From positions 266,077 through 330,076 of the forward strand of contig QWDQ01000027.1 of the NCBI GenBank assembly GCA_003868215.1: DNA of 64,000 nucleotides, read 5' to 3'. Source of the stretch: Pseudophaeomoniella oleicola (lineage: Eukaryota > Ascomycota > Eurotiomycetes > Phaeomoniellales > Phaeomoniellaceae). Below the pieces are notes generated by a model. That model did not search any database and was not told the origin of the DNA. It worked only from the letters and a program-made list of their open reading frames with translations. Positions within the stretch are counted from its first letter, which is position 1, and each line of letters starts with the position of its first letter. Position numbers and translations under genes: made by a program. Shown here piece after piece: positions 1 through 64,000 of this stretch.

Positions 1-733
1 TTTCGACTGCGAGCTTTCACGCACCTTTTCACATTCATTTGGCTTCAATTCTTCTCACAGACCGGTGCTGTTATTCTTTGATTCGATTCTTACACTCGCT
101 TATGACTTCTTACCCCGATAAATAGCTGTTACGATACGACTCTCCTTCAGTGTGGATACCAAAAAACCAGGGGATGATGGATGATGGCATCCTGGAGGAC
201 AAGGCGTATGCGGATCTTTCTATGCAATGAGAGCTTTCCTCGAGGTAGAAATGAAATAAGCAATGTTGATATTCCAAAGTACAGCTATAAGCACTGTAGA
301 TTAGTAGAGTCAATAAACAGTCCTCAATCAGTGTCAACGGCGTGTGCAGATGTTGGAAGACCGGGTTGGAGCCCAGGAATGCATTGTGGCATATGCGAGA
401 TGTCGTTGAGGACTTGACTTTGTGATACGTACAATGTAGGAAACAGTTGAAGATGATCATCTGCTGGGACCCCTGACGGCTGACGGGTACCGTAGTACTA
501 CGTAGTTTTGGGGGGGGTGGGGGGCCTTATCGGGCAGGCGCACGCCTAGTTGTACGTAGTAATTATTGTATGACGAAGGGTTGATTGCCGGAAACCCACA
601 TCTTTTTGTAAATGCGAGAGCGCATCGCATGCACTGCTCCAGACGGCCCAAACCAGCCTCGAAGTGATACGCTCTGGAAATGAACACAGTTCTATAATCA
701 ACCTCGACTTTGACCCTAGACTACGACAGCGCC
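1..733. other. Intergenic, upstream of the PDAT gene
   Basis: No convincing gene is seen; the reading frames here are short and show no family motif. The stretch holds one near-copy of the dispersed palindrome (11 of 12 bases, 496-506), a half copy at 553-563, and a G-rich run at about 509-523. It probably contains the promoter and 5' leader of the acyltransferase gene. Confidence 0.6.
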
Positions 734-2729
734 ATGTCGGGCCTACGGCGGCGCCTGGTCAATGTCTTTCGAGAGTCTCCATTGCCGTCGCCGTCGACTT
801 CGCGCGAAACAACGCCTGCGCCAGGTGAAGATGTGCGCCTAGTCACAGTCGAAAAACTTAAACGAATGAAGTCGAAGGGCACCAAACGACGAAATTGGTT
901 CATCTTTGGCCTTGGAGGCCTCTTCGGTGTACTCATCGCGGTGTTTTTCGCGAATCAGCAAGAGGTCATCAAACTTGAAGGTTTAATGGATGTCAATCTC
1001 GACAGTCTGATGGATGTACTACCCGCTGGCCTGGTCAAAGATGCTAGGGACCTAACGGTATGTCCGTTTTACATGGGCTCAGTCATGTTTGCTTACGATC
1101 AAACCACAGAAAGCAGAACGAGAAGCCGTCAATTACGATTCATTTTCGGTTGGGCTGCAGCTGCAGTCGCAAGGTGTTTCGGCAAACCATCCGGTTATCA
1201 TGGTCCCAGGGGTGATATCGACAGGATTGGAATCATGGGGAACTGATGAAGCTTCGAGACCATACTTTCGCAAGCGACTGTGGGGATCGTGGTCGATGAT
1301 GCGTGCGCTGGTCTTGGACAAGGCCTCGTGGAAGAGACATATCATGCTGGACAAGGATACTGGGTTGGACCCCCCTGGGATCAAATTACGTGCAGCTCAG
1401 GGATTTGACGCGGCTGACTTCTTCATCACTGGGTATTGGATATGGAACAAAATCCTGGAGAACCTTGCAACCATTGGCTATGACCCAACGAATGCATTCA
1501 CCGCAGCGTACGATTGGCGGCTGAGCTACATGAATCTGGAAGTTCGTGATCAGTACTTTACTCGTCTAAAATCCTATATTGAAGTTGCCGTTCAAACATC
1601 AGGCAAGAAGATCGTACTCGTCTCTCACAGCATGGGCAGTCAAGTTGTCCTGTACTTCTTCAAATGGGTTGAAAATCCTTCATATGGAAATGGTGGTTCT
1701 AATTGGGTCGACAAGTATATTGACTCATGGATCAACATTTCAGGGTGCATGCTTGGAGCCCTGAAAGGAGTACCAGCGGTCTTATCTGGGGAAATGAAAG
1801 ATACTGCCCAACTCAATGCTTTCGCCGTCTATGGAACTGACAAATTTTTGAGCAAGGAGGAACGAGCAGAAATCTTCCGTGCTATGCCTGGTATATCATC
1901 TATGCTGCCCAAAGGAGGAGAAGCGGTATGGGGTAATCACACATGGGCCCCGGATGACGACGTGCCACCAAAGCAGAACAGTTCGTTTGGTCCGTTCCTG
2001 AACTTCCAAGCCGACAAAGTCTCTCTAGACGCACACATCAAAGGTGATGAATCCGTGTCGGATTCTGGACTCCACATTCCGGCCAAAAATCTGACTGTTC
2101 CTGAAGCTCTGGAATACTTATTCAAGCATTCTGAGCCGTGGTACCGACGCCAGATCCTGGATTCCTATTCACACGGCGTTGCGCATACCAAAGCGGAGGT
2201 GATCAGGAACGACAACCGTCCCACGACTTGGCTAAACCCACTGGAAGCTCGACTACCTTATGCACCGTCAATGAAGATTTATTGCTTCTACGGTATTGGA
2301 AAGCCAACAGAGAGAGGCTACTTTTATAAAAAGGCAGAAAATCCACTCTCGCCGAAGCTCAATGTCACAATCGACACGTCATTCTCGACCGGGAACGGTC
2401 ATGTGGACCACGGCGTTATATTCGGCGAAGGAGATGGCACAGTCAATCTACTCAGTACGGGATACATGTGCGCGAAGGGATGGCGTGGTATAAAACGATA
2501 CAATCCAGCAGGCATCAAGATCACCACTTATGAGATGCCACACGAACCCGACCGCTTCAGCCCCAGAGGTGGACCCAACACAGGCGACCACGTGGATATA
2601 CTGGGACGCAGCAGCCTCAACGACCTCATTTTACGAATCGCTGGTGGTAAGGGAGATTTCCTTGAAGACAACTTCGTCAGCAGAATTCGAGAGTATGCTG
2701 AGAGAGTCAAGATATACGACGACGAATGA
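734..2729 (+). CDS. LRO1: Phospholipid:diacylglycerol acyltransferase (PDAT)
   Basis: Enzyme of the lecithin:cholesterol acyltransferase-like family that moves an acyl chain from a phospholipid to diacylglycerol, making triacylglycerol at the ER. Two exons, 734-1057 and 1110-2729, are joined in frame across a 52-nt GT-AG intron and give 647 residues, close to yeast Lro1 (about 660). I start at the ATG at 734; the frame is open slightly upstream but without an ATG. A basic N-terminal tail is followed by one membrane segment at about 55-73. The catalytic Ser is in SHSMG (S282), the Asp in EGDGTV (D550) and the His in GDHVDIL (H602). The lid region with several Trp and the PGV/ESWG segment near the start of the luminal domain also fit PDAT. 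The intron is supported by its GTATGT donor, an ACAG acceptor and exact frame restoration. Nothing looks broken. Confidence 0.95.
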
Positions 2730-3423
2730 AAAGTGTAATCGGTCGGGTTTCGCGCATTTACGAAGGATCATATAGAGGAAGAGCATGGCATGGCAATGGA
2801 ACGTTTCCCCAAAAACCCACGCACATATACAGCGACGGAGAGAAAGATAGATTCCCTTTTTCTTTTCCTTCCAGCGATACCCATGATAGTAATAAATTTG
2901 AATTGCCCCCCATCTATCGTGATTCTCTCTGACTCTATCATTGTAGGTATTACCTACAGTTGCGCCGAAAAAAGCTGTAGCCTTGCGGCGACTGAAATGA
3001 AATTGTCCAAGGTTAAGGTAAGGAGGTCCTGCCAAGTTTTATTATTTCCAACCATGATGACGGACGGACGATGAACAGTCAAGGGCGGTTTGATCTGTAC
3101 TACTGACTTATGAGGTATATTCCTTTTTTTTTTTTTTGCTTTTTATCCTTCGCTTCTTCTTATATTCTTATTTCCGGGGTTGTATTTTGTATTTGGCATC
3201 CACGGGAGTGGTTATGACAGTAATCATCATTTCATTTCATAGCTGAACTAGGTACATAATTCATTGTTTGGGAATTGCCTATTGCAGTATCTCAATATAT
3301 GTACTTCACCTCCTACAAACATAATTATCTGAAGTGCATATCCAGAATCTAAAAACCGATCACAATCTTTACTCTTCCTTCCCTCCCTCCCTCCCTCCCT
3401 CCTTCATCATCTTCACCACCATC
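2730..3423. other. Intergenic spacer
   Basis: This should include the 3' end of the acyltransferase transcript and the leader of the small Trp-rich gene. A T-run lies near 3123-3137, and a (CCCT)n pyrimidine tract at about 3380-3402 sits just upstream of the next ATG, as is common in fungal promoters and leaders. No other gene is seen. Confidence 0.5.
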
Positions 3424-3696
3424 ATGTCTACCCCGTCGGCCGCACCACCACAAGATTCATCCTCCTGGCCGGCCTGGAAATCGCACGCATGGCAAACGGC
3501 GCCTTGGCAACAATATGAGTGGCAGGAGTTCCCCTGGCAGAAATGGGCCTGGCAGCGGTATCCGTGGCAGACTTGGGAGGGTCAGAAGTATCCGGGTCAG
3601 AAGGCGCCGGTCAGTGTGAGTGCGAATGGGGATGGGGTTGGGGTTGGGGATGGAAAGGAGAAGGGGAAGGGGAAGAAGGTGAGGAGATGGTATTGA
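3424..3696 (+). CDS. Small protein of tandem Trp-Gln pentapeptide repeats
   Basis: A 90-residue open frame begins with ATG in a CACCATCATG context after a pyrimidine-rich tract. I do not recognise the family. Residues 18-62 form nine consecutive pentapeptides of pattern W-Q-x-(Y/F/W)-(P/A/E); the last two have Gly in place of Trp. The protein contains eleven Trp, has no signal peptide or membrane segment, and ends in a Gly/Lys-rich basic tail (KEKGKGKKVRRWY). Such regular aromatic spacing in a frame that stays open suggests a real coding sequence kept under protein-level selection, but it could be a recent repeat expansion. The 3' end is uncertain: a GTGAGG donor-like site at about 3679 might splice to a downstream exon. 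Confidence 0.5.
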   Translation: MSTPSAAPPQDSSSWPAWKSHAWQTAPWQQYEWQEFPWQKWAWQRYPWQTWEGQKYPGQKAPVSVSANGDGVGVGDGKEKGKGKKVRRWY

Positions 3697-4281
3697 AGGT
3701 TGATCAGGGTGATGGTGATCGAGTTGGGAGCACAACCACTCGCTGGATGTTGTACCTATCAGAACAAGCTCATCATATGGAAGTCATACACGGAACGCCC
3801 ATGGTCTTCCTTTTGGTCATCGGCTTCATCACGGAGACTGATCCAGATAGCATCGTGCGACCAAGCAACGCATCAAACAACAAAATGCTAGTATCGCAGC
3901 CACTGGTGACTCAGGCAATGAAACTAGGGAGCGACAATGACGGAATTGGATCACCTTAGGGGGTTGTCGCTGAGAGTAAAAGAACAAGAGCAGCCGGTAC
4001 AGCACTTTATTCGATGCACGAGGCGGCAGCTCCCCGAATCAGGCAAACCAGAAAATCAGGCCAGAGGAGAGCCAGAGCGATTCAGGTTTGATAATACTAG
4101 GAATGAGATAATAAGATGAGAGAAGATATGTATCTAAATTCAAAGTGACGAGTACCTTTTTGTCTGTTTAGATCTATCAAAGTATTCCCAACGAATGATG
4201 CAAGGTTACGGAGATATCTGTGCGCCAATAATGTGGATATATATTTTTAATTATCTCATTTCCCTCCAACAATTCAGGAAG
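3697..4281. other. Intergenic spacer
   Basis: Open frames of up to about 146 codons overlap the end of the Trp-rich gene and continue here, but they show low-complexity or random composition and no family motif, so I call nothing. An AT-rich stretch immediately precedes the first tRNA. Confidence 0.45.
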
Positions 4282-4426
4282 TCCTCGATGGTCTAGTGGT
4301 GATGATTTCCGCTTGTCAAGATTCCCATCTAACGAGCGCGGGAGACCAGGGTTCGATTCGTAAGCATTTACACTTTAAATTCATTTTCTGAATAAATAAC
4401 TAACATCAATACAGCCTGTCGGGGAG
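4282..4426 (+). tRNA. tRNA-Asp(GUC): tRNA-Asp(GUC), copy 1, with two introns (anticodon loop and T arm)
   Basis: The mature tRNA is read from 4282-4318, 4337-4359 and 4415-4426, 72 nt in total. The acceptor TCCTCGA pairs with TCGGGGA, and the discriminator is G. Anticodon GTC is at 4315-4317. The anticodon stem TCCGC pairs with GCGGG. Intron 1 (18 nt, 4319-4336) sits at the canonical 37/38 position cut by the tRNA splicing endonuclease. Intron 2 (55 nt, 4360-4414) lies between positions 61 and 62 of the T arm and begins GTAAGC and ends ACAG. Removing it gives a perfect five-pair T stem, CAGGG with CCCTG, around the loop TTCGATT. The junction bases make the boundary unambiguous. The B box GGTTCGATTC stays contiguous. 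A seven-T Pol III terminator follows. The exons are identical to those of copy 2. Confidence 0.9.
4360..4414 (+). other. GT-AG intron inside the T arm of tRNA-Asp copy 1
   Basis: This 55-nt AT-rich segment begins GTAAGCATTT, carries CTAAC at 4400-4404 about 11 nt before the end, and ends ACAG. These are the three signals seen in the protein-gene introns of this window. It contains no run of five T, so it should not stop Pol III early. Its excision is needed for T-stem pairing. That it is removed by the spliceosome is inference. Confidence 0.85.
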
Positions 4427-5909
4427 ACATTTCAATTCTTTTTTTGTTATTTTTTGTACTGTCTTGAAACTTCCCTTTCTGTCGCTTATGGCGGGAGAGA
4501 TAGATGAAGCGGTCAAACTACGTATCTAGCATTTATGGAAAGTGCAATGTATGTTCTTTTTTTGTCCTTTTCTGTCATCGATAGACTGTCCGGGACGGCG
4601 GGTGTAGTATGGGGGAGGGGAATATCATTCTCTATCTGTGGTATGGTCTACCACTAGTAAGTACCTATACACATAGTATTGATAATCCGGTCATTCTTCA
4701 ATGTGTTACTAGTGAGTCGTCACTATTATTGATTAAGTGACAATGTGTGCATGAAATACTTTATGAGGTGCTGGTGGTGGCATTTTGGACGGTGCAGCGC
4801 TGTACTACTATTACACCCTACCTACCTACATTAGGGTGATAATGAGTGTTGCCTGCTTAGGCATATTCTAAAATAATTGCCATTTTCGTCCGATATTTTG
4901 TTCAAATAAGACCAAGATACATTAACTTTGTAGTGAAATGTATTCAGTGTTCCTAGGATTGCGATATCCGAAGGATAAGATTTGTTCCGCAGTGCATACC
5001 AGACAGCAGAAAAGGAGGCCTACATATTGTTCCAAAGAAATGCCAGAGTACCGGGAAGCTTTCAGGGTCAAAAGAGACTTTCTAGATAAATAGATATACG
5101 AGACAAGAGAGTGAGCAGTGCTAGCTAATTGGAAAAGTGGTGAGAGGGGCTCTTGATGGCAGGGCTGAGGGAGAAGACTAACACGGCCGGCACTCTAAAT
5201 AGGGTCAGTGATAGAGTGTCATATACCTTACAAGCAAGCGGTAGGGATGCCTATCTGTTGTTTCAATGAGAGCGCTCAGAGGTAACTCTTGATTCAACTT
5301 CTTGTTTGCATCTCAAACGACAGGGTTGCAGCCGATGGCCTCGGTGTAAAAGAGGAGCACAGCAATGAACCGGAGGCGCTTCGGGCTTGACATCTCAGTA
5401 TCCAAATCCCCAGACACAGCTATGGAACCTGCCTGCTTGCATACAACGTGGTAGCGCATGCCGCAACACAATAATATTAGCAGTGACATGATCCCGTCTA
5501 TTCATTCGACTCAGCATTTCAACGTCTTCAGCCTGGACTCCAGCTTGAACATGATCAACCAAGGTCCACGTGAAATACGCTGCGGCAGGAACCTTGTTGA
5601 TTCAAAGGTGTACATACACAGTTGACGGCAGTTCGACTGCAAGATCAATGTTGACATGAGGTAGAAAGACAAATGCCCTCGGGGATGAAAATGCTCGAAA
5701 CCTGTCAACCGGTCCTTTCTCTCCCACTGCTCTCTCTGATCAAACCTCACATAGAGAACACCAGCTCTCGTGTTATATGTAGAGGATCAATGAGTAGATC
5801 TATGTTGAGGATTGGACAAACCCGAGTATCTGTGGGGCTACGCCGCTGACGCCAAGACGGAACAAAACTGGATTTTGTATATTCTAATTCCCCAATTTCA
5901 CACAATAAG
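4427..5909. other. Intergenic, between the two tRNA-Asp genes
   Basis: About 1.5 kb with no protein gene I can support. The frames on both strands are short and without motifs. The terminator of copy 1 is at its left edge. Confidence 0.55.
4439..4445 (+). terminator. Pol III terminator of tRNA-Asp copy 1
   Basis: A run of seven T begins 12 nt after the discriminator base, with a backup run of six T at 4450-4455. This is the normal form of a Pol III stop. Confidence 0.8.
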
Positions 5910-6051
5910 TCCTCGATGGTCTAGTGGTGATGATTTCCGCTTGTCAAGGTTAAATCTTTCCAAGCGCGGGAGACCAGGGTTCGATTCGTGAGCATTTCCG
6001 ATAACTTTGTCTTTGGATTCAATTTAACATATAATTCAGCCTGTCGGGGAG
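5910..6051 (+). tRNA. tRNA-Asp(GUC): tRNA-Asp(GUC), copy 2, with two introns (anticodon loop and T arm)
   Basis: Exons 5910-5946, 5965-5987 and 6040-6051 are base-for-base identical to those of copy 1. Anticodon GTC is at 5943-5945. Intron 1 (18 nt, 5947-5964) is at position 37/38. Intron 2 (52 nt, 5988-6039) is at 61/62 of the T arm, begins GTGAGC and ends TTCAG. Both introns differ strongly in sequence from those of copy 1, while their positions, the first ten bases of intron 2 (GTRAGCATTT) and its TAACAT branch-like element are kept. The gene therefore looks old and functional rather than a fresh duplicate or pseudogene. A seven-T terminator follows at 6062-6068. Confidence 0.9.
5988..6039 (+). 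other. GT-AG intron inside the T arm of tRNA-Asp copy 2
   Basis: A 52-nt segment with donor GTGAGC, branch-like TTAAC at 6024-6028 about 12 nt from the end, and acceptor CAG. Its longest T run is three. Excision joins C61 to C62 exactly and restores the T stem. Confidence 0.85.
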
Positions 6052-6061
6052 ATTCAATATC

Positions 6062-6068
6062 TTTTTTT
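6062..6068 (+). terminator. Pol III terminator of tRNA-Asp copy 2
   Basis: A run of seven T starts 11 nt after the discriminator base of the second tRNA-Asp gene. Confidence 0.8.
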
Positions 6069-6154
6069 GAATTTTCATTGTTGGTCTCCTTTTTTCCACC
6101 ACCCCCACCCCCACCCCCACCCTTGGAATGAGTTTGCGACAGTGCAGCAGGAAA

Positions 6155-6166
6155 TACTACGTAGTA
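6155..6166. repeat. Dispersed palindrome TACTACGTAGTA
   Basis: Exact 12-bp copy in the spacer between the second tRNA-Asp gene and the flavocytochrome gene. One of nine exact copies in the window, all intergenic. Confidence 0.8.
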
Positions 6167-6882
6167 AGAGAAACTAAGGTCTGGGCTCAAGGTTTGCTCA
6201 GGCGGCGTCACCCTAGTCCTGAAGGAGGGAGTGCCTAAGATAGATTTGTTTCTTCTTGGTGGAGGCGTTTTAACCCTCTCCATGTTTCAATCAATTTGAA
6301 TCGGTTTGAATCATTTCGAAACATCCTTCTACCGTTCAACTATCCACCAAATCATAAAAGAGAATTTTTGCATTACCAAGTACGAGCTGTGCTAATATAT
6401 CTCTGGAAGATCTCAGCGGTGGAGAATGATGCATAGCACTATGGTACATGTTGTAATCTCGCCAGACGTGCTGGTGGTTTCGCCTGAGGCCCGTTCCTGA
6501 TCTGTCTCTTTTCTATTGGCTCGAATGTCGTGATTGGGGATATTTCCCCTTCGACACCAGCTATGCACACTGGAGACGGTGCACTATATCTGAATTCGGG
6601 AATATCTCACTTACGCCTTTGGCTCTACTGTCGGGCATATTGAGGTTAGTAGTCAATGTACCGAGACTTCTACTTCAAGATGGCTGCTGTATATATGACC
6701 ATCATAGCTCCCATCTTGTTGCTGCATTTTCCTTCTTCTTTCCCATCCTTGAGACAGCTTTCTCTCAGGCCTTGCATTTCGTTTCTCTTCATTCTTTTCT
6801 TCTTTGCCTTCTTACAAGCCCAGGGGGCTCCATTCATTCGTTTCTCTCACCGACCAGTGCTCTCTTTCACCACATCTACAGA

Positions 6883-9513
6883 ATGCCTGCGTTCCTTCCC
6901 TTAGTGGCCATGGCGCTGAGCGCTATGGCTTCAACCGTCGCCGGCTATACTGACAGCAAGACCGGCATCAATTTTGCAGGATACACCGACACAGAAACCG
7001 GGTTTATGTTTGGTCTGGCCTTGCCTGAAACTATTGGCACCGATCTTATTGGACAAGTGGTTGCCCCTCTGGCCAATGGCTCAGGGTGGGCTGGTATCGA
7101 CTTTGGTGCTGCTATGGCGGGCCACTTGTTGGCTGTGGCTTGGCCGGACGGTGATAATATCGTCTCGTCCTTTCGACTTGCTTCCGGGTACACCAATCCG
7201 CCTGTCTACACTGACAGCAGTATGTCACTATCTTCAATCGAGGCTGGCACATTTGTAAATTCCACCCATCTGTCTTGGACGTTCTTATGTGGTGGTTGTG
7301 TCACGAACAATTCATTCACCTTTGCCAACACAGACACTCAATACGTTTTCGGTTGGGCATTTTCAAATTCTGCGATGAGCGATACATCAGACCCTTCAGC
7401 AGTGCTCACCTACCACAGCGCTGGATTTGGCGAATTTGGCATGACATTTGCCGAGGCACAATCAGCAAATTATCCTACATGGGCAGCAATGGCCACCACA
7501 ACGCCAGCGAACACCACGATCCCATCAGGCTCGTCTTCGAATTCAACTGTACCCGCCTCGGTCATTCCAGCAAATATCACGACCACCGTATCCAACACCA
7601 CGTATGACTACATCATCGCGGGTGCGGGCCCAGCTGGGCTCATAGTCGCGGAGCGTTTGGCTGAGACAGGGGCTTCGGTCCTTCTCATTGAACGCGGCGG
7701 AGCATCTACTTATTCCACCGGCGGCAAATCCATGGTTTCTTGGAATGACACAGTCACTCAGTACGATGTCCCGGCTATGGCAAATTATTTGAGCAGCGCA
7801 AGTGATGCCAGTGAATATTGCACAGATACAGCTTCCCAAGCAGGCTGCATACTCGGCGGTACCTCCATGATCAATGCCTTGATGTATGTAAAGCCCCAGG
7901 ATGTCGATTTTGACGACAAGTGGCCCACAGGCTGGAAGTCTGCCGATGTCAGTGATGCTGCAGAGAGATTATATTCCCGCAACCCGGGAACAAACCTCCC
8001 TTCTGCAGACGGCAAGCGCTACGACCAAGGCACCTATGATGTTCTATCTTCCTTCTTCGACGCCAATGGTTTCTCCTCCGTGGATGCCCTGGAAGATCCC
8101 AATAGCAAGGTTGACGTCTACTCTTACCCACCGTGGAACATCCACGAGCACGAACGTGGTGGACCGGTCAAGACATATCTGCCACTGGTACAATCTTTGC
8201 CTAATTTCTCTCTCAAGCTGAACACGAAGGTCGTCCGGGCAGTTCGCAACGCGACCTGGGTTTCTGGTGTCGAAGTTGAGACCTCGTCAACTACCCGGCA
8301 AATCATCAATGTCACTCCCTCGACGGGCAAAGTGATCCTTGCGGGCGGAGCCTTGTCGACACCGAGGACTTTGATCTACTCGGGTATTGGTCCTACTGCT
8401 CAGATCCAAACAGTCCAATCGGCATTGAACGGCTCAGTGACTCTTCCACCTTCAAGTGCATGGATCAATCTTCCTGTTGGCGTTGGTGCTCAGGATCATC
8501 CCATCCTGACCCTCTCCCTATCCACAAAGTCGAACATGACTGCTCTCTCTCAAACGGCCTTTACCTCTCCAGACAACACCTCCGTATCTCTCTGGGGAGA
8601 GGGCTCGGGCGTGCTGACGCAAGCGGGCCAACGCCTCAACTTCTGGACCTCGGTGATCTCTCCATCTGATGGTCGCACCCGCTACATCCAAGGCACTGCC
8701 AACAGCCCTTCAGCCAATACCATCAGGCTCAAGCTGTACGCGACTCATGGGGTTACCTCTACGACGACCCTGGGGCTCGATTCAACCGGCGTTAATACCG
8801 AATTTGAGTCGACGCCGTATCTTACCACTCAAGGGGACCAGGAAGCCTATCAGGTCTTTTTCGACCGTCTTCTCAACATGACCCGTTCAGCCAATTCTAC
8901 ACTGGCAGTGAAACTCTCTGACGGCTCCCTTGCAACATCAAACATGACCGGTAGCTCCCTTTTCGCGAGTATGAAGAGCAGCGTCACAGCCGGTGACCAC
9001 TTTGTTGGTACCGCAAAGATGGGTCTCGATGACGGCCGTCTTAGCAACGGTACATCTGTCGTCGACACGAACACCAAAGTCTATGGAACCGACAACCTGT
9101 TCGTTGTCGATGCGTCTATCCACCCCGACCTCCCTACCGGTAACGCGCAAGCCATCGTCATGGTAGCCGCTGAGCAGGCAGCAGAGAAGATCCTCGCTCT
9201 CGACGGCCTCAGCATCGGCGGAAACAACAGCACCAGGGTTGTCGCCCCTTCCTTAACGGTCAGTGGTAGCAACTCTACTACCTCGATTACTGGCCCATCT
9301 GCCAGCACTACCGCCAAATCCGGTCACCACGGCCACCAGGGACATGGTACTAAACACCATGGACACCAGGGACACCATGCTCACGAACGTTTGGCCAGGG
9401 CTCTTGGTAAGCGAGTTCCGGTACATGAACGCCGTGCAGCCTTTGGCCGCGGATTGTACACCAAGGGTCTTGATAAGCGCAATGCTGAGATGGACAAATT
9501 CCTGACTGTCTGA
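6883..9513 (+). CDS. Cellobiose-dehydrogenase-like flavocytochrome (heme b + GMC oxidoreductase)
   Basis: Secreted two-domain oxidoreductase of 876 residues in one exon. The ATG at 6883 opens a hydrophobic signal peptide (about 1-20, ending near VAG). Residues about 22-215 form the cytochrome (DOMON/CDH-cyt) domain. The likely axial heme ligands are M78 in FGAAM and H178 in YHSAGFG, 100 residues apart as in known CDHs. A Ser/Thr/Asn-rich linker (about 205-240) leads to a GMC flavoprotein domain with the FAD loop IIAGAGPAG near 243. The catalytic pair is H706 (GDHFVGTAKM) and N754 (PTGNAQ). Such enzymes oxidise cello-oligosaccharides and pass electrons to lytic polysaccharide monooxygenases. 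There is no cellulose-binding module; instead a His/Gly-rich tail (about 811-840) is followed by Lys-Arg sites. Substrate preference cannot be read from sequence. Confidence 0.9.
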   Translation: MPAFLPLVAMALSAMASTVAGYTDSKTGINFAGYTDTETGFMFGLALPETIGTDLIGQVVAPLANGSGWAGIDFGAAMAGHLLAVAWPDGDNIVSSFRLASGYTNPPVYTDSSMSLSSIEAGTFVNSTHLSWTFLCGGCVTNNSFTFANTDTQYVFGWAFSNSAMSDTSDPSAVLTYHSAGFGEFGMTFAEAQSANYPTWAAMATTTPANTTIPSGSSSNSTVPASVIPANITTTVSNTTYDYIIAGAGPAGLIVAERLAETGASVLLIERGGASTYSTGGKSMVSWNDTVTQYDVPAMANYLSSASDASEYCTDTASQAGCILGGTSMINALMYVKPQDVDFDDKWPTGWKSADVSDAAERLYSRNPGTNLPSADGKRYDQGTYDVLSSFFDANGFSSVDALEDPNSKVDVYSYPPWNIHEHERGGPVKTYLPLVQSLPNFSLKLNTKVVRAVRNATWVSGVEVETSSTTRQIINVTPSTGKVILAGGALSTPRTLIYSGIGPTAQIQTVQSALNGSVTLPPSSAWINLPVGVGAQDHPILTLSLSTKSNMTALSQTAFTSPDNTSVSLWGEGSGVLTQAGQRLNFWTSVISPSDGRTRYIQGTANSPSANTIRLKLYATHGVTSTTTLGLDSTGVNTEFESTPYLTTQGDQEAYQVFFDRLLNMTRSANSTLAVKLSDGSLATSNMTGSSLFASMKSSVTAGDHFVGTAKMGLDDGRLSNGTSVVDTNTKVYGTDNLFVVDASIHPDLPTGNAQAIVMVAAEQAAEKILALDGLSIGGNNSTRVVAPSLTVSGSNSTTSITGPSASTTAKSGHHGHQGHGTKHHGHQGHHAHERLARALGKRVPVHERRAAFGRGLYTKGLDKRNAEMDKFLTV

Positions 9514-10270
9514 TGAGCAATGGATGATTCTTGCATTGAATAGATGTCTCTTTTTTGACCTCAACACGCAAGGCTTTGCTGTAGATATTATTTAAATTTT
9601 CTCATATAGAACTTATTCGTTATAAATATATGTATATATATATATTTTCTCTATCAAGACTAGGACCTTGTAATCTTTGACTACTCATAATACTGCAGTG
9701 GTAGAAAGATACATCGATTTGCTTTGGTACATTATCTTTGCCATGTTTGGTCTCCTTTTCTCTCTCGGACCAATTAAGTCACTGCCGACAGAGAAATGAT
9801 CAAGTCAGCAAACATTCGCTCGGGATTTAGGTAATGCCGAGGTATTATCTCATCAAGTTTTGTGTTTCTTCTGTTTGTCATGTTTGATTTTGGGTTCACC
9901 CCGCCAAGGAGGTTCCACCACCGCTTTGGTCCGTTATATTCTTCCAACTGTTTCTTGCCGGTCTCCTATGGACATGGGTACAACCGTCTAAGAAAGATAA
10001 CAGATATTTCACCAACTGGATATGACCAATCTGGATGTTGTGTCGGGTTGATACAATAGCCGGAGACGCGAAGCTTGGTAACTGGGACAGACCTTCACGA
10101 CTATAAAGCATCTCATAGCAGGACAGACACAGGCCATTGACATGATCGACTACTGATAAACACTGCATTCCACTTCAGTGCTCCCATAGAATACTCCTCC
10201 AATCGTCTACCAATCGGCTCCTGACATACGAACCTTCCCCTGGGCTCTCAAACACCTGAAATCGTCAACC
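9514..10270. other. Intergenic spacer
   Basis: Probably the 3' end of the flavocytochrome transcript (AT-rich, with a (TA)n run near 9625-9645) and the promoter of the esterase gene. No further gene is seen. Confidence 0.5.
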
Positions 10271-11314
10271 ATGGCTGCAGACGGTCTTGGGATGGAACAT
10301 AATGAAAAGAGCAATACCGCTCTTCTCGAGTCGCTGGCCAAGTTCACCCATCTCACAACATCGTACAAGAAGGCGCAAGGCCATGAGATCGAAGCTCATA
10401 TCCTCGTACCTAAAGAAGTCTCCACCTCGACTTCTGTCCCGGTCATCGGCCGCTTTCACGGTGGCGGCCTTGTGTGCGGTTCGGCCTTGTTCCTGGACTG
10501 GTTGTCTCCGTGGTACCTGAACTGGGCTCTTGCTCACTCGGCTATCGTAGTCAACCCCCACTATCGCCTTCTTCCCGAATCAAATGGTGCCGACATTCTT
10601 TCCGACCTGCACGATTTCTGGCAGTGGGTTGCCCATGATCTAGAGACCTACATCAACCAGACCCGTGCGGACCAAGCCATCACACTTGATCTCCATCGCA
10701 CCATCGCCCTTGGCGAAAGCGCCGGTGGCTACATGGCCGTCCAATCCGGCTTCCTCGAGCATGCCTTCGAACCCAAACTCACCATCCGCGCCGTGATCGG
10801 GGCCTACCCCATGATCGACCTCGAAGACCCTTGGTTCACCAAGCCCGGCGACCCGCCGAGCGAAAAGGTCCTCGGCTTCCCCGACATGCCCGTCTCTACC
10901 ATCACTTCGCACCTCTCCTCGATGCGCAACCCCGACGGCTCCGTCACCCCCGTCTCCGGCAGCATGGATTTCTCCCGTCTCACCCTCATGGTCGCCGCCG
11001 GTCGCTACGGCTACTACACCCAATTCCTCCAAGGCGACAGCCCTTCCATCCCCACGGAATGCTACCCCTTCCGCCGCCTCGAATCCGCCACCAGGTACCC
11101 TCCCCTCCTCATCCTGCACGGCCTGCAAGACACCGCCGTCCCCTGCGAGATGTCGACGCGCTTCAAAGAGGCCCTCGAGAGGAACGTGGATGGCGCGCAG
11201 GTGCGTGTCGAGTTGAAGGAGGGCGGTCATGGGTTCGATGGGGACGTGAAGTTGGAGGAACCGTGGTTGGCGGACGCGGTGAAGTGGGTTGAGGAGAGGG
11301 CGGGATGGAGGTGA
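10271..11314 (+). CDS. Alpha/beta-hydrolase fold-3 esterase/lipase
   Basis: A single-exon protein of 347 residues from an ATG in the context CAACCATGG. It belongs to the hormone-sensitive-lipase-like (alpha/beta hydrolase fold 3) family. The oxyanion motif HGGG is at 63-66, the nucleophile Ser is in GESAG (S150), the Asp in HGLQDTAVP (D287) and the His in EGGHGFDG (H320). There is no signal peptide, so it is probably intracellular. It would hydrolyse a small carboxylic ester. Relatives are common in fungal secondary-metabolite loci, but here it is separated from the Lys2-like locus by a carboxypeptidase and need not belong to it. The second half of the gene is markedly C-rich at third codon positions compared with the first. 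Its 3' end faces the carboxypeptidase gene, with a C-rich spacer between. Confidence 0.9.
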   Translation: MAADGLGMEHNEKSNTALLESLAKFTHLTTSYKKAQGHEIEAHILVPKEVSTSTSVPVIGRFHGGGLVCGSALFLDWLSPWYLNWALAHSAIVVNPHYRLLPESNGADILSDLHDFWQWVAHDLETYINQTRADQAITLDLHRTIALGESAGGYMAVQSGFLEHAFEPKLTIRAVIGAYPMIDLEDPWFTKPGDPPSEKVLGFPDMPVSTITSHLSSMRNPDGSVTPVSGSMDFSRLTLMVAAGRYGYYTQFLQGDSPSIPTECYPFRRLESATRYPPLLILHGLQDTAVPCEMSTRFKEALERNVDGAQVRVELKEGGHGFDGDVKLEEPWLADAVKWVEERAGWR

Positions 11315-11543
11315 TGCCGCGCTTTGTAGATAGGGGTGAAATTCAGAGAGAGGAAGAGTGATAAAGCTTCCGTGCATATATATATATTTTTCAGAGCTAG
11401 AACTTGATATAAACCATATAAGACCCATCACTCTATCCATCCATATCTCCCAAAAAGGTAAATCTCGAAATCCTATCCATCAAATTTCCCCATCTCCCCC
11501 CATTTCTCACTTCCCCCTCCCCTTCCCTTTCACCTTCCCTCCT

Positions 11544-13904
11544 TTACCCCGGCCCACCCATCAAAACCTTCTGTCCCCCCTGTTCCCCTTCCCCTCTCCA
11601 CCCCTCTTTCTCTTCGTCAGCAGCACCACCATCACCCTCAACAACGCCCCTGAAAATCCACTCCCGCACGACCGCAGTCCCGTTCGCGATCGCATCTCTC
11701 TCGTCGTCTGTACACGCGCTCGGCGCGAGCACGTAGCATTCATGCGGCGGGAGGGGCAGGAGTTCGGAACGGCGCCAGAAGGTGTCGGGGGGACCTTTTG
11801 TTGCGTAGTAGGATCCTCCTTGGGTACTTTTTCCTTCTTCTTCTTCTTCTTCTTCGCCTTCTTGTTCATTGGGGTATGTTGATAGTGTATCGACAGTGCC
11901 GGTCGCAATGTCGAGATTGAAAAGGGAGCGGCGGAATATTTCGTAAGAAGCGGCGGGCTGGTAGCTGGGGACCATGTGGCCGGCTTGGTAGACGCGCGTG
12001 AAGGAGAGGTTGGCGTGTTGGCGGACGAGGCCGTAGGGGATGAAGGGGGGGGAGGTGGACGGGGAGAGGACAAGGGGAGTGTAGCCGGCGAGGGAGAAGG
12101 AGGGGGAGTGAAAGTGGGGGATGGAGAGGGAGGTTAGTTCGCCGTTGATCTGCGGCGGATCTAATGGTTAGTGATTTTGAAGAGGGTTCGAGGGATTGTG
12201 GTTGGTTGCTTGGGGGAAGGAAGAAAGGTGGACGCACCCAATTACAAGCGTAGTCTCGATCACCGTAGACGAGAGCAACTTTGACGCCGTTGTCTAGAAG
12301 ATACGCAAGATCTTCCAAAAGGCCACCTCTTGTCATATCCCCCGTGTTGTCAAACGCCGATGCGACGACTTCAGCGCTCCAGCTGTGATTCACCGGAGCC
12401 CCCAACGCCTTCTGCACCCAGTGTTGATTCAGGTATCCCACTTCGTACATGGCCGGAAACGGGTCCTGCTTCGGATGCGTGATGTCGAACCAGCCATGCT
12501 TACCTTCGGACATGTACGCGCCGACGAAGAGTTCATCCACCGCATGGGAAGCGTTCAAGCAGAGTTGGTTCACGTACTCGTTGTCGCCGTGCTCGTCGGG
12601 GTCGTATTGGCGAGCTGCTTCTTGGCAGTCTTTGACCTGGTCGAGCAGTCCACCCGGTCGTTCGAGTTCGTACATTTGTTTGTGGTGGAAGGTTTCATTG
12701 ACTGCCTTGATGCCATATGTGTTGTTGTAGAGCATCGAAGCATATCCGATAGCACAGTGGGCTTGTTCGACGCAGCCGTTGATTATGCCCAGAGTATCTG
12801 TGCTAGAGGTCAACAGACGTCATCCGGGAGTACAGCGGACAACAATACCCAGGTGCAGATAGTGGACTCCAGGTCCAGAGATGGTGCCGTTGTCGATCTT
12901 CTCGTTCTGACGAGCAAAAAATGACATGAACGCCGGCCCATACTTTCCACCATATGACTCCGTCCATAGACTGATCTTCTCGTCATGAGGCTTGTACACA
13001 GGGAACCTAGAACATAATCCTATTAGGTAAGATTCGGTCGGGGGAATAAAAGTCGCTCACTCTTCGAACCATGTCTGGGCGAAATTCCATAAAGCAATAG
13101 CTGCATGCTCTGTGCTATTTGCTGTGTACGTCAAGTTCTGGCTAGGGAATGTACCGACCAGGAATGTGTTGTTCTGTTCGGGAATATCGCCGTCTAAAAA
13201 GTCTTTCAAAGTGATGCTCGAGGCTTGCGCATCCATTTCATTCGAACGAGCGAGACTCTTGGTACCATTATGGAGCGTGTCATACGAGTAACCTACCTGC
13301 ACCGGCTGATCGATGAAAAGCATGTTGACATCATTGTTCCTAGGATTATTGGTTGGTGCTCCTGCGTAGACCAGACATGGAGAACTTGACCTACCATGAC
13401 CAAGGGTTGAGCCTTGTGCTGTTTGAATCTTCATTGACGAAGCATGGACCATTCTCCGCCAGCAATCCAAGAAGCGATGAGCCACCGGGACCTCCATTCA
13501 ACCAGATACTGAGCGGGGCGTTGTGCGGATCCTTCCGAGACTCGAAGAACCAGAAGAAGCTGCGAGCATATCAGAGGGACGGTCAACCCTATGTCCAAGG
13601 CAAAGGCTGCTCACGTATTGATAGGGTAGTCCTGTGCTTCTCCGGTTTCACTGAGAGAACCAGGTGGAAGATGAACATAGCCACTATATGACTTCACCCC
13701 CGGTGTCGTCTCGCAGATGCCGGGCTGCGGCAGAAACCGTCAATACTCCTTCTTGGCGAAGGACAGGGTTCTCACCTCTTTGTATGAAATGGAGATCCCT
13801 TCATGGTGTACAGATTTGACCGTCTTTACGCCTTCTCTTGGCGGAGGAAATTGGGCTGTGACAGTCCCGAAAGCAACAGCAGCCCAGATCAAAGAGGAAT
13901 ACAT
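11544..13904 (-). CDS. Secreted serine carboxypeptidase (peptidase family S10, S1-like)
   Basis: Seven exons on the minus strand: 13904-13776, 13724-13615, 13559-13395, 13339-13061, 13006-12849, 12797-12238 and 12149-11544. All join in frame across GT-AG introns of 49-88 nt and give 668 residues. A signal peptide (1 to about 17) precedes QFPPPREG. The family block [10 protein letters not shown] lies near residues 99-108. The catalytic Ser is in ESYGG (S245), the Asp in GDRDYACNW (D462) and the His in [11 protein letters not shown] (H525). Family members remove C-terminal residues from peptides at acid pH outside the cell or in the vacuole. About 140 residues follow the catalytic His, including a Glu-rich run (about 560-570) and two Cys, which is longer than the usual S10 tail. 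The gene is divergent from the Zn2Cys6 regulator. Confidence 0.92.
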
Positions 13905-14715
13905 TTTAGCCTTCGACCGGGGACGAAAGCAATGTACAATATGATCTGGCCCACGTTCGACGATAGTCACAACTTCACATGCCTACCTAGGTACCTACTG
14001 GATATAATCCAATTCAGCCCTGTATCCGGGGTTGTTTATAATCAATCGTGTATTGCTACCGATTCACTCTCATCTGTCTAATTCGATGCTGTGAAGTCGC
14101 GGCCGGCAGTGTGATTGGTCACTCAAGCTTTGTAGTACGTGTTGTAGTACGTGTTACTACTTACGTACTGCGTATCTACGTCGTAGATATCTATCGACGC
14201 CATGGACCAGGATCAAGCTACGAGGCGACCTGTGAGCTGCAAGAGATTATACCGAGTCAGGCAGGCCGTGACCAAGTGGGCGACGAAAAGACCGATGGTT
14301 TTAGCCATGGACGACTTTAGCCGAAGTTACTCCCATTCAAGTATCTGATTGGCGGTTCGGCGTGATCGGTCTCTCCGAAGCGACGTTTACTCCGACAATT
14401 CTATGTCCGCATTGTTGGTCTCCTTTGTTGGCCTACATACTACATCGTACTAAGCAGCCAGATGCCAACGACACCAAACCACAGTCGGTATCATGGGTTC
14501 GTTGATGCTCTAGACAAGACCCTAGCCCCCGCTCATTGACTGATAGCAAAGAGGAGCTTAGAGTATCGCTTGCTTATCAGCAGTCGCTCAATCAAACTTA
14601 GAGAGAATCATGACCTTCTGCCAGATTTCCAATTCCAATTCCAATTCCAATTCCCCTCTTTCTCATCTTTTATTTCACGGGTAGCGGCCTTCTTTTTTTG
14701 GTGTGTCAGGTCAAG
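13905..14715. promoter_or_regulatory. Divergent promoter between carboxypeptidase and Zn2Cys6 regulator
   Basis: This spacer carries a cluster of TACGT/ACGTA elements at 14131-14190 related to the dispersed palindrome. A (TTCCAA)4 repeat at 14627-14650 lies just ahead of the regulator's ATG. No gene is seen inside. Confidence 0.45.
14627..14650 (+). repeat. Microsatellite (TTCCAA)4
   Basis: Four perfect hexamer units in the presumed leader of the Zn2Cys6 regulator gene, followed by one more TTCC. Confidence 0.85.
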
Positions 14716-17243
14716 ATGTCGTTAGACACCGAGACTCCCGTCGTTGTAGGGGAATCCACGAAGAAACGCCATAGGATAGCCTCATGCGAACCATGCAGGA
14801 GTTCTAAACTGGCATGCGACCACATCCAACCTGTCTGTTCAAGATGCGCAAAGAGGGGAAACCCTTCGGATTGCGTGTATCGCGAGAATCCTTTCAAAAG
14901 GATCCGAACAAATACTGCTTCACGGTCGGCAGACAGATCCAGGTCGGTGGCATAATACGTCGGGGGCTTGTCGATGGGTCGCTAACCTTGCAGTAGCGAC
15001 ATATCGTCGACTCCAGTTGTATCTCCTCCGCAGAGTCTCTCGTCGAGCATCCCATTGACTCCATCAGCATATTCCGGTCGCATATATCCAAATCCCGGGT
15101 TCTTGGGGTCCTCATCCTTAACGGCAGTGTTTAACGAATTGGGGAATCATGCTGAAATAGGCATGGGCGTGGGTATTGAGCATCCTGATAGTAGTACGGA
15201 AACTCGAGGGGCAATCCTTGCCATGAACGACGCCGTCAAAGTGGAAGAAGGGGCAAACATTCTTGGCTTACTGGTCGATTCAATCAAATTCGATGCCTTC
15301 AAGTCAATCTTCCTGGAACATTATGGACGTGGCATTGAACTAAATCTTGGCGCGCCGTACCTCATACCATTTGTCGAAGCTCTTGCTTCAGAAGTATCGA
15401 TGATTCGGCAAAGCGGTGCGCAGCGAGAGAGCTTACTGAGTCTCTCTCGCCGCCTTTTTGACAACGGCAACAAACCTTTAGCGATATCAAAGTCTATGAC
15501 GTTGACGGACTTTTGCGACCAGTATACCGGTGATAATTTACGATGGGAGACGGTCGGTGTGATTTTAACGTTCATAGGGTACGTCAAGCATTGGTCTTCT
15601 TGACACAATGCGCATATGTATTACACCAGGAGGCTAATTGAGCATAGGATGGCCGCCATCGAGGCGAAAATTCCTACTTCGATAGTCACGAGCGACGAAG
15701 AGCGACAACGCCTCAGGATGCAGATGGTGGTAGCAGGTGATGCTTGTATCAGCTTTTGCGAATCATTCGACAATTTGAACGACGTACAAATTGTTCTGCT
15801 ATTCATCAACTGCCTCCTCCACTCTCTCTTCAACGGAGACCAGAGTTTCAAGACCTGGCGTCGCTTAAGCGATGTGACGAGCTCTCTCTTCGCCTTCGGC
15901 CTTCACGAAGAGATCGATGAAAACCAAGGACTTCCATTCTTTCTTGTGCAACTCCGGAAGCGGATTTTCGCCCGTGTGTATGCCTCGGATATTGCATTTG
16001 CCGCGTTCCTGGGCCGTCCACCACGGGTGAGCAAGCGATTTTGTTGTGCCCATATGCCATTAGATATGGAGGAAGAGGCATATTACCTTCAAGGTGAGGA
16101 ATTGGCCGAGTCACTCAAGGACCTCGACGAGAATGGGTGGAATACAAAGGGTCAAATTCGGAAAAGTGCGGTCGTTAGATGGTCTATGATTACTTCTCAA
16201 ATTCGGGAAGACCTTCTTGAGCTACTACTCGGCCGCAACTCGACAAACGTACCAGAACGTATAGCGTAAGTTCCTCGGATTCTTTTTCGTCCAGGTTGCA
16301 ACAGTCGAGAATCGAAACCTTAGTGCACTGATATCAGGCGGCTAACGTTTCCCACCGGATTTTATAGTCAGATCCGTCTAGAAGCTTCCGAGGCTTGGTC
16401 CAAACTTCCGTCTTTCCTGAAATGCAGCCGTGAAGAACTTTGGAATAGCGATCGGCCTCCCCGCGAACTCGACACTCTGCACGTCATCCGTGTCCTGCAC
16501 CTCCACAATCTGTTCCTGATCGAACGGGCCGTCACGCGGCACTCCCGCGAACGCTCCGACGCCTGCGTCTCGATATCCAGCGAACTTTTGATGTGGATCA
16601 ATGACGTGATCGTGCGGCGCGAACGACTCTCGAAGGTGAGCCTGAACGGATTGTCGTGGAAGGTTATTGCGTATGCTCTTCCGGCTGCCGGAGTGCTGGC
16701 ACTGGAATTGCTGCAGCAATCTCGAAGGAAATGGGCCAACCACCTGGAAATTGTCCCGAGAACGCAGGTGATACAGGACCTGTCGGTGTTGGTTGTGCAT
16801 ATGGACGTTTTAATCAGTCCAGGGGATGGAAACTATCAGGTATGTTGCCTTGAAGCTCTTTCGTGTTCCAGTCCCAAAGCTCTGTTGTCAAACTCCTACC
16901 CCTGCCTTTTCTCACCCTTGCGTCTTATCTATATCGTTTTCATGATCCGATGTGACTAACATACTGCGTCCATCATTAGCTCTTTCATCAAGCCAAACGT
17001 GCCCTTCAATCCATCTTGGACATCATCCTTGCCCCTCCTGAGCCTCAACAGCTCGAGACTCCATCTGCCGCGTCTTCAACAGGCGGCTTCCCGCTTAACG
17101 ATTGGGTCCTGTATGATCAATTGGGATTTGATGGGGACTTTTGGTCGAGTCTCGCAGATCATCCATTACTGGCGGACGCGGATATAAACCACCAATTGCA
17201 CAGTATGGCGAACCTGAATACGATGGGTGACACGTATGCTTGA
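14716..17243 (+). CDS. Zn2Cys6 (Gal4-type) transcription factor, candidate cluster regulator
   Basis: Five exons, 14716-14942, 14994-15578, 15648-16265, 16368-16839 and 16980-17243, join in frame to give 721 residues. The first donor, GTCGGT, is weak but is followed by GCTAAC and a CAG acceptor. Residues about 20-49 hold the binuclear zinc cluster (CEPCRSSKLAC, then CSRC and a final Cys), followed by a basic segment (NPFKRIR). The middle (about 220-480) is helical and matches the layout of the fungal-specific regulatory domain, with an LGRPPR element typical of that domain near 425. The gene lies tail-to-tail with the ATP-grasp gene, 114 bp away, and 2.7 kb from the Lys2-like gene, so local control of those two is a reasonable inference. 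Its targets are unknown. Confidence 0.88.
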
Positions 17244-17357
17244 AATTGGAATGAAGATGGGACCGATCTTTCCAGTCATACCGAAGTGGCGTGCATCTAG
17301 TAGACGTCTGTTTATCAGACTAACTCCCACTTGGATCCACGAAAGGTTTGATCCGCT

Positions 17358-18899
17358 TCAAAAATGCGTCTCTTCGCTAAAACATCGGACCTTTTCGACC
17401 TCCTCATCAAGCCTCTTGGCATCTTCAGCGCCAACGACCAGACTCGCATAACTAATCCCGCCGTCCCCATCAGCGCTTTCATCACGATACCACGCAGCGA
17501 TGATGATTCTCCCATCTTCGAATTCTTTGGGCAGAGCCTGGATGAACTGCTCTCTCGTTTTGCGAGACTTGATCATCAGCGAACAGGCTTCGTGCATATT
17601 TCTGGACTTGTCGTAGTGCTTTTTGAGGAGTCCCAACATCAAGGAAGCTGGTATTCGAACATTGAGGTCTACGACCTCAAGCACAGACTCTGAGCCCTGA
17701 TATGGCTTACTTTCAAGAACATCAGCGCCGACGGGACCATAGTACCCGTACCTGTGTAAATATTTGGCTATTTGTTGCATGATGGGAGTTAGTTTATTCT
17801 CCAATTGCTGTTGTTGCGGATATGAGATCCTCGAGCCGGTCCACTGATGCCCATTGGCGAGGGTCTGCGTCGTGGCACCAATGAAGATGGGTCTCCCCTT
17901 CTTGGTGACGAAGAATGCGAATCCAATATTTGCATTCGGAGATTGAACCAGGTGACTTATAACCAGTGTGGCCGGCAGGAGATGTTGGTTCGCAGACGTC
18001 ACAGAGATGAGCAGCTTAGGAAGGAGATGCGTTGACAGATTCTTCAGCAGCTCCTCCTTGTCCGATTCCGAGTGCACGAGAAAAGTCCCTCCGCCACCAA
18101 AAGATTGTTGAGTCTTCAGAGCGAACGGCGGTTGATGTTGTTTCTGGATAATGTTGGTAATGCGGTCGACCTCTTTCCGAATCCATTTTCTGCGATCGCC
18201 TTCACATTTTTCAGCGATGAACAATTCGTCCTTGTTCGCTTGGCAAATCGTGCAGCATGATAAAGGCTCGGTGGCGAGACCCTCAATCTGGATCAAGGTG
18301 GAAGCCGGTGTCGGTATCCCTGATTCTGCCAGCGCTGCTTTTGTGTTCAGAAAATAGAAAATCTCCATCGGCATCGTCAAGGGCTTCGTCTCCAAAGCAT
18401 CAGCAGCCACCTTCATGACCAGCATGTCAATCCCATTCGCCTCCAGGTTCAGCACCTCTGGCCCTTCACATGCCACTAGCCGAGCCCTCTGCTCATCCGC
18501 CAGGACCGCAATCGTGATCTCCGCATCCTCCATCGCCCTCCCCGTCGCCGACTTCTCATAACTATCCCCAAATATCACGACCCCCATCCCTGGCCCCGCG
18601 ATGAACCCATCCCGCTGTGCGACCAGACTCACCAATCTACAAGTCGCGACTTGCCGCGTCTCTCGCAGCTCGGCCTCCGTCGTGCTGCACGTATTCGTCA
18701 TGAATAGATCGTCTTGACATACGTATTTGCGGGTACGTGGAAACGTTGAACTGATGGCCACGTCGGACGATGCAGCGCAAGGAACTATGGCCAAACGTGG
18801 AGAAGGGTGAGGACCGTCATCGGAGTCCAGCGCGAATAAATCGGCAAGTGTCTGATCAAGCGTCACCAGTGGCAAGGTTGTCAGAGTTGGATTCGACAT
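17358..18899 (-). CDS. ATP-grasp ligase-like protein
   Basis: A single-exon protein of 513 residues from the ATG at 18899; an in-frame ATG at 18926 is the alternative. The C-terminal half has ATP-grasp features: ALKTQQSFGGGGTF (ATP-binding loop) and EVVDLNVRIPAS, where the Glu/Asn metal-binding pair is expected. ATP-grasp enzymes activate a carboxylate as an acyl phosphate and join it to an amine or similar nucleophile. Related fungal proteins are sometimes labelled solid-state-culture-specific ATP-grasp proteins; their reaction is not established as far as I know. There is no signal or membrane segment. It is divergent from the Lys2-like gene across a 1-kb promoter and convergent with the regulator, so the three probably form one locus. 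A CxxC pair (SCCTICQAN) sits mid-protein and is of unknown role. Confidence 0.82.
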   Translation of the reverse strand: MSNPTLTTLPLVTLDQTLADLFALDSDDGPHPSPRLAIVPCAASSDVAISSTFPRTRKYVCQDDLFMTNTCSTTEAELRETRQVATCRLVSLVAQRDGFIAGPGMGVVIFGDSYEKSATGRAMEDAEITIAVLADEQRARLVACEGPEVLNLEANGIDMLVMKVAADALETKPLTMPMEIFYFLNTKAALAESGIPTPASTLIQIEGLATEPLSCCTICQANKDELFIAEKCEGDRRKWIRKEVDRITNIIQKQHQPPFALKTQQSFGGGGTFLVHSESDKEELLKNLSTHLLPKLLISVTSANQHLLPATLVISHLVQSPNANIGFAFFVTKKGRPIFIGATTQTLANGHQWTGSRISYPQQQQLENKLTPIMQQIAKYLHRYGYYGPVGADVLESKPYQGSESVLEVVDLNVRIPASLMLGLLKKHYDKSRNMHEACSLMIKSRKTREQFIQALPKEFEDGRIIIAAWYRDESADGDGGISYASLVVGAEDAKRLDEEVEKVRCFSEETHF

Positions 18900-19906
18900 T
18901 TTTGGTTGGCTTGAGTTTCTTCGCATAGACAAGACTTCTATAAGTATTAGCGAACAGTTTGTCGTACGGTAGCCCAGAGATAGACCGTCGTCGTGTATGA
19001 TAAAATTGCAAAAGGCCAACAGAAACCGACTCTTGGTAGTAGTTGTTGTTCCTTTCTTATTCATTCAGTCATAAGTTCATTCTAAAAGTAATAGATTCAA
19101 GATTTCTCCTACCATAGCCAGCCAGATAGGTTTACATACTTCTTCGCTGACTCGTACCAATGTCTTATTTCCATTTCCCCCTTTTGGTTTTTTCTTTTCG
19201 CTTTTTCCGTTTCTCAGCTAACCCCCCCACAATGCAAGAGTGCTTTCGACTAGTGCTTCGTGCGGTATATGACATCCGATTGTTATGTCATGTCCTACCT
19301 TACCTTGAGCTATGTGGTACGGAGTACTAATTCCTGTACTATCTTACTTCCCCACGAGACGAGGGGTGGTTATAGTGGCATCATTTTCTGCCCTGTGCTG
19401 CCCTGTGTTATGCTGCCCTGCCGTGCCCCTCTTTATTAGATGCTCCCTGACCGCCCGCTTCTTTGGAGGGCCAATGTCCTATTATCTATGCTTATCACCC
19501 TAAAACGAAAGGTTATCCGAGCTATCATACAGAGAGCGGAATTGGTCTTCAAGGAAATGGCTCAAGGTTTGTATCATTCATTGCGAGTCGATCACAGCGA
19601 GATATTATGATTATCATGGTGTAAATCAATAGCCTCGAGAAGATGATCACATTGATATAGGTCTTATAAGATAACAACGTTGTGTTGAAGCTGCATGATT
19701 GATGCGTCAGAAATAGAAAAAAATAATCCAATTCTGAAAATTTTCGAGAAAGTGGCGCAACCAATGCCTACTACGTACTACGTAGTATTTAGCTCGGGCA
19801 TGACTCCCCGAATTCTAACTTCGTGCTTCTCATGCCAGTCACAGATTCTGATGCGAAATAATTTATCGAGCAACTCGTTACACCCCAGGCAGTTCGAGTT
19901 CTCAGC
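18900..19906. promoter_or_regulatory. Divergent promoter between ATP-grasp and Lys2-like genes
   Basis: About 1 kb holding no credible gene. One exact copy of the 12-bp palindrome lies at 19776-19787, about 120 bp before the Lys2-like start, and a TACGGAGTA element lies at 19318-19326. It does not encode the N-terminal domain that a full-length Lys2 would need. Confidence 0.5.
19776..19787. repeat. Dispersed palindrome TACTACGTAGTA
   Basis: Exact copy about 120 bp upstream of the Lys2-like start codon. It is also preceded by a further CTACG half site. Confidence 0.8.
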
Positions 19907-22900
19907 ATGGCGCAGCTGCCAGATCCCACCTCTGACCTTGACTGGTCCGGTTTTGCCGGTTCCATTCAGTGGCATTTCGGAGAGGTCGCGAGGCAACATC
20001 CCGACCGAACATGCGTGGTAGAGACGAAGTCCTCTGAAGGTCCTGAGAGAAGATTCACCTACAAGCAGATCTATGAAGCATCCAATGCTCTGGCGCACTA
20101 CCTCCACGATGCGGGAGTTGGTAGAGGGGACGTGGTTATGATATGGGCACATCGCTCGGTGGACTTGGTCGTCAGTATGATGGGCACACTGGTACGGGCT
20201 TCCTCCACAATCCACCGCTCCATGTAGCGACGAGTTCATGTGCTGACTTTCTCCCTTCGTTTTCTATCAGGCATCTTCAGCAACACTGAGTATCCTCGAT
20301 CCAGCCTACCCCCCAGCGAGACAGCAGATCTACCTTGAGGTCGCTCGACCCCGCGCACTGATCAATCTTGCAAGGGCAACGAAAGAGGCAGGACCTTTGG
20401 CTCCAACTGTGCGCAAGTATATTGATGACGAACTCGACCTGAAGGCTGAAATTCCGTCGCTGCGCATTGGTGACGACGGTATCCTCTCGGGAGGTGAAGT
20501 TGACGGCAAAGATATCTTTGCCCAGGTCAGAACAAAGGCGGCCTCTCCACCCGATACACAGGTTGGCCCTGATAGCGTGCCCACGCTTTCATTTACTTCT
20601 GGAAGCGAAGGAAGGCCCAAAGGAGTGCTCGGTCGCCATTTCAGTCTTACCAAGTATACTAGCTGGATGGCAGAGAGATTTAATCTCAGTCCGGAGAGTC
20701 GATTCACACTCTTATCCGGTATTGCGCATGATCCTGTTCAAAGAGATATCTTCACCCCCCTTTACCTTGGAGCGCAATTGCTAGTTCCTTCGAAGGAGGA
20801 CATCCAGCATGAGAGACTTGCAGAATGGATGCGTGAGCATAAGCCAACCGTCACGCATTTGACGCCTGCTATGGGACAAATTCTCGTCGGTGGAGCTACA
20901 GCGAAGTTTCCATCTTTGGATAGGGCTTTCTTTGTCGGCGATGTTCTTACGACGAGAGATTGCAGAACCCTACGGGAGCTCGCAGCCAACGCTAAAATAG
21001 TGAACATGTACGGTACCACCGAAACGCAGAGATCAGTGAGCTATTATGAAATACCGAGCCGAACGGATGATCCCGATTACTTAGACAAGCTGAAGAACAC
21101 AGTACCGGCTGGGAAGGGTATGAAAAATGTACAGCTTCTCGTTGTGGACCGGGAAGACCGGACCAAGCTCTGTAAGGTCGGAGAATTGGGCGAGATCTAC
21201 GTCCGCGCTGCCGGTCTTGCCGAAGGTTACCTGGGGAATCAGTCGTTGAACGATCAGAAGTTCCTCATGAATTGGTTTGTAGACAACGAGGCCTGGGTGG
21301 CAGCCGATAAGAAGAATAACCAAAACGAGCCATGGAGAAAGTACTACAAAGGACCACGCGATAGGTTATATCGGACGGGTGACTTAGGCAGATACCTCGA
21401 GTCTGGCGATGTGGAGTGTACGGGGCGTGTAGACGACCAAGTCAAGATTCGTGGTTTCCGCATTGAGCTCGATGAGATCGACAGCAATCTACGCCAGAAC
21501 TCCTTGATCAGGGACTGCAAGACGCTTGTCCAGAGAGACAGAAATGAAGAACCGAAGCTCGTCAGCTACATCGTGCCAGAGGTGAAGGGATGGCCCCAAT
21601 GGCTTGAAGCTCAGGGATTGGAGGATGTTGAAGATGAAGGAACTGTTATTGGTCCCACAAAGGTCTATTCCAAGAGGTTTAGGCGGCTGCAGACGGAAAT
21701 GCGGGAGCACTTGAAGCGTCGTTTACCCAGCTATGCCGTGCCTACTGTTTATATTTTCCTCAACAAGCTGCCGCTGAATCCCAATGGAAAGATCGACAAA
21801 CCAAACCTTCCCTTCCCCGATATCGCGGAACAGACAGAAGATGCCTCAGACGAGGATCTGCAGAGATGGGAGTCACTGACGGAGACTGAGCGGCTCGTCG
21901 CAACCAAATGGGCTGATCTCATTCCTGGTCTTAACCCAAAGACAATCACTCCTCAGAATGATTTCTTCGATCTTGGCGGACACAGTATCTTGGCCCAGCA
22001 AATGCTCTTGGCCATACGCAGAGAGACCGGAGCAAATATCAATATAACGACGCTCTACGAATATCCTACACTAACTGGCTTCAGCGCGCAGGTTGATGAG
22101 AAGCTGAGGCCAACAAATGAAGTTGACAACGACGCTGCGGGAGCAAAGAAGGAAGACAATGCTTACTCTCAGTCCTTGAACGAGCTTCTCACGCAGTTGC
22201 CAACCAAGTATCAAACAGCGGATCCAGCGACAATCCGTGCATCAGCCAAGCTGACCGTCTTCCTCACCGGAGCAACTGGCTTCTTGGGTGCTTACATCAT
22301 CAAGGATGTCCTGGAGCGTACTAGCCGCAGCGTCAAATTAATCGCTCACGTGCGAGGCGTCAAAGATTCGCAGGCCGCGCTTGATCGACTACGGAGTTCT
22401 CTACAAGGCTACGGTCTATGGCGCGACGAGTGGTCAGCACGGTTGAGCTGTGTTGTTGGTGATCTATCCAAACCACAGCTTGGCATCCAGCAGGACACGT
22501 GGCAGACGTTATCTCAGGAAGTAGACGTGGTGATTCACAACGGTGCCGCAGTCCACTGGGTCAGGAGATACCAGGACATGATGGCGTCAAACGTCATCTC
22601 CACTATAGACGCCATGAAGCTCTGCAACGAAGGAAAGCCCAAGCTTTTCACGTTTGTGAGTTCTACCAGTGTACTCGATACCGATTACTACGTCAAGCTC
22701 TCAGAGCAACAAATCAGCACTGGCCAAAGCGCAATCTCCGAGGACGATGATTTGCAAGGCAGTCGGACTGGTCTCGGCACTGGCTATGGTCAAACGAAGT
22801 GGGTGTCCGAGCAGCTTGTCAGGGCCGCTGGAAAGAGAGGTCTTTCGGGCTCTGTAATTCGAGCTGGATACATTCTAGGAGATACGGAGACTGGTGTCTG

Positions 22901-23522
22901 CAACACGGATGATTTCATTATTCGTATGTTGAAGGGCTGTATTCAGCTGTCGGCCCGGCCACGCATCATCAATACTGTCAACTCTGTACCCGTCAACCAT
23001 GTCGCTCGCGTGGTCGTGAGTGCTGCTCTCAACACTCTGCCAGGTGGTGTCCACGTCGTCCATGTTAACGGCCACCCGCGCTTACGCATGCACGAATATC
23101 TGTCGTTCCTCGAGTACTATGGTTATAATGTCCCTGAGGTCAGTTATGACGACTGGAAGGACCAACTAGAGAATTACATCTCAGCAGGTGGCCAAGAGAA
23201 GGATCAAGAACAACACGCGCTGATGCCGCTCTATCACTTCTGCGCCAGCGATCTGCCAGCCACGACACGAGCTCCCGAGCTTGACGACACAAACGCTGTC
23301 AAGATCCTGAAAGCAGACGCCGAGAACTGGACCGGAATCGACGAAAGCGCGGGCTACGGCATTGGCAGGGAAGACGTCGGCCGATATTTACGGTATCTCG
23401 CCGAGATCAAGTTCGTGACCTGGCCCTCAGGTAGGGGACGGCCGTTGCCCGAGGTCAAGCTGAGTACGGTGCAGATGCAGGCGCTTGGAGGTGTGGGTGG
23501 TCGTGGTGGTGTATCGAAGTGA
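19907..23522 (+). CDS. Lys2-like aminoadipate reductase paralogue, lacking the N-terminal domain
   Basis: Two exons, 19907-20191 and 20271-23522, give 1,178 residues. Domain order is adenylation (about 20-560; LSFTSGSEGRPKGV near 201), carrier protein with the phosphopantetheine Ser in LGGHSI (S667), and short-chain reductase with FLTGATGFLG near 760 and a YxxxK pair (Y934, K938). All active-site motifs are intact. It is closely Lys2-like: Lys2 loads alpha-aminoadipate on the carrier and reduces it to the semialdehyde for lysine synthesis. Fungal Lys2 is about 1,400 residues; this protein begins at MAQLPDPT, where the Lys2 adenylation module starts, so about 230 N-terminal residues are missing and are not found upstream. 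It is either a paralogue serving a side pathway, paired with the ATP-grasp gene, or a shortened sole Lys2. The genome copy number would decide. Confidence 0.9.
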
Positions 23523-24171
23523 GGTCCAGATCCTCAGATCCCTTGGATTGTAATGATGATTCCAGACGATTCCAAAGCATCTCTGCTGGCTGCACTAGCT
23601 TGTCTCTTTATACCACAACCTCTTTGTGTTCGTTCATATAGGTTAGTTAAAGTAACGCCGAAATTTTATCGTGTTTTACTACCATGTCTCTCTCTCTCTC
23701 TCTCTGTCTCTCGCAACTCGAATGATAAAAGGCCCTTGATGTGGACGACTTCGGAATATTGCCCGATACCGACACCTTCCAGATCGTGCTTTGTGAGAGT
23801 GGAAGAACGCATGGAATGGGAGATCGCACATAGAGTCGGAAGGGTTGGGATGGGGGAGGGGGAGGGGAGGGAATCGTAAAAGTCGTGGTTAACGTTAGTG
23901 GGGTTTTGAATGATGAGTGGTAGGAACTTCCCCCTAATAATTAATAGATGGAAATTTCGAAAATTAGGACGGGGGAAGTAATCAAGTCATGAGTGCCGGA
24001 TAGGTATGTGAAGACGAGAATTTTAAAAGATTAATACGGTTGGTTGATACGGATGGCCGACCGGCCAAATCAAATCAAATCAAATCAAATCACATATATA
24101 TACGATTAAGATGCGAGTGACAAGAGGCACAGAAGCACGCCAACCATCTTCTCAAGAGAGGTGCACCCAAA
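23523..24171. other. Tail-to-tail spacer between Lys2-like and STAND genes
   Basis: Contains CT repeats near 23690-23710, a G-rich run near 23850-23870 and the microsatellite (AAATC)5 at 24067-24091. No gene is seen. Confidence 0.55.
24067..24091 (+). repeat. Microsatellite (AAATC)5
   Basis: Five perfect pentamer units in the spacer between two convergent genes. Confidence 0.9.
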
Positions 24172-27100
24172 TCATACCATGACAGCCATCTTCCGCTCCC
24201 ACTTCACCCTGATCTCGTCCAACCAGTCCTTGAACGGCTTGTTCTTCGACCCGATGCGTATGACACCATCCTTGACCCCTCGCCAAGCTTCCATCGGCTG
24301 TCTGATGATATCGTGCTCGGCCCAGCACACCTTCAACCAGAACCCGTCACCAGTCTCTTTGAAGAACTTGTCCTGGATGGAGTAACATTCGGAGCAGAGG
24401 TCGACGTCGGCGCAGTCGAGACAGCGGTACCAGTGGGTGTCTTTGGGCCAACGACTAAGAGGGTCAGACGAACATGGACCATTGCATTTGACGGACCAAT
24501 TGCCTTCACGGATGACTTCTTCGTCGTTCTCTTCGATAGTTGGTATCGGCGCTTTTTCCACTTGCTGCTGGGCGTTGATCGTTGTTGATGATACGGGTTC
24601 CACCACATTGTTAGAGGAGGGAGGTACACCGTCAGTGGTTTCTTTATCATTCATCTCGCCCTTCACTGCGTCGACTCCCAACGAGCCCGTATCTGTGCCG
24701 TTGACTTGTACCTCAGTAGATTTAGCAGCCTTAGTGTTCGTCTGAATGCCCTCTTCCGAAGCTACATTTTCTGACAATGCCTTTTCTTCGACATCAGTGT
24801 TCTCTACTGTTTTTGATCCGTGCCCCCTCAAAACTTCTCCGTTCGTTCCATTTGGTATCGGGAGAGAGGCTTCGGCAGTCAGATTTTCGGCTTTATCTGC
24901 CACTGGAGGGTTTTCTTGGTCGCCGTTTTCCTTAACAAGCTTTTCGCTTGTCTCAGACACGACGGAGGGTTCATAGTACACCGAATATCTATCGTCATAC
25001 GTCTTGTCAACGTCTGAGAATGTGAGAGACTGAGCAATGTGGGCGTCGGCTTTCAGGCCTATGAAGAAAAGAACCTTGGATAAGACCCCAAATGCAAATG
25101 CATCATTATATCCGATGGAATCTTGGAGGTCATTGAGACACCTCTTGAAGGCCCCGTTCGCTTCAAGTTTAGCCTTCTCGATGTTTCCGAAGTCCTTCAA
25201 CATCTTGGCCAAGGTGATCATTGATGAGGCAAGACTTATTTCTGTCACAATTCCTGTCTGCTCTAGATCCCGTATGAGGTTGCTAAGTTTTGTTAGCGAA
25301 AGCTTCTTCTTGTCTTTCGAGTAAGCCAATGTATATTCCTCGAAAAGGACGTCTGTCATCTCCGGAAAAATGCGCCGGAGCATACTGCCGGAGTCTGTGC
25401 TAGGCAATTTTTCTTTGACACTGATGATGATGTCGTCGAGTACGATCTCTGACATCCTGGTCGCGCGTACATCGCGCTTATAGATGACAGCCAGGTCGCA
25501 CTTGAGTTGTTGTGCGGATGACCAGTCACGCGTCTGCCAGTGTTCGATAGCTTCTTCGTATACATGGACGAGGAAGTCGACGCGATTTGTCAGAACCGCA
25601 GCTTTCCGAACTTGATCCGCCTTATCTGTGCTCCTTTGTGCACGGTCTTTCAACCATGCAACTCTCAGTAAATGCGGACAGTGCTGGATTTCGCTAACGA
25701 TATTGGACCATTGCTGTCTTTTCGAGTATATGCTGACAATTTTGTCAATGAATTCGTGCAGACTGTGCGAGTAATCGAGCTCATCCGGCTCTAGTGCCCA
25801 ATGGCAGACTTTAAGAGCCTCGTCATCCTGGCCGAGCTGTTGTAGAGCTTCAGCCCTCAGCGAAAAAGCTTCTATGCAAGATTCAGAGTTGAGATCAGAG
25901 CCCAGTGCACCCTTTTCGAGTTCACGCTCTTCGAGTGCTTTCTGAGAATAGTCGGAAATTTTCTCCCAAGCTCCGTCGAACCCTTCACACTTACGGAGAA
26001 GTCTGGCGCTGTAGTAGGCGGCTAGGCCCAGATATGAATAGAACCTTTCCGGACCCGAGATCTCCGCGCTCTTCTCCAGGTTCTTTTGGTACAGCTCGGC
26101 AGCGTAGCTGACATCTTCTGGGATACCAATGCCATTCAAGAGCACCGCTGCAGCAATTCTAGCTCGTGCAGGCTTCACGGTCCGCTTTTCGAGCGCAAAG
26201 TCCATCATAATCTTGACAGTATCCTTGGTGGCAATGTCAATATATAGTTGGGCCCAGTTCTTCTCTATACGGTCGGTCTAGTGCATTCGTCAGCGTCCAT
26301 TCCATTTCGCCACAGCAAGAATAGAACTCACTTCGGCCAGAGAACGGTAAGCCAGGTTGTAGGAGTACTTGGCTTCAGCGAAAGTTACCTTTCTGAGCCA
26401 GCTTTCAGTGTGACCTCGGGCTAGTGGTTCTAGAATTCTTTCCGGCTGCTTGATAGCTGCTCGTACCCAGTCCCTTGCTACGTCAAATAGTTCAAACTCC
26501 TCGTACGACATCTTCCTCGCCCAGCTTAGAAATATTCTGACAAGACCATCTTCTGCTCGATATAGCTGCCCACCATCGTACGCCAGCCAATCGTCAAGTC
26601 CAAACCCATCATACAAGGTGAAGCTGGTGAACCACTCTTGCCTCTGTTCCAGTATGTTTTCAAACACGGTGCAAACGTCATTTTCATTCGTCAGAACTCT
26701 AGCTAGAGCTTCCACAACGTCTCTGCCCTGTTCTGCAGTCGTATTCTTGACCGGTATATCGAGTAGGTGATCAACAAAATAGAACATTGCGTACTCCTGA
26801 AGCGCTCTTCTCGGCTCCACTTCCGCAGGGTTCCGATCGCAGAGAACCTCGCACAACGTGACGAAGATTCTGATCTTGGCGGTAAGAGGATTTATGATCA
26901 TTGAGTTCGGCTCGTTTTCGAGGTGCTCTTTGAGAGACGCTTGCCTGAATGCAATGAAATCTGCTTTTGCATCGGTCCCAGATTTCAGGGTCCCCGGACT
27001 ACCCTCGTGCGCAGGTGAATTGATAACGGCTGGAGCATCTTCATCGTCATCTGTAAGGCGTCTGGCGGTGTACAAAACACTTTTGGATTTCCCCTGTATC

Positions 27101-29194
27101 TCAGATTGCACATCGAAGTCACCAAGGGACGAATCGAGGCTCCAGATTTGTTGCATTTCATGTACACTCAGGGGTCGCTTAGAGTATGTGCACCATTCAA
27201 AAAGTGTTTGCACGCTGTTTCGTTCGGCTTCACTCCGAGGATTGAGAACCAGCTCAATCATGGATGCATATAAGCCCTCGGGACGACCGAATGTGCTCTT
27301 CATCTTCTTGATGGCGCTCGCTTCATCCCCGGTCTGTTCCATCAAGCTCAAAGTAAGATCGACGAGGAACAAAATACCCTTGTTGATCGATGTCAGATGT
27401 TGGATGATCACGGTTTGACCCTCGTTACTGAATTCCCTCAGGCTCTCAGATCTTGAGATGCGTGCTCGTATGATTTTCTCCACGTCCCCTTCTTTACTGG
27501 TCTTCTCAACGAGTGATATCTCTCCGCATTTGAGCTGCATTTCACTTATGCTAGTGGCACTGCCTGTCATCATAACCTGGATACCGTCTTTGTCACTATT
27601 CAGCTCTCGGAGGACCTTCAGGAGAATTTGTCCATCTTCGTCTTCCAATTGCTCGACTCCATCAAGGAGAAGGTAAGCAACCCTCGAAGATTCGGATACC
27701 TTTTCGAATTTCGATCTAATCAGCCTCTTCCACATGTCCTCCGCATCGAAATGTGAACTAGTCGCGGACTTTCCTGCCTTGTCATCCTCCAGTTCCTTCG
27801 CCAACATGTCGCAGTACTTGGAGTCTTGCCCTGCGAGCTGCATGATGATGCTCTCTAGGGCACTTTTCAGTGACTGGGTCTCCGACTTCCCGGGATCAAA
27901 GAAGAAACAAGCAACCGACACGTTTTGACGCGACTTGTTTAGATCTCTCGTAAGTTGGTAGCATTGGTACGTGAAGTATGTCTTGCCTGTACCTTGAGCA
28001 CCCGTCACACATAGGAAAGGGGTGTTCTGGCCTTTCAGCCAGGTTTTGTAGTTTGCGTCATTGGCGAGCCAAGCGAACGTCTCTGCAACATACCGCGATC
28101 CAATTAACTCCATCTGAGTGTCAATACGTGCTTTGCCGCCCGTGCTTGATGGAAACTTCCTTCTGATCTTCTCTATAGCGACGCTCTTCGGTGTAAGTAG
28201 CTGGAGGTCGGAAGGCTTGAGCCTCATTCCTTGTAGTGCTTTGATGAAGCTATCAGGGAAGTTGTCGAGCTTCTCATCCAAGCGTTCCGCGATGCTGAGT
28301 ATCTTAATAGGAACAGTGGCACGGAAAAGCAGAATGACCTTGTTGACACCATCACATTTGGCTTTGATCTTGTCATTACGTCCCTTTAAGAGCGCTCGTA
28401 AATATAGACCTGTGGTAGCCTTTAGTAATGCAAAGCCATTTGTCGCTTAGACTTTAACTCCTATAATGCGCAAGGAGAGGGCAGACTTACGTTTCCGACT
28501 GTATTCTTTGAACATCTTCAAACCAAAAGAGCAGAAGTCGAATAGAGAGACGAAGATGTCCATCAATCGGTTCGCGAAGTGGTCTCCGGCAATGTGGCGG
28601 TTCTCAAGTAGTCCGATGTCTTTCATGGCGTTGTTAATGCTCTCAAACGTTTCATCGATGAGATTGAAGTCTGCGCTCAGATCATTTGCCGCCTGTTTGG
28701 TCGTAAGTTTCGCTTCTATTCCAGCAGGCTTCGAGATCGCGTACCTGTACCATCTTGGAAATAGCTCCAGCAAGCACTTTCGCAGGTGTCGCATACTATC
28801 AGAGAGAGGAGTTCACGTCAGGCCCTGTCCTGTTGAGCGGAGACCCAGTACGTTCACTCACTGTACCCTCAATGTGGTTTGAAACAAAGCCGACAGTGGT
28901 ATCAATCCAATCGAGACAACCACCAACCGCAGCAATGAATTCACCTTTCCCGTTTTCAGGATGCCGCGATTTTGCGAACAGCTGGGATGCCTTCTCCACG
29001 CCAGAGTCGGCACCCTCAAATTCGCCAGATTGCTGAAGTTCTGTGACATTGATACCATTTTCGCGCTCATAACGTTCGACGGCCTTTTTCCAAAAGGTGC
29101 TGATGTCATTACGAGCCTTGTCGTCCTCTACTTTCACAGCAGCTTCTTTAGCAGCAGGGACTGGCTTGGGTTTCGGCGGAATATCCTTAGCCAT
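24172..29194 (-). CDS. STAND (NLR-like) protein: Goodbye domain, NACHT NTPase, helical repeats, ZZ zinc finger
   Basis: Five minus-strand exons, 29194-28862, 28795-28745, 28692-28491, 28409-26332 and 26277-24172, give 1,589 residues. Residues about 25-250 resemble the fungal STAND N-terminal 'Goodbye' domain. The NTPase has the P-loop GAQGTGKT at 332-339 and a Walker B YLLLD at 441-445. The region after about 880 reads as alpha-helical TPR-like repeats, followed by an acidic, Ser/Thr-rich disordered linker (about 1330-1475). The C terminus is a ZZ-type zinc finger (1486 to about 1545; Cys at 1486, 1490, 1507, 1510, 1516, 1519). STAND proteins are switch-like receptors; in fungi several act in non-self recognition and regulated cell death. 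The N-terminal effector and the ligand are unknown here. The intron at 28490-28410 is the least certain: its acceptor was chosen by frame and branch site. Confidence 0.85.
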
Positions 29195-30422
29195 GGTGAA
29201 ACGCTAGGGGGATTTACTGTGGCCAGAGAACGCCACTGGAGGTGACATGACGGCGAATTCACTACCATTGGCTTACACATGATGGGAGAGATGCGAGCCT
29301 ATATAGCATAATAACAGCTGGACCCAACCTCGATGGTTGGGTAACGGTCCCCTGGCAGAGTGGGCGTGACTGTGCTTTCGCGTATTTAGCAAATTGGGGG
29401 CCAACTGAAAGCCATGTAGTTAGCTAGGTTCCTGTAAGCAAAATGCCCGATCGAGGTAAGGATCATTTGCAACGCCACGTCTTATTCGACGTCCCGGACC
29501 GTAGAGCGAGATCCGCTACTTCAGCTTACTCTGCCGCCGAGGCTTGTAGTGGAGCAGAAGGTACCTAGTGTTCATGGCTATGTTTGGATCGAAATTAGTA
29601 TTGAAAACCAACACTGTTTGATCACAGCTTGAAGATCATATGCCAGGAACAGACTGGACATGGTTGATTTCTAGCGAGTTTATTCTGATCCTTTCAATGG
29701 TGGAAGGATGTCACGGGCGACTGTTGCTGCTGAGTAAACAATTGCGGCATCCTCTCGGCAGGAGATAGTGATGTTGGGTGAAGCTTCAACTACATCCCTT
29801 CGCCATGAGTATCGCGACACTTGCGTATATCGCGACACAATATAACGCGACAGCTTCACCACATCCTCAACTACTTAAGTTGAGGATCTGCCACATAGAG
29901 ATTTCCTATTCCTTAGACATTAGCACCATACCTACTGTACCTTCATACAAGTGAACCCTGTAACTGGTCGAATCAATGATGCCTGCCATGACAGACTCTC
30001 TCTCTTGGTCGATCAGGTACGGTAGGAATATGTTCTCAAGAGAACGGAAAACTGTGAATCGACAGATAACTTATATTTCTTTGAATCATGAGTTACCTCT
30101 GGTACTCCGTATAGTATCACTTTGTTTGTAACCACCAGCCAAGCCAAAACCAAACCAAAATCTGATGGGCCTATTGCATCATCGACGAACACCCCCGATG
30201 CTTCGGAAATGTTTGAAACAGCATACGTCGATCACCACATCCCGGCTCTAACCGTTCAACAACATTGTCGTCGTCCGTCTCCTTTTACCTGCAGCCATCT
30301 CGTTTCCATCGGAATTCCCTTCGCTAGAATTCCTGGTGTTGACATTACCTCGCCCTCAATTGTTCTCTTCCATCGCTCTATCGTTTGAGCCTCATCCGAA
30401 CGTTTTTTTCGGCTTAGGTATA
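29195..30422. other. Divergent spacer between STAND gene and small membrane-protein gene
   Basis: A 1.2-kb spacer with no gene. An inverted repeat has 10-bp arms ATCCTCAACT/AGTTGAGGAT at 29863-29872 and 29878-29887. Just before it, TATCGCGACAC-type direct repeats lie between about 29809 and 29852. A TACTCCGTA element lies at 30103-30111. It probably carries the promoters of both flanking genes. Confidence 0.5.
29863..29887. repeat. Inverted repeat, 10-bp arms with 5-bp spacer
   Basis: The perfect arms ATCCTCAACT and AGTTGAGGAT flank ACTTA. It could form a short hairpin or be a dimeric binding site; nothing nearby shows a mobile element. Confidence 0.75.
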
Positions 30423-30956
30423 ATGGCAGGAATTCCATTACCTTTTCCTATCTGTTTCCAATGTGGATCCGACCAGAATCCATGCCATTGCAAAGTTGTT
30501 GGTCCTACCCTCGGTGAGTGATTGCTGTCCTCCCATATTGATTTACAAGGCGTTATGTGAAAATCAAGGCTGATTGCTGTATACAGGTTTCGCCACAGCG
30601 ATTGTCATGGCCGTTATCTGCTATCCAGCATGTACGTGACGAGGACGAGCGAAGGCTTCCCAGTTCAAAGAGGCCATAGAGGGCTCAGCTAACCAAAAAA
30701 ACCGTCTCTTTACAGCGATATTCTGCGGATGTACAGCTACCGAGACGGGAAAGAAGTATGCTCCTCTATACCTTTTTCTCCATTTTCGTTTCTCTCTGTT
30801 ATGTGCCTTACTCTGTTTGATTACCGCTTCGATAGTCTTTTGCAATACGTCTATGAATCCCCCGCGGAATACTAACCATCTCCTCTCCACCCATTCAGAC
30901 TCCTCGCTGCCCCTGCAGATTCAAGCGGAGCCGTCAGCAACGCCATACCATTCTGA
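30423..30956 (+). CDS. Small Cys-rich membrane protein in four exons
   Basis: Four short exons, 30423-30513, 30587-30631, 30716-30755 and 30899-30956, join in frame to a 77-residue protein ending in TGA. Every intron has a consensus donor (GTGAGT, GTACGT, GTATGC), a branch site (CTGAT, CTAAC, CTAAC) and a C/A-AG acceptor. This makes the model credible despite its size. The N-terminal part has a Cys cluster (C11, C14, C21, C23), followed by a hydrophobic segment (about 31-48), a second Cys-rich edge (FCGC) and a polar tail. The layout recalls small Cys-rich membrane proteins such as the BRI3 or LITAF-like groups, but I do not recognise a specific family. It is divergent from the STAND gene across 1.2 kb. 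Confidence 0.75.
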
Positions 30957-31593
30957 CACACCCTCCTGAATGACTACCTCGGGCCGTTTTACTTCCGGAC
31001 TCTCAGTAAACGATTCAAGAACCTATGTATAATACCTTGCATCGACTCTACCGTCCGGGAACCACGGGAAGAGGTCTTGATCTACAGGGAAGGGTTCTCG
31101 TAAACGGCGTTCACTAGAACATCATGCAAAGGAACCCGGTGTTATTTGCTTATAAAGACTAATGCGGCTCGCTTTTTTTCGTGCGGTGTTTATTTGTACT
31201 TGATTTCTTCATGAATAATACTCAGCTTCTAAGCAGTACATAACCAGCTTATCGTTTATGTTGTTTGCTTACTTATCAATGGACGGACCCCGCTCTGGTG
31301 CCTAGAACCTTCCCATCAACTTTACAGACAGTGTTGGGAACAGGAGTCATTCATCTCTGGGGACGGTGAACATTTGCGCCTTGTTGTTATAGATGACTAG
31401 AGCGGTTTGGTCGTGCAGGCAGGGATATGCTCGGTACTGCGCTCGACGAGATGGGGCTCGACAAGTGTGAGAGCAAACGAAGCGTCTCCTGGGTGCAGGA
31501 GTCTGGAGAGCTGTGCATGCGTCATCTCGGACCAGATGACCTCTTCATTTCGGTGCTAGTTGCTGTTGAAAACAGTCTTTGATACCGCTTGTC
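30957..31593. other. Tail-to-tail spacer
   Basis: This is 3' flanking DNA of the small membrane-protein gene and of the DNA ligase gene. No gene or notable repeat is seen. Confidence 0.5.
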
Positions 31594-34212
31594 TCATCCG
31601 TCTCCATACATGTCGTCTTCGTCCGCTTCTTCTGTGCCAACTCCAATATTTTCCCCTGTTTGCCGCCCTTCGACTTTCGCCCTCGCCTCCTGCTTTTTGT
31701 ATAAACCAGCCAGAAAGTCACTGGTACTTGCTTCATCGATGCTTTTGTCCTCCCTAACCTTGAGGAATCGAGGAAATCGGAGACTTAACCCCCTTTCCTC
31801 ACTGACCAGTCCAATCGCAGCCGTATAGGTGGGACTCAATGTGATATCCGCGAAAGCCATTTCCCAGACTTCTTGAGGCTCAAACCATATATCGGGAGAC
31901 CCTATATACTCGACATATCCTGGCTTCCGAGCAAGCACGTTGTCACTTCCTTCGGCATACTTTTCTTTGTTCGCTTGATAGAACTTGTCAGTGAAACCAG
32001 AAATGCATTTCGTGACTACTTCCAAGGACCCAGTCTCCGGATTACGACAAGCAAGAAGTACAGGTGACCACCATTTCGCCTTGCGGCCTTGACCATGCCA
32101 TCCAGCAACGGGAATCAGATCGATTGTATCAGCAGCGACCGCATAGTCCTTTTTGACCTTCAGCCACGAGTCTAGACGCTTGTCGGGTTCATAGGTGGAA
32201 AGGAGAGCTTTGCGCCGGGCGCCGGTAGCTTTGTCTTCTTCCTTGCCCGCTTTCGTCTTTTTGGTGGACGTTTTCTTGGACTTGGAGGGAGTGTTTGGCG
32301 CTGACTCGATGGCAGGTGTCGGTGTCTCTCTCTCAAGGTCCATACCAGCTTGAGCCTGCAATTCAGGGTTTGGGAGATTGTCCAGCACCTTGACCATAAT
32401 ACCTTCACATTTGATATCTGTAGCCCCTTTGAAGAAATCAAGGACGGTCTCGGAGTCTGCGGATGTCGCGTCTATGCTCTTCACCCAAGTGAAATGGTGC
32501 TCCTTTTCGATGAACATTGATCTCAGAAGAGCACGTCGTTCACGGAACGGTCTGTCGAGAAGTGGCTCCCCATTGAGATACATGAGGTCGAAAGCAAACA
32601 GGCAGACATCGATCTTGATACTTCCGATGTCGACATCCTTCCTTGCTCGGTTCGTGAGGGACTGGAAGGGTTTCAAATCCCCCGTTTCTCGATCGACGGC
32701 GACAACTTCACCCTCTAGAATGAAACTCGAAACGCCATCTCCACGTATCTCCGGTACAAGCGCTACCAGGTCTGGATATTTATCCGTCATAACCTCCAGA
32801 TGACGGGAAAATATTGACACCTTCCCTTTATCGTCACAATGAACCTGCGCTCTTTGACCATCGTATTTATACTCGCAGCTAAAGTCCCTTCCTTGAAGCT
32901 TTGTGAGCATTTCACTCAAATCACGGGTTATGCTGCCCAGCATAGGTCGTAATGGAATATGGAGGGAAAGTCCACACCGGATCAGAAGCTCTTCGCACGG
33001 CCCAACTTCTAGAAGACACGGGACAAGATCATTGTAGTTTGGCCGTCTCGCAAAGGACGCTTTCACAAGCTCTTCGGCTTTTACATAGATCTCTGCCAGT
33101 TCTTCCTTCTTCAGCTTCCTGAGCTGTTCAACATTTTGAGTCTCAAATTCCGCCTCCGGAGGCTTGTTGTACAGGAAAGCCCTTGCCAAAGCAATAAGCA
33201 TCGTGGTTTTGACAGCACCAATTCTGAGATGTTGTACAAGGGTCCTAACGATATATCTGCTTTCTTCCGCCCCTCGTGCATCTTGCACTAACCGCTCCAC
33301 GATCCTTTGCTTGTTTTCCACACTCCCCGTCCCTTTGCTGTTGGCGATCTTGACCAATGACTGGTATACAGCCTTTATCGACAAAGGTTTTGGTTTCTTC
33401 AACGTGAAGCTTTGCTTCTTCTTAGCTTCGAACGCGACATCACCGGCATCTCCGTGTCTATCATACAGCGATTTCAATCCCGCGTTGTCGAGTCCACAAA
33501 CCTTTTTCAAAGCTTTTGATATTGCCGAACCACCAAGACCTAGCTCAAGCGAGATATAAGGTGGCGAGATGGAATTAGTTGCAAGCCAGACCGCCGGCAA
33601 GAGGCTGCTAGGATCTCCTACTATGATCGTTCTGAGGCAATTGACCAATGTATCTACAATTTTAATCCGACTCTGAGTACTGTTGACTAGCACAAAGCAT
33701 CTTGTAAGAAGAGCGTATGAAGCGTCCCCTCCCTCTCGAGCCCAGTGGACTTGTAATTCCGGAATGTAGTCGTAGGGATCGAACGTAAGCGGAGACTCAT
33801 CAAATGGCACATTGAGCGTGATCGCGTCTTCCGCGGATGCCGTTGATTGTAACGACAGCACAGTATTCACTTCCCTGCTAAAGCTTATCTTGCCCTCTGT
33901 CGGTTCATGCTTGGGTGCTTGCGCAATCTCCTGCGGTTCCTGAGGTAGAGGACTTCGTGTGTTGGCCGGCGTTGATTCACCGTTTCTTTGGTAATGTTCT
34001 TGGTCCCATTCAGCTTGTAGCTTCCTCGCAAGCTCCTCATCAGTCAAGTCTACACTTTTGGGTGTCACGTCTTGGTCGTGATTGGAAGCGACCGTAGTGT
34101 CTGTCTTGCTCTTCTTCGCAGCCTGTCTCCCAAAGAAGTAATCCAGACTTTTGGTTGGAATTGGCTCGGCTCTCGTATCATTCTTTTTGCGCCTTTTAGC
34201 CGGGCTCTCCAT
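31594..34212 (-). CDS. CDC9: ATP-dependent DNA ligase I
   Basis: Replicative DNA ligase that seals Okazaki fragments and repair nicks in the nucleus. It has 872 residues in one uninterrupted exon. A basic N-terminal tail (KRRKK at 6-10) and SLDYFFG at 22-28 resemble a nuclear signal and a PCNA-binding motif. A low-complexity linker leads to the DNA-binding domain (about 130-370). The adenylation motif is YKYDGQRAQVH with lysine K449, and the following LEGEVVAVD, FDLMYLNGEP, CEGIMVK and OB-fold parts are in the usual order. An insert rich in Lys/Thr (about 640-680) sits before the OB-fold part. The length fits ligase I, and there is no BRCT domain, which separates it from ligase IV. The start at 34212 is the first ATG of the frame. 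Confidence 0.96.
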   Translation of the reverse strand: MESPAKRRKKNDTRAEPIPTKSLDYFFGRQAAKKSKTDTTVASNHDQDVTPKSVDLTDEELARKLQAEWDQEHYQRNGESTPANTRSPLPQEPQEIAQAPKHEPTEGKISFSREVNTVLSLQSTASAEDAITLNVPFDESPLTFDPYDYIPELQVHWAREGGDASYALLTRCFVLVNSTQSRIKIVDTLVNCLRTIIVGDPSSLLPAVWLATNSISPPYISLELGLGGSAISKALKKVCGLDNAGLKSLYDRHGDAGDVAFEAKKKQSFTLKKPKPLSIKAVYQSLVKIANSKGTGSVENKQRIVERLVQDARGAEESRYIVRTLVQHLRIGAVKTTMLIALARAFLYNKPPEAEFETQNVEQLRKLKKEELAEIYVKAEELVKASFARRPNYNDLVPCLLEVGPCEELLIRCGLSLHIPLRPMLGSITRDLSEMLTKLQGRDFSCEYKYDGQRAQVHCDDKGKVSIFSRHLEVMTDKYPDLVALVPEIRGDGVSSFILEGEVVAVDRETGDLKPFQSLTNRARKDVDIGSIKIDVCLFAFDLMYLNGEPLLDRPFRERRALLRSMFIEKEHHFTWVKSIDATSADSETVLDFFKGATDIKCEGIMVKVLDNLPNPELQAQAGMDLERETPTPAIESAPNTPSKSKKTSTKKTKAGKEEDKATGARRKALLSTYEPDKRLDSWLKVKKDYAVAADTIDLIPVAGWHGQGRKAKWWSPVLLACRNPETGSLEVVTKCISGFTDKFYQANKEKYAEGSDNVLARKPGYVEYIGSPDIWFEPQEVWEMAFADITLSPTYTAAIGLVSEERGLSLRFPRFLKVREDKSIDEASTSDFLAGLYKKQEARAKVEGRQTGENIGVGTEEADEDDMYGDG

Positions 34213-34513
34213 ATTGGCTAGAGGCTTCTGTGGCAGGACGCACAGTGCTCCCTATCCCTCAGTCATCGTTCAAGGTCGCTGGCAACTGCGCGTTCGATAG
34301 TTATCAAAGCGTGAGTCTGAGTCTATGTCTAAACACCCTAATCGTCATCGATCTTCAGGGTCCACCTCAGGTCAGGTAGCGCTACCCGCTGGGGAAATTG
34401 TTAGGACCTTCTCCAAGTTTAAACATTACCTGCCTTGTTCCCTCAGTTCACCGCGCAAATAGCTGGGCTTCAGAGCTGGGTCGTGACCCTCAAAGTACTC
34501 TCTGACCCTTAAT
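34213..34513. promoter_or_regulatory. Divergent promoter between DNA ligase I and RINT-1-like genes
   Basis: A 301-bp spacer shared by two head-to-head housekeeping genes. No palindrome copy or other element stands out. Confidence 0.4.
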
Positions 34514-37245
34514 ATGGACACCAGGGTCGAGGATTATCTCAATGACAAGTTCCAGACGGAAGCAGACCTTGAAAGCTTGGATGCGCTGCTTGAGACAGCT
34601 AAGCATCAGCAAGCACTTCTGAAGCGGCAGGCAAGTCTACTCCTACATCTCTAGTATAGGAATCTGACTGTAACAGCTCGATGAAGCTAACGCTGCCCTC
34701 GGAGAGGCCAGCGATCTCTCAGCGCAACGGCAATCGAACTTACAACATGAGCTTTCCAGCTTTCAGAACCAGCAAGCCAGTATCGATATACGGTTGCAAG
34801 AGGTAACAGGGGCAGACGACATCGATGAAGCAGTGTCAAGTTTCGCAGAACTGCGAACCAGTTTGCAAAATCTTGATGTGGCATCAGCATATCTTGAACT
34901 ATTGGAAGAAGTAGACAGGCTTGCGTAAGTCAGCTCTTGCGCATTTTCACACCAGACCCTCACATCTCGATGTAGGACCACCGCCCGGCAAAACCTACGA
35001 AAGGATCCTCGTTCGGCTATATCGAACTACGCACGTCTGAAATCAATCGTCGTTGAGTTGGGGTTCGCCCAAAATGCAGCTGAAGGAGCGGCGCCGCATC
35101 TGATCGATGACGTGGAACAAAAGACCAAAAGTCTGTGGGAGCAGATGCGTAAAGTCTTTGGTGATGATCTACAGAAAACTTTGGACGACATGTCATGGCC
35201 CAACAAAGACCTCAAATTAGAAAAAGGTCTACTGGAACGCTGGGAAGAACAGGTTGGATTGCTTCTAGATCTCCAGGTACCGTAAGTGCCGCATATTGCC
35301 TCCTCCTAGTCAACTTGACGCTGACAGAAGAAGGGACCTCCGCCCACGAGATACCGAAGAGCCTCACCAAGCTCAACACCGGGGACCAGCTGTTCTTTTG
35401 CCTCTAGAGGTCATGGTCCACCCGTTGGACTTACGATTTCGCTATCACTTCAATGGTGATAAGCCGACCAATCGTCTAGACAAACCGGAATATTTCCTGT
35501 CTCATATTGTTGACCTACTTGAAGCTCATAACGACTTCCTACTTGATTACTTTCAGCCGATCCTAGACAGACAGGTCAGCCAGACTGACATTGAGGTCAA
35601 CCTGGCTTATTCGGATGCCACAACTGCCTTCATCACGGCACTCCTGCCAATCGTGCGTCAAAAATGCCTCAACATGTTGCCACAGGTGGTGGATAGTGCC
35701 CAGCTTTTGTCACACTTTGTCCACGAACTTATGGAGTTCGATACTACCATTAGGGATACATGGGACTATAGTCCCACTGCTTCACCTCGTGAAACTTGGA
35801 AGGGACTAACATGGGAGATGCTGGTCACTCATAATTACTTTAACCCGTGGTTCGAAGCCGAAAAGTCCTTTGCTATAAGTCGTTATCATGGGATCATCTC
35901 TGCGCCAGATAGCGGTGAGATTGATTACGACAGTCCACTTCCGGGCACAACGAAACCGACGAAAGGCGCCATTAGAGTAAATGATCTCCTCGAGACGATT
36001 ACTGATCGCTATCGACCGTTATATTCCTTCAGTCATAAATTACGTTTTGTGATTGACATCCAACTTGAGATATTCGACCAGTACCATCGCCGGCTGCATG
36101 GATCGCTAGAAGCCTATCTTACAATGACATCAACCGTCGGTCGAGTAATGACCGGATCGACGAGCAAGGATCCGTCCACTGATCTTTCTGGAACAAAGGG
36201 TCTTGATCGCCTCTGTCGGGTATTTGGCTCCGCTGAGTACCTGGAGAGAAAGATGCTTGACTGGAGCGATGATGTATTCTTTGTCGAACTCTGGGATGAA
36301 TTGGAAGAGAGAGCAAGGCAAAATGCTGGGACCAGCAGGTCCGTTGCGAGGGATATGTCTGTCTCTCATATTGCTTCTCGCACATCGGCAGCTGTCATTA
36401 ATGGCGGCGGATCAAATGTTGCGGAGGGCGAGAAGGACGGCGGTGCCTTGTTCGATGAGACAGCATCCGCTTACCATCGTCTACGAACACGGAGTGAAAG
36501 TCTCATTCTGGAGGCTGTCGAGAACTCCGTTCGTAGTTCCTTCCAAAGCTACTCTAAAATATCCACATGGTCGTCTTTGGCGACTTCGACGACAGCAAAT
36601 GCAAGTTCTGGTGGCACTGCACCCTCGATCTCTTCAGAGGTTACTGAAACTCTTCAAACAATTGACGCACAACTCGAGTTCCTTGCAGCCGTGCTTGCTA
36701 AGGCCCCGTTGCGGCGGGTGACGCGGCAGCTCTGCCTTAGTCTGCAAAGCTATATATGGGACTTTGTGCTCATGAGGAATTCTTTCAGCGCCGGCGGTGC
36801 TGCGACTTTATATGGGGACGTCGAAGCGATTTGGAATGTTATTGACCGGCATACTGGCAGCAATATCGCCGAAAGTGTCATGAAGAAACTTCGCGATGCC
36901 TTAGGACTTCTTTGCCTACCTGCAGGTTCTCAACCAACAAATGGCGAAGAATCCAATGGTGCTGCCGAAGGGGACGATGCTTGGGGCTTCGACGAGGATG
37001 AATCGTCTCTTGACACTGGAAGACCAAGTGTCAACGACATGCACGCTCAGCAAGATTCATCCGAAGCTGCCCAGTCACTCTATGACGCATCGCAAGCGCA
37101 GACTTGGAACCTGTGGGACGTGGAAAAGCGAGTGTTTCGAAGTAATGACTCTGCACGTGAGGCCCTCCGCCTTCTGGGTCTAGACACTCTGAGTGAAAGC
37201 GAGGGCCGCAATGTGCTCGGACGACGGATTGAGCTACAGAAATAA
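34514..37245 (+). CDS. RINT-1/Tip20 family vesicle-tethering protein
   Basis: Four exons, 34514-34630, 34677-34924, 34976-35281 and 35328-37245, give 862 residues. The family (RINT-1 in animals, Tip20 in yeast) is part of the Dsl1/NRZ complex that tethers Golgi-derived vesicles at the ER and supports SNARE assembly. Residues about 20-130 are predicted coiled coil by their heptad-like spacing. The body is all-helical, with the family's central block (PLDLRFRYHFNGDKPTNR, LDKPEYFLSH, and NPWFEAEKSFAISRYHGI) clearly present. A Ser/Thr-rich loop occurs near 570. The first intron uses a GC donor (34631-34676) with CTGAC and ACAG; reading through hits a stop, so splicing is needed. Head-to-head with the ligase gene. 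Confidence 0.93.
34631..34676 (+). other. GC-AG intron in the RINT-1-like gene
   Basis: A 46-nt intron begins GCAAGT, with CTGAC about 10 nt before its AACAG end. No GT donor nearby keeps the frame with a normal intron length. GC-AG introns are a known minor class processed by the major spliceosome. Confidence 0.85.
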
Positions 37246-37730
37246 GTGAACGGGTTGAATCACACTGTACGGTCATCTCAATAATATATCCCATCCATTG
37301 TCGTGTAAACTGGCTGGAATCGAAACGGAGATAGACAAATATCTACAAGTCAGCCAGATCTTCCATGGTCTATCTATAAAAGCGCCAATGCCAGCAGAGG
37401 AATTGTCTTCGCATGGTGACTTTTCCAGAGCTGAGCCAAGCCGTCTTTGGTATGCCAGCATTGTGGCTATCTCATCCACTCTCTTGACAGCATGGAGAGG
37501 AGTGATTAATTAGAGACCATTTCATAAATGTATCAAGACAGCGAGACTGAGACTGAGACTGGGAGTTCCGCGGCGGACATGAGCGCGCCTCGTTCGCCTT
37601 CCATAAATGGTCAAGATCCTGTCCCTGATCCCCTCGCGCTTCTCTCCCAGACAAAAGTGAGGAAATTATCTTACAAATGATGGGAAATGAGGGGGAGGAA
37701 TGGAATGGAATGGATGGGGCCTATCATCAC

Positions 37731-37759
37731 TGTCATTGTCATTGTCATTGTCATTGTCA
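37731..37759 (+). repeat. Microsatellite (TGTCAT)n
   Basis: Nearly five perfect TGTCAT units in the spacer between the tether and GGT genes. Confidence 0.85.
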
Positions 37760-37910
37760 CTATCAAGTAGACTTACCCGCAACGTCGCTCTCTATTCGGA
37801 GCCTGTCCGACCAACCTTCCTTACTGTGGTTTACCCTCACTTTGAATGAATCTGCTGGTCGTCTGTACCTATTATGCCCCTCTGAATGGTGGGGTTCAAT
37901 TGAGACCGTG

Positions 37911-37922
37911 TACTACGTAGTA
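37911..37922. repeat. Dispersed palindrome TACTACGTAGTA
   Basis: Exact copy 359 bp upstream of the gamma-glutamyltranspeptidase start codon. Confidence 0.8.
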
Positions 37923-38280
37923 CACCACATCCTTCGGTCGACCGAATCACCTTCCAAGCGTGGGATGGGATGGTTTTCAAGACGACATCGGACATGAATT
38001 GCTGATAAGTGTCTCGCTCTTTTTTCTATGCCGTGAATGAATCTCCTGCTGTCTTCCATTTTACATAGTTTGGGTGGTGTGTATATCCATCAGTATTCCT
38101 AAATCACATTTCCTCAAGTGATCGACATCTTGCATTGGTGAACGGCAGACGACTGCGCATTCGAACCGGTCTCGGCGCAGTTTTGCTTCCCCTCGAGCGT
38201 CCACAGGTTTGTCATTAGATCTGTATTGTCGCCACAGCTCGAGGTAAAACCATAGACAAATCAGAGGTACTTGCGCCAAC

Positions 38281-40358
38281 ATGCCTCTCAACGCCAACGC
38301 CATTTTCCCCGCCTCGGGCCCCAGCTTCGTTCAGTTTCCCAGTCGCAGAAGTGTTGTTCACAGTACCAATGGCATTGTCGCCAGTACCCAGCCCTTGGCC
38401 TGTGAGGCGGGCCAACGAATATTGAAGCAGGGAGGGAATGCTGCGGTAAGTGTTACCCTTCGCCGAGTCGCATGGACCCGGTGCGCATTGCAAGTCAACA
38501 GCGGCTGACATTTGCCCACAGGATGCAGCGGTTGCTGTTGGTATGCTAACCTCTCCGATCATTGCTTGACGACAACCGCAGCTTCAGGAAAACTGACACT
38601 CGGACTAGCTGCGGCGCTTAACATGACCGAACCCTCGATGACGGGCATTGGAGGAGACTGCTTCTGTCTTTTCTACAAAGCATCCGACAAGAAGGTGTAT
38701 GCTCTCAATGGATCGGGAAGAGCAGGTGCGAAAGTTACCCTTGACCGTGTGAGGAGCGACCTTGGTGTGAAAGAAGGTCAAGCTGGGTCGATACCGATGA
38801 GTGGGCCCGGTTCTGTGCACGCTGTTACTGTTCCTGGAGCAGCTGCAGGATGGGTAGATACCATAGAGAGGTTCGGAACCGGCAAGCTATCGATGGAGCA
38901 GATCCTAGAACCTGCCATCCAGTTGGGAGAGGAGGGATACCCGGTGTCCGAACTGAGTGCATACTACGTAAGCTTACCCTGCATAAGATACGTCTTTACG
39001 AACCACACCAAAAACTCGTCCTCATCTTACGATGGAACTATACTGATGTTTCTTAGTGGCAAGTTTCTGAGGGAAAGATTCGCGATGCGTCTCCCAACTT
39101 TCGCGAGATGCTGAAGTCAGTACCTTCCGAGAAAGATGGTGTTCGTGCACCCAAAGCAGGTGAAATATTCCGCAATCCAAATCTAGCAAAGACTTTCCGT
39201 ACTCTTGCAACTGAGGGAAAGGAGGCATTCTATACGGGGCGTATCGGCCAAGAGCTTGTCAAAGTTGTTCAGGACCTGGGCGGTCATCTCGAACTAGCGG
39301 ATCTCGAAAACCATGCCAAGTTGGGTTCCGGTTCTCCTGATCCTATATGCTTGCATTATAGAGGCCAAAAGACAGGAGATGCTCCCTCCAGTCATGTCGC
39401 CGGGGATGCACCTTATGACGGGGTCAAGCTTTGGGAACATCCGCCAAACGGTCAGGGAATCGTCGCTCTGATGGCCCTTGGGATAATACAGGAGCTCGAA
39501 AAGGCCGGCAAGATCCCTCACTTCGCATCCCTCTCAGACCACAACTCCACGACCTATATTCACGCTGTCATTGAAGCACTCCGTATCGCCTTTAGCGACG
39601 CCGCATGGTACGTCACGGACCCGGACGTCGTCAAAGTGCCATCCCAAGAAATGATCAGCGAATCATATCTCGCTGAACGAGCGAAGCTCTTCTCTCCTGA
39701 CCACGCCCTACCCGCCACCCACCACGGCGAACCATCACCCGCCCATCGCAGTTCTGACACTGTCTATTTCTCTGTGACCGACCGCTTCGGCAACGGCTGC
39801 TCCTTCATTAACAGCAACTACGGTGGCTTCGGTACCTGCATCATCCCCGCCGGATGCGGCTTCACATTGCAAAACCGCGGAGCCAACTTCAGCCTCCGGC
39901 CCGACCACCCCAACGCCCTCGCGCCGAACAAAAGACCCTACCACACCATCATCCCCGCCCTCATCACCAACGCCCACGACGACTCCCTGCACAGCGTCTA
40001 CGGCGTCATGGGCGGCTTCATGCAACCCCAAGGCCACGTGCAAGTCCTCCTGAACATGCTCGCCTTCCACATGACCCCGCAATCCGCCCTCGACGCCCCC
40101 CGCATCTGCCTCGCCATCTCCAGCTCCGACGACGAATCCAAGTCCGAAACGACCGTCTACCTCGAAGAAGGCATCTCGGACGCCACAGCCGCCGAGCTCG
40201 CCGCGCTCGGCCACAAGGTCAAGATCCTGACGGGTATGGACCGCAGCATGTTTGGAAGGGGACAGGTCATCCGCGCGCATGTTGACGAGGAGTCCGGACG
40301 GTTCGTGTATAGTGCTGGGAGCGATATGAGGGGTGATGGGATGGCTATGCCTGTGTAA
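38281..40358 (+). CDS. Gamma-glutamyltranspeptidase family protein (Ntn hydrolase)
   Basis: Four exons, 38281-38445, 38522-38540, 38609-38967 and 39057-40358, give 614 residues. The second exon is only 19 nt; its joins were chosen because they restore DAAVAVAAALN followed by [11 protein letters not shown], a conserved block of the family. The enzyme is made as a precursor that cuts itself before a Thr, which becomes the nucleophile. Here that residue is T416 in SSDTVYFSV, and NSNYGGFG and the C-terminal small-subunit block follow. Family members hydrolyse or transfer the gamma-glutamyl group of glutathione and its conjugates. No signal peptide or membrane anchor is visible, unlike classical surface GGTs, so it is more like the cytosolic YwrD-type branch. 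The last 500 nt are very rich in C-ending codons. Confidence 0.92.
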
Positions 40359-40551
40359 GGTCTTCGGAGAGGTCAATACCCTCAGGGTAATTCACGATAT
40401 TTACATCCTAGTTCTAAATAGATAGCTAGATGATAATACCTAGTCAAGTAAGCGCCAATATATCAACAATGCATTGTCTTTACTCTCTGGTGTTAGGGTA
40501 TGATGAATGATGAGACATGAATACAGTATCTACCTAACAAAAGCTGTTAAT

Positions 40552-40579
40552 TACTACTACTACTACTACTACTACTACT
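40552..40579 (+). repeat. Microsatellite (TAC)n
   Basis: About nine TAC units just beyond, and touching, the 3' end of the OTU gene, in the convergent spacer with the GGT gene. Confidence 0.85.
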
Positions 40580-41001
40580 CCTTCCTCTTCCTCTCCAACG
40601 CATTATAATGTTCCCCCAACCCAAAACTCTTCCTATAATACGCCAACCAAATCTCCCCTTCCCTTTCCTTTTCTCCTCCCTTACTTTCTTCACTACTACT
40701 ACTACTCAAATCAATACATCTGACCCCACCACCACCAGCCTGAACGACATTGACGCGACGACCGGACCAGCGTGATATGGCGGACAGTTCGAGTTCGCCG
40801 CCCCATTCGGCGGTGTGGGCGATTTTGGTGGTGTAGGATTCGAGGGAGTCGTCGTTGTCTTCGGAGAGGAGGAAGGGGACGTAGAGGGATGGGTGGGTGA
40901 GGATGTGGGTGGCGGTTAGGTGGCGGATTGTGTGGTAGGTGTATTGTTGTTGGTCGTGGTTGTTGTTGGTTTTCAGGTCTTTTGATGATGACGGAGGTGA
41001 C

Positions 41002-41034
<33 letters not shown>

Positions 41035-41675
41035 AAAGCATGAGCGACGGCAGAGTACATGCAGTGACCGTCGCTGCGGATTTCTTTCTCGACCAGGCCG
41101 AGGTCGGCGATCAGTTTGGCCATTTGCGCGCGTTCGATCGCTCGGTGGTCGGTTTGCGACGAGGCTTCGTGGGAGGCTTGTTCCGCGGCCTGGGCGGCTT
41201 CGGCTGCTCGACGGGCGAGACGGGCTTTTTGACGATTCGGTTTTTTGGGCTGTGAGGAGGGAGTTAGTGTTAATGTTGTTGGAGATGAAGATGGAGATGG
41301 AGATGTAACAGCGGTGGATTGAGGGTGTGTGGTTGGTGACTCTAGTGACTGCGTGGTGGTGGCAGTAGTAATAGTATGAGAGATGCCATCTTGTGAATCT
41401 GACCGATCTTTGTCGTCCTTAATTTTCAATCTATCCAAATCCAGCTCACCGTCCACTCCTTTCACCTCTCCCCCATCCTGTCCCTCTTCCCCTTCATCAC
41501 CACCCTCAAGTTCCCGTACCTCCACCTGATGCCTCTCTTTCAATTCCCGCTCCAACCGCTCACACTCATCGTTGACACCACGCCGCGTCTTCTTCGTCGC
41601 CGACTTCTTCTTCTGTGTGATCTTCGACTGTAGATCTCGGATCTCTTTCCTGTGCTTGGCTAGTAATTCCTCCAT
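40575..41675 (-). CDS. OTU2: OTU-domain deubiquitinase, OTUD6/Otu2-like
   Basis: A 366-residue cysteine protease predicted to remove ubiquitin from ribosome-associated or other proteins. I start at the ATG at 41675 (MEELLAKHRKEIRDLQ), where family similarity begins. The frame is open 19 codons further to an ATG at 41732, which is the alternative. Residues 1-60 are a charged coiled coil typical of OTUD6 proteins. A long acidic, Ser/Thr-rich linker follows. The catalytic Cys is in SDGHCMYSAV and the His in LGEHYNALE near the C terminus, both intact. A run of 12 Ser inside the OTU domain is encoded by a (GAT)11 repeat on the opposite strand (41002-41034). This is an unusual place for a length-variable tract. 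Confidence 0.88.
41002..41034 (+). repeat. Coding microsatellite (GAT)11
   Basis: Thirty-three bases of perfect GAT repeat, read on the minus strand as a poly-Ser run within the OTU gene. Confidence 0.9.
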
Positions 41676-42543
41676 GGTGACGCTTGCTTTTTTACTTGTT
41701 GTGGTGGTACCTAACCCTGTACAGAGAGACATTCAGTATGTCTCTCTCTCTCTCTCTCTCTCTCTGGACCAGAGCGGACAGATATCTCTAATGGAGAGGG
41801 TTCCTGAAGATCTGATTTGAAAATCCGAGCCAGACCACAAACACCCGTATCTTCAATCCTACTCAATCTTCCTCAAGCTTATGAGTCTCTCTCTCGTCTT
41901 TTAGACCGTAATTCCAAAACACGAACCCAGAAATCCGAATCGTCCAGTATAGCCAATGCCAGAGAAAAAACCCAGGGCTCTACCTCAGGTATCGAAGCGT
42001 TGGCAAAACCCTTGATAATAGACGTACATACACTCTCGAGCGGACTCGAAGAAGCAAGATCTCTATCGGTCAAAGACTGGGGTTCAGTGATTGATGATTT
42101 TTGATGTTTGACATTAGATTGCTGATTGAGGCTTAGAACGTTTGAACATGTAGGAGCTGGTAGATATGTGAAGTGATAGTATTGCAATATTGACGTTCGC
42201 GGGAAAAATTATTCGCTTTATGCCCACACATTCCTGGATATATACTCGAGGTATGTCCTCAAACACATCTTACATGTTGACAGCGACTCAACTACAGTCC
42301 ATGATAATTACGAGCACAAGGATTGATGATAAGTCATATTGGAGCTTCAATTCTACGAAATCATGCTATCCCCCTGGTATCTTTAACGATGGCGAAGCAA
42401 TTCTAGCTCAATCAGGATCCTACTGCTAAACCATCCACCGAGAGCACCTTCTATGTCCCCAGCCCGTCTTTCTCGTAACTCCGAAATCTAATGCTCTGGT
42501 TCCTGCGACCTGCGCCAGGCAGTGTATGTCTGTAGTACTTGTT
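41676..42543. other. Spacer between OTU and trehalase genes
   Basis: Promoter side of the OTU gene and 3' flank of the trehalase gene. The open frames are short and mutually antisense (for example near 41817-42187) and lack family features. No gene is called. Confidence 0.45.
41741..41765 (+). repeat. Microsatellite (TC)n
   Basis: Twelve TC units lie just upstream of the OTU gene start, probably in its leader or core promoter. Confidence 0.85.
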
Positions 42544-45016
42544 CTATTCGTCTTCAATGACGTACTCCTCGTCGCTCGCCATGTCTTCTAATGCATCAGA
42601 GTAACCGTCCGAGTCTACGGAAGTCACCTTTTTGAATGTTTCGTACGGTGTCAAAGCACCGATAGCTCGCTTTGCATGATCTTTCAGTATAGAAAGACCG
42701 TAAACATAACTGGAATTGACCCATCCGAATCTATTCAACGTCAGTATAGGAAACCCACACAAAAAATGACAAAGACGTACCCTTCTCGTGGAACGCCCAC
42801 AAAGTCAGCTCCTTGGTTGCCGTACTCAGCATCAACCTTGTGGGGATCAAGTTCCCTGGTGACATTGTATTTCTCAACAACGACGCCGTTGAAGTCGACA
42901 AAAGCCTTTGTGGCCATATATACCCATTTGTAGGCCAGTGCTTCCGCGACATCCTGGTAACCATACCTGATCAGGCCGCCCCATGCAAGGATCTGTTGAG
43001 GCGCCCATCCATAGGGATAATCCCATTGACGGTTGGGACGCGCCAGCGAAACCTTACCACGGGACTTCTCCGTTCCTGAGAGAAGACCACCATAAGCCTC
43101 AAACTTTGGCAAGGCGTGAAGAACCAGATTAGCTGCCTGAATTGGACTTGCAACACCTGCCCACATCGGCCAGAAGGTGGTCGCACACTCGTAGGTTGTG
43201 CGCTTTCTTTTCACAGTATCGTAATCAAAGTACATGTTTTTTGCCGAGTTCCATAGGTATTTGTCCATAGCTTGCCTGCGCTTCTTAGCACGACGATCCC
43301 ATACAGCCGATGTCTCCACCGCATCGACACGGTTCTCCGCTGTTTGAAACTCGGGGGGGATTGACAAACGCTCGTGGAAGTACCTCCGGATGCAGTTAGC
43401 AATATCGGTCTCGTACTTGTAGAGACATGAGTTGAGATCAACCGTGGCCAGATTGGCAGCAACACCTTCAAGACGGTACGAGGTATCATGTCCGGACTCA
43501 CGGACGGCACGATCGTGCAAAAAGTACTCGTCCAGCTCAGGTTCCTTGATACTACCATCATTGTAGCCCTTAACATAGTCTTCAAAGGTGATGCCGAGCT
43601 TCTCGGCGTACGGTGTGATGATATGTACGAAATGAGAAGCTTCCGTCTCTGGCGGAACTCCTAAGCCACCAGGGCGATAGCGTGAAAGACCTGTTGCCGG
43701 ATCATAACGCGGTTCGGACATCCACACCGAGTAATATTCCTTGATCGCGGCCAAAATACCCAGCCGAAGGAAATCCAGCGTGGCCGGATCATCCTTATTT
43801 TTCCTCTCGAACACATTGAGAACGAAGTCGGTGAGAAATGGTGGCTGAGATCGCATGAGGTAATACGACCTGTTCGCGTTCAAGATCTTGCCATAATGTT
43901 TGATGCAGAAGCAAAAGTTCCGGACCATTCCTTCACACAAATCCACCCTGTCGTTGCATAACAAGCCAATGGACTCCATATAGCTATCCCAGCCATACAG
44001 CTCGTTGAAGCGCCCTCCGGGAACCACAAACGGCAAGCCTCTCATCTTTGTCTGGCCCGTCGTCTCGTCCGTATACTTCTCCATCTCCAGCGCAAGCATA
44101 CCCGGTTTAGCGTTAAGATCTCTGACAAATTCTGGAGTGATATCTTGATCTGGCAGCCATTGCACGTCGAGTCGGATCTCGGGACGGTCTTTTGCGACTT
44201 GAGTATAGTATTCGTATTGTTCAGGGGCACCGCGTGGTACGTAGATGCGCGGTCTGGGATCGTCAGTCCAGTCTTTCGGATCTCTGCCGGCCTTCTCGAT
44301 ATTAGAAGCGTCAATACGCCTAGTGAGGTTGTTCCAGAAGGTGTCCCGGATAAACCTGGATAACTTGTGCATGGGATTCTCGAACAGTCGCCTCTGGTCA
44401 AGAATGATCGTCTTTTGACCGTGATCTTGCGCCAATGTAAGTTCCATCAGCAGACTAGAAAGAGCGTATGTGCCATTGATAGAGAAACTTTTATAACCGC
44501 CGGAGCCAATCGTGCCCAATGATATTGTCTGCAGTCTTGGTCAGCCACTGCATTCGCCCCGCATCATTTGAGTAACTGACCTTGGGGCCATCGTCGTCGA
44601 TTGTGATCTGAAAGTTGCCGTCGGTATCTTCTCTTTCAAGTAGGCGCTGACGAGTTTCGTCAACCATCACAACAAAGCGTCGAGGAAGGCTTGACGACTC
44701 ATCTATAGGTCCGACATCAGTACAAGATTGGGAACAGGTTGCGGCATTGAGATACATACCGACACTGTGATTCCTCTGCCGAAACCCTGTCTTCACAAAT
44801 TCTGAGACATTATGGTCTTTGATGAACTGCGCCAGTCAGCATTGATACGTTCTATGATATTGATGGACATGGGAGATTTCCTACCGAAGAAACAGCCCGG
44901 CCTCTGAAAGCCAAAGCCCGCTTTTCCGCTTGTTCATCGCTATAATAGACGTCTGCACTTGTAAATGGATCTGTGAGGGAGCTGCTACGGCGGTGTCGAC
45001 CATATTGCAAGCTCAT
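42544..45016 (-). CDS. NTH1: Neutral trehalase (glycoside hydrolase family 37)
   Basis: Five minus-strand exons, 45016-44885, 44826-44760, 44702-44581, 44528-42781 and 42730-42544, give 751 residues, the same length as yeast Nth1. It is a cytosolic enzyme that splits trehalose into two glucoses when cells leave stress or dormancy. The regulatory N terminus carries RRSSS (9-13), a protein kinase A type site. The calcium-binding EF-like loop [13 protein letters not shown] is near residues 94-106. The two GH37 signatures are present: [15 protein letters not shown] and [10 protein letters not shown]. The last exon ends in an acidic tail. The intron ending at 44529 was chosen because ACA ATA TCA TTG GGC restores the family block after DDGPK. 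Confidence 0.95.
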
Positions 45017-46812
45017 GATATGTCAATTCCTGTCAGGGATCCTGGCGTCTTGTGGTGCAGCAGCAATTGAGCGCTTCTCGAAAAAAAAATCGTTGCAAGG
45101 GGCCCCGCGAATGGGAAGGCGAGTCGATGACGAATGATGAATGATAAGAATTTGGGAAGCAGGGGAAATGAGGGGGTGATGCAAAGCGTCCTTTCGTTTC
45201 AGGGTCTAGGCTTTGTGCGGCTGCAAATAGGATCAGTGAGGCAATTATAACTTGACTCTTGCGTTTCCTGCCGCTTTCGAGCTGTTTGAGCTGTGCAAGG
45301 TTTCTGTGCTGTTCTATCTGCTGTGGGTTGCTTGTTCGAGGAATGAGGAAATGTTGTCTGACTGTCTTAAGTCGATGACAACGGACCGATAATGCTAAGG
45401 ATGACGATAAGCAGAAACTAGGTACTCGATCGCTTTCTCCTCTGGGTCCTTTTGGTTCTTTCAGCGAGGAAGACGAATCGACAAATAGTCATAGACTCAC
45501 ACGCTCCACTTGCTCAGTAATCACTCCGAATTCGTAGGATTGATGGCTGATGGTTAACGTAGTAAATCGGTCAATGGATGGATCCCAGTAATGATAGGAC
45601 AATGGAAGAAAATGGAAGAAAGGAACCAAAAGAAGAGAGAAAGGCTTAGATAGTAAAGCAGAGGGCAGTTCCCACGATCAGTTCGGTTTCGACAGGGTTA
45701 CACCGCTCATTTCTTCCTTCTCTCTCAAGTGATTCGTGCTTTCCTGATCGAGAATTACCTGGGCACATGTCCGTGCTAGGGAGATCACGATAATCATCGT
45801 AACTTAAGTCGAAGGCACCTCGATCCTTGGACCGGAGCAATCAAGATGCGTCCATCAAGCCACTCATGTCGCCTTGAGGACATTCGGACGGTCAACTGCA
45901 TAGATACTCTGCGTACGCATTCCAGTCCCCTTTGCATATAGTCGAAGGCCATTTTATCTGCGTCGCAGTCTGATGTTGAAAATGGTTGCAGGAACCCACG
46001 AAGTACTAAGTCAATGTATTCACGGCGCATTGTACTGGTGATACGAGAGAAAAGACAAGCCGTGGACTTGACGTTGTTGCGGCTCTTCTATTTAGCCTCT
46101 TCATTGCATTCACGACCAATCCTATGGCGGGAGAACCACCCATGATCTTGTCTGGAAATCTCGCCTAGGTGTACCTAGGTATCGCTCCCTCTTTAACTAT
46201 GGGTAAGATAGCTGGTATAGAGAGTCCGACTCCTATGTTTGTGACACCATCCATCTGGTTCATTCATTCGACGCCGTGTCCCAATGTCGGATCATGTTTC
46301 CTACCTTATTGGCTATGACTTCCATGCCTTGTACACACCTAATTCTTATGGCTGCTGTCCAGGGTGTGCCACATGATGCGAGGTGATTGCCCGACACTTA
46401 GAAGACTGCCGACCCCGGATTCCGAAAAGACTTGGTTTACACAAAGATGGATCTTGCCTTTCTGGACTCAGACAAAAATAGGTCGTAGGGGAAGAGAATG
46501 TCTCAATACAAGCGTTACAGCACACAGTGGCTCTTTCAATGATCAATACAACATTTTTCTACCTAAAGGGTACTCCCTCTGAAAATATCGCAGAGCAAGC
46601 AAAGGGATATAATTCCCTAGGCTTGTTGCTGGCCTCCTTTGACAGAGGCAACTTCTATACCAAGTCGTCAGATATCGATCCCCGGTGGTGGGCGATCTGT
46701 TGTTCGTTAAGTGGACCTCCCATATCCATCCAAGTTCCAAGTAGAAAAGTCGTGCAGTCGTGTCGCCATAATGTTGATGATGTGCAGTCGATATTACCTG
46801 ACCACGACCATG
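45017..46812. promoter_or_regulatory. Trehalase upstream region and spacer
   Basis: Stress-response-like AGGGG elements lie upstream of the trehalase start at about 45098, 45161 and 45171, which fits known stress control of neutral trehalases. Two overlapping short frames on the minus strand (45646-46030) do not join across a plausible intron, so I do not call a gene. Confidence 0.4.
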
Positions 46813-47243
46813 CTATGACTTTGGAACGTGGTGATGGCTACTGCTACGTTTTGGGAGTCTGCAGTGATAATCTTAGTTACAGAACACGATGTATGCTGGA
46901 GTACTCACGCTTTTCGCTGTTGAGACCCGCTTGCAATACCTGGAGACTCCTGCTGTGCTGGCTGTCCCCAACCCAGTTTGCTTTTGTAGGCAGGCCAGCT
47001 TGCATTGTTCCACACCTTCATCAACACATTCTGTGTGCGATCGGTATAATCTTCTTGGTCGACGTGCTTGACCCCCACTTTCATACCCTCACGCGACACT
47101 GTGATATTGTGCCTCTGCATCTTTTGGCTCGTCGTATCACTGATAGAAGTCGCAATGGCGAAGACAACATAACCAACCCCCGCAAGAACCACGGCGATCA
47201 GCAAAGTGATGATAAGTGGTATAAGTGAAGATGATTTCGCCAT
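46813..47243 (-). CDS. Small single-pass membrane protein, function unknown
   Basis: Exon 1 (47243-46909) and exon 2 (46858-46813) join across a 50-nt intron with a GTGAGT donor and TGCAG acceptor to give 126 residues. Without splicing the frame stops after 112. Residues about 7-31 form one hydrophobic helix, preceded by a very short N terminus. The rest is polar, with a potential N-glycosylation site (NNAS) and a basic His-containing end. The layout suggests a signal-anchor protein. I do not recognise the family. It is head-to-head with the MFS transporter, 553 bp apart, so shared regulation is possible. It could be a spurious frame, but the strong donor and clean helix argue for a gene. Confidence 0.5.
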
Positions 47244-47796
47244 AATGCTGAGTTTGATGCTGAATTTGCTAAACGCAGGGGTAAGATCCTGTTGCGAGAT
47301 GGTGCGACTATAAGTGTGGGAGGCCGTAAACGATCAAGGCGCTTGTTCTGCGATCTAACGCAAGGCAAGGTGGCGCGAAGGACTTCTTAATGGTTGAGTA
47401 CAGCTGACAGAGATCGTATCTGATGTGCCGGGTTATATTTGTTGATCGCGGTGTAATTAGATGAGCAGCGATAACCTGTTTGTGGTTGACGGCAGGTGAT
47501 AAGGCGGGGAGCTTTCGACTGAGACCCTGAGCGGCTGGGCCTTTCATGAAGCTCCCCTTCAGTACGTAGCATAGTAGCACTACTTACTAGCTGCATAACC
47601 GTCAATGACTGTCTAATACTACCCCTGCACAAATGGCTTGACAGTGTTTCGTTTATATAGACTCCTGCTGACGCCGTGAACCCTTCATCATGGCTTACAG
47701 AACGTCCCTATTCTTTTCATCTCCGAACTTACCAGTGGTCAAGAGCCTGCGCATTTCGCTCCCAGACTCTCTTGCGCAATAAGCATCTGTTTCGAC
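47244..47796. promoter_or_regulatory. Divergent promoter, small membrane protein / MFS transporter
   Basis: A 553-bp spacer with one TACGTAG element near 47563. No gene is supported. Confidence 0.4.
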
Positions 47797-49620
47797 ATGA
47801 CTGACCAGAGAATCGACGAGATCTCAGCTGTCATGCCCTCTACAGCGACGACAGCAGCGATTGCTCTAGAGCAGACGGCTGAGCAACCGCAAGTGTCTGA
47901 GGATACTGAGAAACCTCCTGATAATACGCCCATTATCGAGTCACTCGATGTATCCGAAGACTCGAACGGTTCCCCAACGGCGCGCTCAAAGCTGCGTAAA
48001 TTCGGTATAATACTCATGCTCTGTGTACGTTATTGCCGCTGCTCCCTCCAGCAACCATCAACTAACTAGAGACGCCGCCTCCTGCAGCTCGTTCTCTTCA
48101 TCTCAGCGCTCGATCAAACCATTGTTTCAACAGCCGTCCCCTCTATGACCAAAGACCTGCACTCTGCCGCGGGCTACACGTGGATTGGCGCCGCGTACTT
48201 ACTGTCCATGTGTGCAGCCAATCCAATGTGGGTTCGGATCAGCGATATCTGGGGTCGCAAACCTGGTCTCTTAGGAGGAATCATCGTCTTTGCGATTGGC
48301 AGTATAATCGCAGGGGCAGCCACAAGTATGCCCATGTTGATTGCCGGACGAGGGGTGCAGGGTCTAGCCGGTGGCGGGATAATGTCATTGGTCAATATCG
48401 TAATCTCAGATCTATTCAGCATGCGTCATCGAGCGTTGTACATAAGCGCGACAGCACTCGTCTGGGTACTCGCTGGAACCACAGGGCCGGTCATTGGAGG
48501 AGCATTGTCGCAATATGCATCTTGGCGCTGGTGCTTCTGGATCAATCTTCCCGTCTGCGGCGCCTCATTCATCATCTTAACGCTTTTCCTTGACTTGCAC
48601 AATCCACGCACGAAGCTCGGCGACGGTCTCAAGGCCATCGACTGGGTTGGGACCGTCTCCATTCTGACCATCATCCTTCTACTTCTTCTTGGACTCGACT
48701 TCGGCGGCGTGACATTTGCCTGGGACAGTCCGACAGTCATCTGCATGATCGTGTTTGGGTCGCTGTTGATTGGGTTCTTCCTCTTCGCCGAGAAACGCCT
48801 CGCTAGATACCCTCTGATGGATCTGAGAATCTTTAAGGAGTGGTCAAATAACGCAGTCATTATTGTTGCTGCTACACACAGCATGGCCACGAGAGGCTCA
48901 GAGTATTACCTCCCCTTATACTTCCAAAGTGTGAAGCAAGCCTCACCTACCAAAAGCGGTGTTTTAATATTGCCAATGATGATAGCGGCATCGCTTTGCG
49001 ATGTGTCAGTCGGCGTCTTGATACACCAGACAGGCCGTTACAGAGAAATCATATGGGCTGGGACAGCGTTCTTGACCCTTGGAACAGGACTGTATGTTAT
49101 GCTCGGAATCGACACATCTCTCGCCCAAATCATCGGCTTCGAGATCATTGGTGGTATCGGCCTTTCCCTTCTGCTCTCGACGCCCATGCTCGCCATTCAA
49201 AACAGCGTCTCTCAGGCCGATGTCGCGGTAGGGACAGCCACGTTAGGTTTTATGCGCAGTATTGCAACTTCGCTGTCTATCGTGCTCGGCGGTGTTGTCT
49301 TTCAGGATAGCATGGCTGCTCAGCATCCATCTCTCGTCGCTGTCGGTCTCAATGGGACCTACCTCGCAGCCTTTTCCGGCTATGATGCAGCAGCAAATGT
49401 GGAAATGATCGCCACTGTCCAGGATCCGACGCAGCATCGGGTGGTGCAGAATGCCTATGCCTGTAGTATGCGGAATATGTTTATAATGTACACCGCCGTT
49501 GCGGCTCTTGGACTAGTGGCCAGCCCTTTCATCAAACAACGACACATGAGCTCAGAACACACAGAGACGAAGACGGGCTTATCCAATATGACGGACCACA
49601 AGCGAGAGACTCAAGGCTGA
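47797..49620 (+). CDS. MFS drug:H+ antiporter (14-helix, DHA2 type)
   Basis: Exons 47797-48024 and 48088-49620 give 586 residues. An acidic cytosolic N terminus of about 70 residues is followed by roughly 14 hydrophobic helices. The first helix contains LDQTIVSTAVPSM, the usual start of this group. Motif A appears as ISDIWGRKPG and motif C as GTTGPVIGGAL. Transporters of this type export toxins, drugs or metabolites in exchange for protons. No biosynthetic gene is next to it, so its substrate cannot be inferred. The 63-nt intron is supported by GTACGT, CTAACT and CTGCAG. The gene is the last one before a 4-kb gene-free stretch. Confidence 0.92.
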
Positions 49621-50425
49621 AGATGGAATCACCCATGGTTTGAAACGATGACATGGCGTACAAGTGCCTGGGGAAGACTCGAATTGTCCGTCTGTACACT
49701 TTGATCACGGCTTCGTCGGCCAGGCGTATTGCTCATCATATACCTCAATGACAGGGGTTGTCGAGATGCAGATCATTGTGGCCGAGCTGTCGCCGTGGTA
49801 TAATCCGCATACCTATCACGATGTGATGGCATCACGATCTGCTGGAAATATAGGACTAGTCTTGCACTGGTACTCCTCATGTCAGAGTGAGTATTGACAT
49901 CGCATGCATCCTTGCGGCGGGTCGACTTAGGCGAGACGGTCTCAACCGGTGGTTCCGAGGTGCTTAAGACGAGTAGATGTAGGTCGGCAAGTGCTGAATG
50001 CCTCATTTAGTCCATTTAGGAAGCTCGTAGGTATCAGGTGTGAAGAATAAAGGGCCACGAAGAGATATCCATCTTCCATTGTGGTATTCGTGCTTCTCCA
50101 GATGAAGAGCACCGTATGAGCTCGGATAACCATAGGCGTCCACTTGTCCTACCTGTCGGAGAATCAACCCGATGGCTGGTTATCACGTGAGGCTGCTGGG
50201 CTCCATTGCAGGATGATGCCCTCGTCCACATAATTTCTTGGAAAACCGGATCATTGCTTACCGACGACATCATCTGAACGGAGACAACCTCCTGCTTCAG
50301 CTTCCGTTACATTGGTGTAGGGATAGGAGAGTACCTACTATCCGACGAGCCGGCCACCCATACGTTGTTTAGAAAATTTCTTCCCCTGGTCTTTCAATGA
50401 GCAGCCTGATCTCGGTTGTATGTAG

Positions 50426-50437
50426 TACTACGTAGTA
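50426..50437. repeat. Dispersed palindrome TACTACGTAGTA
   Basis: Exact copy in the gene-poor stretch downstream of the MFS gene, inside a longer GTAGTACTACGTAGTAGTA context. Confidence 0.8.
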
Positions 50438-51428
50438 GTAATGACAACTGAGGGAATATGGTTCGTGCTTAAGCCCATACCCAGCGAGCCAGGTAAGTAA
50501 CGTAGTAGCTAGACGTTGAGAACCTTGGCCGCTAGTCAGATACATTGCTATATGAAAGTGGAGGTTTTCACGTTTGCATATCCATATCATCGTCACTGTG
50601 CAGAGGACGTATCAACGCCTCCAGATATCTTGTTGCACATACTATGAGTACGACATAGTAGAATCGTAGCGTCGTGTCTGACCCGCCGGTCAGGTTGATG
50701 TGTAGATCTCAAGACATATGGCGATCGGAATTTCCATCCTCAACGCATCCCACACGTGCTAGCTAGCTTCAAGGATTGTGGCATACTGCGTACCAGTCCA
50801 GTAGTATTGATCGATAGGGCTCCTCTAGCACTGGGTAGTTATTCTACTATGGTACTACGGTCTGGGGATCATTTCCCACACAACCTTCAACGTCGAAGCA
50901 TGTGGCTCGGCTGTCAGGCACGAAGAGACAACGGCTATGAGAGCCGGTGAGGAGCTACTGCAGAAAGCTCGAGAGGTGGGGTCCCGGCATTGTCGTTGAT
51001 GACTTAGCAATGGTGCGTGTCGAATTAGAAGCCAAAGAAGCTGAGTCAGCACCGGAAAGTTCCCGATTAACCCTTGATCCGTGATAAAGGTGATGAAAGT
51101 CTGATCCTTGCTTCACCTCATACCAAAAGCAGACACAATCCTGCCTTGCTGTTTACCTAAGGTTACCCACCCCATCGGACGTAACTTTCTCGGCACGGGT
51201 AATACAGCAGCTGGCTCTTTGACGCGCTCTACCACCTTTTACTACGTACATCAACTCAACTAGCTGAGGTAGGTGCATTACTAACCTTTTTCTTCGCTAG
51301 ATACTTCTCAGGCCAGCTCTTGCTAATCCATATCTACTATGGTAGGATGCCTACTCTGGATACTTGAGATATTGCTTTACTACATAGTCCAGTAGATGGA
51401 ACCTTCCGAATGGTAAGTTCCGATGTTC

Positions 51429-51440
51429 TACTACGTAGTA
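51429..51440. repeat. Dispersed palindrome TACTACGTAGTA
   Basis: Second exact copy in the 4.1-kb gene-poor stretch. Confidence 0.8.
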
Positions 51441-53756
51441 TATCGCACATCGCCCACAGACTAAGGCGTGTCCTTCAGCGTCATACCGAAACATACATAC
51501 TAGGTAGTAGTAGAGGTGATGGCGACTCTGTACCATACTATGAACCCTATCTACCTGACCGGGATAGAGAGAAGATGAGAGACGCGTGATGACTCGGAGG
51601 ACTTCTCAGCGGTCAGAGCCAGCGCACTACATAGTACAGTACAGTATGGTATCTACCGCATCTCTCTGTGAAAGGTCGTTTCACTGTAAGATCGTGTCTC
51701 GGGTATGCGCACACGAACATACGATACCAGGTAAGGTATTGTATTGACTAAAGCACGCATTTTCCTACTCCTTAGACTGACTCTTAGGTCTTACTTAGGC
51801 ATACACAGTTGACGAGATTTGACTAGATTACTACCTTAGACTACTTCCTGACTACCAAGGGAGGAGCAGTCGCAACAAAGACCTGCGAGGGCGATGCTAC
51901 GTTGTCCCTGCAATCAACAAGCACAAGTTTCATCATCAGTGATGACAGAGAAGAAACGCGACACCCTTTGTTATTCACTGTGCAATTGGCTAGGTGTAGA
52001 TGTCGATATCGCTCATCTCTCCGAAGGGAAGGTTGGCTTAGCAGAAGAACCCTGGAAAAGGACAGGTGGTTGGCATTTCTTGATGGCTTAGCAGCATGGT
52101 CACATGGAACGTCCAAAAGTAGGGCACGAAACCAAATGAGGGAATTTCTCGAACACATCGTTTCTTTTGGATGACCCGATGGGTTACTCAGCTGAGAGAC
52201 TGCGTCCCGAGGGAGAAGCAATGGCAGATTACCAATACGTCGTATTGCTTACCATAGCACAGATCAAACAATCGTGGAACCGTGAGATCTAGGACTTTCA
52301 ACATGTTATCCAACGCTCCTAGCAAAATGAGTGACGACGACAGTCTCCCCCCCACAAACATAGTTCGACAGGGATTTACTCTTGGTATTCTTATTCTTTC
52401 TTCAGTCGAGGAATTTTCAATGCTCCACCAGGCGCGTCAATTTGGTTGATTCTCGATGAACAGCGCCGAGTCTCTCTATCCGTGAGTTCCTCGATTTGGA
52501 AAATCTCGTATCTGCCCAAAAGCCAAAGGACGGTGATGCTGTAGAAAGCCTTGATATCAATGTTTGATCTGTTTAGTGTTTGGATCTAAGGCAACGTTAC
52601 CTAGCTATTTCGTACTCTGACCGAAAACGTTCAGGGTGATGATATTTTATGCGCATTCATAATTCATAAAGACGGCTCCGCTGTTTTGTTTTGTTTTGCT
52701 TTTTGCCCTGCTTTTTGCCCTTTGTTCAAAGCATCAGGCATAACATTAAAAGGCATTTCGACATCATTTCGGGTCCTATGTAGGACTACGTGGTAATGCG
52801 CGCAAAATGATAATTAGCTAAAAGAACAAAAGAACCTGCACCGTACCTCCGTATCGCCGACTACCCGAAGCATTGCAGATTCATGACAGCATCGCTCCCA
52901 CTAAATACCTTACCACACTATGTACCTTTATCCTACGGTACAAATTGAATCCAGAAATTACAATACAATCGTTTGCATCGTACGCTACCTTGGGTATCAT
53001 GTAAGAATCTGGAAGGTACCTGTAGGTATTGTATTTTGAGGATACTTTACCGTCAGCGTATCAAATACGTAAATTAGCAGAGCATCTTCACTCAAGCAGC
53101 TATCGAACAATTACTGAGAGCCACTATTTCCCTCAAGACCACATCATGGCCCACACACATCTCAACTGCAATCGACGAGGCTTTTCAAACCCAGGCTCCG
53201 GTATCGATTGGCCGTCTAGCCGTGTTATCCTACAGTACCTCCCTAGTATTGTCTACATCGTGTGAGAAACTACCTTACCCTTCTTTGATATGCTGCTCCC
53301 CCCCCGAGAGCTGACCAACCGAACCCGAATCCCCCCTCCTTCCCCTAGTCTCGCAATATCTCCATCGTCTTTTCCGAGGCCGAGTCGAAAGCTAAATTGC
53401 GCACTATCTTAGTCCCTACCCTTGTCACTGATCCTGCGAGCAGCCGTTAGAATAGACCGAATTGTTGCTGGATTAGGCTTTCAGTCGCTGAGCATACGTC
53501 TATACTTCCTGCATTCTGACTAAACTTACATGGGCCCCGAATTCTTATATCTATACACCATGTCCACTTCGATATGTCTCATTGTGAATCGTCACATCTT
53601 CGCTTTTAGCCAGTCACCTTGTTACCGCTGCTGCATATCTGGTCATTATCCTGTGTTACTCTCTACTTCGTATACTCGAAATCCAGATTAAGCTGCCGCG
53701 CAGCTGTCAGTCACCATTGATAGGGCTTACACTGCTCCCTACTGAAGTCCACCGTT

Positions 53757-54795
53757 ATGGCCGCCAGCCATCCACACAATCCTCCATCGCCGTTGGAACA
53801 CCAACACTCGGATGGAGGCATTCGCAAGCGTGTTTGTAAAGCATGTGATCGTTGTCGGCTAAAGAAGTCAAAGGTGCCACCAAATGAATCCCATTCAAAA
53901 ACCAAGCTAATGTGATGGCAGTGTGACGGGTCAAGTCCATGCAGTCGATGTAAGGCCGACAATGCTATCTGCGTCTTTGGTGAACGCAAGAAGTCGCATG
54001 ACAAGGTGTATCCTAAAGGGTAATGCTCTCCCGCCGTTGTTCACTGTTTGCGATTGGGCACCATAACTGACACTGACTAGCTACGTCGAAATGCTTGAGC
54101 AGCAACAGGGACAGCTGGTTGCTGGCCTGCAAGAGCTGTACAAACGCACCATTAAAGGCGAGGGTTGGCCTGGGTCGCCATTGACGGAACACAACCACGG
54201 TCATCCCTACATCCACGATATTCTCGAACGGTTAGGAGCCCTGAAGCACGACGTGCATGGAGATAGCGAAGTCTTCGAAGAAGATACCAACGCCATCCAA
54301 CAACGATTGATATCCAATGGGGCAGGCTTAATGCAACGGACGGATTCTATGGACGGGTCCGAGAGCCCGAGGTCGTCGGTTTTCGATCATGTACCGCCAC
54401 ACCGCTCATCATTCGCAAGCAATATGCCAATGAATGGCAATTTTCCACCGACACCGCCAGAGAATAATCTGCTCAACTACAGACCACAGCAACAACAACA
54501 ACAACAGCAGAACGTAGGGTCCTTTAACATGCCTCACGGCCGATCTCATACGTTACCAGTATCCATGCCTCAATCAATGTTTCAACAACAATCTTGGCCA
54601 GTCACAAATGACCCCACAGTATGCCAGTCGGAGCTGCCAACGCCCTTACCACTTGCTACGCCCCTAACTGAGTCATTCAACACGCCACAGTATTTTACTG
54701 ACCCTACAGGCATGGGGACAATCGACCCCAATTGCCTCCCTCTCTGGAGCGATGATGATATTCTCCAGCGGTATCTAGAAGGTGCTACAGCATAA
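53757..54795 (+). CDS. Zn2Cys6 transcription factor with a poly-Gln segment
   Basis: Exons 53757-53873, 53922-54019 and 54081-54795 give 309 residues. The zinc cluster is at about 28-57 (CKACDRCRLKKSKC then CDGSSPCSRC and a last Cys), split by the first intron. A linker ending in YPKGYVEMLEQQQGQL leads into a short coiled coil, the usual Gal4-type dimerisation arrangement. The rest is Pro/Ser/Gln-rich with an eight-Gln run and an acidic, aromatic C terminus (LPLWSDDDILQRYL) that could activate transcription. It lacks the large fungal-specific middle domain and so is a compact member of the class. It sits alone between two gene-poor stretches, consistent with a developmentally or environmentally regulated gene; that is inference. 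Confidence 0.88.
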
Positions 54796-56340
54796 TTTAC
54801 GCAACATCGCTGTCACAGTAATGACGTCCACGAATTTTCTTTGGTGCAGGCGTTTTATGGGGGAAAAAAGAGGGATACGGCAAGCGGGCATCATTTTTGA
54901 CTCAATGAAGGAATACCTATTGAAGGGTTCAAGGCAACTGTCGGTGGTCTCATGATGCTGGCGTGGAGGAGGGTCTCGTGTACAACAAATCTTGGCTTCC
55001 GGAAAGCAGTGTACGTATTCATGTGGCGAAGTCGTGGGGAACTGCCTACAACGACAAGCCTGGTAGATTCCAGTTGATATGTGAACAAAAACCCTCAAAA
55101 GCTGCATCCTCCGTTTGAGTCTGTCCACCGCCAAGTCGGATGTAAGCAACGATCCGTTTGGGGGTTTCTACTGCGACAGGACGCCAATATACAAGAATGA
55201 GAACGGGGGCGGAGCAACTCAAGGGGTCCCCTAACGTAGTAAACGCTTGCATTGTAATCCCGTGAATCCTCAATTGGTTGTTGGTCGGGAAGCGGCACAT
55301 GCAGAATCCGAGACCCCTGACGAAAAGTTTAGTTAGCAGACTTCGACTTGGGCTGTATTGATCATTTAGCGGGGTTAGTTGCCTTTAGGCACGTCAGCCT
55401 TTACTAGAAACGATTTCGTGGACCCTCTATTTGGCCTTCCAGGCACGCACCGTCATTGTAGCGTAGTACTACGTAGTACTACGTAGTAATAACTTGAGGA
55501 GTAAGTAAGCGGAGGCTGCAGTATACAGTAGTAGAGTGCATGGGGTGGCGGGGGGTGGGAGGGGGGTTGTATTGCCATCAGGTTGACAAATTATCCATCA
55601 TATGAGAAGTGGTCCGAGATATCACGAGAGACTCTGACTTCGTAGTACATGATTTCATGGGGAGATGCAAACGGGGGGAAGTGGTTTCCTCTCAAGAAAT
55701 AGCTGGACACTTTTCAGTACTCGTCTTAAGGATAGGTACCTAGGTATGCTTGGTCCCCATAGCTTGCCACATGAAAAGTGCGGGGGTTTGCAACATCCAG
55801 TGTTCGAAAGATTGCCAGACGAGTTGCTGGAGATGTCAGATATATATTGCCTATATTGGTATGTGATGTGTTTCAAGTAGTTCTTGCGCGACCGAGAGTC
55901 ATCCACGGTGGTAAGGCTGCAACACCACAAGGATTACATGTGACGTGCTCTGATGGCAAATGTTCTAATACTCTTCAGTTAATACTCGTTCATCTTCAAA
56001 ATTGGCAAGACGCTGCTGCTCATCTCCCGAACCCTCTTTCTCCAAATCCACCTGAGTTATTACCTCACTAAGAGCACAATCAGCCTAAAGAGCAACGTCA
56101 ACGACGAACATATAATGATTGTGTGCGCAACAGGATCAGTCCAAGAGAATCCATCAAGAGAAAGCTTCTCTCATTGATTGATTATTATCTTCTTCTTGCA
56201 GGATCACAAAGTGGAGAGGGGTATCTGATTATACGCGCATTCTGTAGTCAGACCATCTTTTACTTTCGTCTTGAACCCCACTCGTGTGAAGCTCGTATTG
56301 ACGTGCCTTGATATCGCTCCCTGAGTGGCTACCAAAAGCA
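54796..56340. other. Intergenic spacer
   Basis: A 1.5-kb spacer with no supported gene. Two overlapping exact palindrome copies lie at 55467-55488, and a G-rich run lies near 55540-55567. Confidence 0.5.
55467..55488. repeat. Two overlapping copies of TACTACGTAGTA
   Basis: Exact copies at 55467-55478 and 55477-55488 share two bases, making a 22-bp palindromic tract preceded by a further GTAG half site. Confidence 0.85.
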
Positions 56341-57417
56341 ATGGCTTCGACAGCACTACCGTCTGCATTTACCTTTCTGCCACAAGGCGCTATCATCCAG
56401 GAGTTCTCTGTTGATGGTCACAACATTGTCCAGGGATTCTCTGACCCGAAATCTTACCTCACACACAATTCTCCTTTCTTTGGAGCTACGATCGGTCGCA
56501 CTACTAACCGTGTCAAATATGGAAAGCTTGAGAACCTGAATGGCAAAACGTATAATCTTGCCATCAACAATGGAGAACATTCGCTGCATGGTGGAGCGGA
56601 AGGTTGGGACAAGAAGACATTTCAAGGCCCGAAACCGATCAACCGAAATGGCAAGGAAGGAGTACTCTTCACCTATCGCAGTAAGGATGGGGAGGAGGGA
56701 TATCCTGGAACGGTGGAACTCCGCGTCTGGTATACTGCCTGGAACGAGAATGAGGCAGACGTGAAGAAAACTGTCCTTGAAGCAGAGTATGAAATTGAAT
56801 TTGTCGGCAACGAGTGTGAAGAGACTGTCGTCGGGGTCACCAATCATGGGTAGGTCTGCATAGCACCATAGAGCTATCTCCAATCTGGGGATCGCCTGCT
56901 AACACAAATGGGCAGCTATTTCAACCTGAGTGGTTCCCCGACGATCGAGGGTACAAAAGCGCAGCTTAGCACCTCTCACTATCTGCCCATCGATGCAGCC
57001 GGCATTCCACAGGGCAATATCGGGAAGTATACTTCGGCCGATTTTGAGAACGAGTTTGTCCTTGGTCCTGAGGAGCCCGATGTCGACGACTGTTTCATCC
57101 TAGATACGGATCCGGCCTCGATCCCTCTGGACACCAGGTCCCGTCCGTTGAGGAAGCTTGCAACTTTCTCTCACCCCACAACATGTTTGCATTTGGAGGT
57201 TTACAGCACAGAACCTGCCTTCCAATTCTACACGGGAAAATTCATTGATGTGCCCGCGGTGGGTAAAGATCCAGCACGAGGCCCTCGAAGCGGCTTTTGC
57301 GTCGAACCTAGTCGCTATGTCAATGCGGCCGGTGTGCCTGAATGGCGCGGAATGTGTTTACTGAAACCAGGACAGAAGTTTGGGCAGAAGACTGTTTACA
57401 AGGCCTGGAAGGCTTAG
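56341..57417 (+). CDS. Aldose 1-epimerase (galactose mutarotase family)
   Basis: Exons 56341-56849 and 56916-57417 give 336 residues. The enzyme interconverts alpha and beta anomers of hexoses such as glucose and galactose in the cytosol. Substrate and catalytic residues are in place: H80 and H83 in NNGEHSLHGG, H169 in VTNHGYFNLSG (catalytic acid) and E300 in GFCVEPSRYVNA (catalytic base). The length fits the family, and there is no signal peptide. The frame is open a little upstream without an ATG, so 56341 is the start. The 66-nt intron falls inside the NHGYFN motif and is supported by GTAGGT, GCTAAC and GGCAG. Confidence 0.94.
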
Positions 57418-58720
57418 GCGGTAGTGCTTCACCCTTTCTCCACTCCAAAGTCTCGATCTTGCTCTACTCTACAAGATGTTAGCACTGTCAATGGAAGAAT
57501 TGCGCTCACAATTTCAGAGCAGCCCTCGAACTTTATCCATTGACCTTGACACGTTTCTAAGTGGTTGTCATGATGGAAGACTATGGCTTCGAACATTCCA
57601 AGTAGGACCGTAAGTGTACTAAGTCCAGATCTTCACGCAAGATTTTACCTCGCATAGAAACGTTCGAGATAGACTCAAGGAAAAATATCGGCCGAAAGGT
57701 CGATAAAAGGGGCAGAAACTCTTTTGCTTCGTACGAGAAAACCTTGAGAAATGAAGCCCACAGCTGTCGATTCTAGCAACAACTGTAAGTTATAGAGTAT
57801 AGTATTTAGTATTGTCATACAACAAAAGGGAACGACTGATACCTGGGTAACTCAGGTGAGGTATCTACCGCGTAGGTACTCTGGGTAAATGTTGTGTTAC
57901 TGTATCCAGATCTCTGCGATGACAACGGTCAGAAGGCCGATCTGGATGGTGGCTTTCGCAGATCAGATCAAGACAGGCAAATGGCAATAAGCAGACGAAC
58001 GGTCGTTGCCACCTCCTTCCAGCCTTACCGCCAGAAATGCCTCGTTTCTCGGCGATAAGCAATCGAGGGAGGAAGTAACCCCCTTGTGCATAATTCCCGA
58101 GGCCTTTTTTTTTTTCTATTATTTTTTAAATTGCATATCTCTCTACTAGTCTGTTCAGCTCGCCGCTTCTTCATGTTAGTCGCTGCCTGAGTCATCGAGA
58201 ACCCCCTGCTGACTGGAGGCGCCGCATAGCCGCAAAACGGCCGCATCGAATTCATTACCGACCTCGCCGATATGGAAAGTCCAGTGGCCTGCGATAGAAT
58301 GCAGAGAGACCGAATGCCGAAGACTATCTCGGAAGGTCGGAGACATCTTACCTCCGTCCGTCTCTCCTCCGTATCCGCGGCCGCAGCGCAGTCACTCGTA
58401 GTCTCTCATTTACTGCCCTAGCAACTAATCGCTGATTTACTACGTACAACGACAATAACAATGACAACAGTAGTATGCTACGATCGGTCCTCGTTCCTGG
58501 GGGAGATGACTGTATGCGACTTCCTTTTCCTGACAGTTTGACAAGGAGATCTACTTGATTTTCAAAAGGATCGACACTGCTGTGATGTGGTGTGATCTCG
58601 CTTGTTCAACCTACTGATTATACGTAGTACGTAGACTACATAGTACATAGCACACCGAATTACTTGTAGCTACATATCTACCATTTGAATATTTCTTTTT
58701 TTTTCCTGCTTGTGCTCTAC

Positions 58721-58736
58721 TACTACGTACGTAGTA
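58721..58736. repeat. 16-bp palindrome TACTACGTACGTAGTA
   Basis: A perfect self-complementary variant of the dispersed 12-mer with a doubled ACGT centre. Confidence 0.75.
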
Positions 58737-59076
58737 GATAATCTTGTCCCCAGTTTGCGATTTGGACCGCACAGCCGATTGACCCACATGCCGACATAAC
58801 CAAAAGTGGTGACTACTGCGAACTTGGACCTTAAAGTCATGGCTCATCGTGAGGATCTTCCAAAAGCACCCCCGAGTTGCCGATACCCCCCGAGCCCCAT
58901 ACAAGGAGCCAAGTCGCAAGATTCACACGGGGCTGTGATGACATGTTGGGATCCCGTCTCCAATCAAGCTCACCGAGTCGTCTTCGTCATCAAACTCCAT
59001 GCCGAGATCGAACATTGGACAATCACCTAATTACCTTCACGGCACGGACGCATTGTAAAGCTCCTCCGAAATGAAC

Positions 59077-59088
59077 TACTACGTAGTA
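59077..59088. repeat. Dispersed palindrome TACTACGTAGTA
   Basis: Exact copy in the gene-poor stretch, followed directly by CGTAGTG, a partial second unit. Confidence 0.8.
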
Positions 59089-60402
59089 CGTAGTGATGTG
59101 TTTACATACCGACCTTTGATTGGAGGCCTGAAGAATTATCCCTGCTGCTGCCAAGTCAGCCGTTCCGGTACCAAGAGATACCAATCAACTGGTAACAGCT
59201 TATCTAAGCTGACAAAGATGAACGCCGTTCACGCCTCGCGTCCAACTTCCTCCTAGCGAATACGACGAATGCGCTTGCACTCCTGGCAAGGACGACACCC
59301 TCCTGTAAGAGTTACGGTCTAGACGCAACTCATACCAGATGCGGCTTTTTTGCTGCAGCAACCTCGGCCGGGTGCTTATCGCCTGCATGCCTTCATCTAC
59401 AGACAGCGCAGTAAACTAGCGTGCAAAGTCATGCTCCAGAATCCACGCATGCAACAGCAAGGCAAGAGCAGCAGCCTAGGTGGACGTTATACGCTCTAGT
59501 GCTGAGCCTCTAGACTTCAGGATGCGGGTGTGATTGCCTTTCTACGGTTTCTGCTGCCATGCACAGTATCATCGCCAATGATCAACCAACCGAAAATGAC
59601 CTTAATCACGACTAAGTATGGGTTTCCTCATGCAGTCGCTTGGCAAAACGATGCGCCGGATCGAAATCGCTATAATATAGGACTTCTTTCGGCCTTTCTG
59701 GGGCATCAACACAACGGCGATTTCATGGAAATTGTTCCCCCTGTGTATTCTGTGTCTAACATTCCACATCTCAGCTGATAGCAAAGAACACCAATTCTCA
59801 TGGCCTGATAGTGTCTCTATCGAGGTCCTCATATCTCTTATAGCGATGTATACCAACTCGCCGAACTGTTACCGAGGCAATTCCCTCATGTTACAGTATA
59901 CATATTGTATTGCGGAGTACCAGAGCCGTCCGTTTCAGATACGTGACAAGACCTTACAAAAAGATACGTGTAATGGAAATACGCTCGTTTGTAACAGAAT
60001 TAGAAACCTTTCGATAATCTTCGCCACTTTGTCAACAAACACAGACATTCGTAGAGGTGGCCACGACACATTTCCATCGAAATCTTTGAAGTACCATGGT
60101 ACTTTTTGTTCTCAATTTCTCTGCATTTTCGAGAATGGGTACTTTGACGGAAAACTTTTGCTCGATCCATGCAGTAATTGAATCCTTGTCACAGATCCAC
60201 TGGTGAGTTTGCCCGTTGTTTTGGTTTGTATTTCCGTAACTTAGATAGTTCCGTTATATCCGTCACGGAACCCTCCGCATTGAAGAGTCAGCCAAAGTTG
60301 CCTGAATGACTAATCATATTTCACCAATCAAAGCGATGTTTGCTGTTATGTCCGTTGCGGCGGAGATTTCTGCCAGCTATACCACGTTGTACTGCATGGT
60401 AT

Positions 60403-60414
60403 TACTACGTAGTA
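60403..60414. repeat. Dispersed palindrome TACTACGTAGTA
   Basis: Exact copy about 700 bp upstream of the Rrp6 start codon. Confidence 0.8.
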
Positions 60415-61115
60415 ACGTCAAGGGTCATTTTGCCTCTTCAACGTATTGGTCGGAATCTGGTCAGTTCTTGCTACTTGGCATTATCTCGGACCAGTCATCC
60501 CCAGTCACCCCCGCATATGCTGTCTCGCGTAGTACACAGTGTGTACAGACAACTGCCGGCATATCACGAGCCTTTCGACTTCGGTGGTGGCCATGGACGG
60601 ACCGCGGGGGATCCGTCTCAGGCCATGCTTCACATAATGTATGGGAAAGCCTGGTCACCCTCAAAGTTCATCACGATCAACGACATGGAAGTTTTGAGAA
60701 TATAGTCCTGGAAGCTATGTCTGACCTCATGGTTGTGTTGACGTACATAGTGAAAAGGTGGTCCTTGCTGCCTTGTTTTCAGATTTCCAGTGTGACTTGG
60801 CCTTGAGACCCTCAAAGCTGCCTACAGGAGAGCACGTCACCGCTATGTTGAGATCTAGGCCTCCCTCAACCCAGCCTGCCAACCTCTAACCTCCATGGCG
60901 ATCCTCATATATGAGCAGTTGCAGCAATCACGTGATCCTTCTTCAAGATTATGTCAGCCACAATCGGCGTTAACGCTAGTCTCCGCATTGTACCTCTCTG
61001 CTCTGTAAAATATGAAGTTTCAGTGTAGGCCTGCTCAACGATGCTAAGGTAAGGTGCCACGCTCGTAGTGACGAAGAAGTGACCGTTGGAATTGTTTAGC
61101 AATCCCAACGTCAAG

Positions 61116-63540
61116 ATGGACCTTTCAACCGATTTTGCAGCGTTCCAGAGGGCCGTCACAGACGCGCTGATCGTCTCAACTCGGACCGCAGGCCAAATCG
61201 CTTCCGAAGATCTTTCCTTCCATCGCTCCTCGTCCAGCACCTTTTCTTCCGCCCTCGATGCTCAAAATGTCCGACTGCTTCAACTTACCAATAGGTTACT
61301 CAAAGCTGCAGCTTCAAACTCGACCTCGGACGTTATTGCGCCTCAGTTGGAAGATGCAGACTCAGTCGAAGATAACTGGCGCGGTGTCATTGACGTTGTT
61401 GACGACCTGCTGGAAAAGGCCGACAGGAGTTTGGATGAGTTCACCGGTGTCATCAAGCGGCACAGCCCCCGGCGAGACCTCGGAGAAGGCGCTCAGCATG
61501 AAAAGCACACATCAGCTGCCGGGAAGCCAAATAGATACCTCGCGAAGATCATGAAGAAACCTCAAGAAGAATTTGAGCACAGAGTCGACAACTTCGAGGC
61601 AGGACCTTGGAAGCCGCTACTGAACGGCAAACCCCATGCTAAAGTGCCGCTGGATACGTTCCCCGAAAGTGAAGAAGCTGGGTACGTTCTGCATGACCAT
61701 TGATTTGCTGCGCATCTAACATGATTTCAGGTGCAACCATCCTTACGCCGCAGAGATCGCAGACTATAGATACCCGGATGAGACATACAAAGTCGCATCA
61801 CCGATTGCTTTCACGCCGCCTCAAGATTCAGAGGCTGTCTTTGTGGATACAGAAGAAGCTGTGGCAGAAATGCTAGACGAACTTAAGAAGGCGGATGTGA
61901 TAGCAGTGGACCTGGAACACCATGACATGCATTCCTATATTGGTCTTGTTTCCCTCATGCAGATCAGCACGCGGCATAAGGACTGGATCGTTGACACATT
62001 GAAGCCGTGGAGAGAGAACCTTCAAGTTTTGAACGAGGTCTTTGCCGACCCAAAGATATTGAAGGTATTTCACGGGTCAACCATGGATATGATATGGTTG
62101 CAACGAGACCTCGGTTTATATGTCGTTGGGTTGTTCGATACCTATCATGCTGCATGTGCCTTGAATTTCCCAAAGAAGAGTCTAAAATATCTGCTTGAGC
62201 GCTTCGCCCAGTTCGATGCGCAGAAGATGTACCAAATGTCTGATTGGCGAATCAGACCTCTTCCCGCCGAACTCTTAGACTATGCACGTTCGGACACACA
62301 CTATCTCCTTAATGTCTTCGACCAGATTCGCAATCTACTCGTTGAGGCATCAGCGGATGATAACAACCTCATCGACTACGTCCTCGAGCAGTCCAAGAAG
62401 GAAGCCTTGCAGCGATATGAAAGACCGGTTTATGATCGGGAAAGTGGTCTAGGCCCTGTCGGTTGGTACGGTCCATTGGCTCGAAGAAGCGTCAAGTTCA
62501 CCAACGAACAATTCGCTGTGTACAAGGCTCTACATGAGTGGAGAGATAATGTTGCTAGGCGGGCTGATGAAGGTCCTGGAGCAGTGATGAGTATCAATTC
62601 TCTGTTTAATGTCGCCAACATGATGCCATCAACTATTCCTGCCCTCTTCACAGCAGCAAACCCAGTGTCAAAGGCGGTCAGAGACGCACAGAACGATCTG
62701 CTTGATCTCATCGCTAAGGCAAAGGATGACAGTAAAAACCAGCCATCGTTCTGGCAGGCTATGACGGATATTGATGCATTGGTCGCCCCGACAAGAAAGC
62801 ACAGAAAACCTTGGGAGAAAGAGAAACCAGACAGAAATGCTGTTCAACCTGTTGAGGTGTCCGATCCTACGGAAGCCGAGACTACGTTAGCTCTTCCCGC
62901 AGAGGAATCCAAACTCTGGGGATCAACAGTGTCGGCAGATGATCTACGCAAAAAGGACTGGCGATCATTAGTTCTTGAAGAAGCACTTTCTCGCATACTT
63001 CCCGTGCCAAACGCCGCTCAGCTGATTACAGAATCGTTCAAGGCTGCCAGCACTGTCGAACCACAACCGCTTACCACACCATCGCAACCTACACCCACCA
63101 CAGTCACTACTCCTACTCCTACTACCTCTTCACCTCAGATTTTCACCATTAAAGATTTGAAACGCGCCGAGAGATCCTCCAAACAGCTTCTCACCGAACA
63201 GGAACGCGCAGCCCGCAAAGAGGCAAAAAGAGCCGCCAAAGCCGCGAAGAAGTCCGCGAACAACGAGCAAGATATCACGACAATGACATCCACGCCAACA
63301 AACTCCGACGGACCGAACCAGACCATGAAACCGTTCGACTACGCCAACGCCCCCAGCGTCTTACACGCGAAACAAGATCCCGACCTCAACACCACCCCCG
63401 GCACGAAGCGGAAGAAACCGTCATCATCGTCGTCGACGAATGCGATCTTCGACCCATACAAGAAAGCAACGGACACGAAGAAAGGAGCGAAGAGACTCCG
63501 CGGTGAGACTGCGGGGAAAAGCCATACGTTTCGATCTTGA
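61116..63540 (+). CDS. RRP6: Exosome 3'-5' exoribonuclease Rrp6
   Basis: Exons 61116-61681 and 61731-63540 give 791 residues. Rrp6 is the nuclear exosome's distributive 3'-5' exonuclease, active on rRNA, snRNA, snoRNA and unstable transcripts. The N-terminal third (about 10-110) fits the PMC2NT domain that binds the Rrp47 cofactor. The DEDD-Y nuclease follows: VIAVDLEHHD (D, E), HGSTMDMIWLQRDL (D) and LLDYARSDTHYLL (Y, D). An HRDC domain is recognisable from about residue 435. The C terminus is Lys/Ala-rich, low in complexity and likely disordered, with basic clusters suited to nuclear import. I use the ATG at 61116; the frame is open slightly upstream without a better start. The 49-nt intron has GTACGT, TCTAAC and TTTCAG. 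Confidence 0.95.
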
Positions 63541-64000
63541 GTCTGGTTCCAATCCTGAAATGGCAAGAAATGATATCTCGTTGTTCATGATGGTCCGAAC
63601 AGCTGATTGATGGTGGCGGGACTTCGGGGGGGGGGGGGTTATGTAGATAGATAGATAGATAGGTCCGAGGGGGTTTTAGTGATTTACGAGCTTGGTGCAA
63701 ACGACACGGATCACAAACGGCCAATAAAACAAAAAATTGAAAATGAGATTCACATCATAATTAACGCTTTTTGAAAATCCTGGGTAATTAATTAATTTCT
63801 TTCTAGCCCTATCTAATATCCCTCCTCTCCTTATCAGGCATTTTTTTTTTTCTTTTCCCTTTTCTTTACTTCTTTTTTCCTCGTTACGACACTTTCGGTT
63901 CGGCGGGGGGGGGGGGGGGGGGGGGGGGAAAAAAAAAAAAAAAAAAAACAAAAAACCACACACCCAAAAAAATACCACTACCCAATCGGTGACAGATGCA
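63541..64000. other. 3' flank of Rrp6 with long homopolymer tracts
   Basis: Contains G13 (63626-63638), a GATA repeat (63645-63662), and G24 at 63905-63928 directly followed by A20 at 63929-63948. The frames here are products of these tracts, not genes. The G24-A20 junction is near the window edge and could mark sequencing or assembly error. Confidence 0.6.
63905..63948 (+). repeat. G24-A20 homopolymer junction
   Basis: Twenty-four G followed immediately by twenty A. Tracts of this length are prone to sequencing and assembly error. Confidence 0.85.

Follow-up and report, generated by a model that had tools for sequence, protein, structure and literature searches.

By conventional teaching, the tRNA endonuclease deals with the introns of nuclear tRNA genes, and spliceosomal introns belong to mRNAs and a few small RNAs (U6 and U3). 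To our knowledge, no spliceosomal intron has been described in a tRNA, and we know of no GT-AG ends or branch site in the rule for archaeal tRNA introns. Frequent interruption by an intron is so far known, among small structured RNAs, for U3 and U6 alone; the U3 introns carry RCTRAC in 129 of 138 cases, with a mean branch-to-acceptor distance of 15 nt, and U3 is called a polymerase III gene (PMC5832005). In Cyanidioschyzon merolae and in the nucleomorphs of cryptophytes, eukaryotic tRNA genes are described with introns in the D and T arms beside those at 37/38 (PMC9602550, PMC4090602). The C. merolae introns are linked to bulge-helix-bulge motifs and to the splicing endonuclease of that species, and in the Guillardia nucleomorph the introns measure 3-24 nt; nucleomorphs and C. 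merolae are likewise the eukaryotic cases of non-canonical tRNA introns in two reviews (PMC4090602, PMC4033280), in whose main text the string "spliceosom" is absent. In archaea, the T arm and other positions of tRNAs are interrupted as well, by introns at 59/60, 56/57, 53/54 and elsewhere that are recognised by bulge-helix-bulge or related motifs (PMC4090602). Judged by title and opening of the abstract, no report of spliceosomal introns in tRNA genes was found in the open-licence literature among the matches listed, and passages of two papers (PMC5844311, PMC4472170) make no mention of tRNA introns in relatives of this fungus.

Here, starting from a preliminary description of one interrupted tRNA-Asp gene, we confirm that observation in the sequence and extend it to a second tRNA-Asp copy and six more nuclear tRNA genes. 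As in fungal U6 snRNA and U3 snoRNA genes, a gene for a small structured RNA carries an insert bounded by GT and AG and holding a branch motif of the fungal type. What differs is that tRNAs of several species are the hosts, with their D or T arm broken, and that an anticodon-loop intron accompanies the insert in both Asp genes, Lys-CUU and Thr, four of the eight in all (Val a fifth by eye). The inserts differ from the introns of C. merolae and nucleomorphs in their length of 52-81 nt, their GT-AG ends and their branch motif, the last two of which also set them apart from the archaeal introns; a crude test found no bulge-helix-bulge core shared among them. On this sequence evidence, the inserts are very likely U2-type spliceosomal introns residing in nuclear tRNA genes and excised by the mRNA spliceosome ahead of the usual steps of tRNA maturation.

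The window, by which we mean the whole analysed stretch of 64,000 nt, covers positions 266077-330076 of one contig (C33) in a 26.1-Mb assembly of 112 contigs. A DNA ligase encoded in it shares 80% identity with the Phaeomoniella chlamydospora enzyme (Eurotiomycetes, Phaeomoniellales), the best of the 120 matches listed (2,643 matched; 8,000 candidates scored), and this species is the nearest named relative by that one protein. A scan of the window at the Rfam gathering thresholds returned no match; a permissive scan of 301 bases gave four weak matches, all under the cut-off, which we took as chance.

The preliminary description placed a 55-nt insert, with the motifs GTAAGC, CTAAC and ACAG, between C61 and C62 of a tRNA-Asp(GUC) gene (copy 1; Table 1), and re-reading it directly and by script gave the same result. 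The insert interrupts the T stem on its 3' strand. ARAGORN calls no tRNA while the 55 nt are present; with them removed, it reports tRNA-Asp(gtc) with the five T-stem pairs first described. The assertion that the gene pairs only if these 55 nt are removed was right about the insert and incomplete about the gene, since an ordinary 18-nt intron at 37/38 had gone unmentioned and both segments have to be removed. Moving the insert by up to 8 nt in either direction gave no second boundary with the same product, which bears out the single boundary originally proposed.

Table 1. Features of the two tRNA-Asp genes and their surroundings in the window, and the six further interrupted tRNA genes of the assembly.
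Feature	Position in window	Strand	Details
tRNA-Asp(GUC) gene, copy 1	4282..4426	+	exons 4282-4318, 4337-4359, 4415-4426; ARAGORN Asp(gtc) only without 4360-4414
Ordinary tRNA intron at 37/38, copy 1	4319..4336	+	18 nt; ARAGORN
GT-AG insert between C61 and C62, copy 1	4360..4414	+	55 nt; GTAAGC 4360-4365, ACAG 4411-4414
Branch-site-like CTAAC, copy 1	4400..4404	+	second A 11 nt before insert 3' end
Seven-T run 3' of copy 1, Pol III terminator-like	4439..4445	+	starts 13 nt past gene
TATAT upstream of copy 1	4238..4242	+	44 nt from gene
tRNA-Asp(GUC) gene, copy 2	5910..6051	+	exons 5910-5946, 5965-5987, 6040-6051
Intron at 37/38, copy 2	5947..5964	+	18 nt; diverged from copy 1; ARAGORN, alignment
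GT-AG insert between C61 and C62, copy 2	5988..6039	+	52 nt; GTGAGC...TTAAC...TCAG
Branch-site-like TTAAC, copy 2	6024..6028	+	second A 12 nt before insert 3' end
Seven-T run 3' of copy 2, Pol III terminator-like	6062..6068	+	starts 11 nt past gene
TATAT upstream of copy 2	5878..5882	+	32 nt from gene
C-rich tract of repeated CCCCCA units	6096..6122		a short way 3' of copy 2
Long open frame	6457..9513		presumably GMC-type oxidoreductase-like, by its translation
Long open frame	20247..23522		presumably an aminoadipate reductase (Lys2-like), by its translation
L048, tRNA-Phe(GAA)			81-nt D-loop insert; GTAAGT..CTAAC..CACAG
L049, tRNA-Lys(UUU)			60-nt D-loop insert; GTATGT..TTAAC..CGTAG
L050, tRNA-Lys(CUU)			53-nt T-stem insert between 64 and 65; GTGAGT..CTAAT..ATCAG; also a 13-nt anticodon-loop intron
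L051, tRNA-Val(AAC)			57-nt D-loop insert; GTCAGT..CTAAC..TATAG; also a 37/38 intron, seen by eye
L052, tRNA-Ile(AAU)			53-nt D-loop insert; GTATGT..CTAAC..GTTAG
L102, tRNA-Thr(AGU)			76-nt D-loop insert; GTGAGT..CTAAT..TCCAG; found by DNA query

When the copy 1 gene served as DNA query against the genome, one further locus emerged, 1.6 kb downstream in the window (copy 2). With the introns removed, ARAGORN reads both copies as tRNA-Asp(gtc), with a cloverleaf, a GUC anticodon and conserved arms. Their mature letters are identical (72/72), whereas both introns have diverged with their splice-site ends kept, a difference between exons and inserts with a Fisher p of 1.3e-6 if sites are taken as independent. 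The T-arm inserts are the same at 37 of 51 aligned positions, an alignment score reached by none of 300 shuffles, and the inserts of the two copies are therefore homologous and older than the duplication. The 60 nt upstream are similarly related (39 of 49 aligned letters; 0/300 shuffles as good), and likeness is weak in the 37/38 introns (11 of 17 letters; 16/300) and in the 60 nt downstream (39 of 54 letters; 15/300). These alignments mark the pair as a tandem duplication in which the insert was copied along with the gene; its tRNA letters could have been kept by selection or by gene conversion of exons between the tandem copies. A 155-nt query that included the copy 1 insert matched only the two Asp loci (E up to 0.001), and an active introner family was ruled out as the source of this insert, there being no near-identical copies at other sites.

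The preliminary description had also considered that cellular tRNA-Asp might all come from intron-free genes elsewhere; none was found in the nuclear contigs of this assembly. A full-length DNA search of the 26.1 Mb with the 72-nt spliced tRNA-Asp (E up to 10) recovered only the two Asp loci. A 15-nt anticodon-arm pattern, allowing up to two mismatches, matched exactly at these two genes and inexactly at 58 places, compared with 40 for the reversed control. A longer pattern for the 5' half, with up to three mismatches, matched 19 places (25 for the reversed control), again with the two Asp genes as the only exact ones. Inexact matches were examined for 5 of 17 with the longer pattern and for 0 of 58 with the shorter: four of the five are tRNA genes (Val, Gly and two Glu), and the fifth, L080, is coding-like. 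One tRNA-Asp lies on C110; this contig of 31 kb is crowded with tRNA genes, and we took it for mitochondrial. The fungal Asp 5' half had no match in either a viral contig set or a genome contig set. For this assembly and these searches, then, there appear to be only two nuclear tRNA-Asp genes, both of them interrupted.

The same kind of insert recurs elsewhere in the genome. The Rfam tRNA model matched at least 51 places (best 63 of 781 candidates scored), 15 on C110 and 36 nuclear. ARAGORN read 31 of the 36 nuclear matches as tRNA genes without removal of any arm segment; the other five were the last-ranked, weak or partial matches, and each of these (L048 to L052), when read and spliced by script, gave a tRNA with a GT-AG insert. 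DNA queries added a sixth gene, for tRNA-Thr (L102), and an ordinary tRNA-Pro gene (L101; named Leu by ARAGORN, Pro by our own reading). In total, 40 nuclear tRNA genes were read (the 31, L101 and the eight interrupted ones), and GT-AG inserts are present in 8 of the 40. This proportion is likely a lower bound, because no gene turned up for Tyr, Trp, elongator Met and other isoacceptors; DNA queries of the genome with Ala and Arg tRNA and with yeast Tyr, Trp and Met tRNA gave no matches. Pattern searches for T-arm introns found 4 places (2 in the control) and 6 places (3 in the control), of which 2 and 5, respectively, were additional; five of these seven (L099, L100 and L103-L105) were inspected and are not tRNAs by eye; the other two are C19:87708 and C69:328974. 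A B-box pattern was less frequent in the genome than in the control (185 versus 225).

Two of the interrupted genes have siblings with an empty site. Without its 53-nt insert, L050 equals L029, a tRNA-Lys(CUU) gene that has no T-arm insert, over 86 of 86 letters, the 13-nt anticodon-loop intron included. Likewise, once its 76-nt insert and its 19-nt anticodon-loop intron are taken out, L102 matches the intact tRNA-Thr(AGU) gene L008 in all 72 letters; ARAGORN, when the 37/38 intron is left in, reads the L102 anticodon as TGT. A T-T mismatch in the acceptor stem of the Lys-UUU gene (L049) speaks against our reading.

Left uncut, five of the eight interrupted genes yield no tRNA in ARAGORN, and the other three are misnamed: Trp(cca) for Phe and Thr, and Arg(ccg) for Lys-UUU. 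L051 is named Tyr(ata) even without its insert, and its identity as Val(AAC) is a reading by eye. Among the 31 plain nuclear genes, 21 have an anticodon-loop intron of up to 58 nt as called by ARAGORN. The tRNA-Cys gene L030 is 85 nt long with no intron called, and the anticodon calls of L046 (Lys) and L047 (Ile) are doubtful by eye.

The restoration of tRNAs by removal of GT-AG segments goes beyond chance. On both strands of the window, 2 of 24,588 GT..AG segments of 45-95 nt gave a tRNA across the junction when removed (ARAGORN), and these were the two Asp genes. Eight other boundary pairs, with 20,942 to 33,561 segments each, gave none (GA..TG and CA..TC among them being one segment set in two senses); CT..AC, the GT..AG set in the opposite sense, gave 0 of 24,588. 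Extended to 91 nuclear loci (207 kb, overlaps included; 14 C110 loci excluded), 73,477 GT..AG removals produced new tRNAs only at the Asp loci, L048, L050, L051, L052 and L102; L049 was dropped by the overlap filter because of a spurious ARAGORN Arg call there.

Among trial removals with arbitrary boundaries, ARAGORN accepted 14 of 7,514 (45-110 nt) in Asp copy 1, 12 of 7,569 in copy 2 and 29 of 7,920 in Lys-CUU, one in each case being GT-AG. For Phe, Ile, Lys-UUU and Val, 202 to 599 of 7,920 removals per gene restored some tRNA, and for Thr 1,970 of 7,905 did. Since so many removals succeed, the D-loop boundaries are not forced by structure; those of Phe, Ile, Lys-UUU and Val were chosen by GT-AG together with a usual D arm, so that GT-AG ends in these genes are consistent with our reading and are not independent evidence for it. 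When the known product was demanded without assuming GT-AG, one boundary remained in each Asp copy, two in Lys-CUU and four in Thr. In every case GT-AG was one of them, and all four of these inserts, whose product is fixed independently, have a branch motif.

We then compared the eight inserts with 13 pre-mRNA introns of the same genome, obtained from actin, beta-tubulin and calmodulin genes (L096-L098) by protein-guided splicing with hand-typed guide proteins. The same procedure found no intron in the ligase gene, and ab initio intron finding in the window by codon usage gave 0 candidates and then 18 noisy ones, which were left unused. The mRNA introns are 50-151 nt long (9 of 13 at 50-57 nt). 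GTAAGC, the start of the copy 1 insert, opens 3 of the 13; GTRNGY opens 9 of 13 mRNA introns and 7 of 8 inserts, the exception being the Val insert with GTCAGT, and YAG ends 11 of 13 and 8 of 8. YTRAY occurs 6-30 nt before the end in 12 of 13 mRNA introns and in all eight inserts, 11-13 nt before the end in seven and 19 nt in Thr. The inserts differ in having G at position 3 in three cases (Asp copy 2, Lys-CUU and Thr) against 0 of 13, and they are on the whole richer in AT (53-76% vs 49-62%).

A small weight matrix of splice signals, trained on these 13 introns and hence on a small set, gave leave-one-out scores of 3.3-13.8 for the mRNA introns and 3.8-14.9 for the inserts (Asp copy 1 14.7, Asp copy 2 3.8, Lys-CUU 7.1, Phe 14.9, Ile 11.6, Lys-UUU 7.6, Val 9.0, Thr 7.1). 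The copy 1 insert thus outscores all 13 mRNA introns, and that of copy 2 lies within their range. Among 18,442 null GT..AG segments, 0.01% to 6% scored as high as the inserts; the upper figure belongs to the copy 2 insert, which starts with GTGAGC and is weak when taken alone. In their GT-AG ends, the fungal distance of their branch motif, their length and their splice-site strength, the inserts have the properties by which U2-type introns are recognised. Of the two candidates named in the preliminary description, the mRNA spliceosome and an unknown cutting activity, the former is favoured by the sequence: inserts of one kind, bounded by GT and AG and with a branch motif of the fungal type, occur in eight tRNA genes at several arm positions, their ends and lengths resemble those of pre-mRNA introns of the same genome, and no common bulge-helix-bulge core emerged from the crude test.

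In the pathway that we infer, RNA polymerase III would most likely transcribe the entire interrupted gene. The mRNA spliceosome would then cut out the GT-AG intron in the nucleus and thereby restore the D or T arm, after which RNase P, tRNase Z, the tRNA-modifying enzymes and, at 37/38, the tRNA endonuclease would finish the tRNA. Removal of the GT-AG intron is placed first because the later enzymes need intact D and T arms. A comparable order has been supposed for C. merolae, where introns in the D and T arms would leave before the 37/38 intron and where pre-tRNAs with a T-arm intron stay unmodified by Pus4 (PMC9602550). Pol III is suggested by runs of at least five T within 60 nt downstream of seven of the eight genes (none for Thr L102), by the absence of any T run longer than four inside all eight, and by TATA-like elements 32-49 nt upstream of seven of the eight (searched within 70 nt); such a box ahead of the gene has been described as important for the transcription of tRNAs in certain plants and fungi (PMC3978253). 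In copy 1, the insert alters the last letter of the B box, which reads GGTTCGATTC and then G, not the C of the consensus.

Transcription by Pol II would be a variant of the spliceosomal reading that differs only in the polymerase and would leave the splicing claim unchanged. Pol II transcripts are the usual substrate of the spliceosome, which speaks for this variant. The T runs and TATA-like elements just described argue against it. U6 snRNA is a Pol III transcript. It is known to carry such introns (PMC5832005), so that Pol II is not required; we regard this variant as unlikely.

A different reading holds that the inserts are non-canonical tRNA introns cut by the tRNA splicing endonuclease (SEN) or by an unknown activity and joined by tRNA ligase, with the GT-AG ends a coincidence. 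D- and T-arm introns are known from C. merolae and cryptophyte nucleomorphs (PMC9602550, PMC4090602). The endonuclease would be expected to require a bulge-helix-bulge at every junction, though many tRNA introns of the Guillardia nucleomorph have no defined one (PMC3978253), so that such a route is compatible with its absence. A four-pair central helix can be drawn at two of the eight inserts (Val and Lys-CUU), whereas the other six, both Asp inserts included, lack one in the frames tested; the test is a crude one, in which the 37/38 introns of the two Asp genes, used as controls, gave 4 and 3 pairs. In the genes with an independently fixed product, GT-AG is the sole boundary in both Asp copies, one of two in Lys-CUU and one of four in Thr, each time with a branch motif, which speaks against this reading. 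We consider endonucleolytic removal quite improbable.

The interrupted genes could also be pseudogenes, with functional genes for tRNA-Asp, tRNA-Phe and others absent from the assembly or overlooked. Eukaryotic tRNA genes with insertions in their arms have been supposed to be such (PMC4090602), and our tRNA-model search, which scored 63 of 781 candidates, left Tyr, Trp, elongator Met and others without a located gene. Against decay stand the fully conserved mature letters of the two Asp copies beside diverged introns, the TATA-like elements upstream and T runs downstream, the same kind of signals in eight genes, the spliced Lys-CUU and Thr products that equal siblings without the insert, and the lack of any other exact Asp 5' half in the genome. 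This explanation strikes us as highly improbable. Self-splicing group I or II introns are ruled out by the insert length of 52-81 nt.

Under the spliceosomal reading, ordinary spliceosomal introns have probably entered many nuclear tRNA genes of a fungal lineage, among them all those found in the assembly for cytosolic tRNA-Asp (two) and tRNA-Phe (one), and protein synthesis there would probably rely directly on the work of the mRNA spliceosome on Pol III transcripts. If tRNA genes do carry mRNA-type introns, the division of labour between endonuclease and spliceosome would no longer hold, and they would offer a natural case of the spliceosome working on short transcripts, probably uncapped products of Pol III. 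Siblings that have or lack the intron would provide clean material for studying intron gain. Such tRNA genes would be missed or misnamed by standard tRNA finders, as the ARAGORN calls illustrate; this could explain an apparent lack of essential isoacceptors in the tRNA annotation of such genomes, and automatic annotation of genes with D-loop inserts could be wrong. Taken together, the sequences suggest that the cell needs its mRNA-splicing machine to obtain working tRNAs, and, if this is true, its tRNA supply would be tied to its splicing capacity.
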